Source: Ligula intestinalis
Lineage: Eukaryota > Platyhelminthes > Cestoda > Diphyllobothriidea > Diphyllobothriidae
Direction of reading: 5' to 3'
Assembly (NCBI GenBank): GCA_036362985.1
Contig: JAYGXS010000008.1
Coordinates: 12,442,278 to 12,506,277 of the forward strand
DNA length: 64,000 nucleotides
The position numbers were made by a program, and so were the translations under genes. Under the pieces are notes generated by a model that had not been told where the DNA came from, made no database searches, and was given only the letters and a program-made list of their open reading frames with translations. The stretch's first letter is position 1; each line of letters opens with the position of its first letter. Shown piece after piece: positions 1 to 64,000 of the stretch.

Positions 1-36
1 GGTGGTGGTGGTGGTGACGGTGGTGGTGGTGGTGGT
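1..36. repeat. GGT trinucleotide microsatellite
   Basis: An almost perfect (GGT)n run with one GAC interruption opens the window. It could encode poly-Gly in one frame, but no gene can be followed across it. Confidence 0.9.
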
Positions 37-542
37 AATAGAAGTGCCACTTCATATTACGACTCCCGCAACAGGATGCTTTTTTTTGCGATCACGAGTA
101 AACTATAATTGACGATGCCCAAGATGTGCTTTATGATTCAACCTTATTATTATTAGATGTTTCATTATTTTATTCTGAACCTGCTTTTGTAGTATTAGCC
201 ACTTTTACCCCTCCACCTTATTTTCCTAAGCAGACTTTTTCTCCTTCACTCTTTTTGACAATATAAGCCGGTTTAATGCTGACTCCATTTTCAGCCTAGG
301 GTTTTTTCACTGCCTATTCCTTTGTTAAATATTAGGTTACAAAAAGACAATTTCCGCGCACAGTATTATAAATTCCTACATTTATTTGCACTCATTGTCA
401 GAATGTTATTTCGGTTCTAAGTTTGTTTTTAAAAATGCCTTCCTGACGCTAAAATAGATAAATTTCAAATTCTAAAGGACTGATACTAATGGCCATGGGC
501 ACCAATTACTCAATTTAAAATTCTTTTTTGTATTTCTGTTAG
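37..542. other. Non-coding, probably the intron before the first visible tubulin exon
   Basis: AT-rich sequence with no supported ORF. It ends in a T-rich tract and a TTAG acceptor at 542, just before the tubulin reading frame. The tubulin initiator exon must lie here or to the left of the window. An ATG at 489 is not connected to the frame by any obvious donor. Confidence 0.5.
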
Positions 543-771
543 CTGGGAGAGGTCATCAGCCTCTTCATGGGCCAATGCGGGACGCAGATCTCGCAAGCGC
601 TCTGGGAACTGATCAGTGTGGAGCATGGCATTGGCCCTGATGGTAAGCTGGTAGATCCACTCGTACAGACTGAGGAGGACACTGCGGCTTCAAATGTACT
701 TTTCACACACACCCAAAAGGATCGATTTGTGCCCCGCGCTGCTATCGTCGACAGTGAGCCCACGGTCGTTG
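543..771 (+). CDS. Alpha-tubulin exon a (N-terminal, after an unseen start exon)
   Basis: The acceptor is TTCTGTTAG at 534-542 and the donor is GTGAGT at 772. It encodes the N-terminal beta strand and helix (FMGQCGTQISQALWEL, SVEHGIGPDGK) and ends in DSEPTVV, phase 1. The H1-S2 loop (KLVDPLVQTEEDTAAS) lacks the acetylatable lysine. GQCG is beta-like, but WEL, EHGI and PDG fit alpha. Confidence 0.92.
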
Positions 772-3700
772 GTGAGTGGCAATCGAAATACACAGTTACC
801 TCTCGGATATCTGTGTGCATATTTTACGCCATGTTTTACATCAATATTATTGATTTATACATTTTAACTTGAACAGAAGGCAGAAGAATGTTCTCTGGGA
901 CCAATATTTCTCCCCCGACGTTTCGAACTCTCACTCGAGGCCAGTGTCAGGGTGTGAAAGCGTACAGCTCTCTGCGTGATTAAGTCAGCTCTGCTGAGGG
1001 TGATCTTGAGTTACCATTGTTTGCTCCGTCGCGAGTGACCTTGAGCCCTGCCATTGCTCGCGTGACGCGAGATAGGCATCTGGGAGACCGATATGCCTAG
1101 TAATCAGGTCAGCGTGCGAGTGCCGTGTTTTTTTCATGGAAAGGCATCCTTTGGGAAATAAGTAAGTTTATTTGAGTAAATTTTCGACACTGGTTCCCCA
1201 GTTCGTCGTCAGACTTGAGAGAAATTTTCAAACAACAGCATTTCAAAGTGCCCATACAGTTATGTAGTCAGTCTGGTGTGGGTGTTAATTGGGGGTTTCA
1301 ATTTGCGTCACATCGTGATGGACATGATTATCCTGTCATCATCAACTCAACTATTCCGGGCATTCAATTCACGCTCAAGAAGGAGGTTAACAGCAAACTC
1401 CCATTTCTGTATGTTCTCGTGCAGCGAAATGCTGACGGTACATTACAAAAATCCGTTTACCGCAAAGACACGCATGCGAAAGTTATTCGTAACTATGAGA
1501 GCAACAACCCCATCACTCACAAAAGGTGTGCCATCAACAGTCTGCTATGTCGAGCGAAAACACACTGTTCTGACGAAAACACCTATCGAAACGAGCTCAA
1601 TTACTTGTTTGAATTTTTTTCCCACAATGGTTACCCCGGAGACTTTGTGCGCCGACGACAACAGTCCAAAGAAAATGAACCGGATAGTTCCACTCAGGCG
1701 CCCAAAACGAACACATGGCGAGTCCTTCCTTACATAAGGAACGTGTCTGAACTCGTTGAAAGACACTTGCGGAACCACCAAATAAAAGTGGCGCACAAAC
1801 CGATGGCTACTTTACGCACTCAGTTAGTGCACCCTAAGGATAGGGATGGCTACCTCGATAAGAAAGAAGCCATCGACAAAATCCCATGTAAAGCTTGTGA
1901 TAAGGTATATTGTGGCCAAAAAGAAAGATCAGTCTCTACACGCATCCGCGAGCACCAATTGGCAGCAAAGAGCCATAACCGTTTTTCCGAAGTGGCTATG
2001 CATTGCCTTGACACAGGACATACTTTTGCATGGGACAAAACACCCATCGTTGGAGTTTGCCCCTCCAAAAAAGGCCGAGAATTTCTTGAGGCCATGCACT
2101 CCGATGACTTATGCATCAACCGTCGTATTGAGTTAGCCGGAGTGTACAAACATCTCAAAGAAAGGTGGAAAAAACTGCAGCCGACAAACATGGACCAACA
2201 TGAACCGCAATTAGCGTCCACACCGGATAACACGGATTGACGCCGGACTAACTCAAATTATAGTTGCCCATTAGTCATTACGGCATTGCGACTGATAATC
2301 ATATCCATCACGATGTGACGCAAATTGTAACCCCCAATTAACACCCACACCAAACTGACTACATAACTGTATGAGCACTTTGAAATGCTGTTGTTTGAAA
2401 ATTTCTGTCAAGTCTGACGACGAACTGGGGAGCCAATGTCTAAAATTTACTCAATGAACTTACTTATTTCCCAAAGGATGCCTTTCCGTGAAAATACATT
2501 TCTTGGGATGCCTGCTGTTCGGTTTATACGAAAGTGCCATGTTTCTTGCAGTAGGCGTGAGACTCGGTCGTCCGACTGGCCTAGTCTTCGTACGTGTTTG
2601 AAGTCGAAACCATGCCCAGGCGAGGATGCGTGGTCGGCGATCAAAGATAGCTTTTCTTTTCTTCGCACGGCGAGTTCATGCTCGTGCAGTCTCGTGAGAG
2701 CCCTTTTGCCGGTATCACCAACATAGGTGGCTTTACCGCAAAGACAGTTGATACGGTAGATAAGACAGGATTTCTGGTTGATGGGTATTGGGTCCTTAGG
2801 CTGCTTGAATATATGTATACCGTTTTCAATATTGTCTTCACAGGTGCTGTCTAGTACACACTAAATATACTGAATCATATCGCAAATTTATGTGCCGAGT
2901 CCCATGAAATCGACATTTCCGCAAAACAGCTTCCATGCTTTCGCAAAATCAAGGCAAGTCAAGCCAAATTTATTAAAGGAAATATAAGCAAACGCCTTTG
3001 AACTCCCTCTTGGTACATAGGATTTCAGAAGTGCATCGGCATATCCGAACATTCCAAAGAAGTAATTGACACAATTTCAGACGACTACTCGCTTGTTTCA
3101 AGTAATAAACACACACTCAGTTTACACGAGCCAGCAGTTTAACTGAGGAAGAAGAGCAGACAGTGGAAAAACTCCTAAGGCTGGCTCATAATTCAAAATG
3201 GGATGTCATTTGTGGTTTTTAGGAGAAAAACTGTCGCTCGTGGCTTCCACACGGTGATGATCCTGGGAACCTTTGCAATGCCCCCCCCCCCCAGTGGGAA
3301 CACCTAAATCCTAAATCCCACGCATTACCCCCACAAAGGTGACAGTTTTTCTCTTAAAATTCCCTGAGGAGTTTTTTCAGTGTCTGCTCCTATTTTCATC
3401 CTATGACACAGGACAACTGGCCTCGCCAACAGTCTAAGCAACAAATTTTTTGCTACCACCGCACATATGTACAAATAGGGCACTCAAAGGGAATTTTTCC
3501 TACATACCCTCAATATACTGAATACTGATAGGGCCGCGTAGCCTAGGACCACCGGTGCGGTAGATGCGACCTCAGATGCGATCAGCTCAGTTCACATAGG
3601 GAGCAGAGACGTCGGAGCTAGGCAATGTCTCAACGCATTTGGTTAAATACTAATGATAATACTACTTAAAAAGTACTAATAGTATATATTTATAGCATTT

Positions 3701-6700
3701 CAGTGTTTGGATTTAGAGTGCTTCAATTTTTGGATTCGGAACACTTCAGTGATTGGATTTGGAGTACTTAATCGCGACGATACTTATTAAATCGGTCTAG
3801 GTTTGCCTTGAAGACATCCACGCAAGGGGACATGACAATATTCGCAGGAACGGCATTCCATGCCTTGAATACCCTCTTAGAGAAAAAGAATTTTCTTGGG
3901 TGAAGTCTTGCCCCAGTCACACGTAATTTGAGGGGGTGTCCTCGCAGCCTAGAGGTGGTGGCCCGCTCCAAGAAGTCATTTGTTTGTAGGCAGCAATCCT
4001 GACCACGCAACATGCGAAATGCCTGGATTAGTTCCCCACGTAGCTGCCTGTAATCCAGAGGAAAAAAACCAAGATTTACCAATCGGGTCTCATAAGGGAG
4101 GTTCCGTTGGCCTCGTACTAATTTTGTTGCGCGTCTTTGTACCCTTTCATTTTTTGTCTTTGGCTGTCCAAGGTCTCCAAGCTTGGATGGCAAATTCCAG
4201 TTGAGGTCGCATGAACGTGCCGAATACCTTGCCAAATACAACTTTTTCAAACTTAGCAAAGGCGCGCTTGATTAGATACAAGCTCGATATTGCGGATTTA
4301 GCCACTTTCAGGACGTGGAGTGATGGCTTCAGTGAAGGCGTGATCCACACCCCCAGGTCTTTCTGAGCATCTATCTCTGGTAGCGGCGTGTGATTCAGGT
4401 AATACACCCTCCGAGGCGTAGTGCTGGCTCTACTTAAGCGCATTAGGTTGCATTTGGCCACATTGAATGGCATGAGCCAAAGGGTCGACCATTGCTCCAG
4501 TCTATGCAAATTTGCCTGGAGGTTTTATTCGTCATCTTGGTTGCGTATGACATTCCAAAGTTTTATGTCATCAGCAAACATTGTGATTTCGCAGTCTAGT
4601 CCGCTTATGCAGTCATCAATATATATAAGGAAGAGAATAGGGCCAAGAACAGATCCCTGTGAAACCCCGCTCTCAACTGCTACCTCCGCCGACCGCTGTT
4701 CGCCAATATATACGGTCTGGGTATGACCAGTCAAGAAGTTTGCGATCCACTGCAAAAGGTTTCCCCTTACCCCTATGCAGCTGAGCTTGCATAAGAGACG
4801 TCGATGAGACACCGTGTCAGACGCCTTTTTGAAGTCTACAAAGACTGTATGCACCGTATTCCCTTCATCGATCGCTCGGGTCCATTGCTCTAGACTAGAG
4901 CACATTGGTCAAGCAGGACCTTCCCCTGCGGAATCCGTGCTGCTTATCAGAAACAATTTGATGTTGCTCCAAAAAGTGCATCAGCTCGCGTTTGACTATG
5001 CGTTCCATAAGCTTGCAGGATATTGAGGTAAGGCTGACCTGTCTATAGTTATTTGCGGTCGCCCGACTCCCACTTTTGTGGATGGGTGAGATCCACGCTG
5101 CCTTCCAATCGGGTGGCACTTGTCCAGTATTAAGAGAAGCTCGGAAGATTAGGAACAGGGGTACCGCCAACTCTAAGGCTAGCTCTTTAAATAGCTTTGC
5201 AGGTATCTCATCCGGACTTGATGACTTCATTTCTTTGAGCTGTAGAAGTTCTCGCAGAGCGGTAGCTTCCGAATCTATGGTCTGGATCACACCCACTCTG
5301 CAGTTAATAGTGGTGAACTCAGACTCTCTCGTAAAGACCGACTGGAAGAAGCAGAATAGATGTGCCGCTTTTTCGTTAATCTCGAAAATTTCTAAACTGT
5401 CGTATGTTTTTAGCAGAGGAATAGTGTCTCTTTTTCGAGTACATTGCCTAAAGTAGCTGTAGAAAAGTTTTGGGTTTCCTACTGCACGGTTTATTAGATT
5501 ACTCTCGAAGTTTTGGTGGCTAATTCGTATCAGGCTCTTAACCTTGTTTCTTTGCGCCTCATACCTATTGTACGATTCGGGGATCCTCTCTCTGCGATAG
5601 ATTTTGAACATCCTTCCTTTGCGGTTTACTTCCCTCTTTAGCGTTGGCGTTAGCCAATGAGGCCTATTTGTATTTTTTTGCGGTGATAGGACAGAAATCG
5701 GTAATTAGTCCGTGTAAGACGGCTTTGAATGCCGACCAATCATCGAGAACACACCCGGTGAATAGTTCTTTCCAGTCTATCTCGCTCACTATGGTTTTCA
5801 TTTGTGTAAAGTCCCCCCTCCAGATGTTGCGTCTGGTTACCACACTACGATCGGGCACAGACAAGAGTGAATATTCCCACTGTAGCACTACGTGATCACT
5901 TTTTCCGAGAGGTGGTAAGCATTTTACAATGTCCACGCTATCAGGTGCCTTGGTAAATACTAGGTCTAAGCACTTAGCTTGTTGCCCTTTGCGTAGTCTG
6001 GTCGGATATAGGCCGTGTTGCGTTAGGAAAGATACCTGTACTGTGCGCAGGAGTCGTCGATCGAAATTTACTTCTGAGCCGGGCGCAGAACTCACATTCC
6101 AGTCGATATGGGGGGCGTTAAAGTCTCCCATGACCATGACATCGGATCTCTTAGCAATTTCTTCGACTCCTTCTATCAGACTAGTGTCTGACTGTTGGCT
6201 GCTCGATGGTGGACGGTAGACCGCCATGATGTCAAAGGTCTGTGATCCCGGTGTTCTAACGGTGAGCCATATTATCTCTATATTGCCTGAAAGGTTTTCG
6301 GATTAGTTGGACACGAGCAGGCCGTGTCTAACATAGATAAGCACACCCCCACCTTGACGCCCGACTCTATCTTTTCGGAAAACTTGAAACCCGGTGAGAG
6401 AAATTTCCTGGTCACCTATCTTCGTGGTCAACCATGTTTCTGTTATGCAGACGACGTCTGGTTCCATTTGGCAAAAAGTAATCTTAAGCTCATCTAATTT
6501 GGGGAGCAGGCTTTGTGCATTGGTGTACATGCACTTTAGTTTCCTTGTACGGTGTAACCCGGGTGTGACAGTCACTTCCTGACCGTCGTTCGGAGTATTA
6601 CGGTTTGGTTCAATGTTTTCTTCTGAATTATCGTCCCGTTGAAGATTTTCAGGCCTACCTCGCCATTCATGTTCTTCGACTGTAGTTCCGCTACTAGTTC

Positions 6701-9700
6701 TCGGCGTTTCAGCCATTCCTCCAGGCAGATTTCCGGTTGAAAAAAATCTCTTTATGCGCGTGACGTAGGTTAGTTTTTTTTAGACAGGATTATCTGAACA
6801 TGTTCCTTGTTTTTAAATATGATTTTTAGCAGTTTGGGTCGGAGCATTTCTGCAGTACCTGCCAGCCTTTTCCCAATACGAAATGACCTCAGCACTTCAA
6901 ATTCTTTTCCTGGCGGAAACAGATCACTCAGGACATCGTTAAAGGAAACCATGTGTGGATCATTTGGTCGTTTTAGCGCTCTGGAATGTCTTCTTTTAGC
7001 CCCTGTACAACTATGCAGTAATTATGATCCTCTCGGTGTCGTGTGCCCTTAGCTGAAGTTTTCGCAGCATTTTTTGCAGTGGGCCTGGAGCTGTATATAG
7101 TCTGTCCTTTCGCTGTGCTTTGGCAATCTTAGAAGGGAGCCTTAAGGTAAATAAATATTTTTGAAAACTGCTCCAGTATGCACAGAAAAGCGAGTGCTTT
7201 CATTTTCAGCTCAATATTTATTCCCGATGCTCAGGGAAGTAAAAACAATTGTTCACTCTTGGCCATTTCTAGCTTAACTTAATCTTCCAAATGGTAAATT
7301 ACTAGGGGGTTTTGGTAGATTTGCTTAATTTAGTTGACCCATTTGTAAAAAAACTGCCATCGACGCCGTGGGTTTTTTTCACAACTGGGTTAACTAAAAA
7401 AGGTAAACTACGCAAATACTTGACGCCGAAATGTCCAATTAAAGCACCACTTCAAGAGGTAACCTGTCATAGAAAGCTTTTTAATTGATATTAGGCATAT
7501 AAACATCTGGCTTTTGTTGCAGTCTTCCACCATCTCGGCAATGAGTTGACATTTTTGGGTGATGCTAAAACCATGACCCAAATAGACAGGTGCACTATAA
7601 AGAATGCCCAAAAACTATTTAAGTAAATGCATTCAAGGAATATCTTATTTTGACAGTTTTGGTGAGCACGTAGAACATAATCCTCATTTATGGACCGCGA
7701 CTGAAACCACTGAAACTTCGAAAGTGTTAACCACCATTTCATGAACGATCTGAACTCCTTCATAATTGAAATCCCGAAATAATTGCACAGAAAAGTGACG
7801 GAAGAAAATTTATCTCAGTGTGCCTAAAATGGTATGTTTACGATTGCACCTGTCAATTCCATTTAAATTTATTAGACAGTGATCAGTATCTGCGCACTTG
7901 AACTCACGAAATTTCTTAATCTTGTGACGTACTCAGTGTTATCATGCGAAAATCTGGTCTACCGTAATTTAAGCAATTAAACAACTATCAATTCTCCTAA
8001 AACCATGCAGGCATACATATTCGAACTTTGGGCTGTTCGGTAACGGTGATACGTTACGTTGCGCGTACTATGGAATCATATATATCAGAAAATTTTTAAA
8101 AAAGCGTTATTTTCCAAGGTAATCCTACTTGTGCTCCTTTACTGATTCGTTTTCTGCGGGTTGTCCGAGGCGTATCGCACCCAAAATGCTCACGAATTGA
8201 GGCAATTATACAAGCTGCGCCAGCAAAGATGAAGTGGGTCTTATATATATATAAGTCGCTCTAACAAAGGTGCCTCAATTCATTTTTTGTGCTTGAGCGG
8301 GCTTCTCCTAAATGCAAAACTGAATTTTACCTAGCATGGCCTATTTCTACCTTTTTGGAATTTTCAGTTTTTATAAAAAGCTGGTATTTCTAAGCAACCT
8401 TGTATTACTTGATAAATCGCATTATGCCCTATTTTGAAGAACGATCATTGCTATAGTGCTGTAAGAAATTGGGGGACGCAGCCTGCGTCGCGTTCGCGTA
8501 ACAGGAAGTTTGCGGTAAAACATTCTTGGATTTAATGAGTAAGCCCAGCTACCGTAGGTTCTTCGTACCCACCTCAATTATTCGTACCGTCCATGCACAT
8601 CCACATACTGCATGGGCCTAGTAGGCTACATGCACCTCCATTAAAACCTGCAGTAGAATAAGGCCAGCTGTACCACAACTTTTTTCACCAGCAATTACAT
8701 CACACATGGTTACGTATTTGTGACCAATGCCTCTCGCCTGGCCGCGGTGTTCCTTGGCCCCTTCTTAGGGTGGCTTCTTTCCTGCTACATGTGTGATCGT
8801 GATTCAAAAGGTTTCCAACTGACAATCATACTCAGGCCTCGCGGGCAGCTCAAGGTGGGTTTAAGTGGAGCGGCCATCTAGCAGAAGGCCAATCAGGCTG
8901 CAAATAGTGCTTCTTAAAAGGGGCAATTGTGGCCCTACCCTGCCCCTCCATGGGCTCTGAGCCAAGTTGTTAGTATGCAAATGCCTGGTCAAGTCTAGGT
9001 GGCACACGCTTTGTGACCTGGGCTCCAAACTGCCGTCAAGTCAAGTTTAGGCTGTGAACAGGCGGTGTATGACAGTCCCACGGCTCTTAGCCAATTGTGA
9101 TAGTTTCAAGCACGCCAGATTGTGCATAGTGAGGAAAGAAATGCACCGAGTCGTCGACCTCATTCCCTACCCGAACGTCAGCGTCGGACCACCGTGCAAG
9201 TCAGTCGATTGCCCGAAGTGGAGGACCGGCGAACAGGTCGGCGCGCGCCATAGCATGGCCTTGCGCAGTCTTGTGCCCAGGCGTTTGTCCGCTTCACCAG
9301 CATACCTCGCATTGCAGCTTATGCATGGTAATCTACAGACCCTGACTGACAGCTTGGCTGCTGCCAAGGTTCCTTTTCGCTACCGCCTACATCAAAACAA
9401 CTGCCATTTAAATAACAGTATGAAAGCATATCTGCAACAGTACCTTATGTAGCCCCACTAGTAAGTCCCTACTACGTGCATTTTTTCCTACGAAAATGGT
9501 TGTTATCGGGTTTTATGGGCAGGGACTTAGAACACGCAGTGGAATTTACTTTAAAGATGCTAAATGCATTTTTTACTGTATTTAGAAGTGTTGTTGATTT
9601 ATCTTTGCAGATTGTCCTAATCTGTATTATCATTTAACGTATTGCAGAAAAACCCGATTATTGAAGATTGCTTAGATTTCACGAAAAAATGCAATGGTGG

Positions 9701-12700
9701 TTAGGAGGTCGACTACTTCAACTGACCTTAGGTCCAACTTACCGTTCTGGAGTTAGATTAGTATAGTCCGCGGCGCAAAGCGTCGCGCACACCTTCAATT
9801 TACATGCCGAACAACCTGCTCCCAGCGGCCATGGGAAGCAACTTTGACTGCATTTTTGCACTTTACATTTACTTCTAAAAATTTCCCTCTGTCTACCCTA
9901 TTTCTCCACCCGACAGAACTCTACAACCTCCGTTTTGGAGGGAAAAATGCTGAGACTATGGGTATATGAGTGGGGCTTCATAAGCTACTTCTCCCAGCAT
10001 ATAATTTGAAAGATATTGGTCTTCCCGAAGTTTGTTTGCAGTAGCATCGCGGTATTCGGTAACAGAGCAACAAAAAACCAGCCCTGCAGTGAATCAAGAC
10101 TACAAATCCGCGATGGGAGTACAGCATGCAATCCAACGGTGGAGAGCTTACGGGACATTTGTTCACCCTTATCTAAAATATGGCATAAAAGCGTGACCTG
10201 GCAACACATGGCTCCACTCAGTTGTAGAGGTCACTTGAGGTCAAACGCGGCCATGGCCATGCCCACTTTACACAAATATCCTTAAATTTTCTTAATTTTT
10301 TAAATCAGGGGTCGGCAACCTTTTTGACTCAGAGAGCCAAGAAAGCAAATATTTGGAAATATATTTCAGTGAGAGCCATATTATATATTTTACTACTAAA
10401 TTAAATTAAATGTGATCTGAATTTATTCTTTTGAATAATTTTCTTATAATATTCATTGTTAATATGCGAAAATATTCGCGGTCCAGAGATAATTTTACCT
10501 TCATTTTCCCCAGGAGAGGAAGAAGAAGTGGAGGCGATTCCTGGGACCTGGTTATAATTAAGCTGACGTTTCGGAAACTCTCTCGTCTCCATCGTCAGAG
10601 CCATGTCCGTTTCCTGCCGTTTGTCTTGAGAGAATGCGTCCGCAAATGGACTGTTTGCTTGCGTGTGAGAAAGGCGTCCATCTGGAGAACATAAACACAA
10701 GGGACTATATGTGACAAGGCAGGTTGGCCTATTGGCGTAAGATAGCCTTACTCGCCAGCGTGACCTTGACTAAGCTGAGGTCAAGTCTGGGGGCTGTCGT
10801 GCTTTAGTAGAGCATCTGTTATTAAGCAAACTTGTCGCGGCCGTTAGGACGCAGGAGAAAAGGGAAGCATTTGCTGTCAGCTAACCGGGAAGGGAACACT
10901 GAAAACACTGCTTGGTCAGACCTAGGGGAGCCGAAACGTCAGAGATTGGCCGAGATTAAATTGATCCAAATACGCGTCTCGGCGGTGGCATGTCATTGGA
11001 GGAACCAAACTCACAAAATTTCTTATTACAATTTTATCTGAGAGAGCCAGACGCACTCATCAAAAGACCAAACCTGGCTCGCGAGCCATATGTTGGCGAC
11101 CCCGGCTCTAGACACACAAACTAGGATTTCCGCAGCCAGAGGATAATTTGGCGAGCATGCGTTTGCGTTCTCGTCAGGCCTGTACATTTATATCTTCATT
11201 AACTTAAATTATGCTTCTGTGGGGCAGAATATACAGTGGTCGCCGTTGACCACGTAATTTTCCTTAATTTGTATAAGTTTGGTCATTACTCCAATACCGG
11301 TGTGAATGTATTGAGGAAAACATAGAAATAATAATGAACGGCATAAGGCCTATTAAGTACTTAAAATAATTATAGGAATAAATAAGTGTTTGTAAAGGAA
11401 TATAAAATTTTCTCGATAATGCCGTGGTTCTAGAAAAGTAAAAAAGATAAGAACAAAAAATTAAGATATTTTATTAAGTTGAAAACTTGAAGCAACCACT
11501 TTCTGTATAATCAACGAATTTTTCTATAGTCAAAATATTATGTAAAGTCTGTTCTTACCGGTTACGTATTTATTGAACGTCATCGAAAAAATGTCATCAA
11601 ATTGCTTTTTTTACTATCTTTACTTATCAATTCATAATTTGCGCATCTGTTCGACGTTTACACCAAAACCTTTAAAATAAGGTATATATAAAGAGTATTT
11701 ACCGAAAGAAAATGTTTTTGGATAAAAGTTCTTAGAATGATGACCCTTTTGCTTCTTTGTAGAAATGCCTCGAAACAGCAAACCACATTTTCAAGAGTAA
11801 ATCATGTCAGCAGTGTAACTCTGCAAATACTATTCCTAAGATTCATAAAAAACTTTCCATAAAGGTTACCTCTTAGAAATTGCTTTGATTAGATATTCGG
11901 CTGATGAACTTCTATGTATATTAAATTACTCCAACGTAATGTCACAATAAAATTTGAGAATTTTGAGAATTCTTTAAGTTTTCTGAAGATAAACAATTCA
12001 ATATGACTGGAAATAAAAGAACTTTCTTTTCTCTTCATAATGGTTTACCTTCCGCATGAGTAGATCCCTAGTAGCATTTTGCGGCTATAGGACGTCTACA
12101 GAGCGTCTAGGCCTAGACGGTCCGCCGGCTAAATGACACCTAGTTTGGCAAAACAATAGTCATCTAATAGTCGTCTATTATTAGTCGCATAATAGAGGTC
12201 TGTGTTTAGTTGTCTAATACACATCTATTTTTAGACATAATGGGCAATCGGCGATAAATATGGTTTAAGATTGCCGCAGAATCCCTTTACTGCGCGAATG
12301 ACCCCTTTTGTACGGTTAACCCCCAGTCGACTGGTAGTAATTTGAAGTGGGAAATCAGATATGCAACCTATGCAGAGCGGCTTGGACTGGATTCGCAGAC
12401 TACGCCTGCGGACGTAAGGGGTGGCATATAAAGAGAGCCAGGAGCCATAGTATGCACGAGTGTAGACGAGACGATTATAGACGAGATGACTATTAGAAAC
12501 GTCAGATCATAAATAAACGTCTCCCGATGAATGCCCTTTCTTCTTCGGACTCACCACATGGAAATCGAAGCTGGAAGTCATTTATTATTAGAAAAGTTAA
12601 TTAAAATAAAGAAAAAAGTAAAAAACGTTTAACACAAGGGTGCTTTATGAGGAAGTGTTCAGCTTGGTCTTTATTACTGTGCCTTTGATGGTCCGGCATT

Positions 12701-15700
12701 GGTGCCTTAAGTCCAGCGGTACGTTACGAAGTTGTAGGCGTTCTTACCACTTGTCCCATCTTTTCTTTTTTCTCTTGAAACATGCTGATTGTGTGTTTCC
12801 AGCATGGCCTTATGCCTTCGCCGTATAGCATTATCCAAGTCAGTTTGCTTGTATTTGTTATCTTTGTTCCAATTTGCGAAAACCTCCAAGCATATGCAGT
12901 TAAATTATTAAATCGATGCATACCCAGTAGAACTTTATGAAAATTGGAGTCAACTATGGCCAACTTGCAGGGAAGCTTTCTCACCTACTACTAAGCTTCA
13001 ATAGCCATGAACCTTGAAGGGCTTACTGCCTCCATAGTAAATACCTACTGGGAACACATCGGTGTGATAGGGTTGCACTACCCTGCATAAAATAGGACCC
13101 CTATGTGTGTTGGTTTTCTTACACACGGGCAGACCATCAATCGCTAACTGAATATCAACTCTGTCGGCAACCGGATTCGCATTATTGCTTTAAACTCGGC
13201 CCAGTTGACGTTCTAAACCTATGTGAACGTATTCACCGTCACCCATTTGGGCTACCTTTATGTTGAAAAATTTCTTTACCACTGCTCTTGAATCGGTTGG
13301 TTATTCAGGTAACAGTGGCTTAATTATATCCATTAGTTCGCGCAAATGCTTGTGTGGTATATGGTTTCGAACTGCACATTCACGTATTACCTTAACGTAG
13401 GCCATCGGCGCAGATTGAGGGCTATTTTCCATGCCCATTTCCTCGGTTCCATCCTCCTCTTCCTCATCTCCTGTAAGAGCCTAATCAGCGTCACTTACGG
13501 TTGATGACGACTCCCAATAATAATTGTTCGATTCAGGAAGCGTCGTGCTCCTATTTCCTACATTTTTAACAACATTCTCGGCTTCCATTCTTTTCTACAC
13601 GGCCTCCTCTACCGCCTGCTATTCCTCGTCTGCATACCTCTTAAGACGGCGTCTTCGTGTTCTCTCAGAATCCCCTTTAAACATTGTTAAAAATGGCAAA
13701 ACAATTGCAAATATTATAAAAAATATTATAGGCAATAGAAATATTATGCAACAGAAGGCAGCTGGAGTGATTGATGGAGTGATTCATAGCTCTCGTGATT
13801 GACAGCTCGCGTGCGCACGCCGTTCACGTCAAAAAAATGGCGCTTGCGCATGCTTACGCGTACGCGAGTACGTTGTGCGTGCAAAGTGCACAAGCCAATA
13901 AGATTTTAGATTGCGTCATTGAGGCAACCAATTACGTTGCAGCCTTGCGTACTTCTAGAAATAGCCACTCATAGACGTCTACTAGACGACTAGTTGCTAC
14001 TGGGGATTAATTCAACTTTCAGATATATACTGGCGAATTAAAAAAACTGGCCATATACATTGCCACTTTTTGAAGTAATTATTATTCTTTCGTCTGTTCC
14101 GTTTCTAAATAAAGTAAAAGGGGATTGCAAAGTATACAAAAAAACGATTTTTCTTCACGACTTACATTAAATAAGGCATTATTTGTTAAATCTACGAAAA
14201 CATGTTAGACATTTGGTTTTTATTGGAGGACATTTGAGGTTCATCGCTGCATTCAAACAAAAACTCTTCTGTTGATGCATTTTTTACAAAGAAACTTCAC
14301 CAGATAGCTAAACATAATTTCTTAAACACACATGTTCAATGTTACTGCAAACAAATTTGGTTCCGTTGTAACTTACCATACTAACAGGTAAGGTACTTGC
14401 TAAAAGGCCCAGACACGTGTTTCGCCTGTATTCTGCCGCTGCTTGACACAGCTGCTAGGGGTCCAGCTCATCAGTGGGTCCCCCTTGGCTTAACTTGGCT
14501 TCACTTCAATCTGAAAATTTTGTGCAAACTTTTCAAGTTCTGAGAGGGATATCTTCTGTACCTATTTTATTTATTTTGGTGTTCCTTCTTAGTATTATCA
14601 ACTTTAACGTGCCTACTCCCAATTACCCCAAAATTAATGGTTATTTTTCTTAATAAACCTAACTAAAATGACGATTTAACTAAGTAAGAGGCTTTTGCAG
14701 AATTCAATAAACTGAATGAATCACAATATTGTTTTAAAATATATGCCAAAGTGTCAAGGCAAATTGCATAATTAGCGTTGCACGGTCTTCGGCAGATACT
14801 GTATTGATCGCACGAACGGGCGTTTGCCCAAAAGACTATGAGAACACATTCCAGCATAGTTATGAAAGAACAAAATAACAGGGTGTGAACGGTTCCATCC
14901 TAGCGTACCTGGTAGACTCGGTCTATGGCGTGGATGCTAAAGAGGCCTTCCGAGTAATCATAAAATGTATCTTGAAGCTATTCAAAATTCCTTGGATAGC
15001 GTCTGTTTGCTACAGCAGAAGCGGCCGCTTTAATGCTACGTTGACCTGTTCCGTGCGCCCAGAAAAATTTTGTAACGGCGCTGCAGTGACTATCGGCTAA
15101 ATTCGCTAATCCAACAGTCCACAGCTTCTCACCTTTCTCAGCTACAAGTCCCCTATTAAGGCTGGTCAGATTTTGAACCCCGATCCCCTTGACAACCACA
15201 ATATTTATCTACTAACGCACATTAATTATTTGGTTAATCATGATGTACATGTTCAAGCCCGCCGAAAATTTATCGAAAGCAAATGTTTGCTCGCTAATTT
15301 GTCTGCCGAACTATTTAACAATCACAGGATTAGAAGGATCCCAGTCAACTCATCGGCCACTGAACACCCAATAAACACTGGACTGATGGTGTCAGTCAGT
15401 ATCAGTCAGTATATTTGGAATAAATGACCGAAGACCTTAAAACCCCATTGAAACGGTACAGGAAGGTATACATTGTAGTGAAACATGCAAAAATTAGTAC
15501 AAATCGCTTTTGTTGTGCAAAAGTGCATAAAATATTTTGAAAACATTAATGGTTGCTAAGTAGAGGCGTTTGCAGAAGTGCAGCGTACAAAAAGGTCACT
15601 GTATATTTAGTATGACATATTTGTCTGAAACCTTCGGTTTAAATGAAACCTCTATTGAAATCAAGCAAGTAGTATGGTTATTTATAGTCATTATGTTAGG

Positions 15701-18700
15701 TGAGTGTTGAACTTTAACGGATGATTATCCATGTGTGTCTGGTAAGTGCGTCTGCTAACTGCCTTCTCAGCCATGTTAAAAAGTGAAAGCCTCAGACTCG
15801 CATTACGCATGAAGCATAGGAGATATATATGCAAGAAGTTTGGGAGCTTACCTACTGAATTTATGTGCTTACTAACCTGCACGCCTAAAGTCAAATGTGA
15901 CGTCTAGAGTGACTTATGTTGTCTCATATGTTGTAATGTCGCCAAGGCCTACGATGCCACCGACAAATAAGGCTTATCTGAATTCCCAAAGTAAGAAAAC
16001 AACAAGGGCGCAAAGGTGGAAGTTTATAAGCATACCTAGTGTAGCATATTTAAAGTGAGCAAGGCGTTACAAGATCAGGCCAGTTAGATTATGTCCTCAA
16101 GCGAGTTGCAACTCGACTGGTCTTGTGACTCATGCGGCTGCGCAGCAGTATCACGTGTGCTGCGCGTGGGCGGATCGATAACGTGGCAAGAAAGCGGCTT
16201 GCTATGCCTGCGGGTGCGCGCGTTGGTTAGGGCGGCTCTTAACAGCCCGCGCTTACAACGCTGGCCTAAGCCAACGCTAAGGCTGAAGCCAGAACTTCCA
16301 TAGTATCCACGTTTCTATATCTATGAACATCAGTCGGTCTCAGGCTGGAGTGTAGCACTGGCTCAGGGAAACTCAAAAGCCCTGGTTTGGGGGATTTGAA
16401 ATTGACGAGATAATTCGGACCACGCTGTCAGTCCAGTGTGTATTGTTTTGTGTTGAGTGGCTGGTCGAAGGACTGAGAGTCAGGTTGCAGTAGCTATTTC
16501 TTAATGTGGTCTTTCTGACAGTCACACGCAATTGAGATCTGAGTCAGGTGTGATGGCACACATAGGGCGTCTTTGGTCGCGCCAGCCACCTGCGTCCGAT
16601 CTCGCCCCCGCGCTTTTTGACTGTATATTTGCACCAGGGTTAGGTGGGTGAGTGCAGTGGTTTCTGCGCAGGTCACAGTTTCTTCATTACTCTGGTATAT
16701 GGTCGATATGGTCAAAATCGATGGTCGAACTGTCGTGTAGGACAGGATTACGACAATTCGATCGTCGATGGCACGTGCAATTACATAGGTCAACTCAAAG
16801 GGTGCATCGAGGACGTTTTGAGCTTATTGAAGCTGGTTGTTTCATGGTAAAATGCATTGCGGATTAAATGTGGACAAAAGGAGAGCAAACCCAGGCTAAG
16901 TATTATCAGAGGCAGACATTTATCACGAATTGATTAACCGAGTCAATGACTTGCCCCGCGGCTACCTATTAGACAGGTGGATGTCGCTCAGCCTATAGAG
17001 TAGCAAGTTCTACGGAGATACAAGCAATCGCTCCCAGAGACACTCATGACCTCTAGTCGATCGTTCTCTAGGCGCAACCTCTTCTCGCCGTTGTTCCTTT
17101 TGGAGTTGGTATGCGTATATTTGAAGGGTTACAGGCAGGGAATACCCTTAAGGACCCTACTAATGTAAAGACATCATACCATTTTTTCAGTCAGTATGAA
17201 GTTATGGAAATTCGAGTGAGTTTTCGGGGAACAATTTGAAGCAGTATGAAACAAATAAAGCCCTGAAAATGTTTACAAGGCGGGCAATAAGAAATCATGT
17301 TTTGATAGTTGCCATTTGTCAAACATAAAGCTATCAAGTCTTCTTTTTAAATCACCAACGGTGTCGCGGAAACCCTCCTGCTTTGCAGAGGGTTTGTTAC
17401 AGCGCCATTCTGATCGTTCAGACGCTTGGATATTTTTTGCTTCTCTCAGAATTCCCACCTTCATTGAAACTTACCTCTCTCTACAACCCTGAATTACGTG
17501 GATTGCTGACCTACGGAGAGTTATCTTCCCCTTTAGCCAATTCAAGTCTTTGCAAAATTTGACTGTTGTAGATGAAATTCGGACCGGCCTGTATCGGGGT
17601 ATGTTCAATCCCGCACGGTTAGTCACTGGCCTAGAAGATATGGCAAACAACTTTGGGCGGGGCTACTATGGTTGTCCGCAGAACTTGGTTGATCAGGGCA
17701 TGAACGCCGTGCGCAAGGAGGCCGAACAGGCGGACAAATTGCAGTCCTGCCTAGTGTTTCATTCCTTTGGTGGCGGTACCGGAGCGGGCACAACGTGTCG
17801 TAAGAAAAACATCTTTTTTCTACTTGTCCACAATGATGTCATCGCCGTCCCGACAACCTACCCTTTTTGCATTTCCTAGGATTGGTTGAACTAATGGATG
17901 CCGAATTCATGAAGGTGCCGAAAATCGAAATGGCAATCTATCCGGATTACCACAAGTCCTGCTCGGTCGTCGAACCCTACAATGCCGTCCTCTGTAGTAG
18001 TACCCTGGATGAAGTCAGCTCATTTGCCCTCCTGATAGAGAACGATGCGCTCTGCAGGATTTGCAATGAATCTCTGCGCATGGAACGGCCATCGTACCCT
18101 AATCTAAATCGAGTGCTAGCCCATGTGCGTGAACATCATTTTATCGCACAATGTTTATATTTAAAAAATAATGCCTACTGACTTCTTGCTGGGTAGGCAG
18201 TACTTAGCTCATGAATATTTTGTGCATTAAGGCATGCAGTGGGATTCTGGCGCCTTTGTGTTTCGATGGTCCTTTGACGGCCTCGCTGCCACAACTGCAA
18301 ACCAACCTCGTTCCCTATCCACGACTTCACTTCCTACAGGCTTCTCTGAATCCGATGTTTACTCATGACCAAACTATTCACGAAGGTAAGTCGGCTGATG
18401 TCCAAACCTTCTTCTTTAAAAGTGTCAATAAGCTGCGGAACACGCGTGCGACTCTGGAGATAACATTCTCTTCTCTTTCTGCTGCAGCTATAACAATCCA
18501 AGAACTAACAAACGGTGCGTTCAACTCAATAAACCAGATGATGGTCGGAGATCCCAAAGAGACTGTGATGATGGCGACGGCACTTTTATACCGTGGCCAG
18601 ATTCCCATCCAAGAAATAAATTCGAGCATTGATGCGATCAAGAAGCGGGGTTTAATCGGACTGGTTGACTGGTGTCCAACCGGCTTCAAGGTCAGCATCA

Positions 18701-21700
18701 GTTTATTTCAGTTCAGGTTCATATGGGAAAGGTAGCTGAAAGCCCTTGACTTCCATATCAGTGACAATAACATAGCAATATAGAAAGGCCCATATGTGTA
18801 ATTGAGGCAAGAGAGAGAGTGGTAGATGCAGTGCAAGTCTACTATTATTGAACGTAATTTAAGCGTTCCTGCACCCTTATACTCTGGAGCACATGGCGGA
18901 CCTCGTCGAAGTCAACGGTTGAACTATCCTGGTCAAATTTCAGCTAAAAGCTCTGGCAAAATTGATTGAAGAGGACCAAAAACTTATGATAAAATACTGT
19001 TTTCAAATATTCGGTAGCCTAAATTTAAATATTTTTTCGTTAAATTCCACCGATAGGAGGACAATTTTCCGTTTTCGTTAAATTTCGCTCGCATACGGTC
19101 AAATTTTCCTCAATTAGCATTCGTATACTCAACACGATAAGTTTATGTTGATTGAATTTGATTCTATTTAGCATATCAAAACAAGCATAATCTTATTTAC
19201 TTCAATACTTTTTGATCAATTCCGCCACAATTACATATTTCTTTACGCTTACTATCCGAGAGTTATATGTTTGACCACGAAATACTCCAAGCAGTTGGGC
19301 GGGGGGGTGGATACATAGAGGGGACGTACAGATCAATTTTGCCAAACACGTGCCTGGTTAGGAGCATGACAGTGTCCACAACCAAAGTAGTCAAGTCAAG
19401 TCTGAATCCATGCCTGAATCCCACTGTTGGAGAAAACGACATTTCGCGTGTTAATCCTTGTTCCAGTCGTGCGTAGTTTGAGAGGATGTCCTCGGAGTTT
19501 ATTGGTAATGGTTAGTTCACAGAAGTCGGTTTACGAGAGGAAGCAGCAGCATGTGAAATGCGCTTAGATGTCTGTAATGCCAATGAAAGAGGTCAAGATT
19601 GGACGATCGTAGCTGGTAATCAAGGCAGCCTTGGCCTTGCAGTAGCTCGGCTGCGCGTCAGTGGACGCTTTGAAGGATTTTGCGGTCCAAAACAGTCCGC
19701 GATCTTCAGGCATGAATGGCAACTTCCTGTTGTAGTAATACTAACATCCAAAAGACCTTACTGAAGCACATTTCATTGGACTTTGGCTTGTTTAGGTACA
19801 TCTTGACATTAAGGATTTGGTTATCTTCCAGCCGTAGGGTGATCGATGGCTTAAGTTGGGGCATAATCCACATTCCCTAGATCCTTCTGGCTTTTCATCT
19901 CTGGTGGTGGCGTGTGATTCTAAAAGTACACCCTCCGGTGCGCAGTGCTGGTTCTGCTGATGCGCATAATATTGTATTTGATAACAGTTAATGCTAGAGC
20001 TAGTAGCTCAAATGCTGCTCGATTCGATACAGGATTGCCGGTATATTTGCTTTTTCATATTCTTTGCGGATCACTTTTGACGTTTAAGGTGACCAATAAA
20101 CATGCTGATGTCGTAGTCTTATCCACTTATGCAATAAAGAAGGAAGAGGATGGGAACAATAGAGGAACCTTGAGTAATTCCACTTTCATCCAACACCTCC
20201 AGCGACTGTTGGTTGCCAAGGCGTGTGGTCGAAGAACGACTAGTTAAGAAGATGTCATTCAAGTTTAAATGTAACTTCTCACCCATATACGGCTGAGGGA
20301 TCGAAAGGGTAGATACAGTGGTTCTGCCAACTCGACATTTTTGTAGAGGTTATACTAGGGCCTGATGATTTTGTTTATTTTAGCTTCGGATTTTCTTGCA
20401 TATTATTATTAGATTCTGTAAGGATCATTGAATCGACTGCCGGGATCTCATCTTCACTCAACTTATCAGTGGTTAGATTGGGCTTTCTCGTAAAAACCGA
20501 CTGAAGGAACTTGGACAAATGTTCAACCTGTTCGCCATCCTTGCAACGTTCGGCAAAATCATTCGTTAATATGTTTGCAGAAGTCCGTAAAGTTAGATCA
20601 ACGGGTTCGCCTATGGTTATAATCCATCAAGGGTATCTGCTTAGATAAAAAAGCATTTCAAGGAAAATGTCGCTTGAAATAATGACAAAACTATCTTCTA
20701 GGGCAGCCTAAGTATCCATTCTCCCCACCCAATTTTCTTAAGTAATTTGTGGTCAAACATTTTATTCCTGGTTAGTGAGTGTAAATGACTATTTAATTGT
20801 GTTGGAGATGAATAAAAAAATGTTAAATTAAAGAAACTCATATTTGTTTCAATATACCAAATAGAATCAACTCAATCGACATTAACTCCTGTTACGCAAG
20901 CAACTGGTGCCTTCATGGAAATTCATCCCTATGTTGGCGGAGATTAAAGAAAAATAGAAAGCATGGTTAGTAAAACTGGAAAAGTAGGTTATTGTTATAA
21001 TTGAAAGACAACTAATGCCTCTAAAGACACCCCTGCGGAAAAAATTGCAGTTTTATTCGCGGAGCAAGCTGTCAATTTCGCACGCCAGTATTTGAAGCCA
21101 ATAGCTGAATCAACTAATGTACAGCTTTCGTGCATTCCTTATAAAACATGAGAAAGGTAAAAATTGCTTCAGCATATCCATACTTATTTGGCTGCGCAAG
21201 AAAACCTCAGAAATTGAGCACCTCATACTCGTTGTTGGTTATTTTTCTTGACGATTCCTTTCTGATTAGATAGGCGTCGTGCCGACCCTTCCCGCCGTCA
21301 TACAAGCCAGTGGAATCGGCAAAACAAACAGACAGCTAACCGCGCTCTACAATTCAACACTCATTGTCAGCCCACTGAAGGCAAATTTGCACAAGTTTAA
21401 GGTCCTTCTTTCTAAAAAGGCCTTCATACACTGGTACCTCCAAGAAGGTATGGAACAGGGAGAATTTCAGGAATGCATGGAGGACGTATTGAATATTCTG
21501 CAGGATTATCTTTTTGTTGAAAGTAAGTGGCAGTTGTGCGGAAAGTGCAAGTCAGTGCAAGTCAAGTCTCCTAACAAACGCAGTTGAGAAATTATTTGCG
21601 AAAACTCCCATTTTTGGCGATACGAATACCTAGATTTAGAAGTAACTTATGCAGCCAATTTCGAATAACCTGAAAATGCTTGGTAACTTCTGCTATCCTG

Positions 21701-23418
21701 TAGAATTCCTGGGGGAGGGCAAATGATGACGACAGGTACCGGGTAAACTGCAAGGGAGTTGGCCTTCGATATTGATTAAAGTATTTAATAAGAGATAGAT
21801 GGCAGAAGTGAGCATAGGTGATAAACCACGGTAACTAACTATAGAAGGAATACTAGTTGTGAGCCGCCCATCTTACTAGGGTGCTAACATCCTGCTGGGT
21901 TAAGATGTCGTCCTTTTTTTTGCAAATTCACTTTCTTCCTGGTTAACTTTGGAATCACATGTAGCAGCCATCACCTTTGCTAATTCAACGTCAGGTTAGT
22001 ATGAGTTTACGGTGTCAAGCTCTTGAACTGTATCCCAAAATTCCTGGTGAATCCAGCATGTTATAATTCACGATTATGTGCAATTCAATATGTCTACCTT
22101 ATAAAAGGAGCCGAATTGTTTTCTCTTTATTGCGTAATCCACCCATGACCACTGTTGTTTTTAGCAGTTTAGTTCAGTGTGATTGTGGGGGATAGGTTTA
22201 CGCTATTAAATTTGCATTCGTCACATAAACTCTTGACAATTTAAAGCGATGTCAAGAAATAACAGCTTCGATTGAATGCCAAAGAAGAGTTCCACAGTAC
22301 ACTACTATTTAAGGTTAAGTAGTCATCTGGTTGACCTTTTGCTGCAGCAAAGCTCTGCCAATCCTATGATTGGATGTCTATATAGACCTAACAATAGCCT
22401 CGGAAAAAAATTCTCCACCCGTTTCTCGTATTACTTTCTGCTCATGTATCTGATGAAGAATCCATTATGGATGTTGAAACATCAGGCGAATAAACGTGTT
22501 GGCCGAGCGATCGAATATTCTTCTATAATCCTCGAGTCCATGCCACGGTCGGATTAAAACATTTCTTCACACCCAATTACTCAGTGATCCGTGCTTCAAT
22601 CCAAAATCGGAAAAACATCAAGTGGGAAACTAGCGTCAGTTTGCAATGTATCCTACGTACCTGCAATTTATCCTACCAACCTGCAATTTTTGTCAAAAAA
22701 CATTCACTATGCTGCCTCTGATTCGACGCATTGTTCTGATGACTGTGATTTCTAGCGACCTAGCTTGATCTTATGATTAAATGTGAGCGTATTATTTGGC
22801 CGTGGAATTCTTAATGATAAATTTTTTTGTTCTTTTAACTTTTTGCTTTGAATTGTAGTAGAGCTTGTGCTTTTTTCCTCAAGGGGGGAGAGGCTACGGA
22901 AGAGATACGCGGCGTCACAGTAAGCTAGATGGTCTTTTCTTTTTGCAGAGACGCTGACGCACAACCGCACGGGAGGGGCCGACAACGTTCACGGACCACC
23001 ACCTCGGCCTGACAGGCAGAGTAGACACTCAGCCGGCACGCAAAACTCCCACAGTGATGCTGGCGCCAGTAGTGGCAGTGGCAGTGCAGTTTTCGCCGGA
23101 GGCGGTAGTTTTGGTGGCCTAAGTGTTGGCGGTCCTGGTGGTGGCAGTAGTGTTGGGGGCCCTGGTGGTGGCGGTAGCGTTGTTAGTGCAGCCGCACCGT
23201 CTTCTAACTTTCGTATTTCGCCACTTCCCGGTGCCCCGGCGTCAGTTACCAAGCAAAGTGTTCAAAGTGCCCAGACCAACAGCAGTGAAGAGAGTGAAGA
23301 CGATGAGGACGACGAAGATGACGAAGATGACGATGAAGATGATGACGATGACGACGACGATGAGGATGAGGATGATGATGATGATGAGGACGATTATGAC
23401 GATACCGAGGAATCATAG
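543..23418 (+). CDS. Divergent alpha-tubulin with a long acidic C-terminal tail (7 visible exons)
   Basis: Exons 543-771, 17572-17799, 17880-18124, 18232-18385, 18488-18690, 21270-21522 and 22949-23418 join into 1782 nt with no internal stop and matching phases. Alpha class is shown by DSEPTVVDE, VFHSFGGGTGAG (phosphate-binding loop), QTNLVPYPRLHF and DWCPTGFK. The core has about 437 residues, as usual for the family. From the normal tail position the protein runs on for about 155 residues: a Gly/Ser-rich part, then 43 residues with 39 Asp/Glu. Oddities are Gln at the Glu254 position, no Lys at the K40 position, and no final EEY. Alpha-tubulin normally pairs with beta-tubulin in microtubules; a tissue-restricted or sperm role is only a guess. 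The initiator exon is missing, and the exon starts LGEVIS where MRECIS is usual. Intact phases argue against a pseudogene. Confidence 0.93.
890..1132 (-). mobile_element. Penelope-like terminal region with a decayed hammerhead core
   Basis: Read on the minus strand, the segment near 907-955 has an ACC/GGG outer helix, CTGACAC in place of CTGANGA, a short hairpin, and then GAAACGTC. The order matches the better-preserved motif at 10561-10602. It lies just upstream of the Penelope-like ORF. The assignment to a Penelope-like element is inferred from position and motif. Confidence 0.4.
1129..1332 (+). repeat. Left arm of a roughly 200-bp inverted repeat
   Basis: This arm matches the reverse complement of about 2300-2497 with only scattered mismatches by eye, for example AAAGGCATCCTTTGGGAAAT in both. 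The arm covers the start of the + strand Penelope-like ORF. Confidence 0.85.
1215..2240 (+). pseudogene. Penelope-like retrotransposon, RT C-terminal part plus GIY-YIG endonuclease
   Basis: This 341-residue ORF has lost the catalytic RT core. The first half carries the RT tail typical of Penelope-like elements (GIQFTLKKEV, LPFLYVLVQR, SVYRKDTHAK, HNGYPGDF). From about residue 220 follows the GIY-YIG module with a CKAC zinc-like pair and KVYCGQKERSVSTRIREH, whose Arg and Glu are expected in the active site. The second Tyr/Gly of the family motif is altered to VYCG. The Met at 1215 is arbitrary, because the true RT lay upstream and is gone. It sits inside the first tubulin intron in the same orientation as the gene. 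Confidence 0.82.
2300..2497 (-). repeat. Right arm of the inverted repeat
   Basis: This is the reverse complement of 1129-1332. It joins the end of the + strand GIY-YIG ORF to the minus-strand GIY-YIG fragment, so the two fragments face each other. Confidence 0.85.
2447..2850 (-). pseudogene. Second Penelope-like GIY-YIG fragment, opposite strand
   Basis: Translating the minus strand across one frame change gives NCLCGKATYVGDTGKRALTR, then LHEHELA, then DHASSPGHGF and LLQETWHF. TYVG with the R...EH spacing is the GIY-YIG signature of Penelope-like elements. The sequence differs from the + strand copy, so this is a different subfamily. The reading frame is broken near 2660. Confidence 0.72.
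2851..3214. other. Non-coding intron DNA
   Basis: No ORF, RNA gene or known repeat is recognised. The motif CTAAATATACTGAA near 2862 recurs near 55484. Confidence 0.4.
3215..3530 (+). mobile_element. 5' fragment of LINE family B
   Basis: This segment is a close copy of the reverse complement of about 48893-49170, the 5' part of the family B LINE at 45-49 kb. Shared stretches include CAGGACAACTGGCCTCGCCA and the run of C at about 3283-3296. Only the 5' end is present, which is unusual because LINEs are normally 5'-truncated. Confidence 0.8.
3700..3770 (-). repeat. Imperfect tandem repeat at the LINE A 3' end
   Basis: Three units built around TTTGGATT(T/C)(A/G)GA(G/A) and CTTCA follow one another directly after the RT stop. 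Confidence 0.6.
3768..5611 (-). pseudogene. Reverse transcriptase of LINE family A, copy 1
   Basis: The RT domain is spread over four frames. Recognisable parts are GFRRGRSCLTNVL, the motif A region VDFKKASDTVSHRRL (the usual Phe after KKA is Ser), SGVSQGSVLGP, and the catalytic FADDIKLW. The C-terminal domain ends with RGHPLKLRVTGARLHPRKFF and FKAWNAVP, typical of this LINE group. The catalytic Asp pair is intact but the frame is not. Confidence 0.85.
5664..6716 (-). pseudogene. Endonuclease domain of LINE family A, copy 1
   Basis: Two pieces, 6716-6303 and 6227-5664, form the exonuclease-endonuclease-phosphatase fold. Catalytic-site motifs seen are YTNAQSLLPKLDEL, CITETWL, GGGVLIYVRHG, MGDFNAPHIDW and LGKSDHVVL. 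A stop separates the pieces near 6303. Such domains nick target DNA to prime reverse transcription. Confidence 0.85.
6770..6952 (-). pseudogene. ORF1 C-terminal piece of LINE family A
   Basis: The 60-residue ORF contains FEVLRSFRIGKR and then LRPKLLKIIF. The same arrangement, an FRIGK-like segment followed by RP.LK(V/I), occurs in the ORF1 regions of families C, E and F in this window. It is probably an RNA-binding subdomain; that function is inferred. Confidence 0.6.
7141..8690. other. AT-rich intron DNA without recognisable genes
   Basis: Only short unsupported ORFs occur (for example 7408-7611 and 7491-7763 on the minus strand). No terminal repeats or conserved motifs were found. Confidence 0.5.
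8700..9460. other. GC-richer block with an unassigned 132-residue ORF
   Basis: The block is more GC-rich than the DNA around it and holds an ORF at 9054-9452 on the + strand with several Cys residues (ANCD, LCIVRK, KSVDCPKW). I recognise no family. It may be a repeat fragment or chance ORF within the tubulin intron. Confidence 0.3.
9461..10305. other. Non-coding intron DNA
   Basis: No supported gene. Small ORFs around 9978-10285 overlap on both strands and look like chance. Confidence 0.4.
10505..10990. mobile_element. Penelope-like or retrozyme-like insertion inside the hAT element
   Basis: The middle of the hAT-like element is occupied by DNA bounded by inverted ACGTTTCGG (10566) and CCGAAACGT (about 10930) motifs. 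The left one is a well-formed hammerhead-like structure. No ORF is convincing. The limits are approximate. Confidence 0.4.
10561..10602 (-). ncRNA. Hammerhead ribozyme-like motif
   Basis: On the minus strand the order is outer helix GGCT (pairs with AGCT), core CTGACGA, hairpin GGAGAC/GTTTCC around a GAGAGA loop, then GAAAC and the cleavage triplet GTC. This is the type I hammerhead order with an almost absent helix III, as reported for Penelope-like elements. One extra T sits between CTGACGA and the hairpin, so activity is uncertain. Confidence 0.6.
11106..12065. other. AT-rich intron DNA
   Basis: Very AT-rich, with no ORF over 60 codons on either strand and no recognised repeat. Confidence 0.5.
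12066..14005 (-). mobile_element. DNA transposon with CCCYAGTAGCA ends, tentatively EnSpm/CACTA-like
   Basis: The left end CCCTAGTAGCA (12066) and the reverse complement of the right end, CCCCAGTAGCA (14005), form 11-bp inverted termini. AT flanks both sides. Both ends hold many short subterminal copies of GTCTA/TAGACG-type words (for example 12095-12240 and 13970-13990). A broken minus-strand coding region lies inside. Subterminal repeats with a very short target duplication fit EnSpm-like elements; the superfamily remains an inference. Confidence 0.6.
12707..13700 (-). pseudogene. Transposase remnant of the CCCYAGTAGCA element
   Basis: The minus-strand translation is interrupted by many stops, yet ordered fragments remain: QMGDGEYVHIGLERQL (about 13260-13205), then DIQLAIDGLPVCKKTN, GPILCRVVQPY and DVFPVGIYYGGSKP (about 13155-13020). 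The pattern of an IDGLP segment, PIL..., then a (V)G.Y.G.SKP segment is one I associate with transposase-like proteins of animal genomes. No catalytic triad could be placed. Confidence 0.5.
14006..17565. other. Remainder of the first tubulin intron
   Basis: About 3.5 kb without a supported gene. ORFs of 62-100 codons (14663-14857, 14885-15427, 16091-16303, 16494-16867, 17273-17464) overlap on both strands and show no family motif. Short TCAGTCAGTA repeats lie near 15390-15415. Confidence 0.45.
17572..17799 (+). CDS. Alpha-tubulin exon b
   Basis: It encodes DEIRTGLYRGMFNPARLVTG, LEDMANNFGRGYYG and VFHSFGGGTGAG. The Glu-Asp before the ANN motif and the glycine-rich phosphate loop are kept. The donor is GTAAGA at 17800. 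Confidence 0.95.
17880..18124 (+). CDS. Alpha-tubulin exon c
   Basis: An 80-bp intron precedes it. It encodes LVELMDAEFMKVPKIEMAIY, SVVEPYNAVL and MERPSYPNLNRVLAH. The spacing from the glycine loop to IYP equals that of ordinary alpha-tubulin. The donor GTGCGT is weak, but it alone gives the correct length. Confidence 0.9.
18232..18385 (+). CDS. Alpha-tubulin exon d, carrying Gln at the Glu254 position
   Basis: The acceptor is ATTAAG at 18231, with a poor pyrimidine tract, but the product aligns without gaps: CFDGPLTASLPQLQTNLVPY against the usual FDGALNVDLTEFQTNLVPY. The codon at 18292-18294 is CAA (Gln), where alpha-tubulin has the GTPase-activating Glu254. The donor is GTAAGT at 18386. 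Confidence 0.88.
18488..18690 (+). CDS. Alpha-tubulin exon e
   Basis: The acceptor is CTGCAG at 18487. It encodes ITIQELTNGAFNSINQM, LLYRGQIPIQEINSSIDAI and VDWCPTGFK. The donor GTCAGC at 18691 is chosen because it makes the next stretch the canonical length. Confidence 0.92.
19380..20570 (-). mobile_element. Very old family A LINE remnant in a tubulin intron
   Basis: Patches follow the minus-strand family A copy at 3.9-5.4 kb in the same order: 19440-19560 matches about 3900-4020 (GTAGTTTGAGAGGATGTCCTC), 19850-19980 matches about 4320-4455, and 20100-20250 matches about 4585-4730. No frame survives. It lies within the 2579-bp intron 18691-21269. Confidence 0.65.
20571..21269. other. End of the 18691-21269 tubulin intron
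   Basis: AT-rich, with no ORF. It ends in CTGATTAG at 21262-21269, the chosen acceptor. A TAG 4 bp further on (ends 21273) would break the alignment. Confidence 0.5.
21270..21522 (+). CDS. Alpha-tubulin exon f (C-terminal helices)
   Basis: It begins IGVVPTLPAVIQASGIGK, the same 18-residue length as the family's VGINY...DLAK loop, and continues to KKAFIHWYLQEGMEQGEF and ILQDYLFVE, matching the kinesin-facing helices. The donor GTAAGT is at 21523. If this intron is retained, the frame ends after about 22 more residues (stop near 21587), giving a short basic tail. Confidence 0.92.
21523..22948. other. Last tubulin intron
   Basis: 1426 bp, GTAAGT to TTTTTGCAG. No gene is seen apart from the hammerhead-like motif near 22.45 kb. 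Confidence 0.7.
22446..22492 (+). ncRNA. Decayed hammerhead-like motif
   Basis: CTGATGA is followed by a hairpin around AATCC/GGAT, then GAAACATC and AGGCGAATAAA. The tail matches the motif near 63.04 kb except for ATC in place of GTC and AGGCG in place of AGGCA. The ATC change fits decay of a CpG. The outer helix is poor, so it is probably inactive. Confidence 0.45.
22949..23418 (+). CDS. Alpha-tubulin last exon: Gly-rich linker and polyacidic tail
   Basis: The acceptor is TTTTTGCAG at 22948. The 155 residues begin KTLTHNRTGGADNVHGPPPR, continue through Ser/Gly repeats such as VGGPGGGSSVGGPGGGG, then a hydrophilic stretch, and end with 43 residues (23287-23415) in which 39 are Asp or Glu and a single Tyr lies seven from the end. 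The stop is TAG at 23416. Known alpha-tubulin tails are about ten residues with several Glu, so this is roughly a tenfold extension. Asp greatly outnumbers Glu, unlike usual tails. Confidence 0.9.
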
Positions 23419-24639
23419 ACCAATCACTGATTTAAACTTTTTAACAACTTTGTGGCCTTCTGCAGCGTCCCCCATTCCCACCTACGGTCAGCAGCTCGCT
23501 CACCGTCCATATGGCATTCGCACGACCACTTGTACACTTCTCTGTTTGTTTTCGTTTATTTACACCTAAAACACACGCACCCACACTGATCTACCGTCAG
23601 AAAACTTAAAACCGGATTTGCCTTTCTGCTTCAAATGAAATTATTTGTGAGAATTGGCTTGCGTGACTGATAAAGTTTATGTCAGACTTGGGAGGATGCT
23701 TCTTCCAGACCCCAAGCGTTCATACATTTTTTGAAACTTTTCCTTATGAAGAAAAGTAAATCCTTTTCTGTCACGTCAAATATTGTTGCTGTCTCTTATT
23801 GTTCCTGGAAGGCATCAGAATCAAGCCAATGCAGCAATTGTAGTGAAATTGATCAAGTTCATTTGTGTGATGTGCACACAGTCGATCGGCGAAAAGCATC
23901 TACTCAGCCGGAGAACGCTAAAATTTAAGAAAGGCGATCGAAGAAGGACGAATCTTGATCCACATAGCGCTTTCATATGCCATCGGGTGGCTCATAAATG
24001 TGAGATCCTTGAAGTAGTTGGAGTTAAGCTAATTCCCTCGCTCGTTCCGTCGCCCTTATCATTTACTCTGTCACGAATACGTACAGGCTACTTCTGAATG
24101 GTGGTCAAAAAATGCCCGGTATTAAATGTAAACTACAGTAGTCGGCAAAGACCATGCAACTTTCATGATGAAATTTGATTAGGTACTTAAGCGTAGATTT
24201 AGTAACACTATTTTGATTCATTCAGTTGATTGAAATATTTGAAAGCCTTCTATTTAGGAAAATCATCACTTTAGTTAGATTTATTAAGAGAAATGGCCAT
24301 TAATTTTTGAGGAATTGGGAGTAGTCTCATATCGAAGGAATTTCCTATGCTATTACGGAAGAGAGAACAAAACTGCACGTTGATATTGGTAATACTATGA
24401 AGGAACTCCAAAATAAGTAAAAAGGGTACAGAAGATATCCCTTCCAGAAGTGAAATTTTTGGTCCAAAAGTTCTCAAGTTCAAATGAAGCTAATTAATGT
24501 AATCGCATTTATTTGCAGTAACCTTGGAGATTTGTATTTTAAAAATTATATTTAGCTATCCTGTGAAGCTTTTTGCACAAAATGCAGTAACAGAAACAAA
24601 GAAAGTAAGAAATGTAGTTTAAACGCACAAATGTCCTTG
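23419..24639. other. Downstream of tubulin, non-coding
   Basis: No clear AATAAA lies within the first 300 bp after the stop. The ORFs at 23731-24097 and 24271-24483 overlap without motifs and are left out. Confidence 0.45.
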
Positions 24640-25113
24640 CGCATCTTGTGTAGTTGTTGACGCTTTCTCTGGAGCCCCTTTTTCAACTATATTCTTCTGG
24701 TAACTCACTGGTGCATCTGTTGCGAGCTCACGAGTTACGACCAAGCGGGCATCTGTATCCAGTACTTGAGGTTCGATGGGTCCTGATGTGCCGGTTTTTG
24801 GGCTAGCTGACTGCGCATTCCTGGCCCATTTAGACTTCGAGCCTTCCTAGCCCTATGCGTTTTTGGCTTAATGATCTTATCGGCCTCTGTATCATCGCTT
24901 TCTAGTGCAGCATCGAGCAACGATGTGACGCTAGGACGCACATGCAGATCATTGTTAGTGCTGCTTGAGCCGAGTAACGATGGCGTAGACTGCGGATTTA
25001 TTTTAGTTTCTTTACGATCGAGTGAGACGCCCGCTGGTTTACTTGGTGCGGCAGATGATATGCGAGTTTCAGGTTTACCGGCCGAGGCTATCTGAGCATA
25101 TGTGAGCATATAG
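24640..25113 (-). mobile_element. ORF1 fragment of LINE family C (inverted relative to 28.6-29.0 kb)
   Basis: The minus-strand translation runs parallel to the family C ORF1 at 28.6 kb: SKPAGVSLDRKETKINPQST, RPSVTSLLDAALESDDTE and KPKTHRARKARSLNGPGM all recur with one or two changes. It lies just left of the family B LINE. Confidence 0.85.
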
Positions 25114-25133
25114 GCGTAGAGAGTCCCTGGCAC

Positions 25134-27000
25134 TAAATGATGCTAACTCTTCCAAATCTGTTGCTCAAGTCTTCCGTTTTCGGTCATCCGCTAAGCTTCA
25201 GAAAGTCATTCCGCCTTTACTCGATAGTAGTAATCATTTTGTTAAAGAGGATTCGGCAAAAGCAGAAATGTTAAATTCCTTCTTCGCCAAGTTCTTTACA
25301 ATTGAGACTAGTCCAACACCCGAAATACCTCTGATGTGTGATGCAAATCTCACTTCAATTGATTTCTTACCTACATGTATTCATAAAGAAATAGCTCGTC
25401 TCAACAATTCACATCCAGTCGGGACGGATAACATTCCAAACTCATTTATTATTCAACTAAGAGATTTCCTCCTTTACTGAGCAAATTATTTACAATATTT
25501 CTCGAAAACGGTTTTTTTCCTGATTCTTGGAAAACTTCTATTGTAATTCCAGTTTTTAAATCTGGTTCCAGATCTGACATTAAAAATTATCGCGGTGTTC
25601 ATAAAAAACCTTCTCTAGCTAAACTGTTTGAAAAATTAATCGCCAATAAAATTTCAGATTTTTGCATAAGCAATCAAATATTAAATATATCTCAGGATGG
25701 TTTTATACCGGACCGATCTTGTGAAACATGTCATATGTCTTTTCTTAATCTCCTCACTTCTCTTCGTAACGATCATTTATCTGTGGTGGTCATCTTTTTT
25801 GATCTAAGTAAGGCATTTGATAAAGTACCTCATAGAAGACTACTAGCCAAACTAGAGGCTATAGGATTTTGTAGTCCTCTCATTGACTTTATTAGATCAT
25901 ATCTTTTTAATCGAAAACAACAGGTCTTAATGGGGTCCTCATACTCTACCCCTACCGCTTTTTAAGCGGTGTCCTTCAAGGTACCGTTCTGGGCCCCCTG
26001 TTGTTCTTGCTTTATATAAATGATATTTCAACAATAGTTAAACACTCTCAATCGTATATATACGCAGACGACTTGAAATGTGTATACTCCTTTTCTAATT
26101 CTACGGCTGAGGGATGCTTAGAACGCATTCATTCGGATTTGGACGCTCTATCTGCGTGGAGCTCCACGTGGCAGATGGAGTTCTCGCCTTCGAAGTGCCA
26201 GTTCATGTGTTTTGGGCCTGAAAGGCTGCCACAGCCTATCATTTTTCAAGGTTGCCCCATGACTGAATGTTCTAACATTAAGGACTTAGGTTTAAGTTAC
26301 ACCAATAAATTAGATCTTTCGCCTCACGCTGATAGAATTACAGCAAAAGCTGCTCAGATATGCGGCTTCATCTCTTATAATTTCTACCTTCCCGAAATGA
26401 AGCTAAGACTTTATCGCATGTATGTGCTTCCTATTCTCGAATACTGTAGTCCATTCTTCGGTCTAATGAACGAATCTAGTTGTTCAAAAATTGAAAGTGT
26501 CCAAAAAAGATTCACTCAAAGGGTCCTCTATCCGGCATTTTCAGATACTTCCTACTCAGATAGATGTGAGATAACGAAACTGAAATTTCTTTGGGTCAGG
26601 AGAGTGGAAGCAGGGTTTTTTCTCCTGTTTCGCCTTAATAATAGTTCAAATCTCCCCAAGATTTCTGCCCTTTCTCCCGTTAGTCGCCCTTACAACCTAA
26701 GAAATTCAACGTTGATTATACCTCCTCCTGCTTCTTCCACTTCTAAGCGATCTCTATTTTTTGCTTCCAGGTATAGCCATATTTGGAATAATTTGCCGAT
26801 TGATATTTGGGCGTTGACTAGTCTATGTGCATTCAAGCGAAGACTGCACATTTATCTTAACACTGAATCTATTAACCAATTGTTTTCCTCATCTTTTCTG
26901 GGCAGCTTTCTCCACAATCCGGAGAAAGAACCATCGGGAATTTAGAATCCCTTCTTGAAACTACCTTCCTCTGACTCATGTACCCCGGAATCAGTAAGCA
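25134..27000 (+). mobile_element. CR1/L2-group LINE, family B, copy 1 (5'-truncated)
   Basis: The copy starts within the segment before the RT (LLDSSNHFVKEDSAKAEMLN) and runs through the RT to a stop at 26943. About 60 bp of 3' UTR then matches that of the family B copy at 45 kb. Frames are broken at about 25478, 25735 and 25966. It shares family B motifs with the 45-49 kb copy but lies on the opposite strand. Confidence 0.85.
25268..26945 (+). pseudogene. Reverse transcriptase of LINE family B, copy 1
   Basis: Pieces in order are FIIQLRDFLL, FFDLSKAFDKVPHRRLL (motif A), then YIYADDLKCVYSF with the catalytic Asp pair, and a 314-residue C-terminal part ending in FKRRLHIYLNTESINQLF. The last 314 residues are open; the front half has frameshifts. 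Confidence 0.88.
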
Positions 27001-27009
27001 ATCTTGACG

Positions 27010-27058
27010 GTTATCGTTTCGCTGGTCATCAACCATCATCAGGGCCTTACATTTGGTC
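27010..27058 (-). ncRNA. Hammerhead-like motif downstream of LINE B
   Basis: On the minus strand: GGCC, CTGATGA, hairpin TGGT-TGATG-ACCA, GC, GAAACG, then ATAACCGTC. The core and hairpin are intact, but the cleavage region has extra bases compared with the 10.56 kb motif. Confidence 0.4.
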
Positions 27059-27239
27059 GCATCTCAGACATCCCCAACGATGGTCTTGTAGATTTGTTGG
27101 ACTTTCGGATCTCATACGGCGGTGCCCATCACGATCATAAACTGGTGGGTTCCCTATGTTTTATTATGCCGCACCGGTTTGGGAACCCGAGTGTAGTGCC
27201 GGGAACCCGTCTATACAAGTAATGTTTCGTTAATACCTA

Positions 27240-28139
27240 TTGTTCTGCTCCACGCTCAGCTTCGACTGAGTTTGCTTCCAAGCCCCCTTCCTTTGCTAAC
27301 AGAGGCAGTGGGTACCAGAATACATAGTCAGAATCTAGATAACGATGTGGCTCATCTGTGTGTGCCCTTGAATTTCACCTTCCGCAGGATACTGCTATAT
27401 TCTTTTTTTCGAATCTAACAAAGTCGCTTCTAAACAGTTATACTCGTCTTATAGCTATAGACTACGGATACTGTTTGTTAAACCAATTATTTCCAGTACT
27501 TCGTGTTATCGAATTTTTGTTTTATTGGTGAGGCCCATTGGGCCTGAAATATACAACTTACCAAGTGCGCGAAGTTCGAAATTGTTTGCGAATTTCAAGT
27601 CTCTCGAACTTACGTGTTTTTAGTCTCTATCTCAGTATAGAAGACACGCTTCTTAGAAATTATTCAAGAATTGACTATATATTTCCAAAGTTTGGAATTT
27701 TCTACGTGGAAATCTCAATCCGGTCGCTCTGAAAAATTCCTCTGCAGTGAATTATTTCCAAAGTTTGGAAATTGCTTCTTGGACGTGTCGATTTTGTGAA
27801 AAACTCCTCTGCGCCACAAAAATCTGTACATCTCCGAATTTCACGCCGAGGCTGAGTCCTTATATCAGTGTGTTGTTATATACCCTTATCCTAATATTGT
27901 CATAATATTTAGGATAAAAGTGACTCTCACGTTAGGATAAAAGTGACTCTCACGTTATTCCTAAGGAAATCTTATAACCACACACATTTCATTGTATCTG
28001 TCAGGAACTCAATAGTTTTTCTCTGACTTGCTGTAACCTGCTTGTCTCAGTAAACTTACACTATCTGGCCAATCGATCTTCTCTCCGCCTCACTCCTACG
28101 GGCACTTTGGTTTGGCTTCTTACTTAATTGGCAGTATCA
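27240..28139. other. Intergenic stretch with a possible LTR-retrotransposon remnant
   Basis: Near 27530-27560 the text GGGCCTGAAATATACAACTT resembles GGGCCTTAAATATACAATTT next to the Gypsy pol end at 53.64 kb. A perfect 23-bp tandem duplication lies at 27911-27956. No ORF is supported. Confidence 0.35.
27911..27956. repeat. Two tandem copies of a 23-bp unit
   Basis: The unit starting AGGATAAAAGTGACTCTC occurs twice back to back without mismatch. Confidence 0.9.
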
Positions 28140-28149
28140 CACGCAAGTC

Positions 28150-29636
28150 GTGGCACAAAAAATCTTACATAGCATGGAGAGTTTAGATGCTACAAGTCCG
28201 TTAGCACGAAACGTTTCGCCTCCGCCGGATCTCGAACCCGAGTCGCCAAATCTGGTTATTAGCGGTGTTAGCACCTCAGGCAGCCCGGCCACTTCGACAC
28301 GGGCCCTTGACAACCATGTTAAGATACGACCAGAAAGTAACTGTCGATGTGGCCACTTAGATAATTTTATAAATTCTCCACCTCCCGCCAAACGGCCAAG
28401 TTGTCTACTACGTTTACCGAAGTTAGACTGTGAGGACTTCGTCCTCCGCCAGGAGTTTTCGGAGATGAAGCAGGAACTTTAACACGAGGTAAATAAACTG
28501 AAACAAGAGATAGCCTAACTAAAAACGCATATTTTTTATACAGCGGTTAAAACAGCCCTTGTCGGCCAAAAACTGGGGGTAAATAAAAGCACATATGCTC
28601 AGATAGCCTCGGCCAGTAAACCTGAAACTCACATATCATCTGCCAAACCAAGTAAACCAGCGGGCGTCTCACTCAATCGTAAAGAAACTAAAATAAATCC
28701 GCAGTCTACGCCACCGTTACTCGGCTCAGGCAGCACTAACAATGATCTGCATTTGCGTCCTAGCGTCACATCGTTGCTCGATGCTGCACTAGAAAGCGAT
28801 GATACAGAGGTCGATAAGATCATTAAGCCAAAAACGCATAGGGCTAGGAAGGCTCGAAGTCTAAATGGGCCAGGAATGCGCAGTCAGCTAACCCAAAAAC
28901 CGGCACATCAGGACCCATCGAACCTCAAGTACCGGATACAGATGCCCGCTTGGTCGTCACTCGTGAGCTCGCAACAGATGCACCAGTGAGTCACAAGCAG
29001 AATATAGTTGTAAAAGGGGCTCCAGAGATAGCGTCGACAATTGCACAAGAACGAGTTGACGCTGACATTGACTTGGATTTGGACATTTCTGTCGACACGC
29101 CTGAAACCTGCATATCGGACCATGTGTCAAGCCCACGGGCTATACCATCGTCACTCGGCTTAAGCGACACTAGCAATTATCGGGATTTGCATCCTAGCAC
29201 CACATCGTTGCTCGACTCTGCACAAGAAAGCGATGACCAAGAGGTTGATAAAATCATAACTCATAAGAGGCATAAGCCTAAGAAAGCCAAATGGTTCACG
29301 ATTTTGCACTCAGCTTACCCAATAGCCAGTACATCAGAACTGCGTGTACCGGATGCAATTGCTCCCTCGGCTGAAACACGTGAGCTTGCAACATATTCCC
29401 CATTGAGTCGCAAGCAGAAAATAGTTGTGAAGGGGGCCCCAGTGTCAGAAACGTCAATTGCACAAGAACGAATTCACCATGACGTGGGTCTTATGCGAGT
29501 TTACGCCAAACTGTTGCTAAAATCAGGCGAGTCTTTCCACATTCTTAAGGTATTTCGAATAGGGAAGGCTCCAACAGCTCCAGAATCAACTTCTCGGCCA
29601 CGAACTCTAAAAGTTGTTTTAGAAACTGAAGAATAG
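28150..29636 (+). pseudogene. ORF1 of LINE family C
   Basis: The product starts MAQKILHSMESLDATSPLAR and has a heptad-like stretch near 28440-28520 (VLRQEFSEMKQEL, then EVNKLKQEIA) cut by two stops. A long Ser/Thr-rich region follows in which the word SVTSLLDAALESDD recurs as STTSLLDSAQESDD, an internal duplication. The last part, FHILKVFRIGKAP and RTLKVVLE, is the segment shared with ORF1 of other families here. Confidence 0.75.
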
Positions 29637-29898
29637 GCGAAACTCTTGCTAGAGCGCAAACCATCCTTACGGAGTCTGCATTCGCAAGTTTTTTTCAGCC
29701 GGATTACGAGTTGAAAGAGCGGCGAAAGATGAGACAGCTAATAATAGAGCTGGAGAAACGGAGAACCAATGGCGAGACAAATCTCAAAATAAGAGAGGGA
29801 AAAATAGTTCAGGTCAAAAGGAGACCGCTCTGGTCGAAGCCGGTAACAGTGACGGCCTAGCTGTCCCGCCACCAAAACCTAAGACATGCCCTCTTAAA

Positions 29899-30560
29899 TT
29901 GGTCGTTTTAAATGCCAGATCACTGATTAATAAAATGCCTCTGCTCCAGACTATTGTTTTCGTCAACCGCCCAGACATTGTTATGATAACTGAGACATGG
30001 GCATCGGCCTGTGTAGCTGACTCAGAACTCTCTGTTTTAGGCTGTGCGTGCGTTCGGAACGATCAAAACAATGGCCGTGGCGGAGGAAGCTGCATCTTTA
30101 TAAAGCAGCCACTTGCATTTCTCCCGTTGGACTTTCCACAATTCACAGCGGTGGAGGAGAGCTGCTGGCTACGAGTTGTTCTAAAAAACAAATACTCCTT
30201 ACTTGTTGGCTGTGTTTATCGCCAACCTAATGCAAATGCAGACTACGATCTTTGTCTCTCGCAGGCATTTCCTGCCGCACCTGACTTGAATCTTAAGTAT
30301 TGCTTGATTGCAGGTGATTTTAACCTTCCTGACGTGCAATGGTTTCCACCATCCGGTCCTTCAAAGTTCGAGAACTTACTTGAGGCAATAGACATCGGCA
30401 TGTGGGATCAGGTAGTCGATTTTCCCACTCGAGGAGCAAACATACTCGACCTAATTTTTTGTAGGGGATGCGACCACTTTCAGTGTCATCCTTAGACGCA
30501 CTTGGGAGTTCAGACCATCTTACAGTTGTTAGTGAACTAGAACTGGAGGCGGATAAAACA
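29899..30560 (+). pseudogene. Endonuclease of LINE family C
   Basis: VVLNARSLINKMPLLQ, MITETWA, GRGGGSCIFIKQ, IAGDFNLPDVQW and then, after a frameshift near 30490, LGSSDHLTVV. These are the catalytic Asn, Glu, Asp/Asn and Ser-Asp-His sites of the LINE endonuclease fold. Confidence 0.85.
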
Positions 30561-31189
30561 TTTTACCAAAAGTAAAGTCTTTATCATGACTTCCGATCAG
30601 CTAACACGGCGGACCTACTGGCACATCTAAACGCTCTCGACTGGTCTGAATTTTTCCAATGTTTGGATGTAAATGTTTGTACCGATGCACTGTACAAAGT
30701 GTTGAATCCACTCATCCTCCACTTTGTCCCCCGTAAGAAAGTAATACATGTCAAGGATGAAGTGTACCTTCCTCTGTCTTTCCGTCGTAGGCTGCGTAAA
30801 CTCTCTTGTCGTTTGCATCGGCAGAGCGACACTTCCGTTCTGCCCTTGATCACACTGATCTTTGAGCAGGCTAAGAAGCTCTCCGAAGAAAAGCAGATAG
30901 CCGATGAGGCCCACTTTGCTGAAAATCCTTCCCTTAACGTAGCGAAACTCTTCGCGTACAGTAAAAGTGCAGAGGAAAACGCAACACCCCATACTTCAAG
31001 ATGCTTTAGGAAACCCCAAAGCTGACGCTAAGTTGACCGCCGATAGCTTCAATGCGTTCCTATCCAAAACGTTTAGTGAAAGCTCGTTCGCTGCACCTCC
31101 GGCTATCGAGGGTTGGACGGGTGCCGTACTCGAAACCATAAGTTTTACCCTCTGGGATGTGACTGTAGCCATTCGTCGTTAACGTCAAT

Positions 31190-32783
31190 CTTATATTCCA
31201 GGATGAGATGGCGTCCCAGTTATCCTTCTAAAAGCTGAAGCGAATGATATCTTTCCGTCTATTCTTTGTCAGGTATTTTATCTTGCTCATGAGAGCGAAA
31301 CCTTTCCTTCGTTGTGGAAGGAATCGCACATAATGCCTATTCGAAAGCATGGCCGATCGACGTCATTCGATAACTTTAGGCCAATAAATACACTTCCCGC
31401 AGCCTCGAAGATCTTGGAAACCTTGATCAAAGAAAAGATTATGCGTCACTTGACAGAGAACAACCTGCTCAATACAGCTCAACATGGCTTTCTCGAGAAA
31501 CGATCTTGTGACACCTGTCAGCTCTCTTTCTTTGATTATGTGCTGCAATCTAGAGACAGCGGTTTTGCCACTTATAGCGTCTATTTTGATTTTACTAAGG
31601 CCTTTGATCGGGTCGATCGTAAACTCCTCCTTCTGAAACTGGCCTCCTTCGGCATAGGGAGCAAGCCTCTAAACTTCATATCTTCCTATTTGGATGCTCG
31701 CACACAACGAGTAAAAATTTCCAATGTTATCTCCAACCCCACGCATGTGAGGAGTGGAGTTATACAGGGTAGTGTACTGGGCCCGCTTCTATTTTACTTG
31801 TTTGTCAACGACGTTTCAGATTGTTTTCAGTATGGCAGACCCTTCATGTACGCTGATGATTTAAAAGTCGCTTATCGATATAAACCGGCAGATCGCAAGA
31901 TCATGCTCCAGCTGATAAATAAGGATCTTCAGGCCTTTGCCCAGTGGTGTTGCACATGGCGCCTCACCCTTTCATGGCACAAATGTTCCGTTATGGTTGT
32001 TGGCGACGATCATCAACCGGAATTAAGCATTGTCGGCCACGAACTAAATGTCCCAGGAGTTATCAAGGATTTGGGCATATCCTACTCTAATAGTCTCAAT
32101 TTGTCAGAGCACTGTGCCCTGAAAGTCTCGAAAGCACGCCGAACCACCGGATTTATCCTTAGAAATTTTAAGACTATATAGGTTAGAACTAGCCTTTATA
32201 ATATGTACGTGAGATCTAGTCTTGAATACTGCTCGCCCCTATTCAGTCTTCTGCGCACTAGTGAACGGAAGAAAATAGAATCAGCGCAGCACTGCTTCAC
32301 TAGAAGAGTTTTCACTACAGAGCACCGTAACTTAACCTACAAACAAAGGTGCGAACTTATAAAGCTGGATCCCCTGTGGCTTCGTCGATAGCAGAAGGGT
32401 TTATTTTTACTGTTTAAACTTTTGAATGGTCAAACCTTTAATCCTCTTAGTACAATAAGGCAGCTTGAACACTCTCGACATGCCAGTCATCGAGACGTAT
32501 TTTTATTTCTTATATGGCACGTACAGTTAAGTACCGGCAATTCTTTTCAGTAAACGCTATATCAATCTGGAATAAGCTGCCCAAAAGTATTAAAACCCAG
32601 CAACGCTTCCCTGTGTTTAAGACAGCTATAAGTAGTTTTCTACATTCAGGACAACTGTCACGAATTTTGGGTGCTGACTCGGTAAAATCTCTCTTTCACT
32701 CTGATGGCGTTCGTGGACTTCGAACCCCGCCAGGCTTCATGCTGAAGATAATGCTGCTGAAGCAGCAGCCCGCAGTCTGCTAA
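31190..32783 (+). pseudogene. Reverse transcriptase of LINE family C
   Basis: A 289-residue piece holds SFDNFRPINTLPAASKILE, GFLEKRSCDTCQLSF, YFDFTKAFDRVDRKLLL, SGVIQGSVLGPLLFYLFVND and FMYADDLKVAY. The C-terminal part continues in other frames (YVRSSLEYCSPLFSLL at 32203, AISIWNKLPKS at 32550). It has catalytic Asp residues but multiple stops. Confidence 0.88.
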
Positions 32784-33129
32784 CACTTCAGCCGATAGCG
32801 CGCAACTTGTGCCGACAACCATTGAAGGAAGACTATAAACACTGTGTTCTTGTGCCTACCCTCTCCGTCTGGAACTAACGTCCTTAAACGATATAAAACA
32901 TTTCTCCTGCTGATGTGTCAACTCAGCCAACAACTGTACATATATTCCGTTTGTATCATACCTTTGAAGGCAGGTTTTTTTCATATGCAACAAACTCTCT
33001 ATCGCACTCAGAATTGACAAAAGAGAAAAACCTGAAACAAAACCAATACTGGCTGCAACATAGGTAGTTTGTTTTAGGTTTTTTCCGGTCTTCGAGGTGT
33101 TGGAAGGCGCCCAAGAGGTACATAACCAA
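32784..33129. other. LINE C 3' region and junction
   Basis: Non-coding. It probably comprises the 3' UTR of family C and the junction with the family E element on the other strand. Confidence 0.4.
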
Positions 33130-33201
33130 CTCTTTACAATTTCCTGTTAACTGGCATAATAAACATATTATTATAATATTATTATTATCTGCCTAAGTTT
33201 C

Positions 33202-34600
33202 TCAGCAAATGAGAATCAAGTTTGTGTTNNNNNNNNNNGCTCCGTAGGTTTTCCTGAAGAGCTCCTTGTCAATGTTGACGAATCCCCGCCTAATCGCAAA
33301 CAGTACCTGTGTCGCGCGTTTAGATGCCTTTACACACTGAGTAGATGGTTTAAGTGAGGAATTTATTAGAACACCGAGATCCTTTTGTTCGTTCACATTT
33401 GAAAGTGGGTGCCCATCGAGGAGGTATTGTAAGGAATCGTTCTGCTCATCAGTCCTTCTAGTACGGAGTCTTAAAACCACACACTTACTAATGTTGAAGT
33501 TTAAAAGCAAACGAGCAGACCAGCAGCTAAGTTGATTGAGACTCTCTTGAAGCGCTTTCCTATCGGCATCAGACCTGGTGGCTCTCCAGAGTTAGATGTC
33601 GTCGGTAAACATGATAGCGCTGCAACCCAGGTCGTTGACACAGTCGTTGATATAGATACGGAAGAGCAGTAGCCCTAAGACAGAGCCTTGGGGGACGCCA
33701 CTCAGAACAGATGTAGGGTTTGACTTTGAGTCACCGATGCACACAGTTTGCGATCACCCTGTGAGAAAATCTGTGAGCCATGCCAACAGGTTTCCTCTTA
33801 TGCCAATTTCTGACAATTTATAAATTAGACGCTTATGTGGGACGCTGTCGAATGCCTTCTTGAAGTCCATATAGATGACGTCAACCTTACCATCTTCATC
33901 TAGTGCGCGAGTCCACTGCTCACTGGAGAGTAGAAGGCTGGAAAGGCAAGAATTGTTCTTTCTGAAGCCGTGTTTGAGCCCTGACAGTAGGTTGTTCTCC
34001 TCCAAGAACTCCATTGTAGTCTTCTTAATTATCGTTACCATTACCTTACAGCAAATGCAAGTTAGGCTGACGGGTCGGTAATTTTTGACCTTTGTTCGGG
34101 CTCCGCCCTTGTATATCGGGTTAATATTTGTCATTTTCCATTCAGATGGCAGTTTTCCTAGTTCAAATGAAAAACGAAAGATATGTGCTAGGGGCTCTGA
34201 AAGTTCGCTTGCAATTCTTTCAAGAACTTGGCTGGTATATTGTCTGGACCGGATGACTTTGCTTCTCTGAGGCTCTGCAGCTCCCTCTCAACTACAGATG
34301 TTGGAAATAGTAAAGAATGAAGTGCTGGGCCGGCGTTTACAACAGCACTGTTGGCATTATTAAAATGAAGCTCGGTTTCCCTAGTGAATACCGAGGCAAA
34401 GAACCGGCTACAGCACTCGGCTTTCTCGTCATTCTCAATGACTTCTCCGCCATCATCATTCTTAATTACTGCGACAGGATCCTTGTTTTTTAATCTACTG
34501 TTAATATAGCGGAATAGAATTTTGGGCTTCTCTTCGGCCTGTTGGAGGATTCTTGATTCATAGTTTTTCCTGGCCTGGCGAATTGATTTGTTTACTGCAT
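33202..34600 (-). pseudogene. Reverse transcriptase of LINE family E
   Basis: Minus-strand motifs: INPIYKGGARTKVKNYRPVS, GFRKNNSCLSSLLL, YMDFKKAFDSVPHKRL and SGVPQGSVLG. The catalytic box reads IMFTDDI followed by a stop, so FADD has become FTDD. Another stop interrupts TG*SQTV near 33752. Confidence 0.85.
33229..33238. other. Assembly gap of 10 Ns
   Basis: Ten Ns sit inside the family E RT. Upstream the protein reads LFRKTYG and downstream NTNLILI (the latter in another frame in the 42-kb copy), so far more than 10 bases are probably missing. Confidence 0.98.
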
Positions 34601-34706
34601 TTCTTTGGCGTCAGAATTCCTCGAGGTGTACTGGCGACCCAGTTTTCCTGAATAACTTCCATTTCCTATTCTTCTTCTTCAGTTGCCTGTTAAGGTCTCT
34701 CGTCAA

Positions 34707-35819
34707 CTAGGCAGGAAGACTAGTCGTCTTGTGTACCTTGACCGGACAAAAGCGCTTAATCAGATCAAATGCAACCCTCTTAAGTGATCTCCAATCCTCT
34801 TTCGGATCCTCCTTGAGTAGGCAGTCCCAATTCACGTACGATAGTGCATTCTTCATTGAATTGAGATCTGCCTTCCATATGTTTGGCTGGTCCTCCGTTT
34901 TCCTCAGCCGTTGAGTATGGAGTGAGTAATCCCACATTAGCGTCGTATGGTCACTCTTACCGAGTGGAGCACTTGAATGCACTTCATCTATGTAGGATGA
35001 ATCCTTCGTGAAAATGAGATCCAAACAAGTAGCTCGCTGGTTTTCTCGAAATCTGGTTATGCCCTTAACGTTCTGAACTAGAGAAAGGTCACGCGTGAGA
35101 TCCATTAATTTGGAACTAAAAGAAGTTGACGCCGCCTCAACTGTCAGGTTGTTCCATTCAATTGCAGGGGCGTTGAAGTCACCAACGATGAGAACCTCCT
35201 GGTGGCTAGCAGCTTCATTCACCAGACCAAGGAGCGAGTCGTCGGCTCCACTCAGAATGTTTGGCGACCGGTAAACGGCCAGGAATTCAAGGTTCCTTGA
35301 ATTCGCCTTCTTGATCTTTAACCAGACGGACTCATACTCCAGGGCTACAGTGTGTTCTCTTTCTTCAACAGAGATATCAGTTCTGATATACACGACAACC
35401 CCACCTTCTTGTCGGTTTTGGCAGTCTTTGCGGAAAAGCTGGTATGCTGGAATCGAAATCTCCGAATCTGCGATTTCTGTTTTTAGCCATGTTTCCGTTA
35501 TGGCAACTACATCAGGTTTCCGCTCCGAAAGTACTGCCTTGAGTTCATCAATTTTTGAGGGAAGACTTTGGGCATTAGTGTAAAGAAAGCTCAATTTAGA
35601 CTTATTCACCACTTTATGCAGGCGGTTGCCCCTTGCGTGAGATTGCATGCAGGGAGCTGTCGGTGCTGGACTGTTTTCCATCCCGACTAGGCTGTTAGTG
35701 TTATCGGCTTTCTCCAGAGGAGTGACCTCGGGGCATGGACGATCTCCCCGTTCAGAATTCGAAGATTGCTCTCGCCGAGTTCGCATTTCTTGTGGAGTTC
35801 TACTTTTAGCAATCTCCAT
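34707..35819 (-). CDS. Intact endonuclease ORF of LINE family E
   Basis: An uninterrupted 370-residue ORF. It opens with a Ser/Glu-rich leader, then LSFLYTNAQSLPSKIDELKA, AITETWLKTEI, GGVVVYIRTDI, VGDFNAPAIEW, TCLDLIFTKDSSYIDEV and LGKSDHTTLMWDYS. The usual catalytic Asn, Glu, Asp-x-Asn and Ser-Asp-His are all present. The ORF continues in the RT direction but stops before it (LPA*). It is the only complete domain ORF of its kind in the window. Confidence 0.85.
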   Translation of the reverse strand: MEIAKSRTPQEMRTRREQSSNSERGDRPCPEVTPLEKADNTNSLVGMENSPAPTAPCMQSHARGNRLHKVVNKSKLSFLYTNAQSLPSKIDELKAVLSERKPDVVAITETWLKTEIADSEISIPAYQLFRKDCQNRQEGGVVVYIRTDISVEEREHTVALEYESVWLKIKKANSRNLEFLAVYRSPNILSGADDSLLGLVNEAASHQEVLIVGDFNAPAIEWNNLTVEAASTSFSSKLMDLTRDLSLVQNVKGITRFRENQRATCLDLIFTKDSSYIDEVHSSAPLGKSDHTTLMWDYSLHTQRLRKTEDQPNIWKADLNSMKNALSYVNWDCLLKEDPKEDWRSLKRVAFDLIKRFCPVKVHKTTSLPA

Positions 35820-37316
35820 TTCTCCCGCTCAGCGGGGGGAAAATCCCGCTGAAAAAAGCTGTCGGGTGTGAGTATCTAAGTATTGGTTTCCTGCTTAACA
35901 ATAGCTGGACCTCAGCCTCACTCTTCAGAACAACCTTCAACGGTTTTGTTTGGTGTTGTTCATCTTTTGAGTCTGTTATACGGCCCATTCGGAATGCATT
36001 TAGAACTTCGACTTTCTCCTCACCCTTTAGGAGGAATTTCAGATATTCTTTAAATAACTTCCTGTCCTCTTCTTATCTTGATTTCGGGGTATCGGAAGTA
36101 CCTTCTGTCATGCCTTTTATGACTATGCAGTTTATACGAGTGGTACTCACCTTCCGACTGTCGTCCCCTTCTGCTTCTCTAGGGTTTGTAAGACAGATTC
36201 GCTTCGAGGTTCAGCGCTCCTGTTCGTTTTGGCCTGCGAATGTGCCCTTTTTGTTTGGCTCGTGCTCAAGCTCGGCCAACTTATATTAGCACTTGGGCTT
36301 GGTTGGCCTTTTTTGGGAGCCCGAGAGCGCTTCTTCGTTCTCTGAAAAGCCAGTGGGTTGACCGTTTCCCCTATCCAGGGCAGACTACCAACTCCGTCAA
36401 GCACCCTGGCTGCTGGATCATTTTTGTGCGTAGACACTCCGGCGAGGGATTTTGCTTCTCCGTACGTTAGGTTTCCCCGCTCAAGTCCACCCATCGCCGG
36501 TTTCTCCTCACGAAGGAGAAAAAGAGAAAAAATCTCAGCTCCTCCATCTCCACTCTAAGACTATAAACTACCTTCTCAAGGTTTGTAAATTTGTTCGAAA
36601 GGGTAAAATATGATACGGAGGCTTCATCTTCATGAGTTACATCCCTTAAACTTTTACGACTTTTAGTTCGCTTGGAAGGAGGAGATTTCAAAGAACTTGT
36701 AGATCGAGTTTCCGTAGTTAGTAAGGGAATTTGGAAACCATCGGAGCATCCTGTGATGGCGAAGTGAGGTAGGCATTCGATTTCTACGCGGGAGATCCAG
36801 GTTTCGAATCCGAGTGGTGGCGGGACTTTTTTCCTTGTTGCGACGATGTCGGGATTTCCAATGCATGCACTGGCGAACATTCCTTCCCGTCTTCCAAAGC
36901 TGTATCGCACATAGTTCCAATTTTTTCTGTCACCATCTTTTCACAACAGACCGTTAATGAATCAAATAGTAAAGTGGATTGCTTTTGACTGTTAATAACC
37001 AATTTTGATCACTGTCCTGCTGTGTCTTCGTGGTGGAGTTGATTAGACGATCAACTTGGTGTTCGTAAATTGAGTCTACTGAACTCGAGAGACTTTTAGC
37101 CCTTTAAGCGGGGGGTGATTTCGTCGCATCAATATTGCGACTTCTGCCCTCGAAATTACGACTAGGGGTTTTAAACCAAATTAAATTAGAGTCTACAGTC
37201 GACGCCGATGGTGTGGTGGTAACGGCTGATGCCGACACACGACAAATTTTGAGTTCGAGTCCCTCTTGCGCCGCAGCTTTTACAAGCTGATCTACACGTT
37301 TATTTTTGTCTCCCAT
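35806..37316 (-). pseudogene. ORF1 region of LINE family E
   Basis: Four pieces (37316-37104, 36910-36467, 36494-36147, 35988-35806). The first starts MGDKNKRVDQLVKAAAQEGL. The middle is Lys/Ser-rich with a probable coiled part (NKFTNLEKVVYSLRVEMEEL). The last holds RMGRITD and KPLKVVLKSEAEVQLLLSRK, the segment shared with other ORF1s here. Confidence 0.65.
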
Positions 37317-37611
37317 AATAAATCAGACTGACGATAAACGATATTAAAGCTCTATGCAATATGTATAAAGCGTTCAGCTGTATGAAAAAGGTTATTGAAA
37401 CAACTCAGCCGTTTGTAGAGAGCTGGAATCCGGGAGAATTGTTGACAAAAGGCAGTGACGGAGATGATGCTCGTTTTGACTAATGTCCTGCCGTGTCTTC
37501 TGAGGCTGGAGTTATTGCGAGAGTGAATCCAATAGCTAACAATGAAAGTCCGCCAGAGGGCTAGGTGAACCGAAATCCCGAAAATAATATTTCGCACGAA
37601 GGATGAGAAAT
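37317..37611. other. Junction of LINE families E and F
   Basis: About 300 bp, probably family E 5' UTR. CCTGC(T/C)GTGTCTTC occurs at both 37017 and 37487, which may mark 5' UTR subrepeats. No gene. Confidence 0.4.
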
Positions 37612-37848
37612 TTAAACCGCAATTTGAAGCTTCAGTATAAGTGGGTGCAAATTGTTGGGTCCAAGTGAGGTCGAGGATTTAAGTGCAGTCAAAATCCGGA
37701 TAACTTTTTCTACCGATAACTCGATGTCCGTTAAAATCTCAGGGCTCTGAGATGGGAGGGACACTGGTGTTATTGTTTGCTGTTGGTTAGCATATACACC
37801 CCGATATTGTGATGCCAAGGCCTGCGCTTTCTCTCCATCCGATAGCAT
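37612..37848 (-). pseudogene. RT N-terminal leader of LINE family F
   Basis: MLSDGEKAQALASQYRGVYA and LTALKSSTSLGPNNLHPLIL match the stretch between endonuclease and RT in this LINE group (S..GP..L.P.L). Confidence 0.7.
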
Positions 37849-38001
37849 GTGCTGACCATCCGCTGCAATTAGTTCTGGGATTCCAGGTTGAGCTCTGCGA
37901 TGACGGTTTATGTAGGCGTGGAATAGCTTTGGCTAAGAGTCGGAGATTTCCAGTATGGTACCTTCGTTATCCCTTTAACCTTGCCTTATAACGGCATGGC
38001 A

Positions 38002-39147
38002 TTAATTACGCACTCGCTTATAGCGGTCAAATGCAGATTGCGTACCAAGTAATCGAAACGCTTTCCACACTCGGTCGCGCCTTTGCAATAAGCCTTGAGC
38101 TGTTCGGCCGATCCGGGGTGGAAATAGCCGGGACGAGCCAGGGACAGACATTGGAGTAAACTCCGCGACAAGTACAGTAATGTTAGATTTCAACCGTACC
38201 CATTTTTCCTCTACAGAGGCAGCGGTAGGCACCTCCCATAGTAAAATTGGAGCAGCTTGACGCATGCCATTAAAGTCCGTACGCCAAACACTTGGCCGTG
38301 GTGGTCTCCGGGGTCTAACTGTTGGTCGTGAAAGCAGATATTGCGCGAAAACGATGCAATGATCACCAGTGGCCAGTGGGTTCGAGATGGTAACATTCGA
38401 AATTTCATCATGCTGTTTTGTTAAGATTAAATCCAAAAACGACGACGAAGAAGCTGATATCCGCATAGGCGACAGGACATGTTGCACAAGACCATTGACC
38501 AAAACAACATCAAGAAAAACGTTGTTTAGACTGTTTGGAGATGTGGATATTGGGGATGCCATAGACCAATTAACCGAAGGAAGGTTAAAGTCGCCCAAAA
38601 TACAAACATGAGAAGATGATGCGTATTCAGCCAACGTGTTGAGCCAGGTCAGAGACGTAGTGCTAGGACTCCTGTACACAACCCCAACCATTAAAAGTTA
38701 TTCGTGGGAGCTGGAGACTGACACCCAGGGTTGTTCAAGGAGGCCTTTACCTCCAAGGCTTCGGATTTCCTTGCTTTGGAGGTCCTGTCTCACGTACAAT
38801 GCGACCCCGCCATACGCAGGACCGGCTCTATCAGTTCGGTAAACGTTGTAGCCAGTAATGTGAACTTCAGCTACACCAATATTAGGATGAAGCCAAGTTT
38901 CCGTAATTCCAAAGAAGAACGGCCTTTGGTTGTTAACCCCATGGGAGAGCTCGGCGAGCTTGGGAAGCAAGCTTCTGGCATTGATTAAACCGATTGGGAA
39001 GGCTGTTCGACTGAGTTGTCTAACAACCTCACGATCAATGGTGCAGTGAGAAGAAGGCGTCTCCTCAATACCCGAAAATTTCGGATTATCAGGTCCGTTT
39101 TGCCGGTAAGTGTCCGACGCTTTAGCTCTTGGACGGCCGTGTGGCAT
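38002..39147 (-). pseudogene. Endonuclease of LINE family F
   Basis: Two abutting ORFs hold GLINARSLLPKLAEL, GITETWLHPNIG, YGGVALYVRQDL, VGVVYRSPS, LGDFNLPSVNW, FLDLILTKQHD and LATGDHCIV. One frame break near 38695 separates them. The catalytic positions are conserved. Confidence 0.85.
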
Positions 39148-39177
39148 TTTTCCCGTTCTTTGGGTGAGAGGTCGGAT

Positions 39178-39980
39178 TTACTGATTCTGGTAGGCCCTTG
39201 AGCTTATAACATCTTGACAGCCATTTTTAGCAATCACAGATGACTCGATAATGAGCTTTAGCGCACGCGGGTGGCTTTCTGATTTGGCACCGAGTCGAAT
39301 CATTTGATTAACCGTGATTTTCTCACCCGCATTCTCCAACAGCCGTTGCAAAATGGGATCGATCGCAACTTTGTCAATGTTTAATCGAGAGGTGGCATCG
39401 CCTTCTGTCGCTTCAGGAACGTTGAACATGATCAGACACCTGTCACGTTGTCTCACTTCAGCAGTTGGTCATTTCACCGACAAAGATGTGGGAGCTGCAG
39501 CAACAACCGGGGAGTTTGTGCGCTTCGGCACACTAGTTGATGGGGTCTGCTCCGGAATCGAGTCGGGGGTGGGAACAGGCGCGGGCGGGTTGGTTGCTTC
39601 TGTCGTCTAGACCTCGTAGGCTTTTTGGTTACCTGAACAAAAGGCGAAGATGAACATGTCGTGTCACCCTCGCCAACAGAATCTGGAGATGCAGAATCTG
39701 CAGCTGAAGGGACTATAATAGGTAGAACTGTCTCTTCGTACACAACTGCTTGAATTGTGCCGGCAAGGATAGTGGAACGATGGAGTGCAGATTGGGTTCT
39801 ACATGGCTCACAATAGATGACGAAGCATTGAACATCGAATTCTTTGAGAACTTCGTACTGTTTGGTGGTCACAGCTAAACAAGCAATTTTGGACCAGTTG
39901 GAACAGCCCTGGCACTGGATGGCTTTCGTCCGACGTGTGATATTCCAGTTGCATTGAGGACATTTAGTAGAATTCGTCAT
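39178..39980 (-). pseudogene. ORF1 of LINE family F with a PHD-like zinc finger
   Basis: The 168-residue N-terminal piece starts MTNSTKCPQCNWNITRR. Cysteine pairs CPQC, CQGC and YCEPC with W-S-K-I-A-C between them follow the PHD layout, except that the zinc-binding His is Lys. After a frame change the second piece holds CLIMFNVPEA, QMIRLGAKSESHPRALKLII, which is the RNA-binding-like segment seen in other ORF1s. PHD fingers are known in ORF1 of some CR1-group LINEs. Confidence 0.78.
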
Positions 39981-40392
39981 TTTGAGAAATTAGTGGATTC
40001 CAAATAAAAAAGATCTAATAAAGAAGATTTGTATGATCTATACAAAGACTAAAAGCCTTTCTTCTTGTAAATAGATCGATTGATAGAAATCTTCCACGAA
40101 CTGAGATTGACATTTTTTCTAAAACAAAAAATTAACATTTATACTACTGGAACGTTATAAGAGGAAGCAATATATATTTTAGCATAGCTGTAGCGAAAAA
40201 TTATTTTCCTTGATAATATTTTTTCTAAACATTAAGATTTTAGTCAAAGAATATTGGAAAAGATAAATTGTTCTGAGTTTTTGTTTTCAGTTTTATTTTA
40301 TTTCAATAATTAGAAAAGAAGGCGAGGCACAATTTAGCTTATATCGTGAGTTGGAGAGCTTGCAACCTTCACAATGTGTAAACACTAAATTA
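39981..40392. other. AT-rich gap between LINE families F and D
   Basis: No coding potential. It probably contains the 5' leader of F and the 3' UTR of D. Confidence 0.4.
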
Positions 40393-41765
40393 TTAAATTT
40401 CTATTGATCCGCATTGGATGTCGAAGAATTGGTTTGCGAAGTGTTCTATTTTATTTAGAAATGTATGCGTTCTGTCAATTGAGAAAAGCTGTTTGGTCTT
40501 CCTTCTAAATTCGGCTAAATTGTGACTTTTTCGAATATCGTTGGGTAGGGCATTCCATATGATCGCGTATTTTATGGTAAAGAAATTTGATCGCTGGGCC
40601 GTCCTAGCTTTAGGGTTATGAATCGTATACTGGTTGTTTCTAGTGGGACGGGAACCGTTTTGGTTTGTTAACCTATTATTGCTAAGGATGTTATGATTAT
40701 GTGTCACTTTAGTTAAACCATTGTGGAGTCGCCTTTGCCAGAGCGGTTTAAGACCATATCTATTGTACATTATTGTATAGGAGTCTCTGGAAAACCTCTG
40801 GATTTTTTTAGTTTCTGTCTGTCATCTGATGACATAGTACCGAAAAATATTGAGCAGTAGTCTAGAATAGGTAAAACATACATTTTGTAAAGTTTAGTCT
40901 TAAGTGTAATCGATGTTAAATTTTTACTTATGAAGCCACAAAGTCGATTGGCTTTTGGTGCGATTTGTTAAACGCGCGGAGATAAGTCAAGAGTATAAGA
41001 ATAGCTAGCACCTAAATTTTTTAAAGATATCATCTCTTTTATTTCTTGACCTCTCAAAATTATGAGGGGAAGTTTCAGTGGTCCAAAAGTCATGAGATGA
41101 CATTTTTTTGGGGAAAACGGCATTTGCCATTGAAAACTCCATTCGTTTAGTTTTTGAAGGTCTAATTCAATTGTTCTATGCACATTGCTTATCGAATGTT
41201 TGTTATAGGCATATGCGAGTTTTAAGTCATCTGCATATAAAAATGTTTTAGCAGAAGTTGATATAGTGGATAACTCATGAATGTAAATGAGAAATAAGAG
41301 GGGGCCTAGAATAGTGCCTTGAAAAACACCACTGCTTATGTGAGCTGGTTCTGATATTATATTTCGAAGTTGTACAACTCGGAAGATAGGATTTGAGAAA
41401 ATCAAGGAGGGTGGGCGAACCCCGTGACTCATTAGCTGCACGATCAGTATTTTATGGGGTACTTTTAGAAGGGCCTTTTTAGATTAAAGTAAATTGAAGC
41501 TACCGTGTTCCCGTCATCTCTATTTCTAGAGACTAACTCCAAGAAAATGAGATGGCAGGACTGACATGAATTTTGGGTAAAAAGGCATGTTGAGAGGGAG
41601 GTATGAGATTTACATTCCTCAGATGGTCTAAATTATTTTTCTAAGATTTTTGCTAAAACCGTTGTTTGGTGAACACCACGATAATTTTGGGCATTGGACA
41701 AATTTCCGTTTTTTAAAATTTGGGTGATACACGATTTTTTCCATATTTCTGGATCAGTATCATTT
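40393..41765 (-). mobile_element. LINE family D, 3' part (RT)
   Basis: Minus-strand RT pieces: SSGVFQGTILGPLLFLIYIH, TFLYADDLKLAYAY (catalytic box intact), FSPKKCHLMTFGPLKLP, and the C-terminal IIWNALPNDIRKSHNL. It is cut at about 41765 by an insertion and resumes at about 42850. Confidence 0.83.
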
Positions 41766-41819
41766 GACTACAGTAACGAGAAAAGGTAAGACAGAAGTAT
41801 TGGGGCACATGTCACATGT

Positions 41820-42125
41820 CTCAGTATGCAAGGTGGGATTCTATCCGTTCCATTTGATGATTTCTTCGAATTGGTTCGGACTGACCATCTGCGAGGTCAT
41901 CCTTTTAAACTACAGAGGAAACCGGCCCGTATCGACTTTCGACGAAACGCTTTCTCTCATAGGGTCATTGGAGCGTGGAACGGACTCCCGGAAGATGTGG
42001 TCCTCTCAGATACTGTTGACATTTTTAAACACAAACTTGATTCTCATTTGCTGAGAAACTGGGGCAGAATTAATGAACAAAGTGTCAGTAGCAGCACCCT
42101 GCAACTGGCTCACACTTATCGCTGA
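41820..42125 (+). pseudogene. RT C-terminal fragment of LINE family E
   Basis: The 99-residue ORF contains FFELVRTDHLRGHPFKLQRK, HRVIGAWNGLPEDVVLSD and FKHKLDSHLLRNWGR. The DNA around AACACAAACTTGATTCTCAT is shared with 33200-33228 (reverse strand), linking it to family E. Confidence 0.82.
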
Positions 42126-42132
42126 TGTTTGG

Positions 42133-42647
42133 AATTTGGAATTTATATTTTTCAGCGCCAGTACGGCACTATCTATACAAAGTTAATTTCGAAAAAAATA
42201 AAAATTAAAAAAAATAATTTGACAATATGTGCAAGTAGACGTAGAAAGTCGTAATAATGCCAGCAGATATTGTCCTTTTGGGGCAACATTAGCAATGTTT
42301 TGCAGGTAATTTTGAACTAAAAACGAAAAATTATGGCAGTTAAAAAAACTCTTACAGTGAAAGTGGAGACAGTGTTCAACGGGCCTCCATTTTCAAAAAG
42401 TGTGCAAGAGAAAAAAACTGCTATGGAAGATAGTAATAGAGCAGAAATAGGTGTACGTGGTCTGATGAAGGCGAGTATTCAACGAAACTGCCACATTTTA
42501 GACTGAGTACTTCCGCGTGGCTTCGTGTGATTCAGCGGTGGTTAATGGAAACATCTAGGTTCTCGGGGGACACGAGGCAGAGAGAATAGTTTCAAGCGGA
42601 TCTCCTAAATTCCCGATGATCCTTTCTCGGGGTCATGGAGAAAGAGT
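42133..42647 (-). repeat. Family B 3' UTR copy (direct repeat of 45226-45748)
   Basis: It starts GAATTTGGAATTTAT, includes CAACGGGCCTCCATTTTCAA, and ends with about 45 bp of the family B RT 3' end. Similarity to 45226-45748 is high by eye with small indels. The phrase CAGTGTTCAACGGGCCTCCA occurs again at 42660, just beyond. Confidence 0.8.
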
Positions 42648-43293
42648 GAAAACGGAGACAGTGTTCAACGGGCCTCCATGTTCAAAAAGTGTGCCTACAT
42701 TTGTACATTTGTATTATGTACTATTGTTACGGTGGACCTATTATGCGATTTTGGTTATGAATAGGGAGCTCAAGGGCGAAAGCCTTCTTTCCTTAATAAA
42801 GTGACTTAAAGTGCTTATATGATGTGGAATTGGACATCTGGCGGTTAGCTCTCTTTACAGTTTCTTCGTTAAACAATATCTACTTAAATACGAGCACCAT
42901 CATTTCTGTTGGCTGGGAGATCGGTTCTTCCTCGACTGAATAGTTGGTTAAGTAATACTCGTAAAAAAGATTTGCTATTTGGTCGTCATTTGTTATTTCT
43001 ATTCCTTAATCACCAAGCATGATTTGGGGGCCTTGCTTTTGATAGTTATTTATTTGTTTCCGGAAGATCTGAGCTGTCCTTTAAGGGGACTCGATTGTCC
43101 AATGTTCTGTTGCTATGGTCTTATTTGTGTCAATTTTCTGGGCTAACTCGTGAATCCCTTAAATGCGTCGGAGCGTGGATAGATAACTAATACATGGGTA
43201 GTGGAGTCGTTTTTGAAGTTTTTTTAGCCGTTTTGAAAGGAAGTTTGGGATAAGTGATTTCTTACATGGGGAGCTCCCATCAATTAGAGTATC

Positions 43294-44190
43294 TCAAATT
43301 AAATTAAGGGTAGCATATAATATGTTAACAGCTTCTAGTGGGGATGTTGTTAGCAGGAAAGAGCTCCAATCCAATGACCTTATGTAGTTATTCATAGATT
43401 CAATGTCAAGATTTTTCGGGTTTATAGAAGTGTAACTAGGATCAGGTCTTATTTTAATGTTAAGAGGGAGCACTGCTACTATTGTCTTATGATCACTTTC
43501 AAAGATTAAGTTGTCATAGTGCATATATAATGGCCAGATGTCATTGGTGAGAATAACATCGAGTATATTGGTATCTCAAGTTGGTTTATTTATTATTTGC
43601 GCCCAGTTATAAAAGACAATTGATGATAATAATTCATCATGTCTGGATGGGGCTGAAAGTTCTGCCCAGTTTATTTCTCGACGGTTTAAGTCTCCTGCAA
43701 TTATCTTATATTCTGTTTGGATATTTCATATAGTATTATGTAGATTTGTAAGGCCTATGTCGTCATAACTTTATTCCGAAGGGGTGTATAAACATCCAAT
43801 TAGAATGCTTTTAAGGGTCTTGGATGTTATAATAGCGAAGCACGCTTATTCATTGAACGTTTACTGTAGAACCTCAAAGCCTCTCTGTTCTATGGTAGAC
43901 GTAATGTAGATCATACAACCTCCTCCTCGTTTATTAGCGGGGTCCTGTCTATAGAAGGTGTAGTTTGATGTAAAAAGTAAAGCATTATATGTTAATTCGT
44001 TTGCCCATGTTTCTGTTAAAAAGACAATATCGTGATTGTAGGATTCAATAAAATTCCGAAGTCGTGGGACTTTTTTTACTATCGATCTAGCATTAATGAG
44101 AGCAACACTTATGGTGTCGGATACAAAAGCTGGAATCTGTTGTGAAAAACACGGATTCCTATTACCTGTTTGGTTGTGTTGGGGGCTCAT
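43294..44190 (-). pseudogene. Endonuclease of LINE family D
   Basis: VALINARSIVKKVPRLRNFI, VFLTETWANEL, RGGGCMIYITS and, after breaks, FESDHKTIVAVLP and LDWSSFL. The central GDFN region near 43690 survives only as IIAGDLNRREINW. Confidence 0.8.
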
Positions 44191-44450
44191 GTGCGGAAAT
44201 TGTGTGACTGGTGAATAATATGGTGGTGTTGGACTATTTGTGGCAAATTTTGCGTAAGTGGGAAAAAATGGTGACGAGAGTGATGTGATTCGGTGGCATT
44301 GTGTAAATATCGGAGGAGATGGTGGTGTGCTAGGTGGGATTTTAGTGTGTGTGTTATATTGAAATGGTTAGGTGTGTGGTGGTCATCCTGTGTATGAACT
44401 AGGATACATGGGTTGAGTGAAGGGGTTAGGTGTCATTTGAAGGTGTGCAT

Positions 44451-45104
44451 TTAAATACTGATATTCGTTTTGATATGCAGTTCTTTTGGGAATGGTGATC
44501 TATTTTGGGTTTTGGGGGGGAAATAATGTACCACTGATTTACTACTTTGGTTCGTTGAGTAAAGAGTGGTATTGCTATTTATGGACATGCTTCGACTTGT
44601 GTTGCTAATTATCTGTGTATCGTGATTAGATCCAGGATTTGTGTCGTTCATGTCTAATGGGGTTGCACTACTTCGGGGTCTTTTTGTTTGAGCTTTATTC
44701 GTTCCCATAATTGCTTCGGCAGGTTTATTATTTGCTTTCTGGTTGTCATTATTATAACTAGAAGACGTCGCCGTCGAGTCACCTTAGCTGATGCTATGTT
44801 GATAGTTTTTGTTTTCCTTCCCAGAGGAGGAGGAGCTCGGTAATTGGTCCTCTGAGGTAGCATTTTATGGAGTGCTTTTGTCCTCTGCGACTATATGTGG
44901 CTGATTTTGTTTGCGCACTTTGTCTTTATGAAAGACTTGTCTGCGCTGTATCGGGGTCAATTCGGGGCCTACATATGGTTTAAAACTCCGGAAACTCCTT
45001 TTTATTTTTGAATGTTGTAGTAGCATTTGAGCTTCAGTGTGGGTAGAACAAGTAAGCAAAATTGGTTTGATTTTACTTCGCGAATTTAGTCTTTTGATAG
45101 ACAC
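44451..45104 (-). pseudogene. ORF1 remnant of LINE family D
   Basis: Three overlapping pieces. The first, SIKRLNSRSKIKPILLTCST then MLLQHSKIKRSF, resembles the RLN.....KPIL.....A..L segment of LINE ORF1s. The rest is Asn/Ser-rich with no domain that I recognise. Confidence 0.5.
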
Positions 45105-45697
45105 GATTCGTATACTTATCCCACATTGTTAAAAAAACGTTTTGTAGTGCTTACATTGGATTATTCGTTTGAAGAAAGTTGCGGAGGATTACATTACAGC
45201 TACGTTTTGATCTATCTGAAACTTTAGAATTTGGAATTTATCATTTTCAGCGCCGGTACGGAACTATCGATACAAAGTTAATTTGAAAAAATAAAAATTC
45301 AAAAATTAATTTGACAATATGTGCAAGTAGACGTAGAAAGTCGTAATAATGCCAGCAGAAATTGTCCTTTTTGGGCAACATTTAGCAATGTTTTGCATGT
45401 AATTTTGAACTAAAAACGAAAACTTGTGGCAGTTAAAAAATTTCTTACAGTGAAAATGGAAACAGTGTTCAACGGGCCTCCATGTTCAAAAAGTGTGCAA
45501 GAGAAAAAAACTGCTTAGGAAGATAGTAGTAGAGCAGAAATAGGTGTGGGTGGTCTGATGAAGGTGAGAAGTCAACGAAACTGCAGCATTTTAGACTGAG
45601 TACTTCCGTGTGGCTTCGTTTGATTCAGCGGTGGTTAATGGAAACATCTAGATTCTCGGGGGACACGAGGCAGGGAGAATAGTTTCAAGCAGATCTC

Positions 45698-47500
45698 CTA
45701 AATTCCCAATGGTCCTTTCTCGAAATCATGGAGAAAGCTGCTCAGAAAGGATGAGGAGAATAGAAGGTTAATAGAATCAGTGTTTAGATAAATGTGCAGT
45801 CTCCGTTTGAAAGCAGACAGTCTAGTTAACGACCTTATTTTGATTGGCAAGTTATTACAAAGAAAGCTATATCTGGAAGCAAAAAACAAAGAACGTTTAC
45901 ATGAGGAAGATGCAGGAGGGGGTATAACAAGTGCCGAGTTTCTTAGGTTGTAGGGACTGCTGACGGGGGTAATGACAGAAGTCCTAGGTACATTTGTGCT
46001 ATTATTCAGCCGAAAAAGAAGACAAAAGCCTGCTTTCAATCTCCTGACCCAAAAGAACCTTAGTTTCGTTAATTGACATATATTTGGGTAACAAATATTA
46101 GAAGCTGTCGGATACAGCAGCTTTCGAGTGAACTTTTTTTGAATTTGTTCAATTTTTGAACGGCTACCTTCATTCATGAGACCGAAAAAGGGGCAACAGT
46201 ATTCTAAGATGGGAAGCACGAACATACGATAAAGTCTTAATTTGATTTCAGGAAGATAGTAATTATAAGAAATAAAGCCGCAAATCTTTGCAGCTTTCGC
46301 TGTAGTTCTATCGGCGTGAGGAGAAAATTCTAATCTATTGGTGTAGCTTAAACCTAGGTCTCTGATACTAGAACATTCAGTCATCGGGTAACCTTGAAAA
46401 ATAACAGGTTGTGGCAGCCTTTCAGGCCCAGAGCACATGTATTGGCACTTAGAATGTGAGAACTCCATCTGCCATGTTGAGCTCCACGCCGAAAGAGCGT
46501 GCAGATCACACTGAATTTGTTCTAGGCATCTCGCGGCCGTAGAGTTAGAGAAGGAGTAAACACACTTGAGATCATCTGCATAAATATAAGATTGGGAGTG
46601 TTTAACACTCAATGAGATATCATTTATGTAAAGCAAGAAGAGCAGAGGACCTAGCACGGTACCTTGAAGGACACCACTCAAAATTGCGGTAGGAGTAAAG
46701 TATGAGGATCCTACTAAAAACCTTTTGTTGTCGATTTGAAAGATAAGATCTGATGAAGTCAGTAAGAGGACTACGAAATCCGATAGCCTCTAGTGTGGCT
46801 AGGAGCCTCTTGTGAGGAACTTTATCAAATGCTTTACTAAGGTCAAAATAGATAACCACCACAGATAAATGATCATTACGAAGAGAAGTAAGTAGATTTA
46901 GAAAAGACATGTGGCATATTTCACAAGATCGGTCCGGTAAAAAGCCATGCTGTGAGGAGCTGAGAATGTTATTGTTGATGCAGAAATCTGTAACTTTTTT
47001 GGCAATTAGTTTTTCAAAGAATTAGCCAGAGAGGGCGTTTTATGAACACCGCGAAAACTGTGAATATCTGATTGGGAACCAGATTTAAATACGGGAATTA
47101 TAATAGAAGTTTTCCAGTAGTCCGGGAAAAAGCCATTCTCAAGAAACACTGAAAATAACTTACTCAGTAAGGGTGGGAAATCTCTTAATTGTTTGACGAA
47201 TGAGTTTGGAATGTTATCAGTTCCAACCGAATGTGAATTTTTAAGACGGCTTATTTCTTTTTAAATACAATCGGGTGAGAAATTAAGGGTATTGAGATTT
47301 GAATCAAACAGCTGAGGGATTACAGGAGTGGGGCTAGTTTCGATGGTAAAGAATTTGGCGAAAAATGAATTTAGCAATGCTGCTTTCTCCAAATTTTCTG
47401 TAACAAAATAATTGTTGCCATTGAGTAAGGGTGGAATGACTTTCTGAAGCTTAGCCGACGACCGAAGACGGAAGACTTGAGCAACTGATCTGGAAGAATT
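45698..47500 (-). pseudogene. Reverse transcriptase of LINE family B, copy 2
   Basis: YFDLSKAFDKVPHKRLL (motif A), SGVLQGTVLGPLLFLLYIND (motif B), YIYADDLKCVYSF (catalytic), SPHADRTTAKAAKICGFISY and FKRRLHIYLNTDSINLLF. It aligns over its full length with copy 1 at 26 kb. The front part (47500-46911) lies in broken frames. Confidence 0.87.
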
Positions 47501-47583
47501 CGCATCACTTAATTCTGTGGCCTCTCTATGCCTATCTCGTGCAGGCCTTATTTTAAGCGCTAATTCAAATATTTGCGCTATTC

Positions 47584-48634
47584 TTAAGTGAACTTATAAA
47601 GAGCTATTAGACGTATCCTTAAGTTGTTTTTGTAATTTCTTAAGTCTATTTTGGAGAAAATGTGGCACAGTAGAAGAAGCTGAATTTGATTTAAAAATCT
47701 TAAGTGGGTAAGAGCCGGAATATTTTCTGTAAGGTTTTGCAATAGCTTCTGGAAGAAGTAGGGATCATTAGTTGAAAATATGCTATGCCAATCTAGGGTA
47801 CATACGAAATCATTTATTAAGTCATGGTTCACGGTACCAAAGTCGAGGTTATTGCATTTTACATCGGGCTTTTTAGAAAGAGAGACTGGAAAACAACAGT
47901 GAATTAAGGCATGGTCACTTGTGAAAATATCCCGATGAAAATTCATAAAAAGAGGGTGGACATCATTTGTAAAAATTAAATCTAATATATTGTCATTTCT
48001 GGTCACTGAACTGATCAGTTGTGACATGTTTGAAAATTTAATAGTGTCAACCAATTTCTGAAATCTTGGTGGACAGGTATTTGCATGCCAGTCAATGTCT
48101 GGCAGATTAAAATCACCTACAATTATTCTGACATCGAATTGAGTCTCTGCAACGTTTTCAAACATTTCACACAGCTGCATTACATTACTTGAGTGACAGG
48201 GAGGATTGTAGACACACCCAATTATCGTTTTTATTGTGTGGCAGGATGACTGAAATAAGACAAAAATTTCCAGAAAATGACGAAATTCTCAGGTGATACG
48301 GGAAATGTAAAAAGGATGATTTAATATAAAGAAGGCAACCACTGCCACGCTTTTCAATGCGGTCTTGTCTGTGCAAACTATAATTATCTATGGCGAGTGT
48401 CGAGTCAGAAATAAGAGAGTGTGTCCAAGATTCAGTGACACAGAGCACATCTGGATCAAGCTCAAATGCTATTGTTTTAAGTTCTGTCATCTTATTAACA
48501 ACTGATCTCACATTGAGTGAGACTATACTGAGCGTACCCATCAGATTCAGGTTACGCTCGTCAGCATTTATTAAAAATGAAAACTTGGTGGCGGAAAGGG
48601 AAACGGCATGGGAGAAACAAAAGGTGGAAAGCAA
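47584..48634 (-). pseudogene. Endonuclease of LINE family B, copy 2
   Basis: IVSLNVRSVVNKMTELKTIA, CVTESWTHSL and RGSGCLLYIKSS lie in the first piece. IIVGDFNLPDIDWHA, NILDLIFTND and FTSDHALIH lie in the second. The catalytic sites are conserved; the two pieces are in different frames. Confidence 0.85.
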
Positions 48635-49143
48635 ATTGGCCCTGGTCTACAGTTTGTCAAGTAATTATTATCAAATGAACGGTGCATATTGTAGAAAGGC
48701 ATATTAGAGGGGGCTCCATAGAAAGGGCGGCTGAAGTGTGGCATGGCAAAACCAGGAGGGGGCATAAATATAGGATTTTGAGGCATTATTTCAAAATTTG
48801 ACGGAAAATTTGCCTTCGAAAATTGCATGACTGGTTTTGAAAAACGGTTAATTTTATTAGCTGGCTGAATTTTTTGGGGATGTTCAGTATCAGTATCAGT
48901 ATATTGAGGGTATGTAGGAAAAATTCCTTTGAGTGCCCTATTTGTACATATGTGCAGTGGTAGCAAAACATTTGTTGCTAAGACTGTTGGCGAGGCCAGT
49001 TGTCCTGTGTCATAGGATGAAACTAGGAGCAGACAGTGAAAAAACTCCTCAGGGATTTTTAGGAGAAAAACTGTCGCCCTTGTGGGGGTAATGCGTGGGA
49101 TTTCGGAGAAAAAAGGGAGTTCCCACTGGGGGGGGCATTGCAA
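48571..49143 (-). pseudogene. ORF1-like leader of LINE family B
   Basis: A 190-residue ORF with a Phe/Pro/Met-rich end (MPPPGFAMPHFSRPF, FVSPMPFPFPPPSF). No zinc finger or coiled coil is evident. It overlaps the endonuclease start in another frame. Confidence 0.45.
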
Positions 49144-49461
49144 AGGTTCCCAGGATCATCACCGTGTGGACGCCACGTCCTGATTCTTCCTTGCTGATTG
49201 CAGGGTCCACCAACGGAACTAAAAAAAGAGAGGCATCCGTCCAGATTGTCGACAGTCCGCTTTAGGGTCGAACCAAGGGTGAATGTTTAGGCCGTCAGGT
49301 CTGGCTGATAAGATTGCCAGCGGGTAATCACGGTGCGCAGATAGCCCAGTAGGGTAGACCGCGGAGACCTTCGCATGAGGCTATGCGTGGGAGGGCGTTA
49401 TAAATAGCAAACGTGAATGGATATAAAAACTAATGCTACTGAAAAATTGGAAGTAGTATTA

Positions 49462-51003
49462 TTAGTGCAAATTGTCTGTTACGATCCATCGTGCACTGCT
49501 ATATCGATCCAGTTTTCGCTTAAAACCCTCTAGCGATTCCGACATAACAACGTCCTGAGGAAGCGCATTCCACGCTCCGACCACCCTTTTTGAAAAGAAG
49601 TGTTTCCGAGCGTCCAGACTGGCCCCTGTCACCTGTAATTTGAGGGGATGACCCCTCAGATTCGTGGTCGTTGCTAATTCGAAAAAATCCCCTGTTATAA
49701 GACAGCAATCTTGAAGACGTAATACGCGGAATGCTAGTATCAGGTCCCCCCGAAGCTGCCTGTAGCGCAAAGGGAAGAGGTTGAGATTCGACAGCCGTGT
49801 TTCATAAGGCTGCGAGCTCTGCCCCATAACAAGTTTGGTTGCGCGCCGTTGTACCTTTTCCAAGATGTTGATGTCTTTCCTGGCCCAGGTCTCCAAGCTT
49901 GGATAGCGGATTCTAGGTGCGGTCGTTCGAAGGTTCCGAATACTTTTGTGAAGCACTCTTCATTGAAGGTAGAAAAAGCTCGTTTGACGAGGTATAGGAT
50001 CGACATAGCGGACTTGGCTACCTTTGTGCAATGCAGGGAGGGTTTAAGCGAGGGCGTGATCCAGACTCCCAAGTCTTTCTGGGCGTTCACTTCCTTCAAT
50101 GGTATATCATTCAGGCGGTAAGCCGTGCCGTTTGAAGAACCAGATTTGCCAACTCGAATGGTAGTGCACTTGCTCTCATTGAACGGTAAGAGCCAGTCCG
50201 CCGACCATTTTTGAAGTCTATTTAAATTTTCCTGCAAGTGCACTTCGTCAGCTGCAGTTCGAATTACGCTCCAAAGTTTTATATCATCGGCAAACATGGC
50301 GATGCTGCAATCCAGTTCGCGGACACAGTCGTTGATGTAGATAACAAACAAGATAGGGCCGAGAACGGAGCCTTGGGGAACACCACTCTCCACCTCAACC
50401 TTGGCTGACTGTTTGTCGCTGATGTGGACAGTTTGCGAGCGACCGATTAGGAAGCTTTTAATCCACGTAAGGAGCCTACTCCTTACTCCTATGCGGCTGA
50501 CTTGATAAAGGAGGCGGTGGTGCGGCACGCTATCGAAAGCCTTTTTGAAGTCAATATAGACAGCATGCACTGAGTTTCCACTATCGACTGCCTCAGTCCA
50601 CCGTTCTAAACAGTAGAGCAAGTTTGTAATGCAGGACCTACCTTTACGAAAACCACGCTGAGCATCTGATAGCAGGTGGTTTTGTTCCAGGAACTGCATA
50701 AGTTGTTGCTTGATAATTTTTTCCATGATTTTGCAACAGATTGCAGTAAGGCTGACTGGTCGGTAGTTATTCGCTGAGACCCGGCTTCCCCCTTTGTATA
50801 GCGGTGTAATCCTCGCGGATTTTCAATCTACTGGTAGGCATCCGGTTTCGAAGGAGGTTTGGAAGAGCATAGAGAGTGGTTTGGCCAACTCATTGGCGAG
50901 CTCCTTCAAAATCTTGGCTGGTACGTTGTCGGGACCTGGTAACTTAGATTCTTTTAAGCTTAAGAGTTCCTTAAGAACAACAGCCTCGGGGAATTGGACA
51001 GTC
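49462..51003 (-). mobile_element. LINE family A, copy 2 (5'-truncated)
   Basis: Only the RT and its C-terminal domain are present. The 328-residue ORF 50726-49740 has GFRKGRSCITNLLYCLE, YIDFKKAFDSVPHHRLL, SGVPQGSVLGPILFVIYIND and MFADDIKLWSVI, all intact. The tail continues in 49956-49462 (RGHPLKLQVTGASLDARK). It is better preserved than copy 1, so younger. It is truncated near 51003, where an unrelated ORF1 starts. Confidence 0.87.
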
Positions 51004-51007
51004 TAAA

Positions 51008-51882
51008 CTATTGTATCCGCTTCGGTGTCGTCGGTGGGGTGATCGTATGCCGTTTCCTTTGTGAAGACTGATGTTGATGAGGTTTGGGGATTGGAAAAGC
51101 GCTAGCTTGAGCGGTTGGGTCTTTGTTAGATACTGAGTTATTATCGGTAATCATATCGCCGAATTTGAAAACTGACGAAGATTTACTAGGGGCGTTCATA
51201 GGTTTATCGGAATTTATAGCTATCACAGACGTGGTTGGCTTAGAAGGAGAACAGCTTGAAGAGGCAACAATCTCACTCGAATCACGAGTAAGTTGAATGG
51301 GAGAAGTATCAGGGGAAACTGACATTGATCCAGAGGGATGTGGGCCTACCTGAGCGGGAGGGCCGGCCTCAGAGACAACTTTTGGTTTTGTTGAACTGGA
51401 GCTAGTGTTCTCATTTGCTACTTTAGATAAAACCCGACGCTTCATTGGCGTTTTATCCCTGCATATGTAAAGTTTATTTTCCTTTAAATAGTTGGCTGAC
51501 CGCTCATGCTGAGAGAAAAAAGGTCTACTTCTATCGACGAAAAAAGGTTTTACGAGAATCAGTGGGTTTTTACTTCGGGATGAGAGTCTTTTAGCTTCTT
51601 CAGCTTTAAAATTAAAGCCACAAGAGTAAAGAAACTGAACAGCAACATCTATCGGTTGTTTATCTTTTGAAGCATTTTTCAAAAAAAGTAATTCCTTTTT
51701 TGCCGATCACGGGTCTCAGTAGACACCATATTGACGAAAGGCTCTAGTTTCTCACATTGATGAGAAGTGAGCGTAGATACCTTTCCATCAAAGATGGCAC
51801 CAAGGACCGTAAACAGACAAGCATATTGGTTATAAAACTTACTAAAGTTGTCTAAAGCATCAAGATCAAGTTCCTTCATGCT
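51008..51882 (-). pseudogene. ORF1 of a further LINE (family unassigned)
   Basis: Two pieces joined by a frameshift at about 51680: MKELDLDALDNFSKFYNQYA in 51879-51679, then 224 residues with SYCGFNF-like Cys-poor sequence, EEAKRLSSRSKNPLILVKPF and a Ser/Pro-rich end (TITPPTTPKRIQ). The segment RLSSRSKNPLILV fits the ORF1 pattern R..S.....P..(V/I) of other families. The attached endonuclease was lost when LINE A inserted. Confidence 0.55.
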
Positions 51883-53430
51883 TACGATGGGTTTATCGTT
51901 GGGACAATTGGTATTCCGGGTTAATTTACGTCTCAGTTGTGGCTAAGGTATCATATTGAATAGAAGGTGAGTGATAGGATATGTTCTAAGTAAAGTTATG
52001 CACAAAATTGCGACAGAAAATATGAATTACCGAAGAGGCTACGCAGAGTGAAAATAATCTCTAATAGTATATCGAATAATACAAACTATTTCTTGCTGGA
52101 AATTGATATAGTACCAAATTATTAGATATTATTAAGTATTTACGCAAAAGATTACTTGCTTTTTACGTGAATCTACCGGAACTAGAATGAGGCTATGTCG
52201 GTGAAACAGTATACAAATGTATATTTTGACCTATCGGTAAAAAAGACAACTACCGGTATGCGCAGTTGCGAAATTGTTAGATATACAAATAAATAACAAC
52301 AATTAAGCTAGTAACTTTAGCAAGTAACGATGAAATCTGATAAAAATATCTATTTCACTTAGCTCTGATGATACTTAATGCACCACATACTCTAACTGAG
52401 GCAAATTGGTGAGGTTGCTTTCAAATGAATTTGAGTCCAGAAGTGAATTAAGAATCTTAAATACAGGTTCATACTTTTCAATCAAGTTCGTTAAATTTAA
52501 AAGGGCTGACAGATCGATTTGATCCAAAATAACTTTTGCGTCAGTCATTGTTTCTTATAAAATTTTCAGGTAGGGGATGTTCAAATGCTAAATATATGTC
52601 TAAGTAACGTTGTTTTTGGCAACTTAGTGTGGGAAGAATGTTAGATATCAAATTATTTGACTTATCTAGAAGCCTGAAATTCGATTCCAAATTCAAATCG
52701 CGCGCACTGCCTATTGTTGTTCATTATTATTTGTAAGTTTTCCTGAATGCATTCATATTGACATTCGAGTAATGACCAAACTTTTACACAGTTATGAAAG
52801 TTGTGTGGTCTTTGGTGACTATTATATTTATGTCGCACATGTAGATGTGATTAAAAGCCTCCAAGTCACAATATCGCTTTTAAGCACATGATATGTGTAG
52901 CGGCTAAACCTACAAAATGTATAAAACACGTGTTAGAAGAGACGCAACGAAAACTTCCAAGTGTAGGGCTCACTTGCAGTAGCTAAATTACTGCACTACG
53001 CTAGTGAAAAAAGATGGAAAAATTGTATGAAAGTGATTACGTAAATACACGATACAACTAACTAGATCCCCACGATCCTTGAGTGCAGTAGTCAGGCAAT
53101 AGAATTGCTGCAGGATGAGTTTATAGCGTTTGGATCTTCGCTCGTTCGTTCAAGGTTGGAATGGTTGCAAAGAAGAACACACGTTCGAATCACCGCTGGT
53201 TGATCCTGAGCCCGGAGCTGATCACCAGAGAATGGTGTTGTTGACAAGTGGTGATAAAAGCAGCCGGTGAGGTTTGAATACTGTAAGAGGTGCAATAGTG
53301 TGCATAAGCAGGAACTGCTTACAACACGCCATGTGATGTGAAAAGCAGAAGTGTGCATTTCGAGTCTTGCAGTTAAACCAAAAATTGCGTTAATTTAAAC
53401 AAAAACGTACAGGTGAGGCGAAGGGCCTTC
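51883..53430. other. Long AT-rich stretch without genes
   Basis: Possibly the 5' UTR of the 51-kb ORF1 and, at the right, an LTR of the Gypsy element. The only ORF (53358-53092, minus) shows no motif. Confidence 0.4.
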
Positions 53431-54402
53431 ATAACTCCCCCAGTAGAGCGTTGGTGGGTTACAAACGCTCGAAAAAGGAGAAGGTACGAAAATGTTCAAC
53501 AACAAAGTCTCGCAAGTTGGCAGTGTTTTATTTACTGCTCAGATAATTATTTTCTAAGAGTTCGTTGTTACTCGGAGTTATTTTTATTTTTTATTTTATT
53601 TTCACGATAGCACTAAGTTTGTAATGAAAGAGCCCCTTGGGCCTTAAATATACAATTTGCTCAAACGAACATGTCTACCGAAATGAATGAATGGGAGGGG
53701 CGGGGCTGGAGGGGATGTGAGAAGAATATGGGTAGTGTCAGGTGGCGAGGGTGGCGGTGGCGGCTGACTGGAAAGGACAGGTGGATGGAAAGGTAAAGGT
53801 GCCGTGGAAGTGGACGGGCCAGGGGGTGGCAACGTGCATTCAAAGTAGGCCGGATTCAGTCTATCGATGAAGACCGTATCAGGAGCATCAGCCTTTTGAA
53901 TAGCGTAATATTTGTCCTTCGGTTCCAACACTTTGAATGGACCGTCGTACGGTGGGCAAAGGGGCATGCGGACGGCGTTTTTCTGGACAAAAACGAATGA
54001 GGTTGTGTTTAAGTCGTCATGCACGAAAACGTGACGAGGTGTCAAGCACGTGGGGGTGAGACGCAGTGTGGCCACGCGTTGCTGCAACTGTTGCACGAAG
54101 GTGTTCCTGGTGTCAGGGGCGACGGAGGAAGACTGCACGAGCTCACCGGGTAAACGGAGGGGTGTGCCATAAACAAAATGGGCGGCAGTGCACTGAATGT
54201 CTTCCTTAGCAGCTGAGCGAATGCCGAGGAGTACGAGCGGTAGATTGTCGCTCTAGTTGTGTAAGGCGCGTTGAGACATCAGCGCGGAATTCAAATGATG
54301 GTAAAGGTGTTCCACGAGGCCGTTAAATGCTGCGTGATAGGCAGTGGAAGTGATGTGCACGCACCCGAGCAGTTTATTTAATTCACAGAAAAGCGAAGAC
54401 TA
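53431..54402 (-). mobile_element. Ty3/Gypsy retrotransposon, 3' part of pol
   Basis: The minus strand carries the end of the integrase and the pol C-terminus. A likely polypurine tract (CTGGGGGAGTTATGAAGG) ends near 53431, so the 3' LTR should lie to its left. The remaining pol is missing to the right of 54402. Confidence 0.7.
53644..54402 (-). pseudogene. Gypsy integrase C-terminal fragment
   Basis: SSLFCELNKLLGCVHITSTA then YHAAFNGLVEHLYHHLNSAL is the integrase catalytic Glu region, where N-G-L-V-E is standard. LGIRSAAKEDIQ, HFVYGTPLRLPGELVQSS and PPYDGPFKVLEPKDKYYAIQ follow, the last being the integrase C-terminal module. One stop lies near 54254 (TAG on the minus strand). A Pro-rich end closes the protein. 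Confidence 0.85.
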
Positions 54403-56179
54403 AACTGCTGCCACCAGAGATCCCATTTCTGTGGTGCAACCCTCCCCCTTCTGTTTGTGTCAAACGACGACACAGGCAATTGGTGCGTGTATGCGTTTGC
54501 ACTGTAATGTTTACGCAACTGCAAAGGCAACTGCAGCATGCACGCACATGCGTGCACATATATGGCGGCAAAGTCCTTAGGCGGCGGCGGTGGCAGGCAC
54601 GTTTATGCCGTGAGTGACGTTGTGGCTGCTGTGAAATCAGGGGTGCCACATGTGCACACAAGGTGGGGCGGTGCAGTAGACACATGTCAGTAGCGGCGGC
54701 CGCACCGACGACCAAGTCCCAAATCCAACCACACACACCTCATCACCTGCCTCGGACGCCGGGCCGTGTATAGATTGACATTCTGACCGCAAATCCCCGA
54801 CCATCCCACACCTCCCTTCCCCCCCCCCCCCCCCACCGACCCTGACAACAATAACACCACATCTGTCCACCAACCAGCATAGTTGATTGATTTCATTACC
54901 ATATAAATCTAAAGGCCTGACGAGAATTTATCGAAAACAAACGTATGTTCGCCAATTTGTCTTCTGAACTTTGTATCGTCAAAACACTTTTCCAATTTCA
55001 GCGATAGCTTTTTTAGTCCGGAAGCGTCAATTCTGATACTATAGAGTAAAATTTTGGAAGGCCTGCTTTATAGTATTGTCAAAATTAAATTGTTGTCCTA
55101 GGAACAAGTTTTCCCAAATCCGGCAGAGGGGTAGTCAGTAAGGCAAAATTTTATGAGTTTTATGGATAATGAAGAAATTGAAACTCCAAATCCTGTAGTT
55201 TTTCGATTGTCATTTGCACGGTATCAGTCCTAGTTTTCTAGCATAATAGAATGGATGACAATAACGTTTCGCCCACACTTACAGATGAAATCAATATCTG
55301 CTATTTGAAAATTCTATCTACGATCCTCAGGATGACTATACGTAAATTTTAATTTTAAAATTTCTACGTGCGTATGTTTTAGTCACTATTTTCTTGTAAC
55401 ATTGTGACTTACTTTACGTATCAAATGTTGATTATATTTGCGTACCGTTTTCAACAGTATTTTCAAAGGCTTTGCCTTGCACCCTAAATATACTGAACCA
55501 TCGATTATTCTTCCTGCTTCCAAGTCAGATACTCATTCGGGTGTAAACAATCACCGTGACGCTCACAAAACCCCAGCTCTAGCAAAAAATATTGAAAAAA
55601 AAATTTTATATCAATTTCTTGATTTTTGCCCAGAAAAAAGCTAATTAGCGACACACAATATCGTCTTCTACTTGGAAGACCATTCGAGACGTGTAACTTA
55701 ACTGTCCTTCTGGTAAGACTGGATGCCCTCGGCATCTAACCTCGTCTACTGGATTTCATTGGTCCCTAGTTGTCTTACCACAGGCAGAAGGTCTTAGTAG
55801 TTAATAACTACTCGATGCCTCAGCTGATCACAAGTATTTTTTTAAAGCACGGCCCTGCAAACAAATGTGATACTTTAATAGCAATAAAAATTCGATTCCC
55901 ATGTGATGAGTTGGAAGGAAAAGGAACATTCATCGTGATAGGTTTATTTGATATATGAAAATAACAAACCACCCGCTGCAACACAACCTTGTATTTACGC
56001 AATAAAACGTACTACAGCCCGCCAGCCACCAAACAGGACGAGCAATAACTCCTTGGGAAGCTTTTCAGAGCTAATGGCTATCCACGAACTTCACTGAACG
56101 GAATAAACTGCAGCCAAAAGCGTGGACCAATGAGCGTTGCCCACTGAAGTCATGGAAGAGCATCCCGTACACGAAAGTG
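54403..56179. other. Intergenic DNA with low-complexity blocks
   Basis: A GC-rich block at 54430-54840 ends in a run of about 16 C (54820-54835). The ORFs there are low-complexity artefacts. Near 55262 an ACGTTTCGCCC motif resembles the Penelope-like termini. The rest is AT-rich. Confidence 0.4.
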
Positions 56180-56605
56180 GTTATAAGACTTAAGGCTAAG
56201 ACGGCTAAACTTAACATCTACAATCTTCCAGGCCCGGTTCCGTAGGAGATGGGAGAAGTCTTGGAAGGCCAGAGTAGAAGAGAATGTTTATTGTGTATAG
56301 AATGGAATAGAGAATAGATGGAGAGAAGTTTGACTTTGGAGCACACGTCATCCCGCTGGACCGCCGTTGTCCTAAGGGACGTCTGGCGGTCGAGAGTGGG
56401 GGAGAAGAGACTTGTTCGAGTGGTGCTCTGGCGGCCGCGAGAACCTAGATACACGTGTGTGTGTCCGAGTGGAAGAGGTCAAGCCTCTACAGGTCAGCGC
56501 GACTGTAAGCGCTGACTGAGGTACTGGATAACCTTGAGGCAGCTGGCGTTGAACAATGACGCTGGACAAAACAATGGAGGACGTTGGCCGGCAGCGTCCA
56601 CTGCA
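56180..56605 (-). repeat. Left LTR (3' LTR)
   Basis: It shares with the right copy CAATCTTCCAGGCCCGGTT, TACACGTGTGTGTG and GGACGTTGGCCGGCAGCGTC. Identity is estimated by eye at around 90 percent. Confidence 0.82.
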
Positions 56606-57108
56606 AGAGCTCCCCTTTTTAGACCAAAGTAAGGATACTGAAAGAATCTGAACGGAGAAAGACTTGCTAAATTTAATAGCGGAGTAACGTACCAAGGTAG
56701 AGTTGTAAACAGCGTGGGTGGTTGTGGTTGGCATAAATGGGCCAGGTTGCAAGAGCGGCTGGAAAAAGCCGGTGGCTCGGTAAAATGTCAACAGCAAATC
56801 AATATGCTGTGTCAGTATGTGTTGAACCGAGAGGAATCGCTGGCAGTAGAATAAAGGTCAGAGATTGGAAAGGAGATCTGGATGCTGGCACTCAGAAAGG
56901 GAGATCTCCGTTGAATTGAGAAGTAACCATGGTCTAGGCGGAATGGGTTGTGAGCGGTTGAAGATCTCGACCTCGCTTCACGACAAGATATAAATGCATA
57001 AAGTCTCCGTATCGCGGTCACATCAGATGACACAGGAAAACTCAATTGAAAACGAGGGAGGTTTAAAAATGACTGAGATCAACCACATCATAAATCACAA
57101 CTGAAGAT

Positions 57109-57210
57109 CAACAAATACGCATAGACACGTCGGAAAGTCGCCAAATACGCAGGGAAAATCACCAAATATGCAGGGACACGTCAGCACGTCAGAAAAACAA
57201 CAATGCAGGG
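57109..57210. repeat. Short imperfect tandem repeats inside the TRIM-like element
   Basis: Three to four units around CCAAATACGCAGGGA lie just inside the primer-binding-site end. Confidence 0.55.
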
Positions 57211-57247
57211 ACAGCAGGCCACATAAGAAGATTATTTGCGAGTTCAT

Positions 57248-57266
57248 CTCACGATTGGGTCCACCA
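57248..57266 (-). promoter_or_regulatory. Putative tRNA primer-binding site
   Basis: TGGTGGACCCAATCGTGA on the minus strand directly abuts the right LTR. The leading TGG would pair with the CCA end of a tRNA. The tRNA is not identified. Confidence 0.55.
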
Positions 57267-57692
57267 GTTATAGGATTTAAGGCTAAGATGGTTAACCCTA
57301 ACACCTACAATCTTCCAGGCCCGGTTACGTAGGAGATGGGAGGAGTCTTGGAAGGCCAGAGTAGAAGAGATAGTTTATTTTGTACACAATGGAACGGAGA
57401 ATAGATGGAGAGAAGTTGGACTTCAGAGCACACGTCATTGCACTGGAGCGCCGTGGTCCTAAGTGAAGTCTGGTGGTTGAGAGTGGAGGAAAAGAGACAT
57501 GTTCGAGTGGTGCCTGGGTTGCCGTGAGAACCTAGATACACGTGTGTGTGGCCGAGTGGAAGAAGTCAAGCCTTTGCAGGTCAGTGCGCTTGTAAGCGCT
57601 GACTGAGGTACTGGATAACCTTGAGGCAGCTGGCGTTGAACAATAACGCCGGACAAAACAATGGAGGACGTTGGCCGGCAGCGTCCACTACA
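57267..57692 (-). repeat. Right LTR (5' LTR)
   Basis: Partner of 56180-56605, of equal length. Read on the minus strand it ends in TATAAC before the primer-binding site. Confidence 0.82.
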
Positions 57693-60600
57693 TGGTCTCC
57701 GTAAACGAGGCTAGATCCCTCATGCTTCTTGAAATAGGAGTTGCCCACAGGCCTGACTCCACAATCCTGCAACAATTAATGCGGCCAAAAGACCCTATCC
57801 TGAAGCAGGATAAATCAGGCCTTACATTCCGCCTTCAGTGCGGTTGATGGATGCGCAAACAGGTTGGGAAAACTGACTGGCATCTAGAAACGTGAATGCA
57901 TGGATGTCAGCTGTCTCTAAGACGGCTGAACCCAAAGTCAAAGTTTGCAACCCATGCTGCAGAGATTAAGCACTTCTCCAACTTTCACGCAGTTTAAAAT
58001 CGGCACTGAGTTGACAATAATACATTAAGGCAGACTAAGAGAGCCTGGACGCCGACCGACTCTTCAATAAACCGCTAAATATATGTTGTTGTCAAAATCA
58101 TTCTTACCTGTGGGCAGTCGCCGCGTGAAATAATAAGGACCGCGAACGGACTGTACGGTCAAAATGCCTGTAGATAAAATAGTTCATGGCGAAACGAGGG
58201 CCGCCGCGACACACATGATCAAGCGCGGGGGACGAGACCAAAACACGCACCCCATTTACAAATAGGATCGACGAAGAGACCGACGGCGGGACGCGAGGCA
58301 CACAATGACTCAGCCAGGATTGGCAGAATACGCACACGAAAAAGAGTAACATGCAGCGAGAACCATGAGCCAGATAGATAAGAAAACTATCCAAAACGTC
58401 ATATATAAAATAAATCTCTCCCTGTGCATGTTTTTTTCCTTTCCAAATGTGACACTGTCTATTGTGTATTAGAGAAAAATCCGCCATTTATGTGCCGATC
58501 AGTCTGCAATGTTGTATTTCCTTGTAAGAAGCCATATTTTATAATTTTACGAATAATATAAGCATTCTTGCTCAATGCAATCAAGGTACAGAATGCTGTA
58601 GGCAGAGAACATATCTGTGGCAACTTTCGAATAAAAAACAAAACATGTCAGAATATAATGCCAACTTGCAAGAAGAAGCTGCAGAAGTTTACAATATGAT
58701 TTACCTTAAATTTCGAACGTATCTATGCAAAATTAAGCAGTGGCAGTAAGAATGGCCGAGATGGAGGATAGACCGCATCTTTAAGGGACATATTAACTGT
58801 GCTTGAAAACAATGTGACGATTAGTAACTGAATATACAGACACAAGAGTAGCCGTCCTTTGATGCCCTAACTAATACTCGACCAAGGAGGACTGATTCCG
58901 ATGCAGAAACACGCATAATGGAGACGGTAAAACACATAAGCAATCGATATGCTATTGCGCCCGTGGGTAACTCCACTGTACATTTGATGCTTCCGTAGGC
59001 CTTACATCAACGTCGCTGTCTGTGGTTCGTCCTAAACGATAAGTTGGGTAAATACTTCATACTAGTGCGGTAGGCCTTGGTTGCATTTACTGCACACTGG
59101 CTAACCATATTCCCGATGTTCTTATATCAAAGAGGGAAGAGACCAAATCGGCATTGACGGGAGTCTTCTGACTAACTGAAAGGAACCGTCAATCCACATT
59201 TAACCCACGACATAAACATTATGCTAGCATAGACAAGATACAATTTACCTGACATCTCGAATTTTGCGTCATTGCAATCTGCTCCTCAGCGCTGAGTGAA
59301 TCTTTATTAACTCGCCAATCAGCAGCCCTTCACGTAACGACTATGTGTGTGCAGGTCGTGCATTCAAACGCTGATATGTCAATTGCCCTTGTGCGCATTG
59401 CTTCTGTAGTTTACTATCTTCGGTGCGTTTGATTTACAGTGAGCTCAACCATAACCCTGTTCTCCTTAAAGTTGTGGTCAAATACGACTAAAACATCTAG
59501 ACAAAATACGCATGAGCCCAAATGACGACCAACAAAAACTTTGTTTATCTGAGGACTCAGTTGATTGGTTCGTTTGTTTGTTCGTTCCAAACGACTATAG
59601 GCGGTTTCATTTATCGACGCCCTGGGTCCCCGCGGCGTACTTTTTGTACATTACGGTGGTTTTCGTATTGTCTACGTTTATTTTACCTTAGGCATAACCC
59701 ACTGATTACATTGTTTAAAATATATTTTACGGATGTGTTCCCTCAGGTCCGCCTTATTAGACTACATTCGTATGTGCACTCCTATATCTAGAGTGCGATC
59801 GAAATCACGTTTTTGGATGTATTATGTGCACGCTAGCCTGTCTGGAGTCCGCAACCTGATGTGTGCCATTTTAATTTTACAGAGACAAGTTTCTACATTC
59901 ATTGTCTGCGACCAGCAATAAGCTTTCGTATTCTAATTGCCTATCCACATTCCGTAACGTTGCTTTTCTGAGACGCGTTATTGTTTTGGGCGAAATAATT
60001 AACGAAATCTGATCGCAAGTTATCTCCACTTTCCAGGCATGTATGTCAACCGAGTTTATGTTTGCATGCAGCTTCAGATCTTTGCAGAAGGGCTAAATGG
60101 GCCAACGTCGCCACCTGTGTTTACATTTGCTGTCCATACCGTGGCGAACTAGCGTGTAATGAACTATTCCAAACTTAATTAGCTCTTAAAGGTGAAGCCA
60201 AAGAAACCTGTTTCTTCTAACCAGACGTAACAATGTTTGCAGGTAGCCGTTTTCCGAGTTTATTTGTCTGCCTCGACTTAGGCTACTGAAGTCAGGTTTC
60301 AGTGATTCTATTTATTCATACATTTGCGATTAACAAATCCTCGACTTTTAACTTCTATCGTTAAGTGCAGGTTAATCAATTAACACTCATCCGCATCAGG
60401 GCTCGACCACGTTGTTCATCGTGCGATTGAATGCTTATTACCCAGTCAAAATACTCAAAGAGCGGGATTGTCTTCTTTTGAAGTAGTCGTCGCCAACCGA
60501 TCTAAATTCGGAATCTCCATTCCTATAGAACCGAAAATGTTTTATTAAAACTACCGTCACGTCCTCAAAAGTGATAAAACCGTATGATATTTGGGGGCAG

Positions 60601-62245
60601 ATATAGGACGACCCTACGGTGTGGAATGCAAATTCTGGTCATAAATGATTTAAAATTAATTGTGTTTGGTAAGCGAATGCCTTCACCAACGTTCGGCAAA
60701 TGCTAAGACGAATATTGGAAGCCTTTGTTCATGGCAAGCAGTCTAATCTGGTCAGGGAACATCATCAGTGTCCTGCTGGTCAAGCCCGACTTCGGTAGAA
60801 GGATGTTTCTTAGAAATCGTTTGGCTCCAGCCGTTTGCGTTTTTGGTACTAATTCATGGTTGACGAAGAAACTTTGCAACTGCGAAGTGTCCTAAGGATC
60901 ACTCTCCGAGTGAAATACACCGGTTTCATTTTAAATGAGACAGTCCACATCTGCTGCGAGAACATCATGGGAATATCTGAGTATCTAAGAAAGACTGCTA
61001 AAATGCCCTGAGCCTTTTCGCGGCAAGCCACCCTAAAAGCTTAAGTGTTGCTACGCTCGATCGGGTACCATTTCCCATATACAAACTTCGAAGAGGGCTC
61101 AACTTTGAGCCTGCCTGGATGCATTTCGCTAAGACGCAAAAGTGTTTCTTACCCCTCCGGCATTTTACCTCTGTCGCCGACGAAACGAATGGCCTGTTCA
61201 GACCCGCTGATGCTGATCGTAGTGCATCGCTGGGTGCAGTCCGCGACATGAAGGCTAGCTAGGTCAGACATTATCTGAAAATGCGCCTATCGTGCTTGTG
61301 CGTATTTGATATCGGGACGCGGTCACACTCGTTAGGCATTTTAATGAAAGCTGTAAAATGCACACACTAGGCGGTCGTCGACTGTACAACGTAATACTAC
61401 TGATCCTCGCGAATCAAAAACTGATCTACCTTATGATCCCCTATTCTCCATAGGTATTCGAACCTCAGGTAAATATTAGACAAACAAAAGGTGTCGGTAG
61501 TCTCCGTTTTCAGGCAAATGTTTATTTGGGTCTAGAAACGTACATAAATCACGGAATCCAATGCCCAGGATTTATTAAAGGTTTAGCAACGCCGCCAGCT
61601 AGATATTTAATCCACAATTTAACCCGACGTACAGAGCCTACATGCGTAACATAAACCGCGCTGTAATATTTACTCATAAAATCCATTAGGCTTCTTTAAA
61701 GTCTGGTAGTTAATTTTTAAAGTTTTCCTCCCCTTTAAGATAATGATACCCAATCAGCACACAGTGCCCGCAAAACATACCTGATGACAAATAGTGTCCC
61801 TTATTACACGCCAACCTTTAGTGCAGTTAATGTTCGAAGCCGTAGCCCACTGTCTCGACAGTACCATCGAAATTCGTCCAGGGCTTAGTATGCTAATTCT
61901 GCAGGTAGCCTTCAACAGATGTTTCAAACTTTGTCATCCACAAACGACGGGGTGTGTCTCATTACGCGATCAATGAACGCCACTCTATCATATATAACCA
62001 TGTCGGACAGTCGGCAAATGGGCTGAAGACACCTGTCTTCCAGGATGCCAGTATAATTTTCTTAAATCAAGGCGTCGCTTGGAACGTATATATTTGGTTC
62101 TTAATCTGACTGTCGTATGTATGACGATGATGCATTCTATTTTAAACAAATCTTTGCTAAATGTTGCTCTCTGTCGCTCTCTGCAATAAAATCCTACCTA
62201 CGTAGCATCTGTATCTAATTCATCACGCATTAATTACCTGTTCAG
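57693..62245. other. Long stretch without recognised genes, perhaps intron of the 62-kb gene
   Basis: About 4.5 kb. ORFs of 60-127 codons (such as 58487-58104 minus and 59522-59921 plus) carry no family motif. It may be the upstream intron of the gene whose exon starts at 62246. Confidence 0.45.
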
Positions 62246-62827
62246 ATCGTGACTGGTTCTTTTACATGGATCGAATGACCAGCAACGAATTATCGGCCAT
62301 CACCTCTCATCAAACGTTCTGCTTGCCCAAGCCCCTTCCTCTTGATGGCAATATTCTTTCCAATTTTGCGCATATTGCGACTTCCGGTCGGAATTTCCAC
62401 GACTTACAACGCCCGGAACCGCAATTTAAGTCAATCGATCCCTCAACCAAAAATGACAAGGGCATAAGTGCCGGAGGCCGCTCTCACTTAAGTCATCCCA
62501 ACACGGATGTTGCTGACTCATCCACTCAACCCTTCCTCTCTGCGAACGGTGGTAGTTATCCCATGTCATCACCTGATCAAGACGTTCCCAAACTACCCAA
62601 AAAATCGATTACTCGTCCCGTAACAGAGGGATGGTTTTCGTTATCCTCAGCTACCTTACCAAATCGCCGTCAATCCATAGGCAGATCAGAAAGCGCCAAC
62701 TTGCTTCAACCTGCCTTGAAGAACCACTATCTCGGCCCGGAACCTTTGTCTCCGACATCGGCTGCCGCGTCTCCCTCTCGACACCTGAGTGAACCAACCT
62801 CTAAGGTGACCTCTCACTCCCCCGTCG
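62246..62827 (+). CDS. Exon 1 visible of the Ser-rich gene
   Basis: Open from the acceptor, 194 codons. Met 62266 is internal to the exon frame (the preceding RDWFFY is also open), so it need not be the start. Confidence 0.72.
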
Positions 62828-63726
62828 GTGAGTTTCATTGTTTTTTTCTCTTCGTCAAAGTTTTGCTCCAATTGTCAAGATTGATCCATAAAAAACGTAG
62901 TGTGTGTTGTTTGATTGAACCGTTGGGTATCCTGCTTTATTCAGCTTACTGACCTGTCAATAGAAGCGAATATTTGAGTCCCAGGAAGCAGTTCAGAAGC
63001 CGAAGATGCGATCACTGGAACAAGAGTTTTATTTGCCTGACGTTTCGGATTCCGTCGGGAATCCTTAGTCATAGGTAATCGTAAACAAGTCTGAGACATG
63101 CGCAGATAAGGGGTGATACATGCACAGATTGCACGGTATTTATAGTTCATATTGCTGCCACCCTCTTTTCGCCTAGATACTTACGAGGTTTAGTCGTACT
63201 GTAAAATTGCGTGCTCGTTTTAGTTTGGTGCCGCCTTATAACTGTTCTTGTGATGATGATGTCCTTTCCAGCGCCCGCCGACCCAGGAGAGCTGTACGAG
63301 GACCACAGACCTCGCTCCTGCCGCACCTCTCCTTCCGTGCTGTCACCAAAGGCTGCGCGAAAAATTAGTCAAATCTTGACTGGGACTGTCACTGCCGCCG
63401 CCGCCCCCACCTCTACGTCCTCCGCCGCCGCCGCCTCGCCTCATAGCCTGCCTACCCCAAAGTCTAGAAACGACGCCGGCGCCGTCACCTTTAGCCGGGG
63501 TGAAGACTATTCTGCCAACAACAGCGGTGGCTCCGGCGGCGGTGATAGCACCTCCAAAAGCAACGCGGTGGCAGCAATGGCTGCGGCAGCTGAGTTGATG
63601 ATGAAGCCCAGTCTGGCCTCTCTCATGTCTACGGCTTCTCCGCCGATGTTGGTGCAGTCAAGCCTGCGAGATTTGGTTCTGAAGACGGCGGCGACCACCA
63701 ATAGCCTTCCCTCCCTGTCCACACGG
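62246..63726 (+). CDS. Unrecognised Ser/Pro/Ala-rich protein, two internal exons
   Basis: Exon 62246-62827 (acceptor CTGTTCAG, donor GTGAGT) and exon 63272-63726 (acceptor CTTTCCAG, donor GTAAGA) join in phase through GCG (Ala). It starts RDWFFYMDRMTSNELSAITS, the only well-structured part, then becomes Ser/Pro-rich (PNRRQSIGRSESANLL, ASPSRHLSEPTS) and in the second exon Ala/Ser/Gly-rich (AARKISQILTG, AAMAAAAELMMKPSLASLMS). RRQS and RHLSEP resemble basophilic-kinase and 14-3-3-type sites, which hints at a phospho-regulated signalling or cytoskeletal protein. That is inference only. The gene continues beyond the window on both sides of these exons. Confidence 0.72.
62828..63271. other. Intron of the Ser-rich gene
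   Basis: 444 bp, GTGAGT to TTTCCAG. It holds a decayed hammerhead-like motif at 63029-63076. Confidence 0.7.
63029..63076 (-). ncRNA. Decayed hammerhead-like motif in an intron
   Basis: On the minus strand: CCT (pairs with AGG), ATGACTA where CTGANGA is expected, a perfect hairpin GGATTCC-CGAC-GGAATCC, then GAAACGTC and AGGCAAATAAA. Two core changes should abolish cleavage. Confidence 0.5.
63272..63726 (+). CDS. Exon 2 visible of the Ser-rich gene
   Basis: 455 nt, in phase with the previous exon and ending in phase 0 before GTAAGA. Alanine-rich runs are encoded by GCC repeats. The strand and frame are chosen by the splice sites. Confidence 0.72.
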
Positions 63727-64000
63727 GTAAGAACCCTACCAATCTTGTGGGGTCGCCTAAAATAGATTCCGCCTGTCTAAGGCTACCTGAAAATAAATTC
63801 CGCCGGCCTAAGGTCGATTTTCCGCCAATAGGCTTTGTCTAATACTCTTATTGGTCAATTGGCATTTAGTTCCCTAAAGAAATTGTAAGTGGTTTTAATT
63901 TACTTTCCATTATTCACTTCCCACCCAATTTAACACACATTTACACTCCTTAAGCCAGAGTTTAACCTTAAACTACGACTTTTGTTAGACACTTGGGCGG
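63727..64000. other. Intron start with a two-unit repeat
   Basis: About 63754-63812 contains two imperfect 30-bp units around ATTCCGCC...CTAAGG. The rest is AT-rich with no gene. Confidence 0.5.

Follow-up and report, generated by a model that had tools for sequence, protein, structure and literature searches.

A divergent alpha-tubulin gene of the tapeworm Ligula intestinalis with Gln254 in its T7 loop and a predicted polyacidic tail

Gene structure and identity

The window, meaning the whole stretch of 64,000 nucleotides of Ligula intestinalis DNA analyzed here, contains a gene whose predicted product is an alpha-tubulin by descent; its best match is alpha- and not beta-tubulin. Exons 1 to 6 were located by tblastn with alpha-tubulin, splice sites and reading frame, and exon 7 by frame, splice sites and translation:

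543..771, + strand, exon 1, tubulin N-terminus from LGEVIS
17572..17799, + strand, exon 2, holding the GGGTG nucleotide loop
17880..18124, + strand, exon 3
18232..18385, + strand, exon 4, bearing the T7 loop
18488..18690, + strand, exon 5
21270..21522, + strand, exon 6, where the tubulin core ends; phase-1 donor A|GTAAGT
22949..23418, + strand, exon 7, predicted tail and stop codon TAG, with a pyrimidine-rich acceptor

The exons join in frame, all six introns are of the GT-AG type with agreeing phases, and the model runs to 593 codons followed by a stop, so that the seven exons, consistent phases and 593 open codons described in an earlier note on this DNA hold. The alpha-tubulin core claimed in the same note is borne out by the Pfam domains PF00091 and PF03953 (tubulin GTPase and C-terminal domains), both above cut-off, and by the alignment of model residues 3-434 to solved alpha-tubulins (60 PDB sequences listed of 170, all named tubulin alpha). 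The core is identical to human alpha-tubulin at 192 of 435 positions (44%); at this level of identity a tubulin fold is to be expected, which by itself would not inform on hydrolysis. Exon 2 is preceded by an intron of 16.8 kb. The model begins at LGEVIS and lacks a start codon; a start exon was looked for and none was found, and the start codon presumably lies in a further upstream exon. A run of N lies just upstream of the window. A plasmid search with exon 6 gave no match and is uninformative.

The T7 loop and the Gln254 clade

Microtubule dynamics come from GTP hydrolysis, and the trigger for hydrolysis is Glu254 of alpha-tubulin. The catalytic stretch of the window gene was identified by alignment to human alpha-tubulin and a solved structure and by a motif tally, and its codons were read from the human alignment:

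18277..18294, + strand, T7 catalytic stretch
18283..18285, + strand, codon 251, TCG (Asp to Ser)
18292..18294, + strand, codon 254, CAA (Glu to Gln)

With the catalytic Glu254 replaced by Gln and Asp251 by Ser, the window gene is without the residues of a canonical hydrolysis-competent alpha-tubulin; codon 249 in the same stretch is ACG (Asn to Thr). The loss of Glu254, overlooked in the earlier note, is more telling on function than the tail. At the positions that we take to form the GTP pocket, the alignment to human shows Q11, D69, E71, D98, N101, S140, G143-G146, I171, E183, N206, Y224, and N228 to be kept; A12 and T179 are both Cys in the window gene. Position 40, the Lys40 acetylation site, aligns to Pro in a loop where the alignment is uncertain.

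Among 175 retrieved proteins, drawn from the best 120 of 2148 and the best 120 of 3776 matches, Gln254 was found in all ten sequences of one clade of flukes and tapeworms (nine genes and a second isoform, P0165). Of the 218 motif copies outside this clade, 215 have Glu at the position; the three non-Glu copies (P0085, P0166, P0172) appear to come from gene models in which the motif is skipped. For P0143 the tally yielded no T7 motif copy. In a tree of 35 chosen rows, the window gene and nine clade sequences form one group (support 100/99), within which the tapeworm and fluke members are sister groups; the window gene belongs to the clade both by this grouping and by its Gln254. Three rows from the Ligula genome (C137, C8:12361676, C4 L070) have long branches and unsure placement. 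The nearest protein among those retrieved is from the tapeworm Dibothriocephalus latus (99%); the core is approximately 90% identical between Ligula and Schistocephalus, and it is kept across the flukes and tapeworms of the clade.

The predicted tail and the 3' end of the gene

The last exon is likely spliced to exon 6 (21522 to 22949), which would add a long acidic tail; the exon 6 donor and exon 7 acceptor are consensus-like, and their phases match. The predicted tail comprises 156 residues from exon 7 (the first codon is shared with exon 6), has a net charge of -35, and terminates in EES, not in the Glu-Tyr of canonical alpha-tubulin. Two stretches stand out in the translation:

23062..23187, + strand, Gly/Ser-rich stretch of the tail
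23287..23415, + strand, polyacidic tract, Asp or Glu at 39 of its 43 positions (the last 43 residues of the tail)

The long acidic last exon with 39 Asp/Glu in 43 residues, as claimed earlier, stands as DNA-level sequence, with 156 residues in place of about 155. Of 2000 dinucleotide shuffles of the whole exon, 2 kept the frame open, and the period-3 signal of its non-acidic part was stronger than in any of 620 samples taken from non-gene parts of the window; triplet-rich sequence inflates such a signal. The acidic tract resembles GAT/GAC arrays, with 89 other matches in the genome, several of them inside one array, from 40 of 388 first-look candidates scored. Third-position variation in the Asp/Glu codons was considered as proof of coding and was rejected, since the GAT/GAC arrays elsewhere in the genome vary at the same position.

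The first protein search took the whole model as query, with words from its first 500 residues; the polyacidic tail was absent from all nine related proteins viewed, in searches that never used the tail alone and could miss a separately annotated tail exon. After the motif DYLFVE, the related models continue for 25 residues in Schistocephalus, 2 in Sparganum and 0 in the partial D. latus model; an Echinococcus relative has 27 different residues and Fasciolopsis about 50. Two further groups of alpha-tubulins, A and B, with members from flukes, tapeworms and a monogenean, carry tails of about 180-670 residues, for which no description was found in the literature searched; the window gene falls outside both groups in the tree. 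Of the 33 flatworm rows surveyed, 15 have measured tails of at least 177 residues; two more, P0171 and P0129, were left out of account as being fused tubulins, and the remaining 16 consist of 8 with short tails (up to about 48 residues) and 8 in which no end motif was found. In 8 of these 33 rows the T7 pattern found no match; two of the eight were read by eye, P0224 as Glu and P0208 as Asp. The earlier statement that no such alpha-tubulin tail is known therefore survives for the exact tail, unseen elsewhere; it does not survive for long tails as such, which occur in flukes, tapeworms, a monogenean, and, by the available text of one account, in Toxoplasma and its kin (PMC10056924).

Under another explanation, which we regard as somewhat doubtful, the tail exists but arose neutrally as repeats expanded in a gene that evolves fast, and nothing beyond the core matters. 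This explanation would accommodate an acidic tract built on a repeat type common in the genome, the tails within the Gln254 clade, which differ between species in length and sequence, and the long-tailed groups, where comparison of fluke with tapeworm tails gave no match at E 0.001. Yet long tails recur in these two other alpha groups, and the fluke tails are partly alignable between genera (29-43%; Opisthorchis vs. Clonorchis 85%).

It is unlikely that the gene stops at exon 6, with a read-through of approximately 21 residues or another exon as its end, and that the acidic exon belongs to another gene or is a chance frame grown from GAT/GAC repeats. The annotations of relatives finish at exon 6, GAT/GAC arrays are common, the non-acidic part of exon 7 stayed open in 83 of 2000 dinucleotide shuffles, and AATAAA is absent from the 1083 bases from 23418 (ATTAAA occurs at 24121) but present in intron 6 at 22489, together with four ATTAAA. 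However, the splice signals and phases noted above fit, the exon 7 frame contains no ATG, the read-through residues past the exon 6 donor are barely conserved between genera (5 of 21 match by eye between Ligula and Schistocephalus), and no other coding exon was recognized between 21522 and 22949 when the frame listing was read through. Other alpha-tubulins of the Ligula genome have long tails inside the core exon. Two divergent paralogs lie on the same contig: in C8:12361676 exon 6 ends in a different phase, and no acidic exon was recognized up to a run of N; for C8:9393260 neither exon 6 nor the T7 loop was found in the stretch fetched.

Function and comparison with known systems

The preferred reading, with a probability of about 0.58, is that the window gene encodes a conserved, naturally GTPase-dead alpha-tubulin that would form or seed GTP-locked, stable microtubules and would bear the predicted Gly-rich and polyacidic tail of 156 residues. 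Since the window gene has Gln254, as do all ten clade sequences, its product is likely unable to trigger GTP hydrolysis in the adjoining beta-tubulin. If Gln254 and Ser251 jointly block hydrolysis, as would be predicted, GTP would remain in the dimers and the lattice would keep its expanded state. In cells, GTP-locked human E254A leaves the alpha tail accessible along microtubules (PMC12885479), from which it would follow that the acidic tail is displayed along GTP-locked microtubules, where it would serve as an intrinsic polyanion that basic partners could bind and might make added glutamates unneeded. The earlier note likewise suggested that the tail could mimic glutamylation or recruit basic partners. 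In vitro, the dependence of tail exposure on nucleotide state was not reproduced (PMC12885479).

That the product is instead a regulatory pseudo-tubulin binding tubulin or cofactors outside microtubules, or that another residue restores hydrolysis, appears improbable: the low identity to human and the joint alteration of three T7 residues would suit it, but the GTP-pocket residues are mostly kept, the core is retained in flukes and tapeworms, and the E254Q change is reported to allow assembly in human tubulin (PMC11893814).

On the reading of a GTPase-dead alpha-tubulin, long-lived sperm or cortical microtubules are a first guess at the site of use. Only tentatively can this be extended to parasitic flatworms keeping a dedicated Gln254 alpha-tubulin for permanently GTP-locked, expanded microtubules, with the diphyllobothriid polyacidic tail replacing enzymatic polyglutamylation, perhaps on cortical microtubules or on the helical central tubules of the 9+'1' sperm axoneme. 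An animal lineage conserving a laboratory GTP-lock substitution would offer a natural experiment on the benefits of permanent GTP-microtubules; the gene points to tubulins peculiar to parasites, and long alpha-tubulin tails to a wider theme in parasitic flatworms.

The identical substitution at the identical residue has been engineered in human tubulin. The accessible text describes alphaE254Q as devoid of GTP hydrolysis and forming stable microtubules that are GTP-bound throughout and grow without catastrophes (PMC11893814), with mild growth abnormalities, e.g., curved and discontinuous growth; E254A and E254N are likewise described as hydrolysis-deficient, and E254D as slowed (PMC7018511, PMC8764682). 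Unlike the window gene, alphaE254Q is a man-made single change, and its remaining T7 residues and tail are normal. The effect of Gln254 has been measured only in human tubulin, to which the Ligula core is just 44% identical.

Groups A and B combine, like the window gene, a divergent alpha-tubulin core with a long tail in the same kinds of worms, but they occupy separate tree branches, have E, D or S at residue 254 where it was read, and show no comparable polyacidic end among the tails viewed. Fasciola hepatica alpha-tub4 and alpha-tub5 are also divergent fluke alpha-tubulins, but are at least 72% identical to other fluke alphas; they are set beside the window gene by their description, the available portion of which does not mention Glu254 (PMC3820024).

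The closest described parallel, as an analogy, is the alpha3-tubulin of Toxoplasma and other coccidia, in which, according to the accessible part of its description, D251 and E254 are lost (T and Q/H) and the tail has about 40 residues; its authors suggest reduced hydrolysis, non-dynamic or long-lived microtubules, or decay (PMC10056924). Both residues are lost in the window gene as well (S251, Q254), a resemblance and not descent, and an unusually long C-terminal tail, as in alpha3, is predicted for the window gene at the DNA level; alpha3 differs in belonging to a protist and in its shorter tail. The two are assumed to be of independent origin, the tree containing no apicomplexan. In alpha3 a long tail accompanies the dead catalytic loop, as it is predicted to do in the window gene; this hints at a functional link, which is testable because the exposure of tails in cells varies with the state of the lattice.

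Gene model and core of the window alpha-tubulin

In this 644-Mb genome, the exons of the window alpha-tubulin gene join via GT-AG introns into 593 codons, as the earlier note had proposed from seven exons with consistent phases:

543-23418, plus strand: alpha-tubulin gene, seven exons, GT-AG introns, consistent phases
22949-23418, plus strand: exon 7, tail of 156 residues, open frame to the stop, in-phase splice sites

The model has no start codon; the first exon located begins with LGEVIS where an Echinococcus relative begins with MPLGEVIS, and a search for the start exon found none, with an N stretch directly upstream of the window. Among the matches listed, the closest proteins come from the diphyllobothriid tapeworms D. 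latus (99% over 342 columns), Schistocephalus solidus and Sparganum proliferum. The 16.8-kb first intron contains a 354-codon open frame (1176-2240, plus strand) with a C-terminal part that, judged by eye, resembles the GIY-YIG endonuclease of a Penelope-like element; open frames at 4895-6302, 25432-26945, 28848-32181, 33754-35828 and 45698-50822 resemble, by eye only, LINE endonuclease/reverse transcriptase, and Ser/Pro/Gly-rich open frames at 62206-63765 (plus strand), not transposon-like, are possibly exons of another gene.

In alignment with human alpha-tubulin, 192 of 435 core residues are identical. The GTP-pocket residues checked are kept except A12 and T179, both Cys in the window protein. 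The T7 loop carries the changes N249 to T, D251 to S and E254 to Q; a second alignment, to a solved structure, places the same Gln on Glu254.

The Gln254 clade of flukes and tapeworms

The T7 motif copies in 175 proteins from the first two protein searches (best 120 of 2148 and best 120 of 3776) comprise 215 Glu, 10 Gln, 2 Trp and 1 Ser, some fused double tubulins being counted twice; the Trp and Ser cases look like gene models in which the motif is skipped, and the motif was missing from one protein. The 10 Gln sequences represent nine genes (P0063 and P0165 share one gene name) and derive from Schistocephalus, Sparganum, D. latus, Echinococcus granulosus, Mesocestoides, Fasciolopsis, Opisthorchis felineus, Calicophoron and a metagenome. 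With the second isoform omitted, the window protein and nine Gln sequences form one clade of 10 rows (support 100/99), in which flukes and tapeworms are sister groups and the metagenome row falls among the flukes; no schistosome member appeared among the matches listed (best 120). The window gene is a member of this clade with an unusual tail, and the clade itself, a conserved fluke and tapeworm alpha-tubulin lineage, likely naturally dead in catalysis, is a larger finding than the tail.

At 29 alpha-tubulin loci of this genome the T7 motif has 23 Glu, 3 Asp, 1 Gln (the window), 1 Thr and 1 Val, a tally in which some small-contig loci may be second copies and one has in-frame stops, and outside which several alpha-like loci lie. 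Thr and Val occur at C2:40218228 (L038) and C2:40013226 (L086), respectively, and Asp at C8:12361676 (L039), C4:6929497 (L070) and, as the third case, C8:23809747 (L074). An alpha-tubulin copy at C10:14260303 (L018, L071) bears in-frame stops and is perhaps a pseudogene.

The probable tail exon and other long-tailed alpha-tubulins

The tail runs from a short part with a few basic and His residues through a Gly/Ser-rich part to 43 residues with 39 Asp/Glu, and has a net charge of -35. The exon-7 frame lacks any ATG and closes with a stop, so either splicing makes it a terminal exon or it is open by chance. A chance frame would fit the absence of the tail from all nine Gln254-clade proteins viewed, of AATAAA within 1083 bases after the exon, and the 89 other genome matches to the acidic tract among GAT/GAC arrays, with several sitting in a single array and 40 out of 388 candidates scored. 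On the other side, the exon-6 donor A|GTAAGT and the pyrimidine-rich exon-7 acceptor match in phase, and shuffling left the whole exon open in only 2 of 2000 trials (83 of 2000 for the non-acidic part). Compared by eye, the window read-through beyond the exon-6 donor agrees with the Schistocephalus annotation at 5 of 21 residues, two of which the donor itself encodes, against ~90% identity between the cores; this stretch behaves like an intron. A genuine exon of the window gene is predicted, at odds of roughly three in four; the tail of the earlier note stands as sequence and is probably real as protein. The 89 matches are 72-89% alike to the acidic tract, and the seven loci viewed (two overlapping) are repeat arrays.

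Further divergent long-tailed alpha-tubulins are encoded in this genome:

C2:81214785 (L037+L073): tail of ~295 residues
C8:23809195 (L078+L074): tail of at least 507 residues at C8:23809747, with no stop within the stretch fetched
C137:7798 (L075+L080): tail of ~224 residues

All three tails are continuous with the core exon, and the C2 and C8 loci cluster with long-tailed fluke and tapeworm proteins and one from a monogenean. Among the matches listed in the third protein search, such proteins occur in tapeworms (Spirometra, Sparganum, Echinococcus, Taenia, Hydatigera), flukes (Fasciola, Clonorchis, Opisthorchis, Paragonimus, Calicophoron) and the monogenean Protopolystoma; for 15 of the 33 flatworm rows the tail measures ~177-672 residues. 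The long-tailed rows used in the tree fall into groups A and B, separate from the Gln254 clade. Fluke group-B tails are partly alignable between genera (29-43%; Opisthorchis and Clonorchis 85%), and the tails of flukes and tapeworms gave no match to each other at E 0.001. The Protopolystoma xenopodis protein (P0220) has Ser at 254.

Predicted effect and known systems

Human alphaE254Q was designed as the smallest change that halts hydrolysis; its microtubules contain GTP throughout, show zero catastrophes and bind EB3 along the lattice, with mild growth abnormalities (PMC11893814). The E254A mutant is hyper-stable and the E254D mutant slow (PMC7018511), and E254N likewise fails to hydrolyse (PMC8764682). 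In cells, the alpha tail becomes accessible along the lattice with E254A, an effect that nucleotide state by itself did not produce in vitro (PMC12885479). Given these mutants, a Gln254 alpha-tubulin with a long acidic tail would be expected to build GTP-locked microtubules in the worm, or mixed ones with GTP islands, and to display its tail there. Tapeworm sperm of Khawia have cortical microtubules and a 9+'1' axoneme with a core of two helical tubes of ~14 nm, in a paper where the word tubulin does not occur (PMC6733933); one might speculate that stable GTP-locked microtubules would suit either structure.

In the open PMC library, mostly excluding subscription papers, the titles and abstract openings of the papers listed yielded none on Glu254-less or long-tailed flatworm alpha-tubulins. 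Divergent Fasciola alpha-tubulins were described in 2008, residue 254 being unmentioned in the parts covered (PMC3820024). The nearest described case is Toxoplasma alpha3 with its coccidian homologs, in which D251 and E254 are replaced by T and Q/H, the alpha3 tail has ~40 residues, and a role in long-lived microtubules, or decay, has been suggested (PMC10056924).
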